Positions 1-64,000 of a DNA stretch of 64,000 nucleotides are shown here, piece by piece; within the stretch, counting starts at the first letter, position 1; the number at the start of each line of letters is the position of its first letter. Origin of the DNA: Ischnura elegans (lineage: Eukaryota > Arthropoda > Insecta > Odonata > Coenagrionidae); the NCBI RefSeq assembly GCF_921293095.1, contig NC_060254.1, positions 110,198,917 to 110,262,916 of the forward strand, given 5' to 3'. The position numbers and the translations under genes were made by a program. Below the pieces are notes generated by a model. The model was not told the origin of the DNA. It searched no databases and was given only the letters and a program-made list of their open reading frames with translations.

Positions 1-134
1 ATCCTTGTGGAGGATAAAGCAGAAATAGATACATAAAAAAAGATACATGATCTATTCATGATTATATTCTCATTAATTTTTCATTTTCATCCTTCCTTTG
101 TACCTGCTGTTCCTTTGCATTTAAAAACTATATA

Positions 135-1064
135 CAGGGTTTGTATAAAAAGTAACCAAACTGAGCTCAGAAAACATATTTATTGGCAAAATTTCTACAC
201 CTTTCTTCTAGAAATCTTTGAAGTAGTCCTCATTGGAGTCGATAACCCATTGGTACAGGTTTTTCCAGGGCTCAAACGCCCCCTGGAAGTCAACAACTTG
301 TAAGAGCCCTTGTTGTAGAGAGTTGAACGGCTTCCAGAGTCCCGAACTGCATCCCCTTCAGTACTTTCTTGATCTTAGGGAATTGGAATAAGTTTGGTGG
401 TGCTGTATCCGGGCTGTCAAAACTACCCGGTTCGGTTTGCAGACGATCAAGAATATCTGAAGCGACAGCGACACGATGCTTCTTTTGCTCGTCCATCAGG
501 AGTTTTGGCACCAGCTTCACACAGATCTTGCTCGTGACCAGATCGTTCTTAACAATATCGTGAACGGTCATCTTATCAATTCCGACCTCTTCTGCAATTG
601 CTCAGATGCTCAGACAATGGTCAGTGTGCAACACATCACACACTTTTTGAATATCTGGGTCCATGTGACTGGTTGATGGATGTCCAGCATGCTGTTTGTC
701 GTGGATGTCATTGCGGCCTGCTCCGAAATTGTTGTGCCACTGGAAGGCTTGGGTTCTGGATATAGCGTCCTCACCGTAAACCTCATTGATCATCTTAAGA
801 GTTTCCGTGGGCGTTTTCTAGAGTTTGACGCAAAATTTGATGTTAACACGTTGCTCGATGGTACGTTCCATTTTCACTCTGATGAGGTCACTGATCACGC
901 ACTGCACTCTCGCAAGATGCTAACCCTCCAAGCGTCTGCAGGAAATTGACTTGGGCCCACTACCATTCCCTCGATCCCCCGCCATCAATACAGCATAGCA
1001 CAGTTTGCATACGCTTTACCTGGGCGTCACAAGCTCAGTCTGGTTACTTTTTATACAAACCCTG
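135..1064 (-). mobile_element. Internally deleted Tc1/mariner (mariner) element
   Basis: The element is bounded by near-perfect terminal inverted repeats that begin CAGGGTTTGTATAAAAAGTA. TA dinucleotides flank it at 133-134 and 1065-1066, which is the usual mariner target duplication. The minus strand encodes pieces of a mariner transposase. About 793-602 has the helix-turn-helix region with EVYGEDAISRTQAFQW and the GHPSTS linker. About 571-290 has the segment VPKLLMDEQKKHRVAV, then abruptly FPKIKKVLKG. The middle of the protein, which would carry the first two catalytic Asp motifs (TGDE and HDNAP), is missing. In the third motif (SPDxAPxD) the last Asp position reads Asn. There are also in-frame stops, so the copy is non-autonomous. 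It probably sits in an intron of the gene whose exon is at 1988-2251. Confidence 0.93.
290..793 (-). pseudogene. Mariner transposase remnant (broken)
   Basis: The remnant is read in two open pieces, 793-602 and 571-290, separated by a stop. The N-terminal piece matches the DNA-binding domain of mariner transposases. The second piece joins the inter-domain region directly to the C-terminal FPKLK-type segment. This shows an internal deletion that removed most of the catalytic domain. The protein would be inactive. Confidence 0.88.
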
Positions 1065-1987
1065 TATGTGTTCATTTCAAGCTGCGAAGAAGGGAAGGAG
1101 AGTGAAGAATACTAAATGAAGAGAAGAGTAATTACCAATGGGCCTGCTTAGCGGAACTTTACCATGGCTGAGAAAGAATAAATCACAATAGTTTTCCATG
1201 CAATGCAAAATGGTTCATTTGTCCTCAACCAGTTTCAGAAACTCATCACCATTATCAAAAGGTTATAAAAAACATCAACTAACTTTCTCATTCATTCGTT
1301 ACACGAGAATAGACGGCACGATTAGGGAAGGCCAAGAGAATGGGAGTTTAAAGATTATTTTCACTTATGGAGCAAGGTCAATGTTTTCAAAACCTTTGAG
1401 GAGGCAGTGGAACTCTTAAGGAAAGAAGCTAGAAGTGAGTGCAGCAGAACCATTACATTAAAAGGTTTATTTCTGCACATTTGGTGAAGTGTCTATAATT
1501 CAAAGTTTTCAACTAAGACCCACTCAGCATTATTGTCTCCAATGTGTAACACTTTAAAAGCAATAAATACTTTGAAAACTTAAAGACTTGCTATTTATCC
1601 TGATCGATTATGCTCCATCATTCTACCATCAACACTTCCTTTAGGCAGACCCACATAAAATAAATAGGGAGTGTTTGATGGGACCTGCTGTAGAAGTGAC
1701 GCATGGGTAATTCAAGGAATGACCGATAGAACTATAGATTATCAAGACTCTACTGTTCTGTAATGTTTAAATTGTCTCCCTCCAAATGATGCCTCATGAA
1801 ATGCACCCTACCTGACATTCTAAATGAGCCTCCCCCAATGAAATCACTGGCCGCTGCCACGGTGACAGACTTCAGTAATAAGTGAGGTTGACTCACCAAA
1901 AAAAAAAAATTGGCCCCTTTATCAACAAGTATACTTCTAAATACAATTAACTCATTATCCCAAAGAAAAAGAGATAAATATATTTAC
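1065..1987. other. Non-coding stretch, probable intron
   Basis: No recognisable coding segment, RNA gene or complete repeat was seen here. It lies 3' (minus strand) of the probable MTPAP exon and is best read as intron sequence. Confidence 0.4.
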
Positions 1988-2251
1988 CGAAGAACAACTT
2001 GAAACACTCTTCATAATGTCTCCTTCTGATAACGTAATGCATCCACATTTTAGTGGAGGCAGATTTTCAGCATTTTCAATATTCTTTGACTTCTTTTTAC
2101 TCTTTGATTTTAAGGAATTTCCACCACCTTTTGCCCGGAACCATAAAAGAGGTGACCTCACAGGAATCAAGTCTCCCTGACTTAAATGACCAGAAGCATC
2201 CAATATTCGCTCAACATCTTCAGCACTTGACAACTCCACCACGATGAACTG
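1988..2251 (-). CDS. MTPAP: Internal exon of probable mitochondrial poly(A) polymerase (MTPAP)
   Basis: On the minus strand an acceptor (AAATGTAG) precedes position 2251 and a donor (TCG then GTAAATA) follows 1988. The exon is 264 nt, exactly 88 codons, in phase 0 at both ends. It opens with QFIVVELSSAEDVERIL, resembling the end of the RNA-recognition-like domain. It then has IPVRSPLLWFRA, which I recognise from insect MTPAP just before the nucleotidyltransferase core. A Lys/Ser-rich insertion follows. MTPAP extends poly(A) tails on mitochondrial transcripts. The catalytic domain should be encoded by exons further 3', beyond the left edge of the window. The 5' exon with the mitochondrial leader was not found. 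The splice sites and phase are seen directly. The family name is from memory of the motif and is less certain. Confidence 0.65.
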
Positions 2252-2745
2252 CTACATTTCCATTTGAATGGAAAAAATATGTTAGGAATGTTAGGAAAAA
2301 CTGTTCTCTTCAAAATGATAATAATTAACATGCACATAATTGCATGCAGTATGCACATCTCCACCATGAATGGACAAATTATTTGATCTCATGGTCAGCA
2401 ATTGGTTTATATTGAACAAAAGCAGAGACAGTATGAAATACTGTGATAGAATGACAACAGAGCTCTCCACAAGAAATCTGATAATCACAGCTTAGTCAAG
2501 AAATCTGAATTGAACAATAGTAAATTCAATAATCCTCAATGTAAGAGAAAAAACTTGCCTTCAAAATTTGGAATATTAATTATCAGCCTAATGATAATAA
2601 TAAAATAGGCCTTCACATCTGCCATTCATTGGATTGGAAATGTTGAGTGACTAAGTTCATTGAGAACTAGTGTTTAAGGTGAATCAATTATTTACTAATA
2701 CCTATAATGCCTCTCCCTCCTGAGATTCAAAAGGTCATCCCCTAA

Positions 2746-2980
2746 AGGCCTGTTTACACAGTGGATTTACACATACGGGTTAATATCTAAATGTATGAAC
2801 ACGAGAATGGACGCCAAAATGCACTGTGTAACCACCCAACTTGTGCGAATGCATGCTCAGAAAATAGAACCTACTCTAATTTGGTTCATGCATTCGTACA
2901 GGTTCCGTTCCGGTTCACAAAAATCATTCGTGCAAACAGACATTAACTCGCACGTGTAAATGTATCATGCAAACAGGCCT
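2746..2980. mobile_element. PIF/Harbinger-type MITE, 235 bp
   Basis: The terminal inverted repeats begin AGGCCTGTTT at both ends (left AGGCCTGTTTACACA, right in reverse AGGCCTGTTTGCATG). TAA lies directly outside each end (2743-2745 and 2981-2983). The 3 bp TAA/TTA duplication and GGCC-type ends are typical of PIF/Harbinger non-autonomous elements. No coding capacity is seen. Confidence 0.8.
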
Positions 2981-3239
2981 TAACACATGGCACTAAACCC
3001 CTTGAAAATTCATCATGCACTCATCTATCTCACCCAAAACTTTTTTACAACTTCAGGCACCTGATTACAGTGGTTGCCACTTTTCCGTAAATTTTAAAAG
3101 TATTTTTAATCATTCATAACATAAATATTTAATTTTTAAACCCCCAAAAAATGCATATACAAGCCTGCCCAAAAATTTTAAATGAAGCATGGCCCACCAC
3201 CTCTGTGGGCATCCCTGAATAAATAAAATTAATTTAAAA

Positions 3240-3504
3240 AAATTGATATTAGTATAGGTAAATGCGAACTGTATGAATTAAGATTCAAAGCTATAGCTGA
3301 CAATGAGGAAATCGAGGAGTGTATTAAGCGGCCGATAACCCGGAAAGTAAATAGAATAAGGAAATGGTTTTCAATGGAAGAGAATGAAAAGCGGAATTCA
3401 TGGGAAAACAAAGTATTAAGTTTTTGGGACATTTGGGATTGGTATGTAAACACTGTGGAACGGAATGTGTTCCGAAAGAATGAACGAGAAAGACCACGGA
3501 TGTA
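3240..3504 (+). pseudogene. Unrecognised open stretch, possible transposon remnant
   Basis: One plus-strand frame stays open for about 88 codons and ends at TAG (3502-3504). Its composition is balanced and protein-like: charged and aromatic, with segments such as CELYELRFKAIADNEEIEE and WDIWDWYVNTVERNVF. There is no start codon at its head. I do not recognise the family. A fragment of a transposase or a decayed exon are both possible. The opposite strand also has a 134-codon frame with an improbable Trp/Phe-rich composition, which looks like its shadow. Confidence 0.3.
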
Positions 3505-4774
3505 GTAAGCCAACAGGACACAAGAACAGATGGGAGGACAGAGAATTACCTGCCACAAATACCACCACCAAGTGCATTGTATGAAACCGGGAAAAATTGC
3601 TTCAAAACAACACCAAAAGGCCAAGTCTTTCATTTATGAGGTAATGAATCTTAAATGGGCGAATTTTATCAAATAGTTCTCACCATGTCATCACTGAATG
3701 AGTAATGATACATTTGTTCCACGGATGCAAACTGCGAAATATATGAATATAATTCCGGATGAGACATTGCTGACTGCACCTGAACAAGGATACTTCGTTC
3801 AGCTTCATCACGTTTTTTTCTTATCATCGAATCATAAGGAGAAGGAGTTTTCTTTGGTGCTTTTTGAGGAATGGTCGAAGTCGAACCTTGAAGGAAAAGG
3901 GAAAATTTGTCAACTAGTCACTCCTCTCTCAAAGCCAGCGGGATTTCAGCTAGAGCTTTTTAAATATTACCTGCAAGGTGCTTAAAATGGACATCATTCC
4001 GTAATTTGTAAAAAAGAGGTTGCAAAACCTTGATCCTAGAGGGTTGCGACTGAATGTGGGTCAAAATTCCATTTCGGCTTCTTAGGCAAAAGGCTCGAAA
4101 AACGGACATACTACACGAACTGCCCACAGTATTGATACCAAAATTAGTCCATTAATTCATTTATCGTACATTATGATAAAGTAAATACTTTTCCAGCTAC
4201 CTCCATGTGTTTATCGAGATTCCTCGATTTCGAATTCGTTCTTCTTTTGTCTTTCGGTTCGGATTGAGGTTGGCGGCGAAAAATTTGAATAGCATCAAAA
4301 TCGAGGTTACAAATACTAATCACATCACCTCAATCGAGGAAGTTAGAGAATGATATAATAAGTCCGGTATAATTTTTTATTATTCAGCAGCATTTACTGA
4401 TATGTAGGGTCGACTCTGAATTCGGACCTAAGGCACTATAAATGTTCTCGCTTGGCGCAGTATAACCAGTTTTCAACTAAGGTCCTTTAGGGATCTTGTT
4501 ATCCACCTTTCGCGAGAAAATACGCGTAACTGTGACAATTAATCATATAAACCACACATTTAATGCAGGTGAGACGATTATCAACTTGAAAGGAGGATTG
4601 AACAAGGTAACAAATTCCACTTTAAGGATTCTAGGGATAATTCCTCTGGAATATTGCTAGTTACTTTTCTATTACTCCCATTGTCAACAATAAAAACCAA
4701 TACTAATATATACACCAACAGACAATAAAGTGCTCAATAAAATGAATTATGATACCATTAATTTAATTACTTCC
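3505..4774. other. Non-coding stretch
   Basis: Apart from a 95-codon plus-strand open frame (3698-3985) with no recognisable motif, nothing is supported here. Confidence 0.3.
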
Positions 4775-4804
4775 TTAGGTACATCATAATTATGATGTAC
4801 CTAA
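4775..4804. repeat. 30 bp perfect palindrome
   Basis: The left half TTAGGTACATCATAA is followed immediately by its exact reverse complement with no spacer, in an AT-rich context. It may be a MITE centre, a cruciform-prone site or chance. No flanking target duplication was found. Confidence 0.75.
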
Positions 4805-7800
4805 TTAAAGTTGTTTTTATTTTGCTGCGAGAGATGACTTCCTTTGTTTAATCTCTTGTTATGTTGGAATAAAGCAAAAATCTCAAATTTTTTTGTTAAG
4901 AACGAGTAATCTCATGTATCTCATAGATTATGAATGGTATCGACACAATAGATTTGAACTATAATGAAACAAGTATGTTTGATGAAATAGGATAAAAATT
5001 GTTGAAAATATTCAGCAAAATTTTCTTCCAAAGCTGATCAATGTGAATACAGCAACCTCCTGTTTACATTGGGTTGCATACTTTCCACCTTGGAGACAAC
5101 CATGCAGTATTTCAGTTAATAGTCATTCAACGATAACATCTACAATGATGCATTCACCCCCACATATCTTCAAATGCAGATCAATATAAACTATACTTTG
5201 AAATCCTATGTTAATTCGGAGGTCATTATACTCAAGTTGATGGTGATGAAAAGATCTACGAAAAACTTGTGTCAAAAGTTTCCATTTATGCATCACACTT
5301 CTTAATGCCTACCAAAATGAGAAGATAAATTTTTCATGGCACAACTCGACCGCTCATCATAAGCCCTGTTATTTACAGAATCGTTAAAAAAAACCAGCCG
5401 TAGTGGCGTAGTTTGGGGGGGTCGAAAACCAGGGGGAAAATTTTACAAAAACAGGGAACTAAGTAATGGGTTTTTGAACTAATTTTAACATTTCATTTCT
5501 TAAAGAAATATTTTGTAAATTCATGATTTTTCCATATTTTGTTTTCTTTTTTGAAGGAAAATAATTGTGTATTTTTATTTGGTGGGGGGGGTTCAGCCTG
5601 CCCCCCTGACTAGCCGCCATTCATCCTCTGGGATAACAAACACCTGTCATATGCCTATGAAATATACAGAATCAAGGTACACCTGTCAGTTTCAATGTTT
5701 CACATACTCAACTGTTTTGCTAGTGCTGGAGAAGAGGTAATACATATAATCAGATAACATCTGTCTCATATATTTAATGTTCAAAATGAATTGTAGCTGC
5801 TTGTACCGCTAATCCCCATACTTATTGTAGCCATTCCCAATTGGACTGGCAACAAAATTCACCTGAATGAGTGGTGAAATAAGCATTATGTGTGACTCAG
5901 CAGAGGATTTTGGTTATGATCAGGTGTGTGAATGGTTCCCTGACCATTTCCTTTGTTTCCCCATCCCTTATAACCCTCCCCCACTATTTAGACGAGTGTT
6001 CTACCCCCCATCCTCACTGTGAGACTTAGTGCTGGCGATGATACCCACTGATGAGCTCCCAACCGTCCTCCAGTGAAGGTTTCACCGGGATCAAATAGGG
6101 CTATTCCAAGTGGACATTCATTCCCCCAAAGAACCCCTTCCATGTTCTCTGAGGGAATAAAAGTACCGCTGTGATGCCCAATAAGAAAATTTACTTGATC
6201 GACAGCTGCCGCTCATGTTTTACAGCAGCCGTGAGTGAGCACTAGTGAGGGCATAAGCAACTCTTTTTGTGGAGCTGCCTCACCGCTCACTACAGCCTGC
6301 TTGCGCAGTGCGACTCAGCAAAGTGCTTCTGGGTTGAGGGGAGGGGAAAGCGGGGGGTGGAAGAAAGGGGAAGAGGGGAAGGTGGTGAGGGGGATTTCAG
6401 AACGAACATTTGAAATGCAACATTTCCTTGATCACAATTTGAAAATTTGATTTCATATCAATCACGTATTGCATAGTAACAATGCTTAACAGGTGATATA
6501 AATGAGGAACCATTTCTGCCAATACGTTATATCTTTCATGAAAGATGCAAAATGTATTCCGTCTCCTGTGCTTAGAGATGACGACAATTTAAAACTTTCT
6601 GTTTTAACAAATATTCTCTCCAAAACTACATGATCATGTAAACAATTCATAATTAATTTCCTCAATTAATATTAGTTGTTTGTGCTAGAACAAATTTTTA
6701 TATTTGTCTCACATTATTTTCATAAATTAACTGTTGCCGAAAACTTTACATGAGCATCTTCCACAATGTTTCTATCACAATGCATGGTACATGCAGGAAA
6801 GAGAGTTATGATAAGGGTCATAAGAGATTCTTTAGAGTAATACCCAGAAAATGAATCAGGAGAATCTTTCAAGGGACGTGAAAGGGTGAGCAGTGGGCTA
6901 CTAAAAGTGCCATGTGCTCCCTTTGACAAGCCGGCAAGCTAGCCAAAGAAGTGGACGATGCAACATGCAGAGACGACTATCACTGTCTCAACCCACCATC
7001 TCAACATACCATCACTAACATCGTCACTATTCTTTAAGTAACAGTAAGTAGGTACTCTCCCAGTTCTCCCGGCGAAAGTCCCAAGCCCTGATCCCCCACA
7101 AGAAATTCCCCAAGAGTCCAGGCCAGTGAAGTCTCAACATCACTGTAATCGCCCTATCTTTTCCACCAAAATTTCCCACTGTAGAAGTTTTTAATTGCGA
7201 CTCAAAGACCTAACCAGGAAAATAGTACAGACCAATTGAGCTGCACTTAATTTGCCCCAGCAAATGTTTATCCAATTTACTTTCCAACCTAGTTACTCCA
7301 TTTGATACCATGGCCTTCAGCTGCATTATTCATTTCAATTTCTTTTGTTGCATCTAGATTAGTTTAGGATTAGGGATAGTATTATAATATGTTATTTTAT
7401 TTTTTGCATCATTTCATGACTATTTCTCGATGCTTCTTTAGTTCTATTGTGTATAAAGCCATCTTTTTAATTATCACAGATTTTTTTTTTGTGATGTTTG
7501 ATAAATGTCTTGCGAAGGTTTGAACTTTTGTCGTGTGAAAATTAAACTTCCTTCTATTTAATGGGATGGTTTTGTGTTACCTTAACACCTCACTGCACGG
7601 CCAAGCCAACAGGATTTCCTTTCACGAAAGTCATACGCTCGTACATCACAGTCAACCATGCATATTAGTCATATCCCGACCCTTTAGATATTAAACTCAT
7701 TGCCAACCAGAGCAAACCTTTCCCCCTTTACCTTTGGGTGTGTCATCTTTCAAGGTTAAAGACGATGGATCTGACACTCAACAACCCATTCCCCTAATTT

Positions 7801-9393
7801 ATCCCTCGAAACATCCCTTCGAAGTAACTCCTCCTCCTCTCCCAGCAGGAAAGGGAAGAGGGTTAAAATATAGGTATTTAAAATAACAGCTAAAGCAATG
7901 ACAACAGCGGTTTGAAAAAAGCCTATTCATCAGGTTGAAGGCTACATGTTTTGAGAAGAGAAACTTGTTCTTAATATTGACAATGATTTCAACTGAAAAG
8001 AGTTACAGATGTAAATAGAAATATGTACCTACATACATATGACAAAGTCATGAAATTGAAGTTTTTCACCTAAACTGGGATCCTTCTAACCATAATGACA
8101 TCAAGGCCAATGATAATAGCACAAAGGTTAAGCTGAATACACACAGCAATGCAGACAAGAGTATTCATATTTAGAGTAAAACATTTCTATATTTATTATT
8201 TAAAAATATTAAGGCACACAAAAACATCTAACAAAAATATTATAGAAAATTCAACCTTGATAGGTAACTGATTTTAAAGGATTTCACTTGAAAACAGTTA
8301 ATAGCTGATGATGTAGAAAAAGATTTAATCATATACCCATTTTGAACAGCAACAAAAATAGTATAGTTTTAATTTCCTTACAAAAATATTTTGGAACAGA
8401 GAAAAACAATCAATGTCATCTGAAACAGATTTTTATAATACAAACTTAACATCAAATGATCAACAGAATAAAAGAAGAGCATAAGATTTCATTCATTAAA
8501 TTGATTCAAATGAATGATCAGTAATAATCTTTCAGGAAGAAAATTGTGTCAGGGCAAAAATGGATTTAAGCTGAAATGATTCCAATTACAAAAGCATAAG
8601 CTTTGGCAACAAAAGATGTATATAGTATATGAAAATTAGAATGAAATAGACGATGATATGCTAGGAGAATAAGTCATTAAAGCAGAATATAAAATGCACT
8701 AGGTGACCAAAGCTTTAACATATGTATGAAGTAGGGAATGTTTTAGTTGGGCTCATCACAAGTTATAAATTTCCTCTGGGTACAAAGAAATTTCAGTTTT
8801 AACTGAAAATATGAAATTTGGCACACAATGATTTTATCGTGACTGCTATGATGAATTCAACATTCACAAGTTGTTGGCATATTTCCTTACAATTGAAACA
8901 CTTTCGACAAGATAAATTGGAGACATGAATTCAAACTTAGCATCCTCCAAATACAAAAAAATCAACAAAGATTACCATCACGTATTTTTAAAATTCAACG
9001 AAAAGTTGTTACAATAGGTTAACTTCATAAATTTTGCATTGATATAAAATAGGCAATAATAGCCAGAGGTGGAATATATTATCATGCCGTTGACCCAATA
9101 GATATGCACATGAGAAATTCTTTCACACAGCAATTCAACTGTTACCAAAGTCTTACCCAATCCATGAGATTCGATGATTGTACTGTTGATGTAAGAAATC
9201 TGCAGCCCTACTGGCAGTATTTCAGTGAAAAAATGTAAGAACTAATCTACAACAATGATCCCACAGCTGCAACCAACAACTTGCAGAATGAACTCTCACA
9301 GAAATATGTGTTTGTATTTTGAGCACCTTTGCCATTGCTTCCAGGGCAAAAACAAATCGTCCTCTTCCAAAGCCACTCCTTAAATTAATGCAA
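4805..9393. other. Long stretch without a recognised gene
   Basis: This lies between the NADK2 stop codon and the probable MTPAP exon. It contains G/C homopolymer-flanked debris near 5398-5625, similar in feel to ends of DNA transposons with a TAGTGGCG-type terminus. It also has AT-rich anonymous sequence. A TTTATT at about 8193-8198 would read as AATAAA on the minus strand and could be a distant poly(A) signal for NADK2, but this is speculative. Confidence 0.3.
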
Positions 9394-9632
9394 TCATGTT
9401 GGAAGTAAACTGATTGTCAAGAGTGCATCAGGATCATGGATCTCCAAAATGGCCGAAGTACCATCGTTAAAACTGAAGGATATACCACCGTCAACAACCA
9501 GACCAGCATCAAAGCACCGAGACTTGACATCAATTCGCTGGGCATAACCCCTTGGACGGACATTATCATTTCGACTGGGCCACACCCCTCCACATATGAG
9601 ATCCCTGATGGTGTACGCCATCTTATTCTCAT
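9394..9632 (-). CDS. NADK2: NADK2 terminal coding exon
   Basis: The acceptor is TTTTCAG before 9632. The exon begins with AT, which completes a GAT codon with the last G of the preceding exon. It encodes the C-terminal NAD-kinase segment, including PRGYAQRIDVKSRCFD and GLVVDGGISFSFNDG, and ends LLTISLLPT then TGA. Confidence 0.92.
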
Positions 9633-12600
9633 CTGAAAAGAGAGAATAGGCAGCAGGTTTCAATAAGCCATACTTTCTTGGAATTGAAATTCAAAATTGA
9701 GGACCTGGGTGCAGTTATAGCATTCGTAGACCCATTTCCCTTTGATAAACAGTAAGTTGTGGGTGACATTACAACGATTAATGAACAGGCTGAATATGTA
9801 ATTGAATTACAAGCCCCAAGAGGAAGCATTGAGGTGCAGAAGAAGACAAAGAATCATTGTGGGAATGGAATGCCAAGAAATTTGTAGAAAATAATTAGCA
9901 TGAGAAAGAGAAAGTGAGCAGAAAATGATGAGGAATTAATATGGGATTAAAATGGAGAAAGGTGAGAACAAAACAAAAAAAACATCACCACCTTTCCCTA
10001 AAAGGTAACAGCTACAGAACAAAAATAAAATATTTTGACTCCTTGCCACAAATTACCAATTAGCCGTAGCCACACTTCTTTACAAATCACAGCGACTGAA
10101 AACTTGCGAATAGCCTAAATAATGCCATTTTACTAGCTTAAAACAACTGAGTAATACATACATGCTAAGAAATAGAATCCACTAATACTGTTCACAGTAT
10201 GCGATAATTATTTTTTGATTATGTATGCAGTATCTTTGAGAAGTTAATAGAAAGACATTTTTAAAATTTTGATTTTATACCATTACATAAGTACTTATAT
10301 GACTGGCTCTAAAGCAAAGTTTTCTCCATGGAAAAATAAAATTTAATGAATTTATCCTTCAGGATGAAATAGTTCTACCACATCGATAAAACTCCAAACT
10401 CAGTATCTGAACTCCTTCCAATTGGAAGAGTAAATTTGATAAAAGGCTTTGTTTGAATATGCATAAATAAAATTCAATTCAAAGTAGCGTTCCATCTTAA
10501 AATACCAAAAGGCAGAACTTCAATGGAACAGTGTGCCTCAGAGGAGATGACCAATACAGTAGACTCTCGTTACTACGAAGTTCACAGGACCGAAAAACTG
10601 GAGGTTCATAATAATGAAGTTTGTATGAATGTTTCTTTTAGGAATCATCGAAAAAAAAAACATATTTAGTCAAAATTTCTAGTCTCTTCAATATCCTGAA
10701 CTTACAATGGCATTGCAAAACAGCTTCAGAATCAAGTGTATAATGTACGCGATTAAATTACACGCAAATATAAAAAAACAAGCACATTCGTTTCATTTTC
10801 TTAAAAGAAAAATACGGCATTACGCACGAGGTTTGATATCTTCCCAAATACAATAAAACCTCGATACACCAACAAGATGTGTTCCTTGAGACCTTGCAAT
10901 CTATGCAAGGCATCGAGGATTGTGGTTATCCTGCAGAATGCAACACTGCATCACAGTTTACGTTAACTCACGATTGTGACGCACTGATCTGGATGGGCGT
11001 GCGACATAGCCGGGGCCAAAAAAAATAAATAAAAATCGCAATCCACAGGAAGGAAGAATGGGTGAAACACTGAACAGTTCCTGACTTCACACCGGATCCA
11101 ATGATACTTTCTCAGTTTGTGCCAAAAGTGCGAGTTCCTCTATGCCACACAACGTCACATCAGCCAACTCTAAAGGCACCAAATTAGACATTTCTGGCAC
11201 GCCTGGATTTTTCGAATGTTTGTATCTCTGAAAGTTTGTACATCGAATGTGCATTGGGAGAGGACTAACTGTTAGTCTAATTTATTATGGGCGATAATGA
11301 GTGGGTCATCTTGATTCCACAAGAATGAAGCTTATTATATGATGTTGAGTGCAAACTGAAGTATCAAAGAAGAACCATAATTGACATCCTTGGATGCAGT
11401 ACACAAGGAGAACTTAAACGTAGCGCAATGATTATAATGTAGCGGAGTGATTATCCACCTAAATGCAGTTACTTATTTGTTGAACTTCGTAATTAAGTTC
11501 ATTTTATAACCGCCAGGACCGGGACTGAGGTTCGTGATTTCGTAATACAGAAAATTTTGTAATAACGATTCTTTTAACATAGATTGGATGGGATATTTGT
11601 CGGGACCAACGATTTACTTTGTAATAACGAAAAACTTCCTAATAAGGTCGTTCGTATGAATGAGAGTCCACTCTATGACTATCAAAGAGCCTGAAATACA
11701 TACCTGGTTTGAATACAAGTGTGTTGTTGAAACGGGAAGTAATTTTATCAATCAGAGGAGCATTTTTATCACTCAGAACTTCCGGTCCTAAACCAGTTTC
11801 GTCAGCAATGATGCGGACCAGTTCCTCGACCGACTGGTGAGTCAATCTGTCGATACTGAACGTCCATGAGGTAGATCCCGTCCCTGTGCTCACACACATC
11901 CCAGAGCTCTTGACTTTCTTCCGTTCACCACCGTCCACCTGCATCTCATAGTACGAAACTCGAGCCGACAAACACTCTCCAATAAAAACCTGAGAAGAAA
12001 AAGATGCCATTAGCACGGAATTGTTAAGTCTGGCATGACATTCCATCAGCTATGAAAACAAACAGCTAAAATTGTTATCTATAAATCACAGCTACTTATT
12101 TCAATATAAAGATGATCCTGAAATAAAATGAACAAAGGTATGACCCAACAACATTCATGCATGCCTACATAATTGAGACAGCTCAATTACATGTAAACAG
12201 ACGTGCATCAACTACAAGGTAAAGTTTTATGACATTATTGTATGTATACCCATATACAAGTATGCAAGTAGTTTAATAACAAAAAAAATTAGGAAATAAA
12301 ATAAAACCAAATGGAGCCCTGAAGAGAAATCTGGAGATCTGAACAAGCACCTCCACAATAAACCATATGCATAAAATATGTAAGTAAATATGTATCAAAA
12401 GAAATAGTTTTACCTCATTAAGCGCTAAAACAGGGAGAACGCGCTTCTTTGCTGGTGTATCAGAATTATCATTACTCGGCACAGCTGCATTGTGTTGCTC
12501 TTGAATACAATCAAAAAACCTAATGCAAAGAATATGATAACGTTAGAACATATCTGAATGAACCATTCCAAAATATAATTCCTCGAAAAGCACAGATGAT

Positions 12601-15600
12601 TGACAGAACTCCATTATTTTTAGTTATACTGGTCATGAGCACATAATGTTTCATACGTACCTGTACTCAGGATGCAGTAATTGTTGATCATGGAGTTCAA
12701 TGGGTGGATCAAATACCCTGTCTCCAATCAATGTAATTCTAATCCTTTTCCTGTGAAGCCACTTGAAGTCACCCTGATTAAAACAAAACGAACTATGTCA
12801 GCAGGATATTGACATAGAATAATGGATCTTGTTTGTATAAAAAAAGGATGTTGACGTGCCTACTAATGAACAGGGGAAGTCGGTTTCATTACTTAAGAAA
12901 AAACTGACTTCATAAGCTCTTCAGCTTGGACTACCAAGTGAAACTTAACTTAAAATTAGAAACTAATGTACTAATGCAAGAGGACAATGAAAGAAGAGGG
13001 AGAAAATTGGACGCACTAAAACTTACTTCTCAACGTAGGTTAACTGAAACTAGTGTGAACTGTTTTACATGCATAATCAGAATATGATAACAGTTTTTAT
13101 GTACTTTTCTGAATCACAAGTAAACATCAATAGATTACAGAGTGGTTAGGCAAATGAAAATGGATACCTTTAATGCCACAAGATAGAAGTTACAAGGACA
13201 AGGTGGTAACTGTCCAAATTGATTCATTGCATTGAAATTATTTTACAGGTTAACAGCTACAAAAAACACAACAAAGAAATGTGCAAATATTTTGAATGTT
13301 TTTCTGCAAGTGTAGGGCTTCCTTTTAAAAGCAGTTCTTGCTTCACAGTGTTCACTGACAATGAGTAGTAATAAAAAAAATCCCCAATATTTCCGGGGGA
13401 ATTGCTTTGCATTCCATTTGGGTGCTAACTAATTCCAAACAAAAGAATTTTTGTGTAAACAATTCCAATGGGGTGGAAATTACTGGCCACGGGAATTGTT
13501 AATTCATTTTAATGCTAAGTGAGCATTATATTTTGAGATGATGGTGACTTACATATCTACATAAGCATGTTACCTTCAATTAAATGAGGTTAAATGCGAT
13601 GGTGGTTGGCGTAACATGGTGAAACTCCTTCATGATTCTTAACCTTTGTGCATCGTAAATGAGGTTAAATTAAACTTCTATATAATCTATAACACTTCAC
13701 CTCACACATTAGCAAATGAGAAAAAAAAAACAGTTGAAACATTATTGCATGACCTTGATCCTTACTACAATGCCGTGGAAGGCATTTTTTACCATCTCCT
13801 CCACAAGAAGTCCATTTGAAGTATTCTCAGCATGATAGCAAATTTAACGTCATCAAACATCCCAGATAATATTGCTGTAACCCAGAACTTCATTCCAGTA
13901 CACAAAGAGTTAGGCTAACTAATGTTAAAACATGAGCTGTATATGAATAAGTACAGGACATCAATTATGCAACTATTCTAACACAAAATTCTTGAAATCG
14001 AAAGTTATTGGAAGAAAACCTTTCAAAAATTCAATTGACTTAGATTTCTGGGAATATTTGAGCAAAAATTTAAAAAGAAATAGGTAATCTATTTTTCATA
14101 TTGCTTTGGATGCGTCACAAAAAATCAATGCATTGCGTTGGTTTTCGGCAGATGCTGCATACAACAAAGGTGGATTTTTCTGGGGCATAGCCTAATCCTG
14201 CTGAGTTTACCAGGAAGACCTAAATTCCCACATTATTCCTGGATTTCCTACTTGGCAGATGCATTGTACTTTCTAAGGTTTTGAATATATTATGTATACT
14301 GGTCATATTAAATGACTCAGAATCAGCGGGTACTTAAGTACATACATAGAATAACTTTACGAAGAAAAATTATTAAATAATCCAACAATAAAAACTTACA
14401 TTAAAAACTTGATTTTTTTATAAACCTCTGAATGATACGACACAGGACTAAATAAATTTGAAGTGATACAGGGTTCATGTAATGAGTACAATTGATAACA
14501 TTTGCTAATAAACACAGGAACGGGAAAATCTACATTAACACTTTAAAAAAAGTGAATAATAAAACTTTACCAAGACTTACATTTTTTATTTTATCGATAG
14601 CTTCCTTGATGTTAGAAGAATAATATTTAGGCAAGCACAAGTATCCCTCAGATCGAGATGGATCAGAATTGAAACCAACGACAGGCTTACAATTATTCTG
14701 AAAAAAAAAATACAATTTCCAAAATGAGAGGTCTATTTGGTCAAAAAAAAAAAAAAAGAGTATAAATAACGATAACATACCACCCATTCATCAGTATAAT
14801 AAGGAGTTGATTATGTAGGTTAGTACTTAAAATTTAAATCATACACTCAGTTTACTATGATAATTCATGACAGAATTTCTTAAGCCACACTGCCGTGATC
14901 ACAAAGGCAGAGGGGACAGCAAGGAGCACAAATCCCAAGCATAAATTATGTCCATCAAGGTAATAAAATTATATAGAGTGCAAAAAATAAATGCCTCTTG
15001 AATGCATTCAACAATTACATCAATTTAGCACATCTAACAGTACAATTTAAATTTATTTGTACTCATGAATATATCAATGAAAGAACAACGAAGCATAAGA
15101 ACTATAATCATGCAAAAAAGACAATACTACCAAATACTAGAGTAATTGCACCATTGTGTTGAAAAACTACGGTAAACATTGTTTTACAATGGTATTAAAT
15201 TGTTGTAAGGGCCCATGGCATGATTGTCTGTGTGAAAACATAATTTTTGAAATCTAACGGTTGAAAATTGTGGCTGGAACATAAGATGTAAATGAAAACA
15301 ACTTCATTTACCCCAGTTGACATGAGTAATGACAAAGACAAGAGAGATTTAGCAGGTACAATATTCATGCTAATGGCTTTGACAAGATTTTTTTCCATCT
15401 ATTGAATAAAAATACTCAGCTTGTTAAAATTATTTTCGAACATATCCTTTTTTTGATAGGGTCATATACAGTCACTGAAGCTTTGGCAATTTGAGGATTA
15501 ATGACAACATGATTACCCGATATGCAATGATTGATAAGGCAAAGACAGAAAATCTTCGATAATTCCGTACAATGGAGAGAGAGAGCATTGATGGACAGTC

Positions 15601-17610
15601 GACAGAAACAGACAATACATACATGACAATTTCCTTGGAAATTTATACATTGGTTGCTCTGCCACACTTTCTCCGCATCTTTCGCATAAAAAGTCTTCAC
15701 CATACATAAACACAATTTTTATGTGGTCCAATGAATGTTTTACAAGTTTTATGCAGGTAATTGATTTTCCATGCTTGACTCTCAAAATGAATTAGTATAT
15801 AAATAAAATGAATTTAAGATGAAAAAAGGGCGAAGCATAATGGGAAAAATGCAATAGAATAAAATTTTTATCAGAAAAAAACTTAAAATTTTGGAGTTTT
15901 AGCATGACCAAACTGAAAACAGGGTTTGGAATTTTGAATTTGGATTAGGCCCCTTGCACACACACCAATTTTGGATGGCCGGTAAAATATCGGTCATCCA
16001 CATTCTAATAGTGAACAATGGGAGAGCATTGGAGCCTGTACACATGCCGACCTCGCACCGGCAAAATGCCAGCTAGCTGCCAGCCATTATCACCGTGGAT
16101 TGCCGGCACCGGCTCAAAAACATAGCAACTTATCGTTTGACCGGTAAAAATCCGGCGTGTGTGCAAGCATCACTTCGCCGGTAAAATATCGGCCGATGCT
16201 TTACCGGCCGTCCAAAATCGGTGTGTGTGCAAGGGGCCTTATACTCAGTTTTAAAAGTAAAATTTGCCAATACTAGAACTATCACCCTCGTTGATAATAT
16301 TTTATTCATTCGTTTGCGGTTAATTTCAAGCTAAAAAATATGAGTGGTAAGCGATTAACATTTCATAAATTCCACACTTCATCCCTATATTCACTAATTA
16401 GAGAGAGAAATTTCCTGCCCAGTGAAAAAATTAAAGAAGATTCCCAGATTCCATGTTTTTCAAGGGTTCACGGACAATGTAAAATATATTTACGTACAAA
16501 ACTAAAATTAGTCAAACACTATGGATCATTTGAGGCTCTACAGTGAATATAATGTTATAAACAACCTCAATAAAGGCCATTTTTACAGGGAATGGAAAAA
16601 TGTTAGAACTGTATTCATTTCTCATTACGGTGTGGAATTGCGCAAATACACAAATGAAATTGGAACGGGCTATTTTGCCATCTCACATCCATGCATTCTT
16701 GCATGCGTTCTAACAATTCATCGCTTTACACAATGCAATTTTGCTGTGCCTTTATACACACGTCAGATTGTTCAAGTATGTGCCCTGCGTAAAAGGCCTT
16801 TAAGAAAGAACCTGCACTAAAACTAAACGAAAATGAACACAGTTAGTCACCAGAATCCTTGAAGCTGCCAAGAGAAACGTTCCATCTCCACCGGTGGGGA
16901 ATATAGCGTCAGCCCATTCAATGTTAGCTTCAGTGTAGTCAAAGCGATTAACCACTCTGGTCTCAGCGCCAGCATCCCTAAGGGCAGCGGCAACTACATC
17001 TTCACACCTGCGTAGTTGTTAGACGATTATGCAAAAGAAATTATTAACAGACAATCAATTTAATCACAAGTGCAGCTCACAAAAATAGCTGGCATGAATT
17101 AATTTAATTAATAAAATCAATTGTGAAGGGTTCCAACTTAGATCAACTGCAATATGATAGGTCAAGAATTAAATGCTACAAGTAGTCATCATTATCGTAG
17201 GATTTAAAACACAGTACACATTGCCAAATGGCCCGGCAAACACTTGACATACTCTTTATGGAGTTGATGATGGTATAGTAACATGTCGTAATCGGATCCT
17301 CTTCTTCGAAGAATCCTTTCCAATTCTGACTCTGATAAATCAGGGTGACGATAGCGCTCAAATTCATACCGGGAGAGCTTAGAAACTATTAGAGCTCGTC
17401 TTAGAGGAAACGATGGTTTTCCTTGCTCTCGCAACGACGTGACATTCGAGGAGCAGCATGATGCATTGAGTGGGTTGACTGGACAAGTGATGTTTGTGGT
17501 TATGGTGGTTATGGGCATGGATGGAGGGGCAGCTGAAGACGATGAACAGTGATGCGGATTCTCCATTGGACTGGACGCAGGGCAGCCAAAGATACGTGAT
17601 GCTTGGAAAA
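9394..17610 (-). CDS. NADK2: Mitochondrial NAD kinase 2, seven coding exons
   Basis: NADK2 phosphorylates NAD+ to NADP+ in the mitochondrial matrix. Seven minus-strand exons were joined by GT/AG sites and phase: 17610-17244, 17007-16851, 14697-14581, 12773-12661, 12519-12414, 11989-11704 and 9632-9394. They give one frame of about 460 residues to a TGA at 9396-9394. Landmarks in order: SKLSRYEFERYRHPDLSESE; the glycine-rich TGGDGTFLLAAS nucleotide-binding motif; NSDPSRSEGYLCLP; an LNEVFIGE segment across a junction; STGTGSTSW; and the C-terminal KSRCFDAGLVVDGG. All follow the order seen in animal NADK2. The N-terminus is unresolved. The first listed exon opens in phase with a partial codon, so an upstream exon should exist, perhaps with the mitochondrial leader. 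The first in-frame ATG inside the exon is at 17566-17564. Its introns hold pogo-like and Harbinger-type insertions. Confidence 0.93.
10557..11673. mobile_element. Pogo/Tigger-like DNA element in the last NADK2 intron
   Basis: The left end begins CAGTAGACTCTCGTTACTAC and the right end, read in reverse, begins GAGTGGACTCTCATTCATAC. TA lies outside each end (10555-10556 and 11674-11675). CAGTAGACTCTCG is the terminal motif of pogo/Tigger-like elements in many animals. The body has repeated phrases of the type 'cttcgtaataacga'. No intact transposase was found, so it is non-autonomous or decayed. Its right end is about 30 bp from the splice donor of the 11704-11989 exon. Confidence 0.72.
11704..11989 (-). 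CDS. NADK2: NADK2 exon with STGTGSTSW motif
   Basis: The acceptor is TTCTTCTCAG before 11989 and the donor is CCAG then GTATGTA after 11704. The exon is 286 nt, entering in phase 0 and leaving one base. It encodes VFIGECLSARVSYYEM, then KSSGMCVSTGTGSTSWTF, then a helical segment ending NTLVFKP. Confidence 0.93.
12414..12519 (-). CDS. NADK2: NADK2 exon ending in LALNE
   Basis: The acceptor is TTGCATTAG and the donor is AATGAG then GTAAAAC. The first base completes an Arg codon begun by the preceding exon, and the exon ends in phase 0. It encodes a variable linker, then KKRVLPVLALNE, the conserved segment leading into VFIGE. Confidence 0.9.
12661..12773 (-). CDS. NADK2: NADK2 exon GDFKWLHRKRIR
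   Basis: The acceptor is TAATCAG and the donor is TACAG then GTACGTA. The exon encodes GDFKWLHRKRIRITLIG and ELHDQQLLHPEYR, matching the conserved FRWLWRQRIR-type segment of animal NADK2. It leaves two bases to be completed by the next exon. Confidence 0.92.
12774..14580. other. NADK2 intron
   Basis: No coding segment was recognised. Short GGAATT-type inverted phrases around 13380-13505 may be MITE debris, but no target duplication was found. Confidence 0.5.
14581..14697 (-). CDS. NADK2: NADK2 exon with NSDPSRSEG
   Basis: A strong polypyrimidine acceptor ends TTTCAG before 14697, and the donor is AAAAAT then GTAAGTC. The exon is 117 nt, 39 codons in phase 0. It encodes KPVVGFNSDPSRSEGYLCLP, a hallmark of the mitochondrial NADK2 branch. 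Confidence 0.93.
15948..16238. mobile_element. Foldback Harbinger-type MITE in an NADK2 intron
   Basis: The two ends are long inverted repeats starting GGCCCCTTGCACACACACC, with CCGGTAAAATATCGG-type repeats inside. TTA flanks each end (15945-15947 and 16239-16241). The 3 bp TTA duplication and ends match PIF/Harbinger MITEs. It is 291 bp with no coding capacity. Confidence 0.85.
16851..17007 (-). CDS. NADK2: NADK2 exon with the GGDG motif
   Basis: The acceptor is CTACGCAG before 17007 and the donor is ATTCTG then GTGACTA. The exon encodes CEDVVAAALRDAGAETRVV, then WADAIFPTGGDGTFLLAASR. The TGGDG loop is the catalytic and NAD-binding signature of NAD kinases. Confidence 0.94.
17244..17610 (-). 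CDS. NADK2: NADK2 N-proximal coding exon
   Basis: The acceptor is TTCTTTTAG before 17610. The best donor by phase is GTCAA then GTGTTTG at 17243, which rebuilds a Lys codon. The exon encodes a low-complexity Ser/Thr/Pro region, then FPLRRALIVSKLSRYEFERY, matching the start of the conserved NADK2 domain. An ATG at 17566-17564 could start translation if the upstream exon is untranslated. Alternatively, an upstream exon supplies the leader. Confidence 0.85.
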
Positions 17611-19182
17611 CTAAAAGAAAAGTGACGAAAGTCATGGATATTAAATTACCACCAAACAAACAAATGAAAAATATCAAAGACTTATCCATGTAAAACAAAT
17701 ATTTGACACAATCTAATCATTATCATGTGAATTACAAATAGAACAGAAAATAAATAAGTTTTCATCTGAGGAGGCAAAATTAAATAGCTGGGAATGAAAA
17801 TTATTTGTATATATGTCATTATCGCATGGAAGATGATGAAAAACAACGGAGAAATTACTTCGAAAATGTTTCTCAAGATGGAAAAATGAGCAATATGGAA
17901 TAATATATTAACAACTCAGAAAAGGCGACAAGGAGATGACAAGACTCGGCGGTAGGAATGCATGTTGAAACGAGGCATATAAAATGGACACAATACGCTA
18001 ATAGTGCCGGTGCAATGATATTTTTGACACTACTGTACCACTCCGTAATAACCACAAGGTGGAAATGTGAAAAGTAAATTCTGCACTCCCATGGTCTCGG
18101 AGTAGAAAAAGATAAGAATACCATTTTACGACTGCTATACGAATTATTTACCACAGAACAAGCTTTCGGTCACGAGACAATTAAAACTATCATCAAAAAC
18201 TCTAATGAGAGTGGAATCCAAACCTTATTTGCAATCACATCGTTTCAAATCTACTGAAGGAAAATGATCTTGATTACGCCACAAGAGCGTGGTGACAACA
18301 CCGATAACAAACTCGCATACTACCCGGTCAGAAACCAAGAGTGTCGGGTCATGGTAATTCATTTGAAACACGTTTCGACCCTTACGATTGCATCCTATCA
18401 AAGAATCTTTCGATAAATCAATCAGCAAATTACCAAGTTTAAATGTGAGAGAGCAGCTGAGAAACTACATAGCAACAAGTGCTACAGAATGAATCCTCAA
18501 ACCGGTACCATCGCATCATGCGAAACAGAGGCGATCAAGAGGCATAAATAAACCTCTCAGGGGCAGGAACAATATTATTCAAATAATTTGCATGGAAACT
18601 GAGAGTAAACATATGGAGACGTATTAGTGAATGCAAACTGAAAAGGGGACAACAATCGTAGCGGCAAATGCCATGATACTAACATTCCTTCCGCACATAG
18701 CGCTGAAACCATCAACAGTGTTGGATCCTAACTTCACCCTCACATCCCAAAACAATAATCACAACAATTGTGAAGAAATAATATCACAGAATTTTTATAA
18801 AATCTCACAGGAACTCACCAATACGACCCTTTTCAAGCAGAAAACGGGACTTAAACATGTCGAACGGTCACAGTAATTGTAATCACCTCCTGAGATAATA
18901 TGATTGTAACGGTTTCATGCTAATAAAAACACATCGATAAAAAATAAAGTTATCTGTGAAAAATAAACTCAAGGCGAGATTAAACACGGGCAATTCGTTC
19001 ACATTTCCGTATGCCTCTTCAGCTCCAGCATCAGCAGAGCCACGAATAGGCGAAAACTTGAACGAAGACAGGCGAATGAGAATCACATTTCGCAAAACCG
19101 CGCCAGTTTAATTCACGGAGAAGATTCTTCAAATCATGATTATGACGTTCAAATGCGGAGGATATAAGGATAGAGGATAAAA
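17611..19182. other. Region upstream of the first recognised NADK2 exon
   Basis: No ATG-led exon with the required phase was convincingly found. A relatively CpG-containing stretch at about 18960-19120 could hold the 5' exon or promoter of NADK2. This is inference only. Confidence 0.25.
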
Positions 19183-19190
19183 GTCTAAAG

Positions 19191-21512
19191 CAGTGGCGGC
19201 TCGTGAGTCAAATGCTAGGGGGGGCGCACTCGCCACCGGGGGGTCATAATTTTTTAATATTTCGTTTATTCTATTAAGTTTTTACGGCAATCTAGGAATG
19301 AAATTTTGTGATACCATATGTTCCGTTTTTTTCAACAAAAATACCTAGGTTTCCTAATAAAGCTTGATTAATAAATACTAAATGCAGTAGACTCTCGGTC
19401 ATACGGATCGGCTTAGTCCGGACTCTCGATTATACTGATCAATTATCTTGAAGAATAAAAATATATTTGCTGCGATATTTTGCAAATGCAAACGAAAATA
19501 CGTAACTTTAGGTTTTAGCGCCTACATTCTTCGTGCGGATATGCCCGCAATACACTTATGTTGTTCGTTTTGCAATCATAATGCGTTATTTGTCAAATCT
19601 ATACAACATTTGCAATGATTTAGGTAGCAATGGCACTTGTAACATCTGAGGAGGGAGGGGAGTGTCACTGACTTCCACTAGGTAACAAACGCTACTAGAA
19701 TGCGCGCGCTTTGCTATTGCAGATGTAAACTTTGATTGCGGTGTTCGCGTTGCTTCTTGAATACAGTATGATTTACAATCAATAATTAAACATTTCTCAC
19801 ACATTTTTAACAAAATCTGAAATACTCACATGCCTTTAGTTATATTGCAGAAGTCCATCCTTCTTTCCTTTTGTCCAGCAAAGTGATCAATTACACATTT
19901 GTTGAAATCAGCGCCGGACAACAATTTCTTTCCGATTGAACACATGGCAAGGGCACTAGTCTATAAATAAACAAGGCACGGCACAAAATAGGCCGACGAA
20001 AAATACGACCAAAAAGAACAAGGTGCCTGGACACAGAATTGGGACAATTATTCCCTATATTTCCATAAAAAAACGAGCACTGTTGATCAATTCAAAATTG
20101 TCTTCTTGAATGTACACACAGCACTGAGAAACTTCTTAATCGGCAATTAAGCACAGTTAACTCCTCAAAAATGATGTCTGAACTCATTTCACTCCGTTCT
20201 TTCCGGGAGTTTTGCCGTTACTATAAGGAAGACTCAAGGGAGATAGAAGTCGTGGTCCACTAATGCTGATTCAGCTGAGGGACGAATTTAAGGTCAGCAA
20301 AGGCATTCAAGCAAACAAAAGACGTCACGGACCATCTCCTTGAGTCTAAGATTCATATGTGGTAAACGCACGAGACGCCAACGGGTCGCATTTGGAATAA
20401 CCATGTCTTCGAAATCATTGCCATGATATAACAGAATATAAATTCTAGATCGTAAAAGAAGACGACTCTGAGCCACAGATAGGAGCTGTAAGGATCTCCG
20501 CACAGATATGAACTCTAGCTACTAACAGCTACCGCTCTGTCGCTGAGGAATTAGGTGAACATGAACTAATACAACAAGGACGGCTAGAAAAATGATGAAC
20601 CTACACACAAAAGGTGCATTGTACGCGGCACTTATTGACATTCATTGAATGACTCTATTTAAAGTCACGTTTTACTGTTTAAATCATGTTTAATCCTTCA
20701 CCCTATCACGCACGCACCTATTTCTTAAATTTTAAATCAGTGGGAAATGTTAACTGATTTTTCCTAATACTGCAGGTTCTTTGATAAATTTATCTGAAAA
20801 ATAGGTACCGCATTTCTAATCATCGGGAAGATATTAATACATTGTTAAGGCCTAAATATTATAATATTAGTTTCCCCAAGGTTCTTGAAATTCGTAATCA
20901 TAACAGAACTGTGACAAATACTCGAGAATAGTTTTCCTCCGTCAATACTGCCTTTAACTGGTTGGATTTTATGTGTTCCGCAATTCAAACACCAAAAAAC
21001 GCAAGCATAATGGGATAATTTATTTACTGTAGCAATACCTACCAGTAATTCAAAATTAAAATCGTATAACTACACCCAGTACAGTGACCATTCTGATTCC
21101 GTAGGTCCCTTTTCTGTGGCAGCACCAAGTAGACGCCAGATTATACGCCCACCGGCCTGCGCAGCGATGTCAACTCACTCGTCGCTCTGCGCAATCTCGT
21201 ACGACGTCCCAAGACTTCCGTAAGGCACAGTGTTAGACGCGTCATAGCACCAGTAGCCCCCACCACTACCACTCTCCATATAACTGCATGGGGATGGATT
21301 GGGACGTTCTGGCCAGCGCCCCACGGCTACAAATACGAACTTCTCGCGCTATTTCTTTTCGTGTTTTTCCAACACTTTCGATATATGGGACTGAAAAAAC
21401 ACTTTGATTAAGCAGATGTATACTTATAAATTTATAGATATTTATTTTTTTTACTTTTTCAAATATTTGGGAGGGGCGGCGTCCGAGAGTCCTTATGGGC
21501 AAGCCACCACTG
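19191..21512. mobile_element. hAT-like element with 8 bp target duplication
   Basis: The left end begins CAGTGGCGGCTCGTGAG and the right end in reverse begins CAGTGGTGGCTTGCCCATAA. The outside flanks are GTCTAAAG (19183-19190) and GTCTAACG (21513-21520), an 8 bp duplication with one mismatch. An 8 bp duplication with CAGTG-type ends points to hAT. At about 2.3 kb it could once have held a short transposase, but no open frame resembles one. A pogo-like terminus at about 19387 is nested inside. Confidence 0.8.
19387..19445 (+). mobile_element. Pogo-like terminus nested in the hAT-like element
   Basis: CAGTAGACTCTCGGTCATAC is followed by a second CTCTCGATTATACTGATC phrase, as in the double-repeat ends of pogo/Tigger elements. 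No partner terminus was found, so the copy is truncated or decayed. Confidence 0.5.
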
Positions 21513-22371
21513 GTCTAACGGTTTTGAAGAAATATAAATAAGGTTATTTTACCTATATTTAATTTTTTTACTAAAAAATGATTTTTCTTTCCTATCATCC
21601 GTAGATAGCCGAGGAACTATGTGAATTTCCATCATAACAACTTGAGCAAATGATACTGCTATTTTTTGCGTGTGTGAAACTTACTTATCTTCATATTAAA
21701 TGTTTGCAGTGATTTCAGAGGCAGGACAACGAGTATGTGCGGATCCAGGGATTGTACTCAAGGTTTGCATCCGCGTCTCCAAAATTATCCGTCCAAAAAT
21801 ATAATCATGAAGTGATTTACCTTGAATTTTCTCGTTAAAATCTGGATATAAATGCACAGAAAAACTCCAGACTATCATTTCTATAATCACTAGATTGCAT
21901 CCCTTACTTCTTTGCTAAAGTAGTCAGACATGAAGTCCCACGATTACGCAGTATTTCCTCTGATGCTGTGCGGTATACTCTCTTTTTATCCAACCAATAG
22001 AATCTTAGACTTAAAATGGATTTAAAATTACTGAATATTACCCTAAAATCGACTTCTTGATACCCTAAATTCCTCTCTCTGTTGAATTTGAGAAAACGAA
22101 CTTTATCCATCCGTTCAGACAATAGCACAATTTTTTTCTTTGAATTTTATGTTATTCAAAGATGAAAAAAATTATTTTATCATTTTTTGTCTAATTATCC
22201 ATCTTTTGTATTTTTTTCCTTTATGCAACAGTGTTATCCTTTATTATCTATTCCTTATGCAATATTTATTTTTTTAGATTTTTTCTTAATAATTAGATTA
22301 CCTGCAGAGGCTGAAGAAGGACAGCTGCAAGGGCAGTAACAAAGAGCACTGTCAACAATACCACAATAATA

Positions 22372-23028
22372 GGGTAAAAAAACGAAAGGCATTGATTGCG
22401 ATTCGTTACCCACCATTAGTGTATTCATAATATACAAATTATTTGGTTTTAGAAATACCGGTTTAGACGAATGGCAATGGTCAATTTTATCCTCATTTGA
22501 AAAAGGCCAGATTGGCGCCCATGCGATGCCACTCCACGTGACGTCAGAGGGACCTATTAGATACTATACGAGTAGTCAGGAGTTTTACATCATCTGAGAT
22601 TACCAATGCATGCATGAGGCACAGAGCTCAGGGAAACATGTCTTAATAATCACCTATTAAAACTGCCTATGGTCGGAAAGTTTCCTTCTTTTGATAGGGT
22701 ATTAATCGTATTAATAATCCTTATTTAAGCCATGCGCTACCTGCTAGCAGGTTACTCTGCTACGTGCTAGTATCCTGCGTCGTATCAGCGTTCAAAGCCT
22801 CGCCCCAAGGTCACCTCACTTGCGGCAGCGGGAACCAGAACGACGTTACACGGAGTTTTCCCAGCATTAAAACTTAGCCGTCGCGTTTTCGCGCGTTTGA
22901 AATTCTTCACTTTTGATTTAATCGCGAAAAATAGATATCCTCATTAAAAAATCTCTAAGCGTGAAAGACGTACTCCAGGGTTAATAATCTTTCGATTTAG
23001 GCAATAAAAAAATAATAGGAAACCACCC
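22372..23028. mobile_element. TA-flanked MITE family 1, copy A (657 bp)
   Basis: The element begins GGGTAAAAAAACGAAAGG and ends AATAGGAAACCACCC, with TA at 22370-22371 and 23029-23030. It aligns by eye over nearly its whole length with 42483-43123, differing by small indels and substitutions. Copy A lacks about 14 bp of the left terminal repeat that copy B retains. It has no coding capacity. Confidence 0.85.
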
Positions 23029-23573
23029 TATTTTGGAAATCAAAGACGCCGGAAAGAATTCGGAATTACCGAACGAACGTTTCTCTTGTAAATCTGTCGC
23101 TTGTGAAACGTTTAAAATGAACTGGGTAGAGAACCATAACCAAGAGCTCACTTAGCCTCTTCTCCCATCTAAACTCGCCCTTCATGGATCCTTTTCAAAC
23201 TTATCACGCTACAATTTCGCCGTAAAAGCTTTGTCCCACCAACCGTCAGCTGATTGAAGATAAAAAGTAAAAAAATGATTCAAATAAATTTCTCTTTGCG
23301 GGTGGATTTTCTCATTCCAGATCTCCTGGAACAGTAAATTCCGCGTTTCACTGTAAGAAGCTTGCGTCGCTAGATACGTGACTACGCGGGATTATCTCTG
23401 AGTGAGCCCAAAGAACATATCCTATGCCTGGGCTATCACTCATGGACACCAACGACATTCCCCAGTTCCTTCCTGAATTCGAGATCCATCACAGGCTCAG
23501 GATAAACAGTCAGTCAGGAGACTTGCACACACGTTTTACAAAGGATAAACATCCCATTAAGACCAAGAGATGA

Positions 23574-24140
23574 GGCGTAGCGAGGGGGGAGGGTTTGGGG
23601 GGATAAACCCCCCCTCCAGAACTCAGAGAAATTTTAAAATTTAATCCATTTTACTTAATTGTATAAATATTACTTATAGAGTAGTGTAAGGATTAATGAA
23701 ATATTCCTCAGAAAGCCGTAAAACTCACCATTTTGAACCATTCATAATAACTCAATTATGAATAATAAACAGTCTTGGTTGTTAACAATACAAAATATGG
23801 AGGATATTTTTCTTTGATGTAATGCCATGTAAAACATGTATGTACCTATTTTAATTCAAATGCTTTGTCTAAAATGTTTCTACGCTTGCATGACCTTTGG
23901 TAAATTATGGTAGCCATAAAACAGGTTCTCCATAATGGCTACTTAAAGTTACTCTTTTGTATGTAATCAATTCTATTCTGTACTTTTTTCTTTTTGGAGA
24001 AATACAAACAATTTATTACTATTTATCTTAAAAAAAAAATTCTGGGGGAGGGCACCCGCACCTCTCGTATTCCATACCCCCCGGTATTAGCTGCTCCTAA
24101 CCCTCCCCCCCCCCTCCAGGCCTTAATTCCTAGCTGCGCG
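23574..24140. repeat. Homopolymer-bounded transposon debris
   Basis: G-run and C-run segments such as GATGAGGCGTAGCGAGG lie at the left and TAGCTGCGCGCCTGAAACC at the right, around an AT-rich body. These resemble decayed ends of a DNA transposon, but no clean inverted repeat or duplication could be drawn. Confidence 0.3.
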
Positions 24141-24229
24141 CCTGAAACCACGGGGGGTTGAAACAACACCAGATCTCACAGTTCAAATCGGGCATGGAGG
24201 AAATTATTTGGCGATAGAAAATTAGGTAA

Positions 24230-24720
24230 TAAGAACAGTCAGCCAGATAAGAAATAAGGAACGCAGTCAACGTCTTGAAAAACAGCAAAGCTCCAAGAAA
24301 AGATGAAATAACAACTGAATCATTGAAAAACAATGGTAATATAAAAATAATACATGGATTATGACGGCTAATGATGAACACATGGGAGATAGAATTAATG
24401 CCAAAGGAATGACGAGAAGAAATGCTCATATCCATACGTAAGAATAAGGAAGGATAAGGAAGAATACCGTAATTTCAAAGTAATTGAACCTTATAAGTCC
24501 ACACAAGTACCATGGATGTCCTCTCCAAAATAATCCAATGCATTGAATATTGTAAAAAACAAAATAATTCAGGATCACCTAGCAGGATTTATGAAAGGCA
24601 AATCGGCTATTAACCAAATATTCACCAGAAAAGAAATCATGTTTAAATACTGGAAGAATAACAAAGAATTACTTAAAATTTCAATTGATTTTCTGAAATC
24701 GTATGAAATTTTTTTATGGA
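24230..24720 (+). pseudogene. Non-LTR retrotransposon reverse transcriptase remnant
   Basis: The plus strand translates in interrupted frames to a degraded LINE reverse transcriptase. LKNSKAPRKDEITTESLKNN corresponds to the LKNGKAPGPDGIPAE-type motif. This is followed by IHGL with LMMNTWEIELMPKE, then LAGFMKGKSAINQIFTRKEI, matching the QAGFRxGRSTxDQIF motif. Last comes ISIDFLKSYEIF, matching the FIDFKKAYD motif that contains the first catalytic Asp. Several stops and frameshifts break it. The clade is RTE- or jockey-like and was not resolved. Confidence 0.8.
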
Positions 24721-25077
24721 GAAAAACTTTGGGTAAAGTAGGGCATTTTTGTGATTCCAAAAATTGACTGACGTTAATAATGGCGGACGAATGAAATTAA
24801 ACTCCCTCTGCTGCCAGGGACGGCATTTTTGTATTCCTGAGCATATTCCGGGATTTGAATCCGATCCTTCTGCATTGGAATCCAAAACTCAAGCCACCTA
24901 TAGTATCAGCAGAACTTCATTATTCTTGTCAAAATATGAGACTTACTTCATTTTTCTCTCGACATTCGAGCAATACCAGCACAGCTTCTACCTTTCAGGT
25001 TGTCAGTGATTCCTTAGTTTAATTCGTGGAAATTCACTGTGGTAGAAACAGCCGTACTACAAAAGTGTGGAAAATTA

Positions 25078-25499
25078 AGTCTGAATCACACCATAATTTT
25101 TTTCATCGCGAAAAGCGATCCCTCGAATGATGATTTTTCTGAATCACTCGGTCCCTCCCGCCGTCGGCTTTCGCATCACTTTCAATATCACAGCTCGTTG
25201 TCATGGGACACGCATAACGAAAATATACAGCATCTTTGTTTATCTATGTTGTTCCCACGATTGTCAAACGTTGCGCTGCAATCGCTCCATACTGGGCATG
25301 CGTTCCGATTGGCTGATATGGGGTTTTAGTGACGGTTTTAGCGACGGAAAAAGCGACCGGACGGGTGATGAAAAACAGCGATGGGAATTCTCATCGCGAT
25401 CGCGATAGCGAAAAACAATTGCCGGCGACGATCATTAGCGAGTGATCACTATAGTGATCACTTTTCGCGACGAAAAAAAATGATCGTGTGATTCAGGCT
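25078..25499. mobile_element. TTA-flanked MITE family 2, copy A (422 bp)
   Basis: The left end is AGTCTGAATCACACCAT and the right end in reverse is AGCCTGAATCACACGATC. TTA flanks at 25075-25077 and 25500-25502. A 22 bp perfect palindrome (25441-25462, AGTGATCACTATAGTGATCA plus 2 bp) and internal CGCGAAAA repeats lie inside. The TTA duplication suggests PIF/Harbinger. Confidence 0.82.
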
Positions 25500-25551
25500 T
25501 TATTACGACTGTTTCTATCGCAGTACCTACTCCGTCAAAATACCCACCTTA

Positions 25552-25869
25552 AGCCTGACTCACACGATAATTTTTTCATCCTAGCAATAGCTCCAGTGAT
25601 GATAGGAAAATGACCGCTTCACGCTATCATTTTCCGCGATATCTCCAAGGACGGAAATCCCATCCCTTATTCCATCATCTTGCGCGTCCCTTTTTCCATC
25701 GCTGAAAACATCGCTCGTGCCTTCTTTCAGCCAATCAGCCAATGCACGGCCGCTAAAATCGATTGTAACTCTACCTTCGGCTTTTAATTGAACGACAGTT
25801 GCGAATACAGATGATGACGGAATAAGCGATGGAAACAGGGACGGTGGGAACGATCGTGCGATTCAGGCT
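25552..25869. mobile_element. TTA-flanked MITE family 2, copy B (318 bp)
   Basis: The left end is AGCCTGACTCACACGAT and the right end in reverse is AGCCTGAATCGCACGATC. TTA flanks at 25549-25551 and 25870-25872. It shares its terminal motif with the neighbouring copy A. Its interior matches the fragment at about 34898-35112 and differs from that of copy A, so two subfamilies exist. Confidence 0.82.
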
Positions 25870-28060
25870 TTATATTTACGGTGCACATGACCAGTGACGG
25901 ATGCAGAAAAAACTCAAAGGGTATTTTGAGCTAGTACCTATACTTTTATCTTAATAAAAAATAATCAAGTTACATGCAAAGTTTAAGATAGTTTTATTTA
26001 AACTGATTCAACGAATATAAAAGACAATGCTATCTTACAATATAAAAAATGTACAATTGTGGTTCGGCAATGCGGGCAGCCCCGAAAGGGAGGGGGGCGC
26101 CCCCCATATGATTCCACCTTTCGGCGGAGACCGAACATGACGAGAAGCCACTGGCCCACTCAATTTGCAATCATCCGGCATTTGAGCGAATTCAACGAAC
26201 TTACCTTTGAGAGAAAAGAAAAATCCTTAGCTCATCCATGAATGTTTTCCATCCGCCCTCACTTAGTTGGCATCTGTGAACGTCCTGGTGGAAAACGATG
26301 TAGAATATGGTGGCTATACCATCAAGAGGAGGAGAGGAATAGAAAACGGGATATTATTAGCATAAAATAACACGCGAAGATGTCTTTTTTTGATGAAATT
26401 TTTATTACTTTTCCATTTGATTATATGTACACGACACTTATTAACGAGTGTTCGTAACAGCCAGTAGACGGCGTCCTTCCCAAGTGTAATATTTCCTCAG
26501 AAATACATTTTATTCTGATATGAGACTTCGATGTCGTACGTTCTCCTCTCTAGTGAGCAGAACTCAACATCGGCGGAGACCGAACGGCGTGACACAAAGG
26601 GTACGTTTCAAAGCGGGAAACATTACATGGAATCTTAAGAGAGGAGGAGTCTGTTGCACCTGTACATTACATCATCATAGAACTTCAGTTTTGCCCTGGG
26701 CGTGAGAGTTTTTTCATCGGTCACTATGGTGGACCATGATCATTGTTCACGCCATGCAGCCATTTTCAAGGTATTGAACACCTCGATGGAAGGGTTTAAC
26801 ATCGAATAACATTAAAATAAGCATCCACGGTTCCCTTTGGATGCGAAATTGATGGCCAATGCCAAATCAACACTCGCACAGATCCTATTTCCTCTCTTTA
26901 AGTGACACTGATCTTGAATAGGGACGGCCAAGAAAATGCTATAATATTCCTCGGGGGAATTTTTACGAAACTATCCCTGGATCCCAGTTTAACCACATAA
27001 ATTTATCTTTTTTTAAACGGAGGACCCTGAACCTATCCGTCAAAAAGGCATTGAGTTGTAACATATGAGTTGAATTCCATAGAAATCAAATGCACCGAAA
27101 AAGACAAATAAAGTGAAGTAAGTACACGTAAAATATGAGGATCACGCAAAAAAATAAATATAAAAATAAAAAAGGAATTCACTCTTCGCCAAAAAATGAC
27201 ATTGTAACTCACTCTTCAACAAGTCCGCATTGGTCAAGAGTGAGAAGTTTCCAAATGGTTAGCTTGCATTTTCTTAGTTAGTTAGCATTTTCTGTAATGA
27301 TAACATCAGCACTCCAACAATTGTACATTTACATCAATATTTCAAATGCCAAACTCTACACTTCTCCCACGATGGAATTCATTGCAATCACTGCCCATAA
27401 ATTACGTCAAAAATACACTAATAGCATCGTTATCTGAAATGCTTTCAAAAATATCTTCAGAGGGTCGCAATTTCACACTTTACATCTATGAAAACAAATG
27501 AGTTCGCGTAAAAATAAAGTTTGATTTTACCAATCAGGCGCAGTACAGTTATTTAGCATTGAGTAATATATTATTTGACTTCATCTCCTGTTCAATCACT
27601 TCAAAATACTCACAAGCCTTATTAATTTCGCTTATTTGTGCAAAATGCGCAAAACTAAAGCAGTCAGAAATTTCATACGAAAAGCCCGTATACGAGCCTA
27701 AAGCATGAAAGTGATTTTTCTTACTTCTTGGAGCGCACATTCTTCGTCTGAAGTTGATATCAGATCATTGATGTTATTGGTTCCATGATGGCCATAATAT
27801 AATTGTATTCCCTTGGAAAATTTGAGTCATTGATTAATATTTCAGGATGAATGGAAATGAAAGGTGGTAGAAGGTAGTAGGTAGAAAATGGAAACATTTT
27901 CGTGGAGCCGTGTGCAAATCCAACGGACTATCTGTAGCTACACTGTGAAACGCTCTTGGTATCTGTGATAAAAACTGTCCAAGCACCATCATGAGTAAGA
28001 AACGTTGCCAAAACTGCTTTATTTACCCGACTTTAGGAGGAAAAGAGAAGAAATATATTT
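25870..28060. other. Non-coding stretch
   Basis: No conserved coding segment or complete repeat was recognised. Short open frames here have no supporting motif. Confidence 0.3.
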
Positions 28061-28310
28061 CTCCTTACACTTTTGCGTCTGCTGGGCCCAAGTGGCCACA
28101 TTTTGAGGAACGATGGCCTGATGAAAGACAATCATAGAGGGAGGGAGGTGGACGGGAAGAAGGGCAAGGGACGGCCCCGAATGAGTTACATAGGACATAG
28201 GGTTATAAAGGATGCAAAAGAGAAGAAATCCATCGCTATGCAAAGGAGAGAGGAATGGAGAGCTTCGTAAAACCAATCTTAGTATTGTTAACTAATGATG
28301 AGAGATATTT
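28060..28310 (+). pseudogene. 3' end of an RTE/jockey-like LINE ORF
   Basis: The translated stretch GHILRNDGLMKDNHRGREV, then GKKGKGRPRMSYI and a REEWRAS end, is the typical C-terminal tail of a LINE family common in insects (…GRGRPR…DREEWRAA). The same tail occurs at 57480-57770. The copy is 5'-truncated. It may belong to the same family as the reverse transcriptase remnant at 24.2-24.7 kb. Confidence 0.75.
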
Positions 28311-29590
28311 TGAAGAGATGCGGCACGAGAAAAAAGCAGCGTAATTTTTTTATAAGTTAAAAAAAGTCACCAACCTTAAATTTTCTCTGCTTCGTCGCTA
28401 ACGTAACAACGGCACGTATCACTCTGGACTGATTGTCATCCTCCAATGCAGGTTTCGAAAAATATATCTCCAATGGGGACCAGTTAGTGTCTTATTTATG
28501 TCCTTGGGCCTGGTGTCTATCGAAAGACAGCGCACCGTGTCGCGTTATTTCCACTTGGGGAAGGAGCTGGTGTTTCTTTGCATGCGCTATGAGTCACCCC
28601 TCCGACGAAATCAAAGGCTTCACAACTTTCTGGTGAATCACTTAAAGTGGCGTGATAACTTCGTGGGCAGCCGATGCATTTCTGCATTTCAGAAGCCTTT
28701 CGTGATGTAGTGCTCGTTCACACGAAACACCGTTCAAGGGGTGGACCCTTATGCACGGATGAATCCTGACATGTTCTCATTCTACGGCCTCCCCTCTGGA
28801 CTTGTGAAGTACTCCTTACGGCGGTTCTCGTGAAAAATCCTCCCGGACAACGCAGTTTTTGTTAACAAACTGGAAAATGTCATCTCTTTCTGAATACCGT
28901 TCATCAACCTGAAAAGTTTGTTTCGCTATGAAGCTTGTAGCTAGTGTTTAAATTCCTGCAAATCTTTGACTAAATAAAAAGAATTTCTCCATATCATCTG
29001 AACATTCAATTGGCCTATGTAATTCAAAAGTCGGCAAAGTATATCACCAAGTAAACTAAAGAGGGAAATAGTCAAATTTTTTTCCTCTAGGGTGTCATCA
29101 TGGTTATTATTTATTCTAAGCACAAATCATATACAAGATGTTTTAATAAGCCATTGAAAATGCCAAAATTGTTAGAAAGAGTTGATCAGCAGAGAAATAT
29201 ATTGAAGGACACAGCCAAGAAATCACTATAGGAGTGAATTTCAACGTTGTGAATATTCAAGATTCCTCCGCATGTCGCTATCATCGCCGCGTCCGCTTTT
29301 TCCGTCTCTATTCACATGGTCACTCTGATCGCAACGCGAGCGCTCACTGCGCGGAGAGATTATGCCATGCCTTCATTAAAAAAATATACGCTCCTGGCTG
29401 CCTTCCACGACTCAATCGTGGCTCATTTAACCCTGATTGGGTCCTCCTGATTGAGTCTGCGCTAAAGAGATTGTTTTCAAGGGACGACGCGACGCTCCAT
29501 AAAGCAATAAGTCCAATACAGACTAAAAATCTCGAATCTGCGTCTCAAAAATCGAGTCTCCAGTGGAAACGGGACCGACATTAATCTAGG
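28311..29590. other. Non-coding stretch with unassigned open frames
   Basis: Plus-strand open frames at 28498-28710 (70 codons) and 29234-29584 (116 codons) show no recognisable domain. I do not call them genes. Confidence 0.25.
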
Positions 29591-29635
29591 AGACCACGTG
29601 CGATCAAGTCTTGGAAACTTAATTGCACGTGGTCT
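29591..29635. repeat. Short hairpin, 11 bp arms
   Basis: AGACCACGTGC at 29591-29601 is repeated inverted at 29625-29635 with a 23 bp loop. It lies just 3' (minus strand) of a SINE and may be the tail of that repeat or a MITE arm. Confidence 0.6.
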
Positions 29636-29679
29636 GTAGCGAGTGGTCTCGGATTTTTTTCTAGCCACCTCGCACTACG

Positions 29680-29830
29680 AATTTATACGAAGTTTTCGAA
29701 TACGAAGTATATCGAACTTTTAATCGTTTGGAGTCTCCTAAGGCCTCATCCGGGATTAGAACACAAGACCTTGGGGTCAGCAGCCAAACGCTCTACCCAT
29801 TAGACCTCATAGCTCACCCAATAGGGTCTA
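29680..29830 (-). mobile_element. tRNA-derived SINE (family S1), minus strand
   Basis: On the minus strand the head reads like a tRNA. GAGGTCTAATGGGTAGAGCG is an A-box-like region and GTTCTAATCCCGG is B-box-like. Then comes AGGAGACTCCAAACG. The same order (GGTCTAATAGATTGAGCG, GTTTGTATCCC, GGAGATTCCAAACG) occurs at 52258-52442, so both belong to one family. Confidence 0.6.
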
Positions 29831-30389
29831 GTATTCTTCATATTCCACCCATCTACGAGTGTATCCTGTTCCCTTACTCTCCGCATAGCACTCCCTCCAG
29901 AAGTTTTCCTCGCCAACCACCACGGATAGCACTTCGTCGCTTCTTTCCATCCATCTCACCTTCTCCAATCTCTATGGCATCCTCATCCTGGGTGACTGGA
30001 ACTCGATCGATCACTCAATCCACAGGAAAATCATTCTGAACCCAATATTTCTCAGATTAGCGAGCCTTAAACCTCTGGAAACTCCGAGGCTGCGAATTTA
30101 AGGTTTGGTCCTTCAATTGAAATGGTTTTGCGTCATAGTAACACGGATGGTACTACTAATATTCGTAATAATATTTTATAGTGCTAGTATGATACATGTA
30201 TAGCGCAGATTTTTATCAGGAGACTCTGGAGTCCAATCGCGATGAGCTCAAACAGATTTAAAAGTTCAATCTTTTATTCCATAACTTTCGTCGGGGATCT
30301 TTCGAGAAAATTCTGTCGATACCTTTATCTGAGGTCAGCTTTTTAACTCACAGGAACAACATCAAAATCATGCATTTCCACGCGTCACG

Positions 30390-30947
30390 CACAGTGGACT
30401 GAAATCGAAAAAAGCTGGCCAAAAATGATTTATTTCACTTTTGATTAAGGAAAAATTATTATATTTTCTAATGACAGAATAACCAGTGTAAACATTACTA
30501 GAATAATTTTATTTCCTAGTCATTTTGTTAAAGCAGGAGACGTCTGTGAAATTGGCATGAAATGAATTAAAAATTTTTTTCTTCTTTGAAAAATATTACT
30601 GAAGTATTTTGCTGCAGTTTCGTTTTGATTTATAATGCCTAAATTAAAAGTATGCCTAATGTTAAAAGTGAATATTTTTAGAATCTGTTGAGGTGAACAT
30701 TTTTGTAGTACTCATAGTTTTATTTTTCATTTTAAATTAATACTTTCATTTTACCTTTTACAAAACAATTAAGATATCCTATTTTTTTAAATTATCATTG
30801 GTCTTTCAAACAATATTGTGGACTTCATCATACTAAAGAAGTTTCATAGCATCTTAAAAATACACAAATCGCAAAAAGTTTCATCGATTTACCAATACTT
30901 AAGACTACAGCAATTTTTGGTCATCCTTTTTCGATTTCAGCGCTGAG
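30390..30947. mobile_element. Transib-type non-autonomous element, short copy
   Basis: The left end is CACAGTGGACTGAAATCG and the right end in reverse reads CTCAGCGCTGAAATCG. The terminal roughly 170 bp on the left aligns by eye with the left end of the 1.1 kb element at 48598-49705, and the right ends also match. The copy has a large internal deletion relative to that element. Its right terminus has decayed, so no clean 5 bp target duplication is visible. No transposase frame is present. Confidence 0.65.
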
Positions 30948-31984
30948 CGAGCAATAAAATACCTAGCTAAAGTAAGATTCACTTTCTACCTTCCAATTTG
31001 ACACACCCTTTCCCTATTCAGACTACGTTCCGAATTTCTAAGTTAAAAACAAACCCATCACTAGACACGCATATCATCCATTTACACAAAAAAATATAAC
31101 TAGTAATACGGGCATAAACTCTGGAATCTGCCCTCTTCACGAGGGAAAATGGAATCAAAGTGCCACTTCATCCTTGCGAAAGTGGAACTTCATCGACGAA
31201 TGTAGGCAGAAGTAATAAACACATCCTTCTATTGTGAACCTCGTAGGGAGATACGTTTGGTTCCAAATATGTCCCTCGTATCTCAACATAGGGGTTGGAA
31301 TCTGATTCCCACGCATCAAAACAATCAATCGTCGAACCTTCAGAAAAATGCATCCGACCGGTCGAGCAGTAATCACTTGAAATAATTCAAAAATTGTGGA
31401 GAAGCTCCGAGGCGACTTCTCTAGTCATCACAAAAAACGATATTTTCCTCCGATCGCAGCGGCAAAGAGCTTTTTAGAGGTCTGCGAGAGGGTACGAAGT
31501 GCGGTCAACTACCAACCACGTCTCTTTTATTTGGCCGTCACTAAGGAGTTCACTTGCATCCCCGCTCGACCGCGCCCTGCCGCCCTTGACCAACCAATAA
31601 TGATGTCGGTATGTTCGTATACATAAACCCCAAAAATGAGACCTAAATCGACCACGTGACTGCGGTGTGGTAACTCCTTTCGATCAAAATAAGTATGTGG
31701 ATGGGTAGCTAGAGCAAAAAATTGGTCCCAAGATCAAAAATCAGATTTTTCATTGAGGTTCGATGGAGTTTTCCCTGAAACGTCACATGAGTCCCACTGG
31801 AATTCGGAACAGTTAGCAGCGTCAGAGTATGTCATGAACGGGCCCCTCAGGAGATGATGAGAACTGCATTGCCTCAGTGGTGGGGGTTGATTTTGGTCCT
31901 CATATCTTTACACGTGACCTCAATATTACTTCAAAACTTGGCCGCGTGTTAACTATTTTGAAATGTCAAAGCAAAATAAATCCT

Positions 31985-32171
31985 CACAAATGACAAAACG
32001 ACTTCGTTTTCTTACAAGGATTTATGCTTTTTGGTTTTACTTGAAATTTTTTTTTTCAAGTTTGGAAGTTTTTAAATTTTGGATTACTTGAAAATTGCCT
32101 CTTGAGGTTGAAACATGTTGTACCAAAAAAATAAATCCGTGGAAGACAACGAAGTCGTTTTGTCATTTGTG
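31985..32171. repeat. Inverted repeat pair 1, Penelope-type terminus
   Basis: The arms are 31985-32040 and 32120-32171, about 52 bp and nearly identical, starting CACAAATGACAAAACGACTT outside. The right arm is preceded by a TTGAAACATGTTG phrase. The motif GAAAC, about 15 nt, AAATAAA, then GTGGAA matches those at 36.7 kb and 52.7 kb. I read it as two inverted copies of the end of a Penelope-like element. Confidence 0.6.
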
Positions 32172-32506
32172 AAGGGAAACCTCCATAAAGTTTAGCCGGA
32201 TTTCGTCGATCTATACCAAGCTCTATGTTGATATTTCAGTTAAAATAATTCCCAAAAGGTCTTTCTGTGAATGAGGGGATAATATTAATTGGCCATTTGA
32301 AAATACTCGTCAAGTGCCATTACAGAGAACTGAGACTAAAACATTTAGCGAGGGAAGTGGAGAGGAGCAAGGCGCTCAGAACCACAAGGCAACGTCTGTC
32401 GTCAATTTTAACACCCTGAAAAGGAGATAATTCATCTGCAAATGTTCACCACAGTCACGTAATAAAAATCCCCTCGGTATAAGGAGTAAAAAGGAAAACC
32501 AACACG

Positions 32507-32808
32507 CAGCAGACCCTCGCTTTTACGATATCAATTCGTTAATCGGAGGAGCGGTTGTACAGCGAATTCCATCGTATGTATGCCCAGTATGCATTATTTT
32601 CAGAGGAGGGATCAGTTAAAAGAGAATCAGCGCATTTAAATGTTGCTTTTTGAAACAGTATTTCGTTGACTAAGGCGCAGGATTACATATTTGGTGGGAA
32701 TGTTAGAAAATTTGAAATTTTAAAAATCGTTCCCAAAATCAGCTCAGATCGATATTTCGTCGATTCAATCGTTAAGTCGAACCTACTATCGCAAAGTAGG
32801 GTCTGCTG
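32507..32808. mobile_element. Pogo-like MITE, about 302 bp
   Basis: The left end is CAGCAGACCCTCGCTTTTAC and the right end in reverse is CAGCAGACCCTACTTTGCG. These resemble the CAGTAGACTCTCG pogo/Tigger motif seen at 10557 and 19387. The expected TA flanks are not preserved. Confidence 0.5.
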
Positions 32809-32865
32809 TGTGCTAGTTTGCTGGAGTAAGAAAGGAATGTCTAACGTGCGCTTTGAAAGAGGAGA

Positions 32866-33020
32866 AAGTGGAATCATTTTTGGGGAGTCATTGGATGGGG
32901 GGTACACTCGAGACCGAATCCCCCCAAACAGTTTGAGGGGGATTTGAATTCCCTGTCCTCCGCTCGCAAAGGCATTGGCAAGTATTCCACGAATCACATT
33001 ATTTTCAACCCAATGCGTCG
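32866..33020. repeat. Dispersed repeat related to 44790-44940
   Basis: The phrases TTGGATGG, ACTCGAGA and CCCAAAC occur in the same order and spacing at both places. The two sites could be decayed SINE or transposon copies. Confidence 0.3.
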
Positions 33021-33191
33021 TCGAAAGCGGGTGGATTCGAGTTCCCTTCCCGCGCCCGTGCACATCGGACAGAGTTTTCTTTCGGTCGTCACAGCGCATC
33101 CAGATGCCATTTTCGCTCCGATCTCACGCCTGAGCGAGTGAGTGATTGGCACATCCACCGCGAGAGGGTGCGCGAGGCGATGGACAGGTGT

Positions 33192-33325
33192 TTACGCGGG
33201 GGGCAACCCGTTCTCGTCCTCAATCTTGAGAGCCACGGACTCTTCCTCGCCGTCACCGGACCTCCTCGAGGGCGGGACGCCTTCCTTGCGGCTTGCCACC
33301 ATCCTCTCCAGGTAGAGCTCGTGAC
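33192..33325 (-). CDS. Amt: Amt terminal exon (acidic C-tail)
   Basis: A strong acceptor ends CTCTCCTCAG before 33325. The first two bases complete a Gly codon with the last G of the 35264-35444 exon. The exon encodes HELYLERMVASRKEGVPP, then an acidic Ser/Glu-rich end, and stops with TAA. It is GC-rich compared with the flanks, as expected of coding sequence. Confidence 0.87.
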
Positions 33326-36300
33326 CTGAGGAGAGACAGAGAGAGAGAATTGGTTCATAGCAGGGGTGGCCATACCACAATGATCCTTGGAAACACGAGG
33401 GACCTTTTTCACGCAGGCGCAATGCAATTGTGCGTCCTCTGCACCACACGCTAAAGTCATTTCAGACCGTCAGATGCTAGTTTAAGGTTAGCAGCAATCT
33501 CACACTGCCTCAATTGATTCTCACGCCAAGTGTCCCTTGCGGAGAGACAGACAGAAAACTCGACGAATGGCTTCCGTATTGACATGCCTTGACCTTTATA
33601 TTCCGATAAAAGAGAATTTGTTTAACGCACTGTGGCTAGAGTGTAAAACAGTGTGAAACATTACGTCCATTCCCATTCAAAACAAAAGAGGAGACATGCT
33701 GACTTCTGGAAGTGTTCTGATCCATGACAACGCCCGCCATCTCAGCGCTGATGCAGCCCAACTGCTCCTTGAGCAATTTCGATTAACATTTTCGATCACC
33801 CGCCGTGCAATGCAGACCTAGTGCCGTGAGGCTTCCATCTTTACGCTGAAATGAAGATGTGGCTAGGAGGGAAGCGTTTTCAAACGGGCGATGAGCTTCA
33901 GAACAAAGGCAATATTTTGGCGGCATTGGCGGCAACATCCTACGAAGAGGGAATAGCAAAGCTTGTCCACAGGCACCACCAATTCCTCAATCGCCGAGGT
34001 GATTATGTCGAAAGGACACCACGAGTGTGCTCAAGATTTAATGTAATTTTTAATCAATCATTTCGTCTTCTGTTCATGGCCCATCGGAGGTTGGAAAAAA
34101 CGTCCTCGTGTATCAGAATAAAATTACGAATCTTTATTTTTTAATATGTGTGTGCATTAATTGCAAGATTTGGTGATTTCCCGGCGAATAGACTGAATGA
34201 GCGCGGGTAAGATATTCGAAGAGCGACTATTTCGAATTCCCACTCGTTACCCATTCTTAATGCTACTGAATTTATTTCTATGCTATTTGAAGTGACTCAG
34301 CATAAGGAGGGGCGGGATTGGTCGAGCCCCGTTTGTTGTCTCGGAGGACCGAGGACCAGCTTAGACTTAGCTCTGGCAATGATAATTCTTTTATGATTCC
34401 AAGAGCTGCTGATCGAATATCCGGTGTCTCTGTTGACATTTGTATTTTCCAATCTTATCTCTATAGCCTCATTAGTTAAAACGATTCCAAAATTGATTTG
34501 ATCGCTATAAAACCCTGGTGTCATCCCACTGAATTTTATCGTATTTTAATCAGGCTATGCTCGGCTATAGCTAATTTTATAAATATCATTACCCGTGGGG
34601 AAACCCGAGAAAAGTTTAAATATTCTGTTCGCCGGGAAAGTGTGAAACCATACAAAAGACTGAATAAGGTTTTCACGGATTTCCGGCGGGGTGAGAATGT
34701 CCATTATTAATTCAATATCTCAAATGAGACCACCAAGTGTAGCTCAACGCGTAACCAGTGTCTCTATTGAAATGCCGGGTTTCCTATCGGATTTCGATAT
34801 TGGGACAGAATATCTAAAGAGGCAGCGGGCATCCAAACGTCAGATGCTATAGATTGTCTCGTCCGACTGGAGCCATAGAGGCAATTGTCATCCAATGTTG
34901 TAAATCCTATCCCTTATTCCATTTCTAGGCACGTCCCTTTTCCGTCGCTGAAGCCATCGCTGATAGCTTCCTTCAGCCAATCAGAACGCATGACCGCTAA
35001 GAGCGATTATACCGCCACGCTTGGCTTTTAATTGAATGACAGTTGTAAACATGGAAAACGACGGAATAAGCGATGGAGAAAGGGACGGTGGGAATGACAT
35101 TATGTGATTCAGAAATTGATTATGGGTAGAAGCGATCACTCTTTTGCTCCCTGAAATTCTTCCTCTGAGGGAGGGGACGGGAGAAAATGATAATGTGGTC
35201 ATCAGGCTTTATTAATACGGAAGGTATTACGCTACGCATTGATTGCGTGGTCACAAATCTCACCGCTGTTGTGTCCGACGAGGGATGCGGCATCAGCGCG
35301 GCAGAGGTTGGGGAATTCGTCGCAGAGGGCGGAGAGGGCGCGGTCCAGTCCCGCACCCGGGCGCAGGATGTTGTGCTCCACGAAGTCCGCGCCCAGCAGC
35401 TCCTCCTCCGGGCGCATACGAAGACCAACGCCTTTATCAATGCACTGCGAATGTGGAGAGTTCGATATAAGTAACTACCACGTTCAAAGGGACTCAATGA
35501 ATGACTGTGGTTAAGGATTAATGCCCCGGAATTCCCCATGATTGCAAAGACAGATGCACATGAAACATTTACTCCTCAAACAATAAAAACTTAAAATATA
35601 CCTGTTGAAAATAAGATACAAAAATATTGCACCGAAGTATAATTACACAAACAAGTCATGTACATTTGCAAGTGCAAAATAAGAAAATATAGTAATAATC
35701 AAGAGGAAGAGAAAAATCAGACAGAAGTTTTCCAATAGCCTGAGATAAAATATAGATTAATTTTATTTATTTAAGTAAGTGCTCACTGAGGTAATAATTA
35801 AATAGTTTATCTTTGAAAATGGATAGAGCAGAGGAATATTTTAGTAGATTACGACAAGGGATTCCAGAGTTCACAACCACAGATAAGAAAAGATTTAATA
35901 TAAGTATTTGTTTGAGGTATAGGGCGTAGGAAGTGGGAGGGGTCAGTTGTAGTGCACTTGGAATCAGAGACTGATTTTGGTTTGAAAATGGGAAAAATAT
36001 GTGCTGGGTATTAAGTCTTAAAGGGAGTGAAAAGAAATGAATATTATTAATATTTCCTCCGAGAAGCGGTTTTAAGCCATATAACTAATTGGAAAGGAAA
36101 TGGGAGATATGATTGTCTCTACGAATATCAAGGACAAATCTAACACTAGAATTTAAGAGCCGCTCAAGTTTATTCGCAAATTCCAATGGAAGTTCAAGTT
36201 GCCACTTAAAGGGCCAAGATTTTGACAAGCTTCAAGGCAGATATAATTTCAGGGCATTTCAACTGCATTCATCGGACAACACCATGCATAATGGGAGCAC

Positions 36301-39300
36301 AAAGTAATCCCGCTAATCATCTCTGGTAATCAGTGAGCAACATCAACTGTATTCATTGCGATACGCAACATCTTTTGTCGTCATATGTCGAAGGATGAGT
36401 TTATTTTTAGTTTAAACTGTAGTTTCTTTTAACATTTCAGCAAAATTCTTAAACTTTGATATGGTGCGTGAGGAAAAATGTAAGTTTTATGCAAAAAATA
36501 ACCATAGATTATAAAAAAATCTGTTATCATTCCCTTGATGAAGTGGCCAGCAGTCGGTCACGAAACGTCAGGGCACCACGCGGCATAATATGTCTCTCTC
36601 TAATTAACAAATCAGGTTATTTCTACAATTCAGCTTAGTAAAACCTTGTTGTCTGTTTCCACACACTTTTATTTAAACCGACCATTGTTTCGGCAACTCG
36701 TGACATTATCAAGGCCTTTATCGAGTTGCCGAAAACATGGTCGGTTTAAATAAAAGTGTGTGGAAACAGACAAGTGGTTTTACTAAGCTGAATATCAAAA
36801 ATTTCCACCGCATCACGCCGGACACTGTATCTTTTATTTCTACAATTTGTAATATTTCATACTTCGTACAATATTCCATAGTTCTTGAGTGTAATATTCA
36901 TTTTTTTCATCTGAATCCCTTTTATCAGTCATTATATAAGCAGATATAAAAGTTGCAATTCGTGATTTGTTGTTTTACCAGCTCTCACGTCAAGCAACAA
37001 AAACGACCTAAATGTGGCAATAAGGGAGGATGAAAATGTTAGATGGGATGTGCCCCTCTAAATTGCGAACCAAATGAGACAATCTTTAGTCACGGCAATG
37101 TATCAGCCGAGAGGGTAAACAGTTTATGAAGCAAATATTCCCTGAGGGGTCTCGTGACTTCATCCTGTCTGTTAATACCAAAGGGGGTGATGGGCGCCTG
37201 ATTATAGTGTAAGCCTACCTGGGAATGGCATCTTGGTTGGCTACCTCCATGCTTCTACTCTTGAATTATGCCTATATTTCCACTGTCAACGAAGCCAAAA
37301 CACGAAATAAAAATAACAGAAAATAATGATGATGGTAGCTCATTTTGACCTTGACCTTGGGACACTCCTTTCGTGACAATTCTTACGTCATTGAAGATTG
37401 CAGGGGTGAGTAAAGTGTCCTTATCTCATGATGAACACCGCGGGACATAGGCTTTGGGAAAGATCACCCAAGAGTGGATGGAGTCAACGTCAAGCATAAT
37501 CTTACATCGCCACATAGCTACGTTCAAACTGGATTAGGTGAGGCCGTCCTCTTCCCATTGAAAGTCACCTAAGATTTTGGAAATGAACATTTCAGAAGTC
37601 ATGCTTCGCAATGCCTGGTAACCGGTTAAAAAGTCACCCCCAGCAAAAATCCTTTGTAAGGCCCAGAGAAAGTACGGCCCGCCAACCCTGAGTGTATGAT
37701 ATTCACTCACCAGTGACTTAGTCCGGTATGAGTTTTATTCTCACCTTTCCAAAACCAACCTTTGGATTCAATCAACGATTGAGTGGAATTTAATTATCAA
37801 ATGCTGTAAACTTTTGACTTATAAACAGATTTTAACAACTAATAAAGGTGTAATTAAAGCATGACGAAAACAATAATAATCTCTACGTCATGTGAGATTT
37901 TTTGAGGGATACTTCACACTTCAAGCCTTCAAGAAAAACTTAGGATATAGTCATATACACATGATTAAAGCCATCAAAAAGAAAATTAAGAAGGAGGGTA
38001 GGGTGAATGTTCCGACTCTACGACGATTCAAAATGTAAGTAGTTGATTATTAATCTTTATTATTAGAATATTTTTCGCAGAAGATGTTCTTTTTCTCGAC
38101 CAATCTTACCAACTATTGTATAAGAATTTCCATGCCAGATGTGGCTGGTTTTTAATGAATAACTTTTTAAGTATTGGATGCGGTGCACAGAAGAGTATTC
38201 CATTCTCCATTTTCTGATTATAAATTCAATTACAACGACCGTTGCGTAGCAACTTAGTTAGCTCTACAGGTGTGACAAATAAATAGAGGAACATTGTCCT
38301 TGAAAAATACTGCCTATTGAAAAAACTTACTAAAACAGTGGAGAGAAAAAAAAACAAAAACTAAGATATCATTTTAAATTAAAACTATATCCTAGGGTAA
38401 TATTTAAAAACAAATCACTTCAGACATTCGAATTTATAGAGATAATTAAGATTTAATTCTTGTTTGTGAAAAAATTAATGCGGGAAAATTCATGTATATT
38501 CAGCAATTGGGTTTTAACGTCTCTTCTGACACTTACCCATAAAAGAATGAAGGTGAGCACACTGGACCACGTGACGTAGCACACGGCCGAGAGCATTTGC
38601 ACGCCCAGCAGGTACCAGCCACCCCCTGCGCGACCCAGAAAAAAAGTCATTAGCGGAGGCGGAGAACAAGCAACGCAAAAGATCATTAGATCGCATATAA
38701 ACCCTTGAATGGACATGTTGGCCTCGTGAGAGGCTCCTAAAAAGGTATGATCTAGAATTAATTATCAGACCGGTTAAATGTAGAGAAACGACAAATGAAA
38801 TTCAGTGAATCGTAAAACCGTTTACAATTGTAATCATTTGACATTTGTAGAAAATACCTCATTCAATTGAGAAACTCAATTTGTTCAGGGACGTGTTTAA
38901 AAAATCGCATTATTTTCCAAATATTTTACTAAAATTACATCAAAAAGGAAAGTAAATATTTTAATTAAGTCTCTACTACTGATTGTAAACAATTTAATAC
39001 AATTTATCAAAATTATGTGTAAATAATAGATTATATTGCAAAAAGTTAATTTCTCAGCTTATAAATAAGTATTTGTATCGAATCAACACCAATAAAATAT
39101 TCCAGGGAATTGCAGTAAATGTGCTCAAATGAAGAATAGATTGGTTGCAGAGGAATTGAAAAGGTTTGAAAATATATTTGGAGGTCTCAGAGATATCCTG
39201 AAGACTATATTTTATTCTTGGTTTAAAATTCAATTCCAGGTTTATGAGAAAAATATATCAATTTTTAAGCAGATAATTTTGCGTATCCATCGCAAAAAAA

Positions 39301-42300
39301 ACTTGGAACTTGAGAATACTTTTTGTGTTCAGTAAGAGTAAAATTTCCAAAAACTAAAAACGTAAAATTTTTATGATTAACTATTTCCTAGAGAGTTCTT
39401 GAGCAAAAATGATTAAATCAAGAGTTATATGTAAAATTACTGTCAAAGAAAATTGAACTGTGCTTGAAATTATTGATACTCAAGTCAGTCATTCTAAAAC
39501 ACCCTAGATAACATCACGCCATGAAAAGGGACAATTTAATTAGTTAACTGTCCCAAATATAGTAGAAACAAAGTCGTTAACTTTTTTTCTCACATAAGAA
39601 ATGTGTAGAGGCTTCCCCACTTAGAAAGGTGCGCATACAATGTAGAAAAATGCGTGCATACCATGAAAGAGTCCCGATTCTCCGCGGGTTGTGTCCAAAA
39701 GTTGAGGGTCGCTGGCAAAAAGCCCCACGGCGAGAAGTCCCCAGAGACCGCAACAACCTTGAACATGAAACCAGAGGCATCAGTTTTCTTCAAATAATCT
39801 TTATTCACTATGAACAGGTTAAAGTTTGACATTTCTGCGTCATATTTGGGACACAGGGAGAGAAAAAACTTTGCAGCATTGTTAAAACTTAAAAAAGCTG
39901 GTAAAATGGCCATGATAACATGAAAATATTGTCTTGCGATATCATAAAATGAAATTCTTATAACCAAACGCGCCTTGCATTAATATAATGATTGATGAAA
40001 TTTTACGTAATCAGTCCAATTTCAAAGAATAGATGCTTTCCTCGAAAATTAAAGAAGACGAGCGTGCTGCGCCCGCTCCCAGCGGGCTTCCCCCGCTCTT
40101 TTCAATGCAGGTCCACAGAGGGATAGGCGCGTTGCTAATTTTAAAATGTGGGATAAAAAAGGCAGGGTCTTATGTAAAAATTTCATTGGAATGTTCATGT
40201 ACAAATTCAGAGGACCTCTTTAAACACAACAGTGGAAGTAATTACACTATTCTCTGTTAAACGCACATGATGACTCATACTTACGTATCAACAGGAGACT
40301 TGAATGTGGAATGAGCCGCATTTTGATAAAAGTTATTTAAATAATGCGAGATATTGTTGCAAATGAACAAATGTATCAGTTTGTGCGCCGTTAACGTCAG
40401 GCATATTTACCATTTTTGTTTTTTCTTGTTTTTTTTTGTTTTTTTTTTAATTATTTAAAAACCAATTTTAGGAAACAATAGCAATATTTAGGAAGTAAGA
40501 TATGCCGTCGCATGTTCTCTGATAAATTCTGGCATTTTGGTACCTCATTTGTAGAGTTTGGTTGCGTATAAGTTGAGAAAAAGGTATCTATACAGTAGAA
40601 ATAATATAGAAGATATGGCCATCTCGACTCTATTAGTCGTAGATGACTGGCGCAACTCAAAGCATGAGTCGGGTATGGCGTGGGTTCATCATTATTATGA
40701 CGAACTGCCACGAATCTATACTGCAAGCAATTGGGATTTGTAAGAATACGGCTCGAATTTAACCGATTCGGAAGTTAAAATTGGCAACATTTCGTTCAAG
40801 ATATAAAAACAAGCACCAATGAGAAAGATGAAATAGTGGAGCATCACCAAATCCTAAGCGCTGTACCTCAACGAGTCCACAATGTATTACAAATTCAGTG
40901 TAGTACTGCAAGCTACCAAGGTGGAGGAAATTGCGATTTATAGTCAAGGACTATCTACTCAAACAGCTCGAGATTGTGATGGACTTTCCCTAATTTATAT
41001 GCAACTAGAGAAAATAATGAATCCAGGAATTCCAACACGGATCAAGTTCAGGATCAACTTTGCAGGAATTTGGGATGAAAAGTTGTACATCTTTGGGACT
41101 GCAAATACAGTTGATCCGATTATTTCCTATGAAAGGAAATCACGTAGTGTAGCCTATCTAGTCATGGACTAAAGTTGAAGTGATGGCTTTGGCTGCTTTT
41201 CAGATATGCAGAGAATACGGCTCGCTGCTAAACTATACATCCCGGACGTGCTCTAATTTGGCATTGATAGATTAAATTGCAGTTTTTAAGGATCTTCAGA
41301 GCTACTTTTTACCGCAAAATTATAATCTCCATTCGCCCACTATCTTTCAATGCTAATTAGTTAATGAAGAAAAGTAACTGGCAACTGCTCCGCTTGACTA
41401 ATCCTGATTTATACCATCGATTTAAATGCGCGTTACAAAGCCGAGTCGACAAGCGTACCCTAAACCCAAGCGGTACCCTAAAACAGCCGTGGCGTGAGGT
41501 GCGCGCGTTAAACGAACTCCCTTGCGACATCCGTTCATGATCTGAACCCACTTTAAAGAGAGATTCTCAGGTACTGGATGGAAAATATGATGTGATAGAT
41601 AGTGAGCACTCTATATGCGACTGATATGGCCACAATGCAAATTAAACTAATGCCAAAGTATGAAAAAATTGTGAGCGCATATAAAATGAAAGTGTAAGCT
41701 GAATCGTGTAATTGTAATGGCGCTTGTGATGTATTTTGATTTATTATTTAATTTCAAAGTGACTGGTAAACTAAGGAAAAGTAAGAAAGTGATGATGACA
41801 ATGCGAAATACACAACATTTTACCATTTGTAAACCGATAACACTTTGTACACTGGCATTTTTAACAAAATAATGCTATTGCTAAGTGCTATTTTTATGTG
41901 ATTATCATCTACTAGTAAATATTATTTTTAAATTGCACAATTTTTGTATGCTGAGCATTGGAATGGGTAACTCCATGTAGGAATAAATGGAAAATGTTGC
42001 CAAAAAATTATACATTCAAATAATTTCACCAGCTGACAAGTCCTGAACGACTTAGCGGTGAACTTCAGATTCCTTTTATTTTATGTTCATCAATATTTTG
42101 TATTTTTTGGTATTAACTAAGACTGGATTATTATTTTAAAAAAGCATACATTTTCGGTTAAGACAATGAAAAGGCTTTTCATCGGTTTAAGGGCGATGAT
42201 GGTGGCTGCATGGGCAGTTGGAGAGGGACTCACCGTGGACTGAGGATGCCCCGACCGGGTCATCGATTCTCATGCGATCCCAGAGCGGCATCATTAGACA

Positions 42301-42365
42301 GGCCACCGTGCCGCCCACAGCGCCAATTGTCAATCCCTCCCAAGGACGGTACAAGTAGCAACCAG
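33192..42365 (-). CDS. Amt: Amt-type ammonium transporter, last five exons
   Basis: Amt proteins are trimeric channels with 11 membrane segments that move ammonium across membranes. Five minus-strand exons join in one frame of about 209 residues to a TAA at 33194-33192: 42365-42234, 39757-39662, 38625-38537, 35444-35264 and 33325-33192. Order of features: LYRPWEGLTIGAVGG (a membrane segment); DDPVGASSVHG, whose His corresponds to the second pore histidine of Amt channels; CGLWGLLAVGLFASDP; GGWYLLGVQMLSAV and the last membrane segment ending FILLW; then a cytosolic tail with RMRPEEELLGADFVEHN and an acidic end VALKIEDENGLPPA. The upstream half (about seven membrane segments) was not found up to the right edge. 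Introns contain MITEs and a Penelope-type inverted pair. The phases agree at every junction. Confidence 0.92.
34898..35112. mobile_element. MITE family 2, truncated copy C, in an Amt intron
   Basis: It aligns by eye with the interior and right end of 25552-25869, including CAGCCAATCAG, CTTTTAATTGAA, GACGGAATAAGCGATGG and GGGACGGTGGGAA, then TGTGATTCAG. The left end is missing. Confidence 0.75.
35264..35444 (-). CDS. Amt: Amt exon with EEELLGADFVEHN
   Basis: The acceptor is CATTCGCAG before 35444 and the donor is AACAGCG then GTGAGAT after 35264. It enters in phase 0 and leaves one base. The conserved post-membrane motif GADFVEHN identifies the start of the Amt cytosolic tail. If the intron is retained, the frame runs only 10 more codons to TAG at 35234-35232. 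Confidence 0.9.
35445..36530. other. Amt intron, anonymous
   Basis: AT-rich sequence without recognisable coding segments or complete repeats. Confidence 0.4.
36531..36570 (+). ncRNA. Hammerhead-ribozyme-like core (candidate)
   Basis: TTGATGA (36535-36541) is followed by one base, then a perfect 6 bp stem GTGGCC/GGTCAC (36543-36548 with 36556-36561), then GAAAC. This is the layout of the hammerhead CUGAUGA-stem II-GAAA core. The first core C is U, and the first stem II pair is replaced by a mismatch. Stems I and III were not resolved. It is probably a decayed Penelope-type ribozyme. Confidence 0.3.
36628..36793. repeat. Inverted repeat pair 2, Penelope-type terminus, 73 bp arms
   Basis: The arms are 36628-36700 and 36722-36793 with a 21 bp loop and only a few mismatches. 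Outer arm sequence is ATTCAGCTTAGTAAAACC. Inner arm sequence includes GGTCGGTTTAAATAAAAGTG next to GAGTTGCCGAAA. The GAAAC…AAATAAA…GTGGAA order matches the repeats at 32.1 and 52.7 kb. It lies in an Amt intron and would form a strong hairpin in the pre-mRNA. Confidence 0.8.
36794..38536. other. Amt intron, anonymous
   Basis: Nothing recognisable was seen apart from short AT-rich frames. Confidence 0.4.
38537..38625 (-). CDS. Amt: Amt exon, last membrane segment
   Basis: The acceptor is GTCGCGCAG and the donor is TTATGG then GTAAGTG. The exon encodes GGWYLLGVQMLSAVCYVTW, then SSVLTFILLW. The GGGFYLLGVQ-type motif followed by the final membrane helix is characteristic of animal Amt proteins. 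Confidence 0.92.
39662..39757 (-). CDS. Amt: Amt exon GLWGLLAVGLFA
   Basis: The acceptor is TTCAAG before 39757 and the donor is TTTCATG then GTATGC after 39662. It is entered after one base and leaves one base. It encodes CCGLWGLLAVGLFASDP, then TRGESGLFH. The frame is confirmed by joining with both neighbours (VHG before, GGGWYLLG after). Confidence 0.9.
39758..42233. other. Amt intron with unassigned open frames
   Basis: A plus-strand frame of 96 codons (40882-41172) and others show no recognisable motif and are not called. Around 41440-41480 a TAGGGTAC-type phrase repeats on the minus strand. Confidence 0.3.
42234..42365 (-). CDS. Amt: Amt exon with pore-histidine motif
   Basis: The acceptor is CTCCGCAG before 42365 and the donor is CCACG then GTGAGTC after 42234. 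The exon encodes GCYLYRPWEGLTIGAVGG, then RMRIDDPVGASSVHG. The His of VHG aligns with the second histidine of the Amt twin-His pore. It enters with two bases of an Ala codon. Confidence 0.93.
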
Positions 42366-42482
42366 CTGCGGAGCGGAGACACAATAGCATACAAATGAAT
42401 TACGCATGTACACACAGTTTCCTTTCGTCGTATGCACTTCACATCAGCAATCATGAGAATAGTTTGACGCAGATGCACAATA

Positions 42483-43123
42483 GGGTAGTTTCCTTCATCA
42501 AAGAAAACGAAAGGCATTGATTGAGATTCGTTACACACCATTAGTGTATTCATAATATACAAATGATTTGGTTTTAGACATCCCAGTTTAGACGAATGAC
42601 AATGGTCAATTTTAACCGCATTGGCGCCCATGCGATGCCACTCCACATGACGTCACAGGGACCTAGTTTCTATACGAGTAGATAGAAGTTTTACATCGTC
42701 TGACATTTCCAATGCATGCATGAGGCACAGAGCTCAGGGAAACATCTCTTAATAATCACCTATTAAAACTGCCTAAGATCGCAAAGTTTCCTTCGTTTGA
42801 TAGGGCATTAATAATCCTTATGTAAGCCAAGCGCTACCTGCTAGCAGGGTACTCTGCTACCAGCTAGCAGCCTGCATCGTATCAGCGCTCAAAGCCTCGC
42901 CCCAAGGTCACCTCACTTGCGGCAGCGGGAACCAGAAGGACGTCACACGGGAATTTTCCCGGCATTCATACTTACCCGTCGCGTTTTCGTGCGCTTGAAA
43001 ATTTTCACTTTTCATTTAACGAAAAATAGATACCGTCATTTAAAAATCTAAAAGCGTGAAATACTTAATCCAGGAGTAATAATCCTTCGATTTAGGCAAT
43101 AAAAAAATAATAGGAAACCACCC
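42483..43123. mobile_element. TA-flanked MITE family 1, copy B (641 bp)
   Basis: The ends are GGGTAGTTTCCTTCATC and, in reverse, GGGTGGTTTCCTATTATT, with TA at 42481-42482 and 43124-43125. It is a near full-length sister of 22372-23028. It starts 117 bp upstream of the Amt exon ending at 42365, so it sits in the preceding intron close to the acceptor. Confidence 0.87.
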
Positions 43124-43125
43124 TA

Positions 43126-45659
43126 TTTAATCATCCTATCCCAATTACTCTTCTTCTTTCCTTTCCCTTAAGTCCACTTTAGTATGGACGAGTCGATTTC
43201 AAGTGTCTATTCTTGGGCACGGAATCGGAAATCCATCGCCAAAAGTTAATTTCGATTCCAAGAAGAAAAATATTTTAAAAATGCACCAAAATCTTAGGGC
43301 ATAAAGGCCGTCACACACCTGACTCATTGTGCGTTGTTGAGTAAACAGTTTAAGTCTGAAACAGTTTAAGTGTTTACTATTTTATGAAATATTAGGATAG
43401 ATATTAATACACTGCTAATATACTTTTTTAATAAATATACTTTTTGGGCCGCTCAATTGTCTTTGTTATTTTATTCCATCGAATTCCTGAATGATAATGA
43501 CAGCAATACTACTAAAAATCAATATCCTACCGGTTAGTATGCTCAAGAATCGATGGAATCGGAATCGAGAATCGATTTGAAAGAATCGAAAAAGTGGAAT
43601 CGACTCATCCCTAATTTATATTACTCCAGGAAAAAACAAATCCCTATATCTATCTGCGCAGAAAAATATCTCTCCTTTTTATACTGATCTGAAAGTACAG
43701 GGGGCTTCTAATGTGATGTTATCTCAGTCACTCTGAAAAATTTCTCTCCTTTATTTCTCAATCGATTTATGACTATCATGTAGTCTCCGAATCTCCTGAT
43801 CCCGAGCTATTCTCTGTGCTTTCTCTTTAATTGCTCTTCGTTTTCCCGTAACAATATCATGACAGTAACCCGTCGTATTCCTTCGACGGTTGTCTCCATC
43901 TATCCATCACATCCCAACATGCGGTCCGTCGTCTTAGAGTTTTCAAAGGACTTATCTTTATCGAAGATATTAATTCAGGCATTCCTCCTTTCTCATTTCT
44001 CCGTCGATCTATTTGATGCTGCGGGTCCCGACTCCCAGACAGATCTTCACTGTTTATTCTTTCCGCGCCTCCTTCCCTTCGTTGATTACAGACGCCAACA
44101 GTTTCATTGTAAATTTACCTCGAGAGTCTAAAACTGGCGTTAAGCCCAAACCGTTTATCTCTGTACGATATATCCCTATGACCAAGTTTTATTTTATTCC
44201 TTCGCATCGATGCTCCAAATTGACATCATATTGAATTCCTAAATCTTGTTATACTCTGCAAAAGGTGAAACTGATAACCCTAATTACTTTAAAAATGAAA
44301 TATAACCGTTGGGGAATTTTTGTAATCGAAACCGCTGATATCTCCTCATTAAATGAAGTGTACAGAATGAAACGCTTATATTAAGGTGGAATAGGTGGAG
44401 GCAAATGACAGCGTATTATTACACGGTACACACTCACGTTTTAAACCCAACTACATTCCCAAAATTAATGTATCACTGGGTATTTATAACATGCACGATG
44501 AAGCAGACAGTGAAAGTGCACCAAGGACCAAGTTAAATCTCAACTCCCGCGTGAATACGTTACCAACTGGGTATTTACCAGGCCTACATAGTGACACCCA
44601 AACCAGGTTAAACTCGTAACTTTTTTTTGATGGCCATTTGTGTTAGAAGACACTTGCGTTAATCATATTTTGCATGTCTCCCATTTCAGTGCCATGGGCC
44701 ATGATAACAATAACATGAAGCATGTTATTACGACCCCAGATAGGGGAGCCCGAATCCAGGAAATAAAATTTCTAGGGGCTTTGATGAGGGGATAAATTTG
44801 GGGGGGGGGGTTGATTTGGATGGGAAGCACTCGAGATCTACTCTCCCAAACGAAGGATGAAACCCTCCTCAGTTCGCTCTAGTGCCACGACGAGTAATAG
44901 GACGCGAAACTCCTTCCTCTGAATTTTCTTGGATAAAAATATTTTATATTTGAGGTTCTACCACAAAAATTTGGACGGTGGCCTACCCTACATATTCGGG
45001 ATCTATATACGAAATCATATCGAAAATATATTTATATGTATTCCACATTCGTTCGAACTGATACCGTAAATTTTAATTAATAATTACATCACCAAGAGAG
45101 ACAGAATGCGATCGGTAGAGATGCCTCCTCGAGGCTCAACCTAGTGGTTCAACCTAGTGATTCAACCTAGTGTTGAAATCGAATCCACCGCCGTCAAAGT
45201 AACACGGCAAAGACTATGAAAGCGACTCATGCATCGATTTTTTTACGGACAGATTGGAAGATGTGTCTAAGAATAGCTAATCGACGATGACAACTCATTC
45301 ATTGAAGCCGTGTGGACGAGAGATTGAGGAAGGACACACATTGTCACGAGCCAAGCAGGCTGTGTAAACCTAAATGAGGACATATGGTTTATGGATTTCC
45401 CCCACCCGTCCACGTCTTATCTTGGCGTAAAAATTGAGATAACGTGGGCTAATTCGATACAGCCTTAATTGACGATCCGCTTTGATGGAGTAAAGAATTC
45501 CTCATGGGATAACATCCAATAGCGGATTTCAGAATTAAGCAATGAAAATATCAGAAGGATCGAGAGTGATCATACACGTGCCAAAAATCTTATTGATGAG
45601 TTCATATCTAACGCTGGTCTTGAAATTCATCTTATAAGTAAATTTAAAAATTGTGTTTG
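43126..45659. other. Non-coding stretch
   Basis: Unassigned open frames (for example 43859-44131) have no motif. 44790-44940 shares phrases with 32866-33020. Upstream Amt exons were looked for on the minus strand and not seen. Confidence 0.3.
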
Positions 45660-45673
45660 CGAATAACAGAAAA

Positions 45674-45983
45674 GGGGATCGGGTTGGTGTGGTTGCTAGA
45701 GTGTTGGCTTCCCACCCGGTGGGCCCGGGTTCAAATCCCGTCAGCGGCAGAGAATTTTCAGAGACTGCCCGATCCCTGCTTGAGTGTTGTGTGGAGGACA
45801 TTTCAAGCGCAACACTCCGTCCGTCGGATGGGACGTTAAGCCGTGGTCCCCTTGGCGCCTTTCGTTAAGAGCAGGCTAATGCCGACGCCAGGTTTCCCTC
45901 CACCCTTCCTTACCTACCCTTCCCTCGTGGCGCAAATGACCTCAGCTGTCGGTCGCCTCCTCCAAATACCATACCATACCATA
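45674..45983 (+). mobile_element. Full-length tRNA-derived SINE with 14 bp target duplication
   Basis: The head contains a Pol III B box (GGTTCAAATCCCG) and an A-box-like TGGTTGCTAGAG. The body has CGGATGGGACGTTAAGCC, a conserved domain phrase seen in several invertebrate SINE families. The tail is a short ATACC repeat. The 14 bp direct repeat CGAATAACAGAAAA lies exactly outside both ends (45660-45673 and 45984-45997), showing target-primed insertion and a fairly recent event. Confidence 0.92.
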
Positions 45984-46257
45984 CGAATAACAGAAAAATC
46001 AAACATTGTTAAGCGCACAACATTGATCTATGGGAACGAAATATATATTGCTCCAGGATTAATGGCCACGACATTTTCAAAAGAATATTATTTTACGCGT
46101 TCCGACGGATAAGGCACGGCAGTTCGCCCTTCTGTCCACCCACTGATATTCCTTCTTAAATTTACGAGGGGGCCAATTAGTTTTCATTATATCTATAAAT
46201 CCTATTCCCTTCCCTCCCAGACCCGCTTAAAAATAAAACTCATAACTTTCTGATAAT

Positions 46258-46880
46258 CTATATCCACATACTCACCCGCAAGCCGCCATAGGCCTGTGGC
46301 AGGGGGTGTAAGGACACCAGCCGTTAACAAATAAATAGGAAAAGTCTAGTGAAGTTCCGTCTAGCATTTATTGAAGTTCTTCATCGCTCGGGGAAAAAAA
46401 GAATTCCCATAGTTATTCATTTGGAACAATATATCCTCAATTTAGCGTTTCTGTAGGATCTGGAATGAAAATTCGAGTAGTGGGGTTCTAATGTGATCGC
46501 CTCTGAAGGGTATCTATTCGCCATTGCTCATGCACTGTAAGCCTCCGGGGCCTCTCTAGCGGCTCCTGCCTAATTCGTTTAACATCAGTTTAACGCCTTT
46601 TGTATTCCTGTAGCAATTGTTTACGAATCGCGTAAATTTCTTTTGAATTTTATTCAGTTCACGGAGTAAGAATTTCTGCTCCGGATCCCATATGCTCGCT
46701 GCATATTCAAGGAGTGCGAAATAGCAAATCTCCTTTACTTTCTCATCCGATAATCTTCCCACAAAAAGCTTGACGAAACCTAATTTCTTCAATTCGTCTG
46801 TCGCCTTCATGCTAGCACCATCCACATAGTAATCACATCCACAGAATAATCCGTAAGGTAGTTGACGACCTACGCACAAA
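46258..46880 (-). mobile_element. CR1/L2-like LINE 3' end, minus strand
   Basis: The C-terminal ORF2 region reads YAASIWDPEQKFLLRELNKI, then KKFTRFVNNCYRNTKGV, and further on GNSFFPRA in another frame. This is the typical C-terminal domain of CR1/L2/jockey-type ORF2 proteins. The 3' untranslated part (GGCTGGTGTCC…GGCGGCTTGCGG) and a GTGGATATAGAT tail match the copy at 54950-55444. It is 5'-truncated and carries frameshifts. Confidence 0.85.
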
Positions 46881-48592
46881 AATCTACCACCGAAGGTACG
46901 TGTACACCGTACATTTTTGTGCTTCTACCTATGCACAACTTATTCATGGCAGTGGTTTAGTAGTGGTTTGAGGCCAGAAGACTCGGTAAGAGGCAGAGGG
47001 TAAGAGGAATGACGCGACAATAAGGGCACATAAATCGTTGTATCACTGGCAGATAGTTGTACGTGACAGCAGATGCTAAAAAATGGCGAACCAGCTTTGA
47101 AACCGGTCGTGCATTTATAAATATCGTGTGGAATACTCCTACAGAGATTAAATCACCTCCCCCATATCTATTTGCGCCGCTTTTTTCGTAAGAAACTCTC
47201 ATTATTTCTTTCAGTCAAGGGCTCGACGAAGTAATAACAGACACATTAAAAGCGCATACATTTGAACACTTTCGCCGCGTCAATGAGTCCGAGCAAAGAG
47301 AAGACAAACAAGCGAAGGAGACAAACAGCCCCTATCATCGTATTTTATCGCACTCTCACCCTCACGTTTCCAACTCGCGCAGTCGAAAGGGAAGCTTATA
47401 CCAACTGGCTCTTTACGGGCTTCTCTCTTCTTTTGCTATTTTTTTGCGAACAGTTTTGCGATCGATTCCCTTTTTTTCTGGCAAGACACTTGTGGCTCCC
47501 ACCCACCGCACGAATATGGCCGAGAATTTCTCTCTTTTATTGGAAAACCTGCGAAAGGTTTTATGGCCGTTCCTCACGGTCCCCAAGAAAGAATATATAT
47601 GGCCCTCGGAAGTCTCGGATTGCGAGCGAAAATAGATGCATCACATCGCAGAATCGTGGTGTTATTACTGCCGGGACGGTATTAGGTACTACCGTGGAAT
47701 ACTTAATATTCCATAATTAATCTGGACGCTAATATTTAACGTTGTACCGATTGGCAGGTGTTTTACATTTGGGCCTAATTTACAAATCTGGGTCTTTGTT
47801 CGACTATAAGCTGCGGCAGAGGTTCTTTGAATGCAAAATTATCTAGCATGGGGAATCTTCCAGAATATGCTCAACACATAGGATGCATACTCAATATTTA
47901 ACCTTAGGTTTGCACTCGGGTGATTGGCGTGGACCAAATCGCCCGAAGATCCGCAGAATTCGGCGCCATCTAATTAATTATTACTGTCAGCGAACACTTT
48001 TAGTGCTTAACTAGCATGCAAATTTATTTGAGAACATTTTCATCTACTAGTCCCTTGCGACACACAACGTAGAATTGGATTTGGAGGATTTATGTGTAAA
48101 CGAGACCATCCATACTAAGCTAGCAACTAACTAAATGTAGCAATAATTAATTAGGCATCAAAAATTAAATAAAAAATCTTAGGGGTCGCGAGAATTGTAT
48201 TTGAGGGGATTCAGGTAAAAAAATAGTATTCGGTTCACGGCAACTGTTTAGGTCTATTCAATCCGACATAACACGTGGCGGTGAATTTCAAAAGCATAGA
48301 AATTTTACTAGTTACTGTGAGAGAGGAACGGAGTGAAGAATTTCAGTGAGCAAACAAATATCGTATTAATCTGTATCTCTCAACAAAGTGAGCAAAGAGA
48401 AAATCCAGTCACAAAACAAATCCATTCCAGAATACATGCGGCTCTTAGGAAGCATACGTTTGCCTCGCAGACATCTCTCCCTTCCTTTCCTATTAAACGC
48501 TGTCACCTAATGAAACATTCATTAAACTGATTCATTCAACTCGCAAGTCGGTATGGTTAGGTGAGAATAAAGCTACATCCATATTTTGCCAA
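46881..48592. other. Non-coding stretch
   Basis: A 152-codon plus-strand open frame at 47262-47720 overlaps a 63-codon frame. Neither shows a recognisable domain, and no splice or family evidence supports them. Confidence 0.25.
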
Positions 48593-48597
48593 CGACG

Positions 48598-49705
48598 CAC
48601 AGCGGGCTGAAATCTGAAACTGATGGCCAATAATGATATTTCCCACTTTTTATTTTGGAGAAAATATGGTACTTTCTAATTATAGAATAATCATTGAACT
48701 AAATAGTGACGTAATTTTATTACTAAGTGTTTTCTTAGACCAGAAGACGCCACGTTAACAGAAATTGTTATAAAAATATGTTTCCTTTTATTAATATTGA
48801 CTGAAGCATTTTGCTACAGTTTCGTTTTGTGTAAGGTGCATAACTTTAAAGACCATCAAAAACTCATCATAGGTAAATGATTCCAGAAGTTGACTCTAAT
48901 GTTTAGAATATTTGTGGAAGAATCCGCAGGGATCCTCAATCCTCACTTTTCTCGCCACTAAGACACCGAGAGCACCACACGCGAAAATGTTCCTGGCAAA
49001 ACAATTTCGCAAAAAATTTTAAATGAAAAACCGTTTCCGAAGGCTCTTCCTTCATTCGAATCATTTGATATCTGGTAGTTTCGCATCTAAAAATTTTCAA
49101 AGAAATGTTTCAAAGATGTTTGAAAGAAATGCTTGTGTTGGAGGAACCAATTTCTGATGAGAAAAGCGACGATTGGGAAGCCGATTAAAACTAGTTGGTT
49201 GGTGAATTCATTCCTTATGGTTTATAAATAATTTCATGTTTTACGTTTCCAATTTCATTTTTCAAACTATAAATTGTTATTGAGATGATACCTTGTGCGT
49301 GTAATCCCAGAACAGATGTTATCACAAAGTTCAAATGCAAATTAATTATGATATTAACATTGTTATAAACGTTTTTCTATGTATGTCATATGAATAGATT
49401 AATTTAAATATTCTAATTTTATGATGAAATACTACTTACTTTCTGATTGAAACTATTAATTACAATAAAATGATTCCTTCTTTACTGCAGCGGTACGACA
49501 AGCTGATATTTTTTATGGATTTTGTTTTCATTCTCCGCGAATTTGTAAAACTAGAACTCTCAGGATCCTTTTTTTTCCACAAAATGTTGTTATATTCATG
49601 TTATATAGCAAGAACAAATATATTGGAAAAGATTTCGTCGCAACACTTACAAAAATATGGAAGATATGATTTCTGACCATCTTTTTTCGATTTCAGACCT
49701 CTATG
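48598..49705. mobile_element. Transib-type non-autonomous element with CGACG target duplication
   Basis: The left end is CACAGCGGGCTGAAATCTG and the right end in reverse is CATAGAGGTCTGAAATCG. The 5 bp CGACG lies directly outside both ends (48593-48597 and 49706-49710). Transib elements are known for 5 bp GC-rich duplications of the CGNCG type and ends starting CAC(A/T). Each terminus keeps a 7 bp heptamer-like start, a 23 bp spacer, then an A-rich nonamer-like box. The 1.1 kb body has no transposase-like frame. Confidence 0.8.
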
Positions 49706-49710
49706 CGACG

Positions 49711-52250
49711 TGAGATAAAAAATATTATTCAGGTTTCTCTGCATTTTTAAAGTCATGAATGAAGTAACGAGAATATAATGAATATTGCTCGATTCTATTT
49801 CATTAACGCATTATGTACACATTTTATCATTAAGATAGAACTACGTTCGCCATCTCCTAAGTGATAAATCATCTGATTAAAACAATAAAATTCTTAACAA
49901 CCAGTGTTGCAGAACAAGGGATTGGAGCACGTTTACGAAAGTTTGTACGAATTGTAAATGAAGTAGTTTTTCCTCAGTGTTATTCCTTCTCCGCGTTGGG
50001 GTCAATCGCAAATCTGCAACCATCTACTTTGCTGAGTTCAACGCGCCACCAAGGACACTGTTCTTAATTATACTTTCTGCACTGTATACCTTTCCGAACG
50101 AGCCTGTTCACACGAGCGGTCGTATCCGACTAAGAGTCCACAGCTTTTATCCGCACCCGCGCTAGTCCTCCTTCGGATTTTGAAAGCGCTTCTTTATTCC
50201 TCACTCCATGCCGTCACTTCTCCCTCTTTGCGTCGCTTATATGTCTCCCTTTAAGGCGAGCAGAGCGATTTATTTAAGCGCACATTCGTTTAGTTTTTGA
50301 ACGTAAGTTTTACTTCAACATAATGTTTCCCCATCGTTTTTTCTCACGCCTATAACTTAGAAAGAAGTCATCTGAATAATAAATACAATAAATCTAGCAA
50401 CTCGAAAGATGGAAGAAACATTATTGCTTCTGACATCAAAGAGGCGAAAGTAAAAATTCTCACATTCGCTGGGATTTCTAATCTTAATACGCAAAGCAGT
50501 ACATTCCCGGATCGGTTCAATAACGCTAACGTGATGATGAATTAAAAAATTTTGAATAGGAAATTTTGTTTGCTAAGGTGTACTTCCCCTTATCTATCCT
50601 TAGATTGATTTACTTTTCATCAGTAAATTCTAAAATGCAATACGGTATTATAACAAATATCTACACCGCCTATTCGTATAGCACAGAAAAGGTACTATCT
50701 TATGAAGAAATACCTGATGAAGTAAGTTAAAAATTAAAAAAAAATTAAATAAGTTTTTACTAAACGAAAATAGGGATCAACTTGTGCAAGTTTCGTTAAA
50801 GAAACTAACTTTATAGTTAAATAAAATGCTCCAAAACCGTTCGAATGGTGGAACAAAATATGACAAAAATATTATGTTGGTTATGAAAATCCACGCTCAG
50901 CACGCTCGAAGAAGGTGAGAAATCTTTTGATTCGACGGAAATAAAATGTAAAAAAACAGCAAAAATAAGTAAAAATAAACAGGTTTTCTTCAAGGTAACG
51001 CCGTCAAAATTGATTTTCTGATTTAAGATAACCATGAGCGCACTTTTTGATTTTGTTTTCATTTCTAATCTATGTTGTTGTTTTCTATTCTAAGCCGAAA
51101 ATCCCTATTTAAATCGCTATTCCCAAAATATTATACATTTTCGGTGTCCTACGACGAAAGTTTCGAAATCAACAATCAGCAATCCGAAGATTAGTGAAAC
51201 AAAGCTCTACCCTCGATTCTCACATTCGCTAGTTTCTTCATAAATTCTTTAAGATAAAAGAGTACACGATAAGCAGTAAAATTCAGCGAAAAATCTATCA
51301 TGTTTCATTCCTAATTTTTGAGGTCATGATATCAGTTACGGCATTATTTAAGCTGTGTCCAAAAATAAGTCATATCCTCTTCTAAGTTATATATAATGCG
51401 TCTAATTTGACCTTTAAGGTTTCCAATAAAATAACAGAACTTTAGTCGTTGCAACTATTAACAAATGTGTAATTTCAATGTTTTTTTAGCGTTACAGGCT
51501 TCATGAAATTGCCGCCATTCAACAAATTCTTTTCGAATTCAATCACTGCAATATACCGACTCAACTTGTAATTATCATTAGAATGGAACGAATTTAGTTG
51601 GCAACATTCCTAACGATATTTAATAAAAAATTCACAGCTGGTTCCAAGACAAAAGTGGCATTTTTCAATGAATATAACTAGTAAGAGATATTATATGAGA
51701 TGTATTCATTCTCTCCGTATTTAAATCCATTACCTAATGGTTGAAGTTGGGTTTATGACGACCGTGATCTGTCCTTGAACGTAAAACAGACCTATTTCAT
51801 GAATATAGTTATTGATGTGAGCAACAGACCTCTTCAACCATTTTAAGTTCACCTTCGCTCCACTTCCTTACTCATTACTGCATTCTAGACGAACATATCG
51901 TTCCTTACAATCGAATATAAATTACCAGCGATTGATATTTTTAAAAAGCAACGGTATTTTTCACGTTATAGTTTTGGGTTATTGAGGCCCATATGCTTCT
52001 GAATCAATCATGTGCTTTAAATCGCGATGCATCGTACAGAAATCACTAATGAACAGGAAAGGAATGTAAGGAAATCCATTACTAATTTGGTTTCGCTTAT
52101 TTAAATATTATTTAAATTTATGCTTATATTACTTAAATCTTAAAATTAGTAGGTACAAATTGATGTAATAGCGACATTCGCCAATGAGATGTTTTTATTA
52201 ATTAAAACCGGGGAATAATTAAATTGGAAGTTAATCTTTTCTGTATTCAT
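49711..52250. other. Non-coding stretch
   Basis: AT-rich sequence without recognisable genes. A GC-richer patch at about 50090-50250 shows no clear frame. Confidence 0.3.
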
Positions 52251-52257
52251 CCCGTGT

Positions 52258-52442
52258 GCTGGTTTGGGTAGAGTTCACCTCAGACTAAGCGCCTTGCATG
52301 ACAAGTGAAGGATGTGTGAAACACCTCCTTTCCGTGGCTCACTTCGAGCTTTTTCGTTTGGAATCTCCAACTGGGATACAAACCCGGGATATTCCCGATA
52401 AGAGCTCAACGCTCAATCTATTAGACCACCCATTCAAGTCAA
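52258..52442 (-). mobile_element. tRNA-derived SINE (family S1), minus strand
   Basis: On the minus strand, GGTCTAATAGATTGAGCG is A-box-like and GGGTTTGTATCCC is B-box-like. A non-tRNA part beginning GGAGATTCCAAACG follows. It shares its order of motifs with 29680-29830. Confidence 0.6.
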
Positions 52443-52679
52443 TTACGGTCATTTTAGGTGTTTTGCGATCGGCATAATAATAACTTTATTGTCATAAGTC
52501 ACTTACACTGCATGTGGCTTAAGCTACAGTAAGTTGATGACACCTCCCAAAATAGCAATTGAAAATTGTATGCACAAAATATCAAAATGTCTGAATATCT
52601 AATTAGTATTTTATAGATAAATTTTATAGTAATATTAAAAATACATGTCTTTAAATTGTTGCTTCGGGCGTGGCTTCAT

Positions 52680-52790
52680 GGAATCTACTTTACACAATGA
52701 AATGCGAAACATTCATAATTCCACATAAATTTATTTAAAGACTTTGGTTTCGGCGTGGCACGTCATCATCTGATATATTTTCATCGAAGA
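52680..52790 (-). repeat. Solo Penelope-type terminus with hammerhead-like core
   Basis: The minus strand reads CAGATGA (52772-52766), a short GC stem, CGCCGAAACC, then TCTTTAAATAAATTTATG and TGTGGAA. The GAAAC…AAATAAA…GTGGAA order matches the inverted pairs at 32.1 and 36.7 kb. Confidence 0.5.
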
Positions 52791-53166
52791 CAACTAAAAA
52801 GGTTTAAATAAAAATATTAAAAAAACATTTTTCTCTTGATAAAAAGATTGAGCTTTTATAATGAGAGTCCACTGGCTTTTCTCGCCATGACCATAAAAAA
52901 TATTTCTTGGCGCTATTTTCACTAAATATCAAATACCCTCATTTTTGGAAATTTACCAACACCTTTTCTGATAAGTAGATTGTATCTCAATTTACAAATG
53001 ATAATATTTTGAGTGTGTAGAAAGCCTTTGTCGATGGCGGTGAAATCCTTTCCGACCGTATCCTCCGCTGCACGCAATAAAACGCCTCTTCAATCCTCCC
53101 TCCCTCTCTCTATATGTCTATCTCTCGCACACATAACGACACACATTATGGCACAAGCACGCACTT

Positions 53167-53262
53167 TTATACGAGGACATCACCTTCAGGCTCAACATGA
53201 GCCTCGTCCTTCACCTCCACACAAACACCTTGCTCTTCTTTTCCATCGGCATCGTCTTTAGC
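53167..53262 (-). CDS. Possible terminal exon of an unrecognised gene
   Basis: On the minus strand an acceptor-like TTTTCACTGTTCAG precedes 53262. It is followed in phase 0 by 31 codons and TAA (53169-53167). The peptide is strongly acidic and polar: AKDDADGKEEQGVCVEVKDE, ending EGDVLV. Coding-like composition in an AT-rich region and a hydrophobic last residue (PDZ-ligand-like) favour a real exon. No upstream exon or family could be assigned, and it may be chance. Confidence 0.3.
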   Translation of the reverse strand, partial: AKDDADGKEEQGVCVEVKDEAHVEPEGDVLV

Positions 53263-53428
53263 CTGAACAGTGAAAACATACATTCCACCATCTCAAAGAC
53301 ATGTTCGGATTCTCGCAAAATCAATAAAAATGAAGTCTGTACATGGTGAAATATAAGGCTATGTTTTACATAAAATTATACCGCAATAATAATTGAGTTT
53401 TTTTTATCTTTACCTGTAAGTTTAACGT

Positions 53429-53932
53429 TGATCCAGTGTCCTGGAGTATAGGTCTGGAATAATTCAAATGCAAATTTTTTCCAACGTTTTGGTACATTTC
53501 ATCAGGGATATGAATGAATGTAAGTACGTAAATTTGATACTTAAAAGCATAAAAGGTTATTAGAATGTTTTTTTACAGAAATGAAATAAAAAATATAAAG
53601 TTATCGATCTAATCAAAATTGATGGGTAACTATGAACTGTAATCGCTAAGTTACCATCAATAATTAAAGCAAATTCATTGCAAAAAAAGTACATAAAAAA
53701 TCTAATCTCTTCTTTTTAATGAATTTACAGCTCCATTTTTTTAATTCTTTTTTACTTTTATGTTTTTAAAAACATTGTAACAAATTTTAATGTCTTTACG
53801 TATCAAATTTATGTGATCATTTATATTTCGATATACGTATTTATAGCCCTCATGAAGGCATATGAATATATCGAAACGTTGGCCAAAATTTTCGTTCAAA
53901 TTATTCAAGATCTACACTCCAACATACTGATC
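53429..53932. repeat. Inverted repeat pair 3, Penelope-type termini
   Basis: The left arm (53429-53507), read in reverse, gives CCCTGATGAAATGTACC, then AAAACGTTGG, then TTTGAATTATTC and ACACTGGATCA. The right arm (53847-53932) gives CCTCATGAAGGCATATG, then CGAAACGTTGGCC, then TTCAAATTATTC and CATACTGATCA. The two arms are diverged inverted copies around about 340 bp of AT-rich sequence. Confidence 0.65.
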
Positions 53933-53954
53933 AAAATTTGATAATAATAATAAT

Positions 53955-54115
53955 GTGGAAACGTCGTGGCCCAGTGGGAATAGCGTTTGGCAGGCGATCA
54001 AGGAATACCCAGTTCAAATCCCGGGAACCCCAAATTAAAATTCCTCGAGGTGCCAGGTTGCCTAGGGAAAGGTCCTCGCACTGAACCTGTGAAATTCCCA
54101 GCTCAAAGAGAGCTC
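53955..54115 (+). mobile_element. tRNA-derived SINE (family S2), plus strand
   Basis: CGTGGCCCAGTGGGAATAGC is an A-box-like region and CAGTTCAAATCCCGGG a clear B box. Then follows a non-tRNA body containing AGGTGCCAGGTTGCC. The start and end were not fixed. Confidence 0.6.
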
Positions 54116-54949
54116 TAATTTTATAATGTATTTTAACGTTTTTTTAAAGAAACTTCTAATGGTCATACACACTTATACTCAAGTAATAATAAATATTTTA
54201 CAAAATACGTTTAAGTTCATAAAAGGAAAAATGCAATGGTGATTCCAGCTCAATGAAACAAAAATTTCCGATGGTGCCCTTAAGCCTGCCACCACTAAAC
54301 CAATTATTAAATTTCTGCAGTTTTCTCTGCCAGTAAAAAGGAAATTTAGTCTTTAAAAATGTAATGGGGACGGAATGTAATCTAAAAGTATAAACTAAAA
54401 GGAAGGCAGAAGTTTTACTTTTATGATGTATTTAAAATAAAATCTCACTGTTTTGGGGATTCTCATTGAAATAATTAGTATGTGCAGAGAGAGATTGAGA
54501 CAGTTGGTCATTTTCCTGAGAACGCAAAAATATGGACGGAAATAATGCAGACCGTGAGATAACCGTCTCCGTCACCATTCGAGATGATTTTGAACCTTTT
54601 CGTCAAACGATTTGCTGCGAATTGATTTCCCCGATTTCAGTTTTTGAAGCGGATACAGGGTGGAGAAAAATTGTCTCGTGAAATTTTAACCCTCTGGACA
54701 ACTCATGGCTTCGAATGCTTTTGCTGACGGAGAACGCGATGTATCCAAGGCAACAGGACAAACTCGCGGCCAATCAGAGCGCTTGGTTCAAAGTTTATAT
54801 AGTTTAAAAATTGTGCGTTTTCCACCTAAACATTGTTCATAATTTTAGTTCCTAATGACATCAGCTATCCAGTGTTAAGATTTCGTGACATGATTTTTCA
54901 CCGCCCCGTATAATAAATGGGCTCATGTTAAATATTTAATTCAATTCTT

Positions 54950-55444
54950 CTTCACGCCACATCTAGTGAGGCCACATCTTATGCAGCGAGCGTATGGGAT
55001 CCAGTGCAGAAAGACTTAATCCGCGAATTGAATAAAATACAAAGGAAGGCTGCGTGTTTCGTCAAATACTGCTACGGGCGTACAAACGCCGTTACCCAGA
55101 TGTTAAGCTAATTAGGCTGGGAGCCGCTGGAGACTCGGAGGCTGCGCGCTAGGTTTAGATTGCTTGAACAATTGAGAATGGATATCTTTAAGAGCGACAC
55201 AGAGAACGTAATATTAGAGCCCCACTATATTTCCAGGTCTGACAGAAGCGATAAATTAAGAGAGATGTTTTGCCGAACGGATAGATATGGGAATTCGTTT
55301 TTCCCCCGAATCATAAAGGACTTCAATAAACGCTAGTCCCAACTTCGTTAGAGAACTTCATTGTTTTAGCTGTAAACGGCTGGTGTCCTAACACCTCCTA
55401 CCACACGCCTTTTAGGCGGCTTGCGGGGTATTATGTAGATGTAG
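54950..55444 (+). mobile_element. CR1/L2-like LINE 3' end, plus strand
   Basis: The ORF2 C-terminus reads YAASVWDPVQKDLIRELNKI, then LGWEPLETRRLRARFRLL, then RTDRYGNSFFPRIIKDFN and a stop. The 3' untranslated region includes GGCTGGTGTCCTAACACC and ends in a TATGTAGATGTAG tail. It shares both protein and 3' end with 46258-46880, so both derive from one family. One in-frame stop is seen. Confidence 0.9.
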
Positions 55445-57479
55445 TTGGTTAAAAATCAAGTCTGTATGTACAATTGGTGAAAAAATGACGGTTAAGTTGA
55501 AGCCATAGACCAAAAAAGACGGTAGCATGGGAAAATCAGAGCAAATTCATCGCGATATGAGTGGGAAGGGGGGCAAATCTTATTTCCAAGGTATTACTAT
55601 ATTCTTCGACTATACTCGCATTGGAAGCGAATTTTTTTGTGGCCATCCCATGGAAAGGGAGAGGAGCAGAAAAAGCGTGGAGTTAATATGATTGGGATGA
55701 CGACGCAGAAAGAAGCAGAGGTAGTTCGCCTGCCTCGCGGATAAACCGTTTCGGGTGACTAAAGATAAGAAAGGTGGCAGCTATTTATGATCGATAAACG
55801 TTGACGTCATAAAATAGAGTGCAGCACCTATGCCTGATGCGAAAAAATGTCCCCTTTGGCTGTAATCGAATGATAAAAATCACAATTTCCTTAAAATGGC
55901 GACTGAGCGCTTATTGTCGAAATACCTCGTTTAACACCTCAGTAAAATCTTTTAAATTCTGGAGTGTTTGATTATCGACTAAAAAATTGATACCCAAAGC
56001 ACAGAGTCAATGCACTACCTTACTTATAAGCTAATGTACTGCATTCATTAAGTCGCAAGCTATGCGACTGCAAAACTCCCTTCTACGCAACCCGCTTACA
56101 GAAAAACTATGAGATTACCCTGTAAATTCTAAACGCTTCAAAAGCTACGGACTGCCAAAAGATATACCTATTAATTCGCTAAAACGAATTCTTTCTACAT
56201 AGGTTTCTGCTTTCATTGTTATTATTAATGTTTATCCTGTTAAAAATGTACTTCCGTATTGAGGCACTGGCCGTCAGCCAGTGCAGGAAGAAATTAATTG
56301 AAATACTGTTGTTGTTGTTGTTTGAAAAGAAAAGAAAAATACTGCAAAATCAAAAAATACATAAAATTGTTCAAAATCTGACAAAGATTGAGGAAATCAA
56401 TATCGAGCCATTGCCAGGCGAATTTCGGTTTTCAATTGATTTTGACCAAGTTGCTTGATCTCAACAGCGCCACCTTTGATATCGTCATTCGTCCCAGTCG
56501 GTGAAAAAATTTTCTCTAAGGCCGTTAAATTGGAAAGACACTCCCTCAATCGCCAAGAAAGCATCTCAAGCAGTTGATCTTTCTATAAAATTTGAGATTC
56601 CAAGCGGTGATTCCAAAATATTAATGTGCGCGCATTTATAAACTTTTAATGCTTATCATTCAATCGCATACTCTACGTAGATTTTTTACTTCAACTTACA
56701 CGACTATTTTGGTTGTTTATGAATGAATAATAAACATTTTTGCATAAACAAAAAAATAGCCGTCGATTTTTTTGATTGATCAATCTTTTGGTTAAAATTT
56801 CTATTTTTGATGAAAATTCGATCTTTTAATTTTGACTAAAAACATGATTGCTCAAAAAATCGACCTCGACCGACATTTTTTGATCATTACCTCCAGCATA
56901 GCTTGCACAAAACCCTGAAATATTCCCCTTGATCTAATCACTCCCTTTTCCTTTCTGAACCCCTAAAATTTTCTTCATCCTGACTCAGAGAGAAGTATTT
57001 TTAATGACAAATTTTTGCGGCTTTAATAAGTTTTGGTCATAAAACCACGATTTAGAAATATGAGTACATTCATAGACTTGTGCTCTAAGCTATAGGTATT
57101 TATTTCTGATGAGGGATCCGTGAATTTTTTAATATTTTTAAATCGCATTTGTCAGTTGCTATTAAAAGCTATTTTCGGAATTATAAGGGGGGCATGTCTA
57201 CAATGTAAAATAAATTTATCGCCCGGTTCCAGAAGGGAGCATTCGAGAAAATTCCATTAATTGTTTTACATACATAGTTAGCCACAAAATTAAAGGCCTT
57301 AATCAAGTATGCTGATTTCAAATGTCCCAGGAAAATGATCTTAAAAATGAGCTTTAAAACTGCTCTGCAATCGTTGGTGGAGAGATAAATGGAATTAGAC
57401 GATCCATGACAATCTTGTTTTTAACCAAAATTGGGAAAAATAAAAATGCCATTTATCGCACCTTGTGTTCTTTTCCGCA
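55445..57479. other. Non-coding stretch
   Basis: An 80-codon plus-strand open frame (56216-56458) has a Leu/Lys-rich sequence without a known motif. Nothing else is supported. Confidence 0.3.
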
Positions 57480-57770
57480 CAGCAGTCAACGAGAGTAGGA
57501 GAGAGGAGAAGCCGCATGAAAATATTTATAAGAAGATTCATATCTTGAGACGTGATGGCCTGATGAAGACAATCGTCGAGGGACAAGAAGAAGGCAAGAT
57601 CGGAAAAGGAAGACCTCGAGTGAAATATATGGAACATTTAAAGAAGGACGTGAAAGAGAAGAAATACGTAGGTGTGAAAAGATTAGCGGATAGGAGAATT
57701 GAGTGGAGAGCTGCGTCATTCGATTCTTAGGATTCGTCCAACCAACAACTGATGATGATGAGTAAATGAT
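57480..57770 (+). pseudogene. 3' end of an RTE/jockey-like LINE
   Basis: The frame encodes ILRRDGLMKTIVEGQEEGKI, then GKGRPRVKYMEHLKKDVKEK, then RIEWRAASFDS and a stop. A short GAT repeat follows. It is the same C-terminal tail as at 28060-28310 and is more intact. The copy is 5'-truncated. Confidence 0.85.
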
Positions 57771-60060
57771 TATTTGATTTGAGGTGGCGTTCAAACAGAG
57801 GCTTGACCGATATCTGAGATAGTATGAGTCAATCGCTTGAGGTGGAATGCCCCTAATTAATTTACTATCATTAATGAAGCGTTTACAACATATCTATTCG
57901 TTTATTTCATTTTTCTCTCAACCCCTCAACTTATCGCTGATTTAAGGTCTTCTTTACCTCCCACCCTTGCACATTCATCAAGGGTATTTTGCATGGCAAT
58001 CTCACCTTCTCTTTCCACTTATTATACTCTCCTTATCCTCCTTCTCTTCATCCTCCACACCTTCTTCATTCAACATATATCCTCGTCACCCGAACGAACA
58101 TTTACGTGGTCTAAAGTACTTCCTTCTAATCTCCTTAAAATTTAGTCGATATCTGAATACCCACTTATCCTTCGTTTTCTATTTGCCCTCCCAAGACACC
58201 ATTACAATTTACCTCAAGTTATAATTTTTAATCTTCTCCATCATAGATGACAAATGGACTTAGTGAATATAAAGCTACTCACATCAGATTAATTGTGTGC
58301 TTTCCTTTTGCTCAAATCAAATTTTCATCGGAATTCGCTTTTTCAATACACTTTATTAACATCACTTTGCCTCCATTAAAATCTTTCAATGTTCCAGATG
58401 AACCCGGTGATGACAAATCTTGGTGAAACTCGCATTTCCATTACAACATAGTTAAGCGAAATACTACTACTAGTGTTTTTTCAGACATTTTTACTTTGAT
58501 CACATGAGTATTTTCATAAAATATGAAATTCAAACGCTGAAAAAATTAAATCGAAACGAACCCATCTGTTGCATTGAAACATTTATTAATTTCTCAGCCG
58601 CATAGCACAAAAAATATACTAGACATAAAAGGTATGTCTTCAATGTCTTGGAGATTTTAGATATCTACTAAATGTCCATAGTCAAGCGTATGTGCAAGTG
58701 CCGTATGTCTATTTTGAGCGACGACTCTTATGCCCAGTGCAATAAGTCACAAAAAACATTAATCTAGAAAAAATGTAGTAGCTTTGCTTCTTGATGGAAG
58801 GTTAAATGAATTCATTGTACACAGGTAGACTAAAAAAGGCAACTCTTATGGCAAATGCTTATAAAAACACATTTAAAGCCACGAAACCTCGGTTTTTGAA
58901 TGATGTAATGGTTGAGATATGCCAAGTCTGACTGAGGCTGTAAGTTGAAAATACACACTTGTAAAACCGAAACGTATCATAATTAAATCATATATCCTGA
59001 AAAGCGGATCAAATTTGAATATGAATGTTCAGAAAATTTCTTCTCAAGATAAATTGTGGATATAGGAAACGCGGATATTTACTTGTCTGCAACAAATCTA
59101 GAAGATGCCTACACACGTTATTCCTAGACGTTTTCTATACATTAGCAACAGACTTGTTAGATATTTTATAGACATTTTTGTTGATATAAGATCTACATGG
59201 GCTATCACTTATGCAAAGTTCCCAATGTTTTCGACATCTTTGCCACCGCTACTTAACCCTAATTGAAGGCCTTCTTCAGCTCGACCCTCCCCTGTGGGTC
59301 ATGAGCACGGGAATTCTCCCCCGCCCTGCCCTTCATACACTCCTCGTCCCTCTTATTCTCCATCCTTCAAGTCTTCTTCATCTCCTTCACATCTCTCTCC
59401 GCGAGCGAACCGTTTTACGATCCACGCAGCCACTTCCTCCAAGCAGCGCTCCAAAACGACCTTCGCCAAAGCACATAAAAAGACGGCGAGAAAGAACTCT
59501 CTCCCTCTCTCACCCAGTCTATCGATCCATCGAAAGAACATGGTCGCACATGTGGTCGGATCGGATATGATGACTCTTAACGGTCCTTTCACTGCCTGTC
59601 TTATGCCTCCCACGACAAGGATTAAGCAATCGCGCCAGGCCATAGCGACAAACACAATCGATCAATCGAAAATTATGCTCTGCGTCAAGCACCAAGAAGA
59701 ATCGATTGCTAAGGATCTAATGATCTTAGATTTTAAATTCGAAATAATAATCTGAAATTAAATGCTCTGTTTCAATTGTAGTTTTTAATTAAAAGAAAAC
59801 TCACGCCTCACTCATGAGTGTATCTAACTAAAGAGGTCTAAACATTTGGCTTTCGAGATAATACACATAAAGATGAAGAACTAAATTTTACTTCTATTTT
59901 TACCCAATGTAAAATACTCTAACAGATTTTACCCTGGTATGTGTTAGTAATGATCAAGTACCCTTGAAAAAAAACAAAGTACATCCATTTGTAATTGCAT
60001 ACATTTTAATGTTCTTAATTATTTAGGAAATGTGATAGTTGTACCCTCACATATTTTTAT
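57771..60060. other. Non-coding stretch with overlapping open frames at 59.2-59.8 kb
   Basis: At 59211-59755 open frames of 100-153 codons overlap on both strands in a GC-richer, pyrimidine-rich patch. None has a recognisable domain. This might be a promoter or 5' exon region of a gene off the window. Confidence 0.25.
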
Positions 60061-60110
60061 GTCGTCCTGATGATGGAATCCATTGCATTCCGAAACTTTG
60101 GCAAACGGAA
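60060..60110 (+). ncRNA. Hammerhead-ribozyme-like core (candidate)
   Basis: CTGATGA (60067-60073) matches the hammerhead core exactly. After one extra base, a 5 bp stem GGAAT/ATTCC (60075-60079 with 60087-60091) encloses a 7 nt loop, followed by GAAAC. Stems I and III are not clear, and the extra base departs from the canonical junction. It resembles a solo Penelope-type terminus. Confidence 0.35.
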
Positions 60111-61995
60111 ATATTTATTTGTAAACTGACTTATACTCTCTATTTAGAATGACACTGAAAATAATAAATAATTCCTCGGGATGATAAATTGGAGTATTAC
60201 CAAGCTTGGATCCTTGATTGAGGCCTAGGAACATCTTTCCTGATTCATTTCGCTCATGCGACCACCTCATCACCACTTACATCACATCTCCTTGGACTGA
60301 TATCGAGCCGAGATGAACAATAATGTGTTGTAAGTATAAAGCGATCCACACCAACCCTGCCTCCCATGTCCCTGATATAATCAACGAGCTGTCAATTACG
60401 GCCGATAGCATGGACAGCTTTCAGAGAGGTTCAAATTCTCCAGGAATTTTAATTGCTCTAGAATTTATCCATGAAAATTTTAAACATGTACAAAATATTT
60501 TTAGAAGATATTCGATTAATAGCCAGCGGTAACCTTTACGGAGTCATCTGCAAGTGTGCAAAGGAAAAATTTCTTAAGGGATAAATTATGTGCGCTGGCT
60601 TGGATTACTCATATCGAAGATACGATGATATTCCGATGATTTGTATACACCAATATTATAGTCAAATACTTACGAAATAGGCGTGCGGGAATTCCTAAAA
60701 TATTTCATGATTTTACAGTTTTTTTGATCGAGCTAAAACACATGAACGATTTCAAAAAGGAATCAGAAAAAAAATTGCAGAGGGAATTAGCAACATGTGT
60801 GGATTTTTCAAATTAAAAAGCTTGCGTAAACAGAAATTCAAAATTTTATCCATAATAATAATAGATTGCGAATGAGCTTATTCTCCCTCTTTCTAAAGTA
60901 TCATCCTAATCATCGTCAAAAGTAAAAATGTCCTAGTAATCGAAAGAGAAATTGGGAAACCATTCACCTTCCTCAATCGAAACTCAAAAATCCTTTTGAA
61001 AGGTTTTAATTTTGATTACATCATTCTATACCACGCGGGATTCGTCACTTGCTCATTCAAAACCAATTTACTTTTAGCTTTTTTCGATGACCACTTTTCG
61101 CGAACCCTTTTGATCTCTTTTTCGGATGTAATTATTCTTCAATCAATTTTTCCTTCCCATGTCGTCATTCCAAACTTGGCTTCGCATCACTTTCATCTCC
61201 ACAGCTCATTTGCTGAGATATCCCCAATTTCCTCCTCCTGCCTCCACGCAAATCGCAAGCAATCTCCCTAAAGGTCGACTCTCTCTCCCCTTTTCCAGGA
61301 AAACAGATTTTTTTCGTCGTCACACATCACCCTCATATTTAACTCCCATCTTAATTTATACGACACTGTCCACAGCGTGAAGTGACGGAACCGAAAAAGA
61401 ATCAAAACCATCGATCTTGGTGGCTCAACTTCTCCCCACCACCCAAAGCAATCTGTTGGCTCAACCCTCGCACACATAATTATAATTTGAAAAGAATCTT
61501 TAATCGGGAATATCATAAAATATTTGTCCCTTCATCCATTTTTAGATTTCTTTAAAGGTCTAATTAATAGAGGATGCCTATCTCCGTCTCTTCATACTTC
61601 ATAATTTTGATTAAATGATTTGTTACATCACCTTTACTACGATATTTGTGCCAAGTGTGAAGTGACTTGATTTGAAAATAATAAATATTACTGTCACTTT
61701 TTCATGTAAACAAACATTTTTTGACGATAAAGTTCGATAAAATACATTGTCCCAGTTGCCAGTCTCTCACGGAAATTATCAACAATTTCACAGCACATTT
61801 TCAACGCAAAAATATTTTAATTTGGAAATAGATACTATGACTGCCATTTGTAACTATTCTGATTTATTATTCAAATTTTCTGCTATATCAGTCAAAATCA
61901 AAATATCAAATTGAATAAATATTATAATTCAAGCATTCAAGCTTAACTTAACGGCACCTTACGTTTATTCACAGTTCTCAACTGGAGTATTGGAT
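60111..61995. other. Non-coding stretch
   Basis: No recognisable gene or complete repeat was seen. Short open frames carry no motif. Confidence 0.3.
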
Positions 61996-62313
61996 CTATT
62001 TCATGGCAAACGGGTCAAATTCCGACATGTTTTCATAGAGTATGAATGCATTCATGACAAGATCATGCTCAGTATATATTAGATCGTAAAAACGTGAAAA
62101 AAGAATGAATTGCGGAAATATCGTGTGAGAATACGGACTGCCGTCAATAATTTCTAGAAAATTCACCGAAGTTTTCAGCATGTCAAAGTGAATGGAATTC
62201 CCTTTGGTAGTTATGGAGGCAGACAAGCCTATAGGGAGCATGGCGAGCAATACGAGGCAGCATAATGATTTCCATCCATTCTGGATGAAAAGGCTCCTCG
62301 GTGGACGTATCCA
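61996..62313 (-). CDS. Unrecognised open frame with signal-peptide-like start
   Basis: The minus strand is open from just after a stop at about 62313 to TAG at 61998-61996. It contains a hydrophobic stretch KSLCCLVLLAMLPIGLSAS followed by about 70 mostly polar residues (for example TKGNSIHFDMLKTSVNFL and YDLIYTEHDLVMNAFILYEN). An AG acceptor-like CATCCAG lies just before the hydrophobic part. The only in-frame ATG near the start is within the hydrophobic segment. It could be a secreted-protein exon, but I recognise no family. Confidence 0.3.
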   Translation of the reverse strand, partial: WIRPPRSLFIQNGWKSLCCLVLLAMLPIGLSASITTKGNSIHFDMLKTSVNFLEIIDGSPYSHTIFPQFILFSRFYDLIYTEHDLVMNAFILYENMSEFDPFAMK

Positions 62314-62499
62314 ACATATCTATCACTATTTCCCCTCCTCCTTGCCTGAATCACCCGCAGGGTTTCATGTGTCGAACATCTTGGCCGGATTTTTGCGCTT
62401 CAAAGGAATTTCAATACGCGCTGGAAAGACGAATCATTTATACACGCAGAAAAACGATAGTGGGTCAAATACATTTACATATTTGATGATCTAAAACAC

Positions 62500-63720
62500 A
62501 TTTTATTCATGAGTTTATTAACTTTTGATGCATAAAATATGCATTAAAAGATAAAAATAATATAAATTAAAACGTCGGGTAAGTTTAGGTTTATATTTAT
62601 GGAGAAAATATTTCCCTAGACTATTTTACCTCGATGGAAAAGGGCTTTTGTTCCTTTGCACTCCATTTCAGCGACTAATGGTGAACTGATATGAACATCC
62701 TGCCCGTTAATTTATTTTCTTCAAATTTTCTTCGCATCTTGCTCTTGTCGGTACATAACAAGTCTTCCGTTCACTTGGTAAATGCGCGGCGCTAGCCTTT
62801 TCTAATCGTGCTCTCAGTACATGTTGCATATAATACTCTGGATCATTCTCTTAAGTGCCCTTTCGTTTCTAAAAGAAAGAAATCCCCATTCATGGAAATG
62901 AAAAACAAAAGAGAAGGACCAATGTATCACTCACATTTTCAACCCCTCTTCCTCTCTGTATCCTTTGTTCCATCTGATAATATACACAAGGAGCTCAGAC
63001 GAAAGTTTCCACGGAGCCTAGCAGTGAAAGAGGCTAATTTTCGGGTTTTCCTCCTTGTCAAGCTGTCATTTCGGACAATGTTTCGCCAGCTTTAAGGTTG
63101 TTTAACGCGTAATATTGTCCAAGGACATGCATAGCCGTGGAAGAAGACCAGGTAAACAGTCTATTTCACTGGTTAAGGATCTCGCATGGCTACCTACAGA
63201 GCTCCGAAAGTTACCTCAACATTCAAAACTATTGATGAGTAATCAAAACGAAGCTTACGACTTTTAATTTTCATTTGTTTCGTCGTGTATATCCACAAAG
63301 TGAAGTCAGAGGTTTCAAGTTTTATATATTCCCCAAATTTTATTTAGTATCCCATACAATTTATACGTTGGAGTTTGCATTGAGGGAACTATTGAAGTTC
63401 CATAAATCCACCCAGTCTGATTCTTTAGCGCCGGAGGATAAGATTTCAATGAAGGCGCATATGCATACGTATTCCGTTGCGTGAATGAATGGAGGGTGGA
63501 GATGGGGCTGAGTGGCGGGGGTGGGTGTTCGAGGGAGGAAGGGTTAACGGTCTAGTCATAGCGATGATATGAAGGCGTGTACTCCGGGCTTGACGCTTTG
63601 AAGGGGAAGGTCGAATAAAGACGATGTGCAGCGAGGTGAAAACGATGAATCATTCTTAGTGATATGGGCCGGGAAAATACCCCCTGGATAGGATGGATAT
63701 ATACCCATGACATCACGGAA
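62500..63720. other. Non-coding stretch
   Basis: Nothing recognisable was seen. The open frame at 62808-63095 has no motif. Confidence 0.3.
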
Positions 63721-63744
63721 TTTCAGATTTGATGATCATTAACT

Positions 63745-63835
63745 TAGGGGGGTAGAGGATTTGACATCGCACCGTTGGGTCCCGGGATCAAATCCAACAT
63801 TTAAATCTTTGCGGAGTGTAAAGTGAGGTGCATAA
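63745..63835 (+). mobile_element. Possible tRNA-derived SINE head
   Basis: GGGGGGTAGAGGATTTGACA is A-box-like and GGGATCAAATCC is B-box-like, at tRNA spacing. No target duplication was found, and the copy is weak. Confidence 0.35.
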
Positions 63836-63845
63836 GAAATAAAAA

Positions 63846-63988
63846 CTTGCAATTTTCCATGATTATTCCCGACCTAAGTTGCGATGTTACTGCAACATCT
63901 TCAAAGTAAATACGAACCATTTTTTCCTTTTCAGTTGATGATAATAGCATCGAAACCTAGGTCGGTTATAATCGTGAATAATTGCAAG
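63846..63988. repeat. Inverted repeat pair 4 with hammerhead-like core
   Basis: The 41 bp arms are 63846-63886 and 63948-63988, with outer ends CTTGCAATT. The right arm carries TTGATGA (63935-63941), then CATCGAAACCTAGGTCGGTT. The GGTCGGTT phrase also occurs in pair 2 at 36.7 kb. Confidence 0.65.
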
Positions 63989-64000
63989 AGTTCCTCTGTA

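Follow-up and report, generated by a model that had tools for sequence, protein, structure and literature searches.

A putative internally deleted Transib transposon in the damselfly Ischnura elegans, and genomic relatives that share its ends

The window and the ends of E1

The window, a stretch of 64,000 nucleotides from contig NC_060254.1 of Ischnura elegans, holds an element of 1,108 bp, E1, and a second copy, E2, recovered by scanning with the ends of E1. The features on which the argument depends are as follows.

48598..49705, plus strand: element E1, read as an internally deleted non-autonomous Transib-type transposon of 1,108 bp (from its ends, its duplication and its matches to relatives of about 3 kb)
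48593..48597, no strand: CGACG, left target-site duplication of E1 (direct-repeat test)
49706..49710, no strand: CGACG, right target-site duplication of E1 (direct-repeat test)
48598..48651, plus strand: left terminal inverted repeat of E1 (54-bp local alignment to the right end)
48598..48604, plus strand: left heptamer-like box, CACAGCG
48627..48635, plus strand: left nonamer-like box, CCAATAATG (22-bp spacer, 5 of 9)
49652..49705, minus strand: right terminal inverted repeat of E1 (alignment to the left end)
49699..49705, minus strand: right heptamer-like box, CATAGAG in reverse complement, the CAC triplet reading CAT
49668..49676, minus strand: right nonamer-like box, TCAGAAATC (22-bp spacer, 6 of 9)
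48598..48850, plus strand: part of E1 homologous to the 5' 265 bp of the relatives of about 3 kb (E1 1-253 against 1 to about 265, 69-72% identity)
49021..49705, plus strand: part of E1 homologous to the 3' 690 bp or so of the same relatives (E1 424-1108 against about 2288-2978, 66-70%)
48961..49188, plus strand: decayed remnant of the C-terminal transposase coding region, broken by frameshifts and stops and finishing ...LVLEEPISDEKSDDWEAD* (tblastn of the C-terminal exon of relative L051)
30390..30946, plus strand: element E2, a second, chimeric copy (end coordinate approximate; scan with the ends of E1)

Elsewhere in the window, exons of a mitochondrial NAD kinase 2 gene lie on the minus strand at 11639-12049 and 17204-17716 (PDB 7r4j/7n29, E = 4e-20 and 1e-8). 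Two fold-back elements, at 36628-36793 and 31984-32172, are self-inverted at 85% and 71% and are possibly MITEs of another type. An interspersed repeat occurs at 22376-23033 and 42501-43128 (two copies with 86% identity across some 630-660 bp, each with the terminal sequence ...ATAGGAAACCACCCTATTT), and an inverted pair, 73% identical, at 46258-46705 and 54980-55444. The frame at 46556-46924 resembles what we take to be the tail of a non-LTR retrotransposon reverse transcriptase; a Pfam search with this frame returned nothing at the cut-off. A weak end-like site at 60288 (20.8 bits, against 20.7 for the best of 100 shuffles) was not accepted as a third end; it is perhaps an old solo end.

The original prediction had placed the boxes CACAGCG and CATAGAG at the two ends of E1, each followed after 23 bp by an A-rich box (CAATAATGA and CAGAAATCA), with a perfect CGACG duplication outside them, and every one of these features is present at 48593-49710. 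The heptamers of E1 are themselves imperfect, and the right end lacks CAC. The inverted ends, 46-54 bp long, are likewise imperfect, with 33 of 46 positions identical without gaps and an alignment that can be carried over 54 bp. When flanking repeats of 1-11 bp were tried, matches were obtained at lengths 2 and 5 only, the former nested within CG-A-CG. The window contains 1,013 pairs of CA...TG ends that are spaced 200-3000 bp apart and flanked by an exact 5-bp repeat; E1 is the sole outlier among them, its 33/46 end identity standing against 25/46 for the next best pair. The first 50 bp inside the left ends of E1 and E2 agree at 38 positions, whereas the flanks outside agree at 15/50 and 13/50 and appear unrelated; thus the left boundary is set independently.

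In Transib ends an A-rich box is expected 23 ± 1 bp from the heptamer. The claim that the spacing in E1 is exactly 23 bp holds for the boxes as they were originally drawn, but it depends on the register chosen. When the V(D)J nonamer ACAAAAACC, as printed in PMC8289069, is compared with the left and right ends of E1 and the left end of E2, the best summed register of 40 has a 22-bp spacer (5, 6 and 6 of 9), and the right end of E2 also gives 6/9 there; a 23-bp spacer scores 3, 4 and 4, with 4 at the right end of E2. At single ends there are ties, the left end of E1 reaching 5 also at a spacer of 8 and that of E2 reaching 6 also at 10 and 11. Consensus ends of the relatives, taken in the 22-bp register, match the nonamer at 6/9 (5') and 7/9 (3'). 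Since a 6/9 match is expected at random with P = 0.017 at any position of the window, such matches lend only modest support to an A-rich box. Nor is the equal spacing at the two ends of E1 independent evidence, because the ends are inverted copies of each other. Judged by sequence, then, the resemblance of these ends to recombination signals is strong in the heptamer and modest in the nonamer. Passages of PMC8289069 describe Transib families as having mostly symmetric ends, Hztransib among them, in which the heptamer is clear and nonamer similarity is slight or absent, and distances of 20-22 bp and 23 ± 1 for the A-rich box are mentioned in PMC8355894.

Relatives in the genome and classes with shared ends

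The assembly searched comprises 1,722,721,009 bases in 110 contigs. E1 as query produced 564 first-look candidates. Scores were computed for 40, and all 40, E1 included, match, the others at 66-74% identity. The left 423 bp of E1 gave 121 candidates, and again 40 were scored. Apart from E1 itself, 31 of the 39 scored places begin at base 1 of E1, and in 29 of the 39 the match stops at base 253 or 254. Of 29 relatives extracted as loci, 22 extend to a right end that reads exactly ...CACTGTG. Longer regions were fetched for 20 of the 29, and both ends were located in 17; the remaining three (L035, L040, L041) show the right end only. The relatives of about 3 kb hold both of the E1 parts listed above with some 2 kb more between them, which indicates that E1 has lost about 2 kb internally. 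For bases 254-363 of E1 no partner was found.

The proposal that copies be aligned to obtain a consensus of the ends was carried out in large part: the relatives keep the same ends and have mostly 5-bp, often CGNCG, duplications. Among the 17 two-ended relatives, which measure 2.6-3.1 kb except for L049 (548 bp), the heptamer is exactly CACAGTG at every left end and at 12 right ends. Exact 5-bp duplications flank 12 of them (three CGTCG, three CGGCG and one each of CGACG, CGACC, TGACG, CGTAG, CGTCT and CGCCA); seven of these 12 fit CGNCG and five do not. L031 and L047 have 6-bp duplications, GCGTCG and CGACGC, and L033, L039 and L046 have no exact duplication. Mutual identity is 95-100% among 13 of the 17; for L033, L039 and L044 identity to the rest is 87-93%, and for L049 it is 74-76%. 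L051 and L052 were not counted as independent: their upstream frame and flank are identical, and they are therefore probably one insertion duplicated along with its surroundings.

The end itself is abundant. A 31-bp end, CACAGTGGGCTGAAATCGAAAAAAGCTGGCC, occurs 499 times in the genome, and CGNCG joined to a 25-bp end occurs 737 times, the CGNCG prefix being part of the pattern searched; the reversed control of each gave 0. Among 100 of the 737 places listed, convergent pairs less than 10 kb apart have the same duplication in 24 of 25 cases, and convergent neighbours more than 10 kb apart in 3 of 9. The end patterns are absent from viral and prokaryotic contig collections, which has little bearing on an insect element. 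The CGACG of E1 is a CG-rich target of the CGNCG type, which is among several preferences published for Transib: part of PMC4735498 gives CGNCG as the target in moth-to-baculovirus transposition, and for Drosophila hopper and transib2 excerpts of PMC3276498 give a preferred motif of CCANTGG with a 5-bp duplication.

The idea that E2 is just a shortened E1-type copy was rejected, since its right part matches a different class of element. Its left end has an exact CACAGTG, and its left portion, up to 351 bp, matches the 3-kb class at 72-80%; its bases 389-552 match a 2.2-kb class and a 628-bp relative of that class at 76-77%. Its right end is decayed, with no recognisable duplication. By these alignments E2 combines left-hand sequence of the 3-kb class with right-hand sequence of the 2.2-kb class. 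The 2.2-kb class (L059, L060 and L062, with duplications CGACG, TGTCG and CGTCG) is 97-98% identical within itself, resembles L033, L048 and L051 in DNA over only some 35-63 terminal bp, and retains a short piece of transposase (tblastn E = 1e-5 to 5e-3).

The simplest reading is that one transposase serves several element classes through common ends. Classes of about 3, 2.2 and 4.0-4.4 kb, whose interiors have no detectable DNA similarity, share near-identical ends of 35-38 bp. A bolder proposal, which we consider doubtful, is that they converged on these ends, or kept them by exchange, and that one RAG1-like transposase reads a strict two-box signal over the 35-38 bp, made up of an exact V(D)J heptamer and an A-rich box at 22-bp spacing. 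Were the proposal correct, an arthropod would show selection acting across hundreds of ends to set the sequence rules of a signal resembling a recombination signal sequence (RSS).

Transposase remnants, rival readings and movement

Transib transposases are relatives of RAG1, the recombinase of vertebrate antibody genes. The original assignment of E1 to Transib is borne out by relatives with the same ends, which encode decayed proteins homologous to the Hztransib transposase. A 110-aa piece of L033 matches Hztransib (PDB 6pqn, residues 341-435) with E = 1.6e-22, and a frame of L051, with stops written as X, matches residues 310-464 with E = 8.4e-33; neither of the remaining frames on that strand of L051 gave a match. 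Hztransib is the sole transposase among the structural matches of the relatives' pieces. The C-terminal exon of the relatives seems to lie after an intron. E1 was said to contain no transposase, and this is correct insofar as no intact gene is present; a decayed C-terminal remnant was nevertheless recovered by tblastn, in the pieces RHREHHTRK..., MKNRFRRLFLHSNHLIS... and LVLEEPISDEKSDDWEAD* (E = 4e-5 and 1e-4). Searches with whole transposase frames, four in number, found no match in E1, and the regions of the two D motifs were not found there. In PDB, three plus-strand X-masked frames of E1 gave no Hztransib match (one match elsewhere, E = 1.7), and matches to designed PPR repeats, from the search with a 39-aa frame, were set aside as repeat artefacts. 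In Pfam, eight short and six X-masked frames of E1 gave weak matches below the cut-off, and frames of E2 gave none at the cut-off. These frames of E1 gave no Hztransib match and no Pfam match at the cut-off; its membership in Transib rests on relatives at 66-74% identity.

A search for a RAG1-like protein between the same ends had been proposed, and it succeeded in part. In L065 (4,433 bp, duplication CGCCG) and L066 (4,058 bp, duplication CGACG) the first 35 bp agree at 97% with those of the 3-kb class, and the minus strand encodes a damaged Transib transposase bounded by nearly the same ends; in L066 an internal deletion fuses sequence that follows the first D motif with the C-terminus. L057, of a sister family, has an uninterrupted frame between that family's ends. 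None of the copies read has an undamaged gene between exactly the ends of E1. L057 came from a search with residues 310-464 of Hztransib, which gave 4,025 candidates; 150 were scored, and 13 of these lie in stop-free open frames of 500-714 aa. Five loci were read from this search, four of them (L054-L057) with uninterrupted frames of 585-714 aa. The L057 frame, 691 aa from stop to stop, lies in an element of 3,264 bp with CACAGTG at both ends and a CGGTG duplication on both sides, and its protein passes the Pfam RAG1 model at 27.8 bits against a cut-off of 25. The uninterrupted frames of L054-L056 have no Pfam RAG1 match, and no convincing end pair was found in the stretches read around them; L055 has a lone CACAGTG and then, outward, CGACG, at 3652 of the oriented locus. 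D290 (KWGCDGSS), D401 (TMIDGKV) and E611 (SEEAxEAxNK), in L057 numbering, are invariant in all four uninterrupted sister-family frames, and are presumably the catalytic D, D and E of Transib.

Two of these loci, L055 and L056, have Transib transposase frames of 710 and 714 aa that are 55% identical to each other, and may be domesticated genes, or else elements whose ends differ. A further locus, L058 (G000:C19:10480800-10484800), has an uninterrupted C-terminal Transib exon and is among 12 rows of equal score (145.5 bits, 169-aa frame). Upstream of the exon are frames of 153-156 aa unlike transposase, and the right end reads CACAGTGGTCTGAAATCGGAAAAAG; L058 may be a Transib that was amplified recently and has foreign sequence inside.

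E1 is almost certainly an old, non-autonomous internal-deletion derivative of a cut-and-paste transposon of the Transib superfamily in Ischnura elegans, presumably moved by a RAG1-like transposase supplied elsewhere. Other readings must be weighed against this one. hAT elements make duplications of 8 bp and CACTA/EnSpm elements of 3 bp. Ends that start CACAG/CAGTGG do resemble some hAT and CACTA termini, so that a non-autonomous member of another superfamily with CA-type ends might be considered; but the duplication of E1 is 5 bp, as it is exactly in 12 of 17 relatives, and elements with these ends have a Transib transposase. On duplication length and transposase homology an hAT or CACTA identity, which we hold to be highly improbable, was rejected. 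The possibility that E1 is a chance inverted repeat beside a chance 5-bp repeat appears negligible, the least probable of all. A 5-bp flanking repeat has P = 0.0014 per random pair, and the end score of E1 was reached in 2 of 20,000 unanchored alignments of random 50-bp pairs; against this, E1 is unique among the 1,013 pairs, and the start at its base 1 recurs in 31 of 39 other matches to its left part. Chance was rejected because all 40 scored places match and the relatives keep both ends and duplications.

A very small probability, slightly above that of an hAT or CACTA origin, attaches to an element of the RAGL/ProtoRAG type, with RAG1L plus RAG2L, in place of Transib. Such elements have the same class of heptamer and 5-bp duplications, as described in portions of PMC7204232; yet no transposase other than Hztransib appears among the structural matches, and the only pieces recognised by eye in L065 and L066, in frames of at least 110 aa, are those of transposase. 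The ends of E1 do not form a 12/23 signal pair of the V(D)J kind, the spacing being the same at both.

On the Transib reading, a RAG1-like transposase produced from another locus would bind the inverted ends of E1 and cut beside the CAC of the heptamer, and the element would insert at a CG-rich 5-bp target, which would thereby be duplicated on both sides. The chemistry would presumably be the nick-hairpin route of RAG and Transib, and a single transposase may act on all classes with these ends. Very similar relatives share stop codons in the transposase and yet occupy different targets. The identity of L048 and L050 rounds to 1.00, and their duplications differ. In a sample of 17 elements (16 relatives and L051), where some alignments are partial, the conserved exon has the stop of DMYP*YY in at least 11 and that of GQFS* in at least nine. 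A third shared stop, FPF*IGI (10 of 17 elements), was dropped as evidence, since it may lie in an intron just before the exon. A gene broken by shared stops is unlikely to move itself, and thus the near-identical damaged copies were probably moved in trans, and presumably recently. E1 is probably immobile, since its right CAC reads CAT, departing from the CAC that is essential for ProtoRAG according to part of PMC8289069, and its ends have diverged.

E1 and its relatives beside known systems

E1 itself is an ordinary dead copy of an already known kind of element, and the family is not claimed as unpublished; among open-licence papers, nothing on Transib in Odonata was found beyond iMITEdb. What is now documented is a damselfly Transib system that comprises several families and near-identical copies, together with precise ends in their hundreds and RAG1-like transposase frames free of stops. 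It offers a natural data set for asking which bases in the heptamer, spacer, A-rich box or flank of an RSS-like end are needed by a RAG1 relative, a question otherwise tackled by mutating single substrates.

The closest comparison is with Hztransib of Helicoverpa zea, an element of 3,518 bp with a GCTCG target-site duplication according to an excerpt of PMC1852546. The damselfly relatives share with it a homologous transposase (PDB 6pqn and others, E = 8.4e-33), a 5-bp duplication and symmetric ends with an RSS-like heptamer, as far as these are set out in portions of PMC8289069. In contrast to Hztransib, their heptamer is mostly an exact CACAGTG and their target is often CGNCG; E1 has lost most of the gene within a missing stretch of about 2 kb, and the C-terminal exon of the relatives appears to follow an intron. 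A likeness to the Trichoplusia ni Transib that inserts into baculovirus DNA lies in the CGNCG target motif (PMC4735498, in part). Drosophila hopper and transib2 are alike in the length of the duplication and differ in motif, CCANTGG there and CGNCG here (PMC3276498, in part).

Insect Transib MITEs are described in part of PMC5199201, on iMITEdb, as non-autonomous derivatives averaging about 482 bp; compared by description, E1 is similarly non-autonomous, and differs in being longer (1,108 bp) and in keeping a transposase remnant. With V(D)J signals the system shares the CACAGTG that is exact in most relatives and at the left end of E2, and, with modest support, an A-rich box some 22-23 bp in. 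It departs from them in that these are transposon ends, alike at 22/22 with no 12/23 pair, whose consensus matches the nonamer at 6/9 and 7/9.
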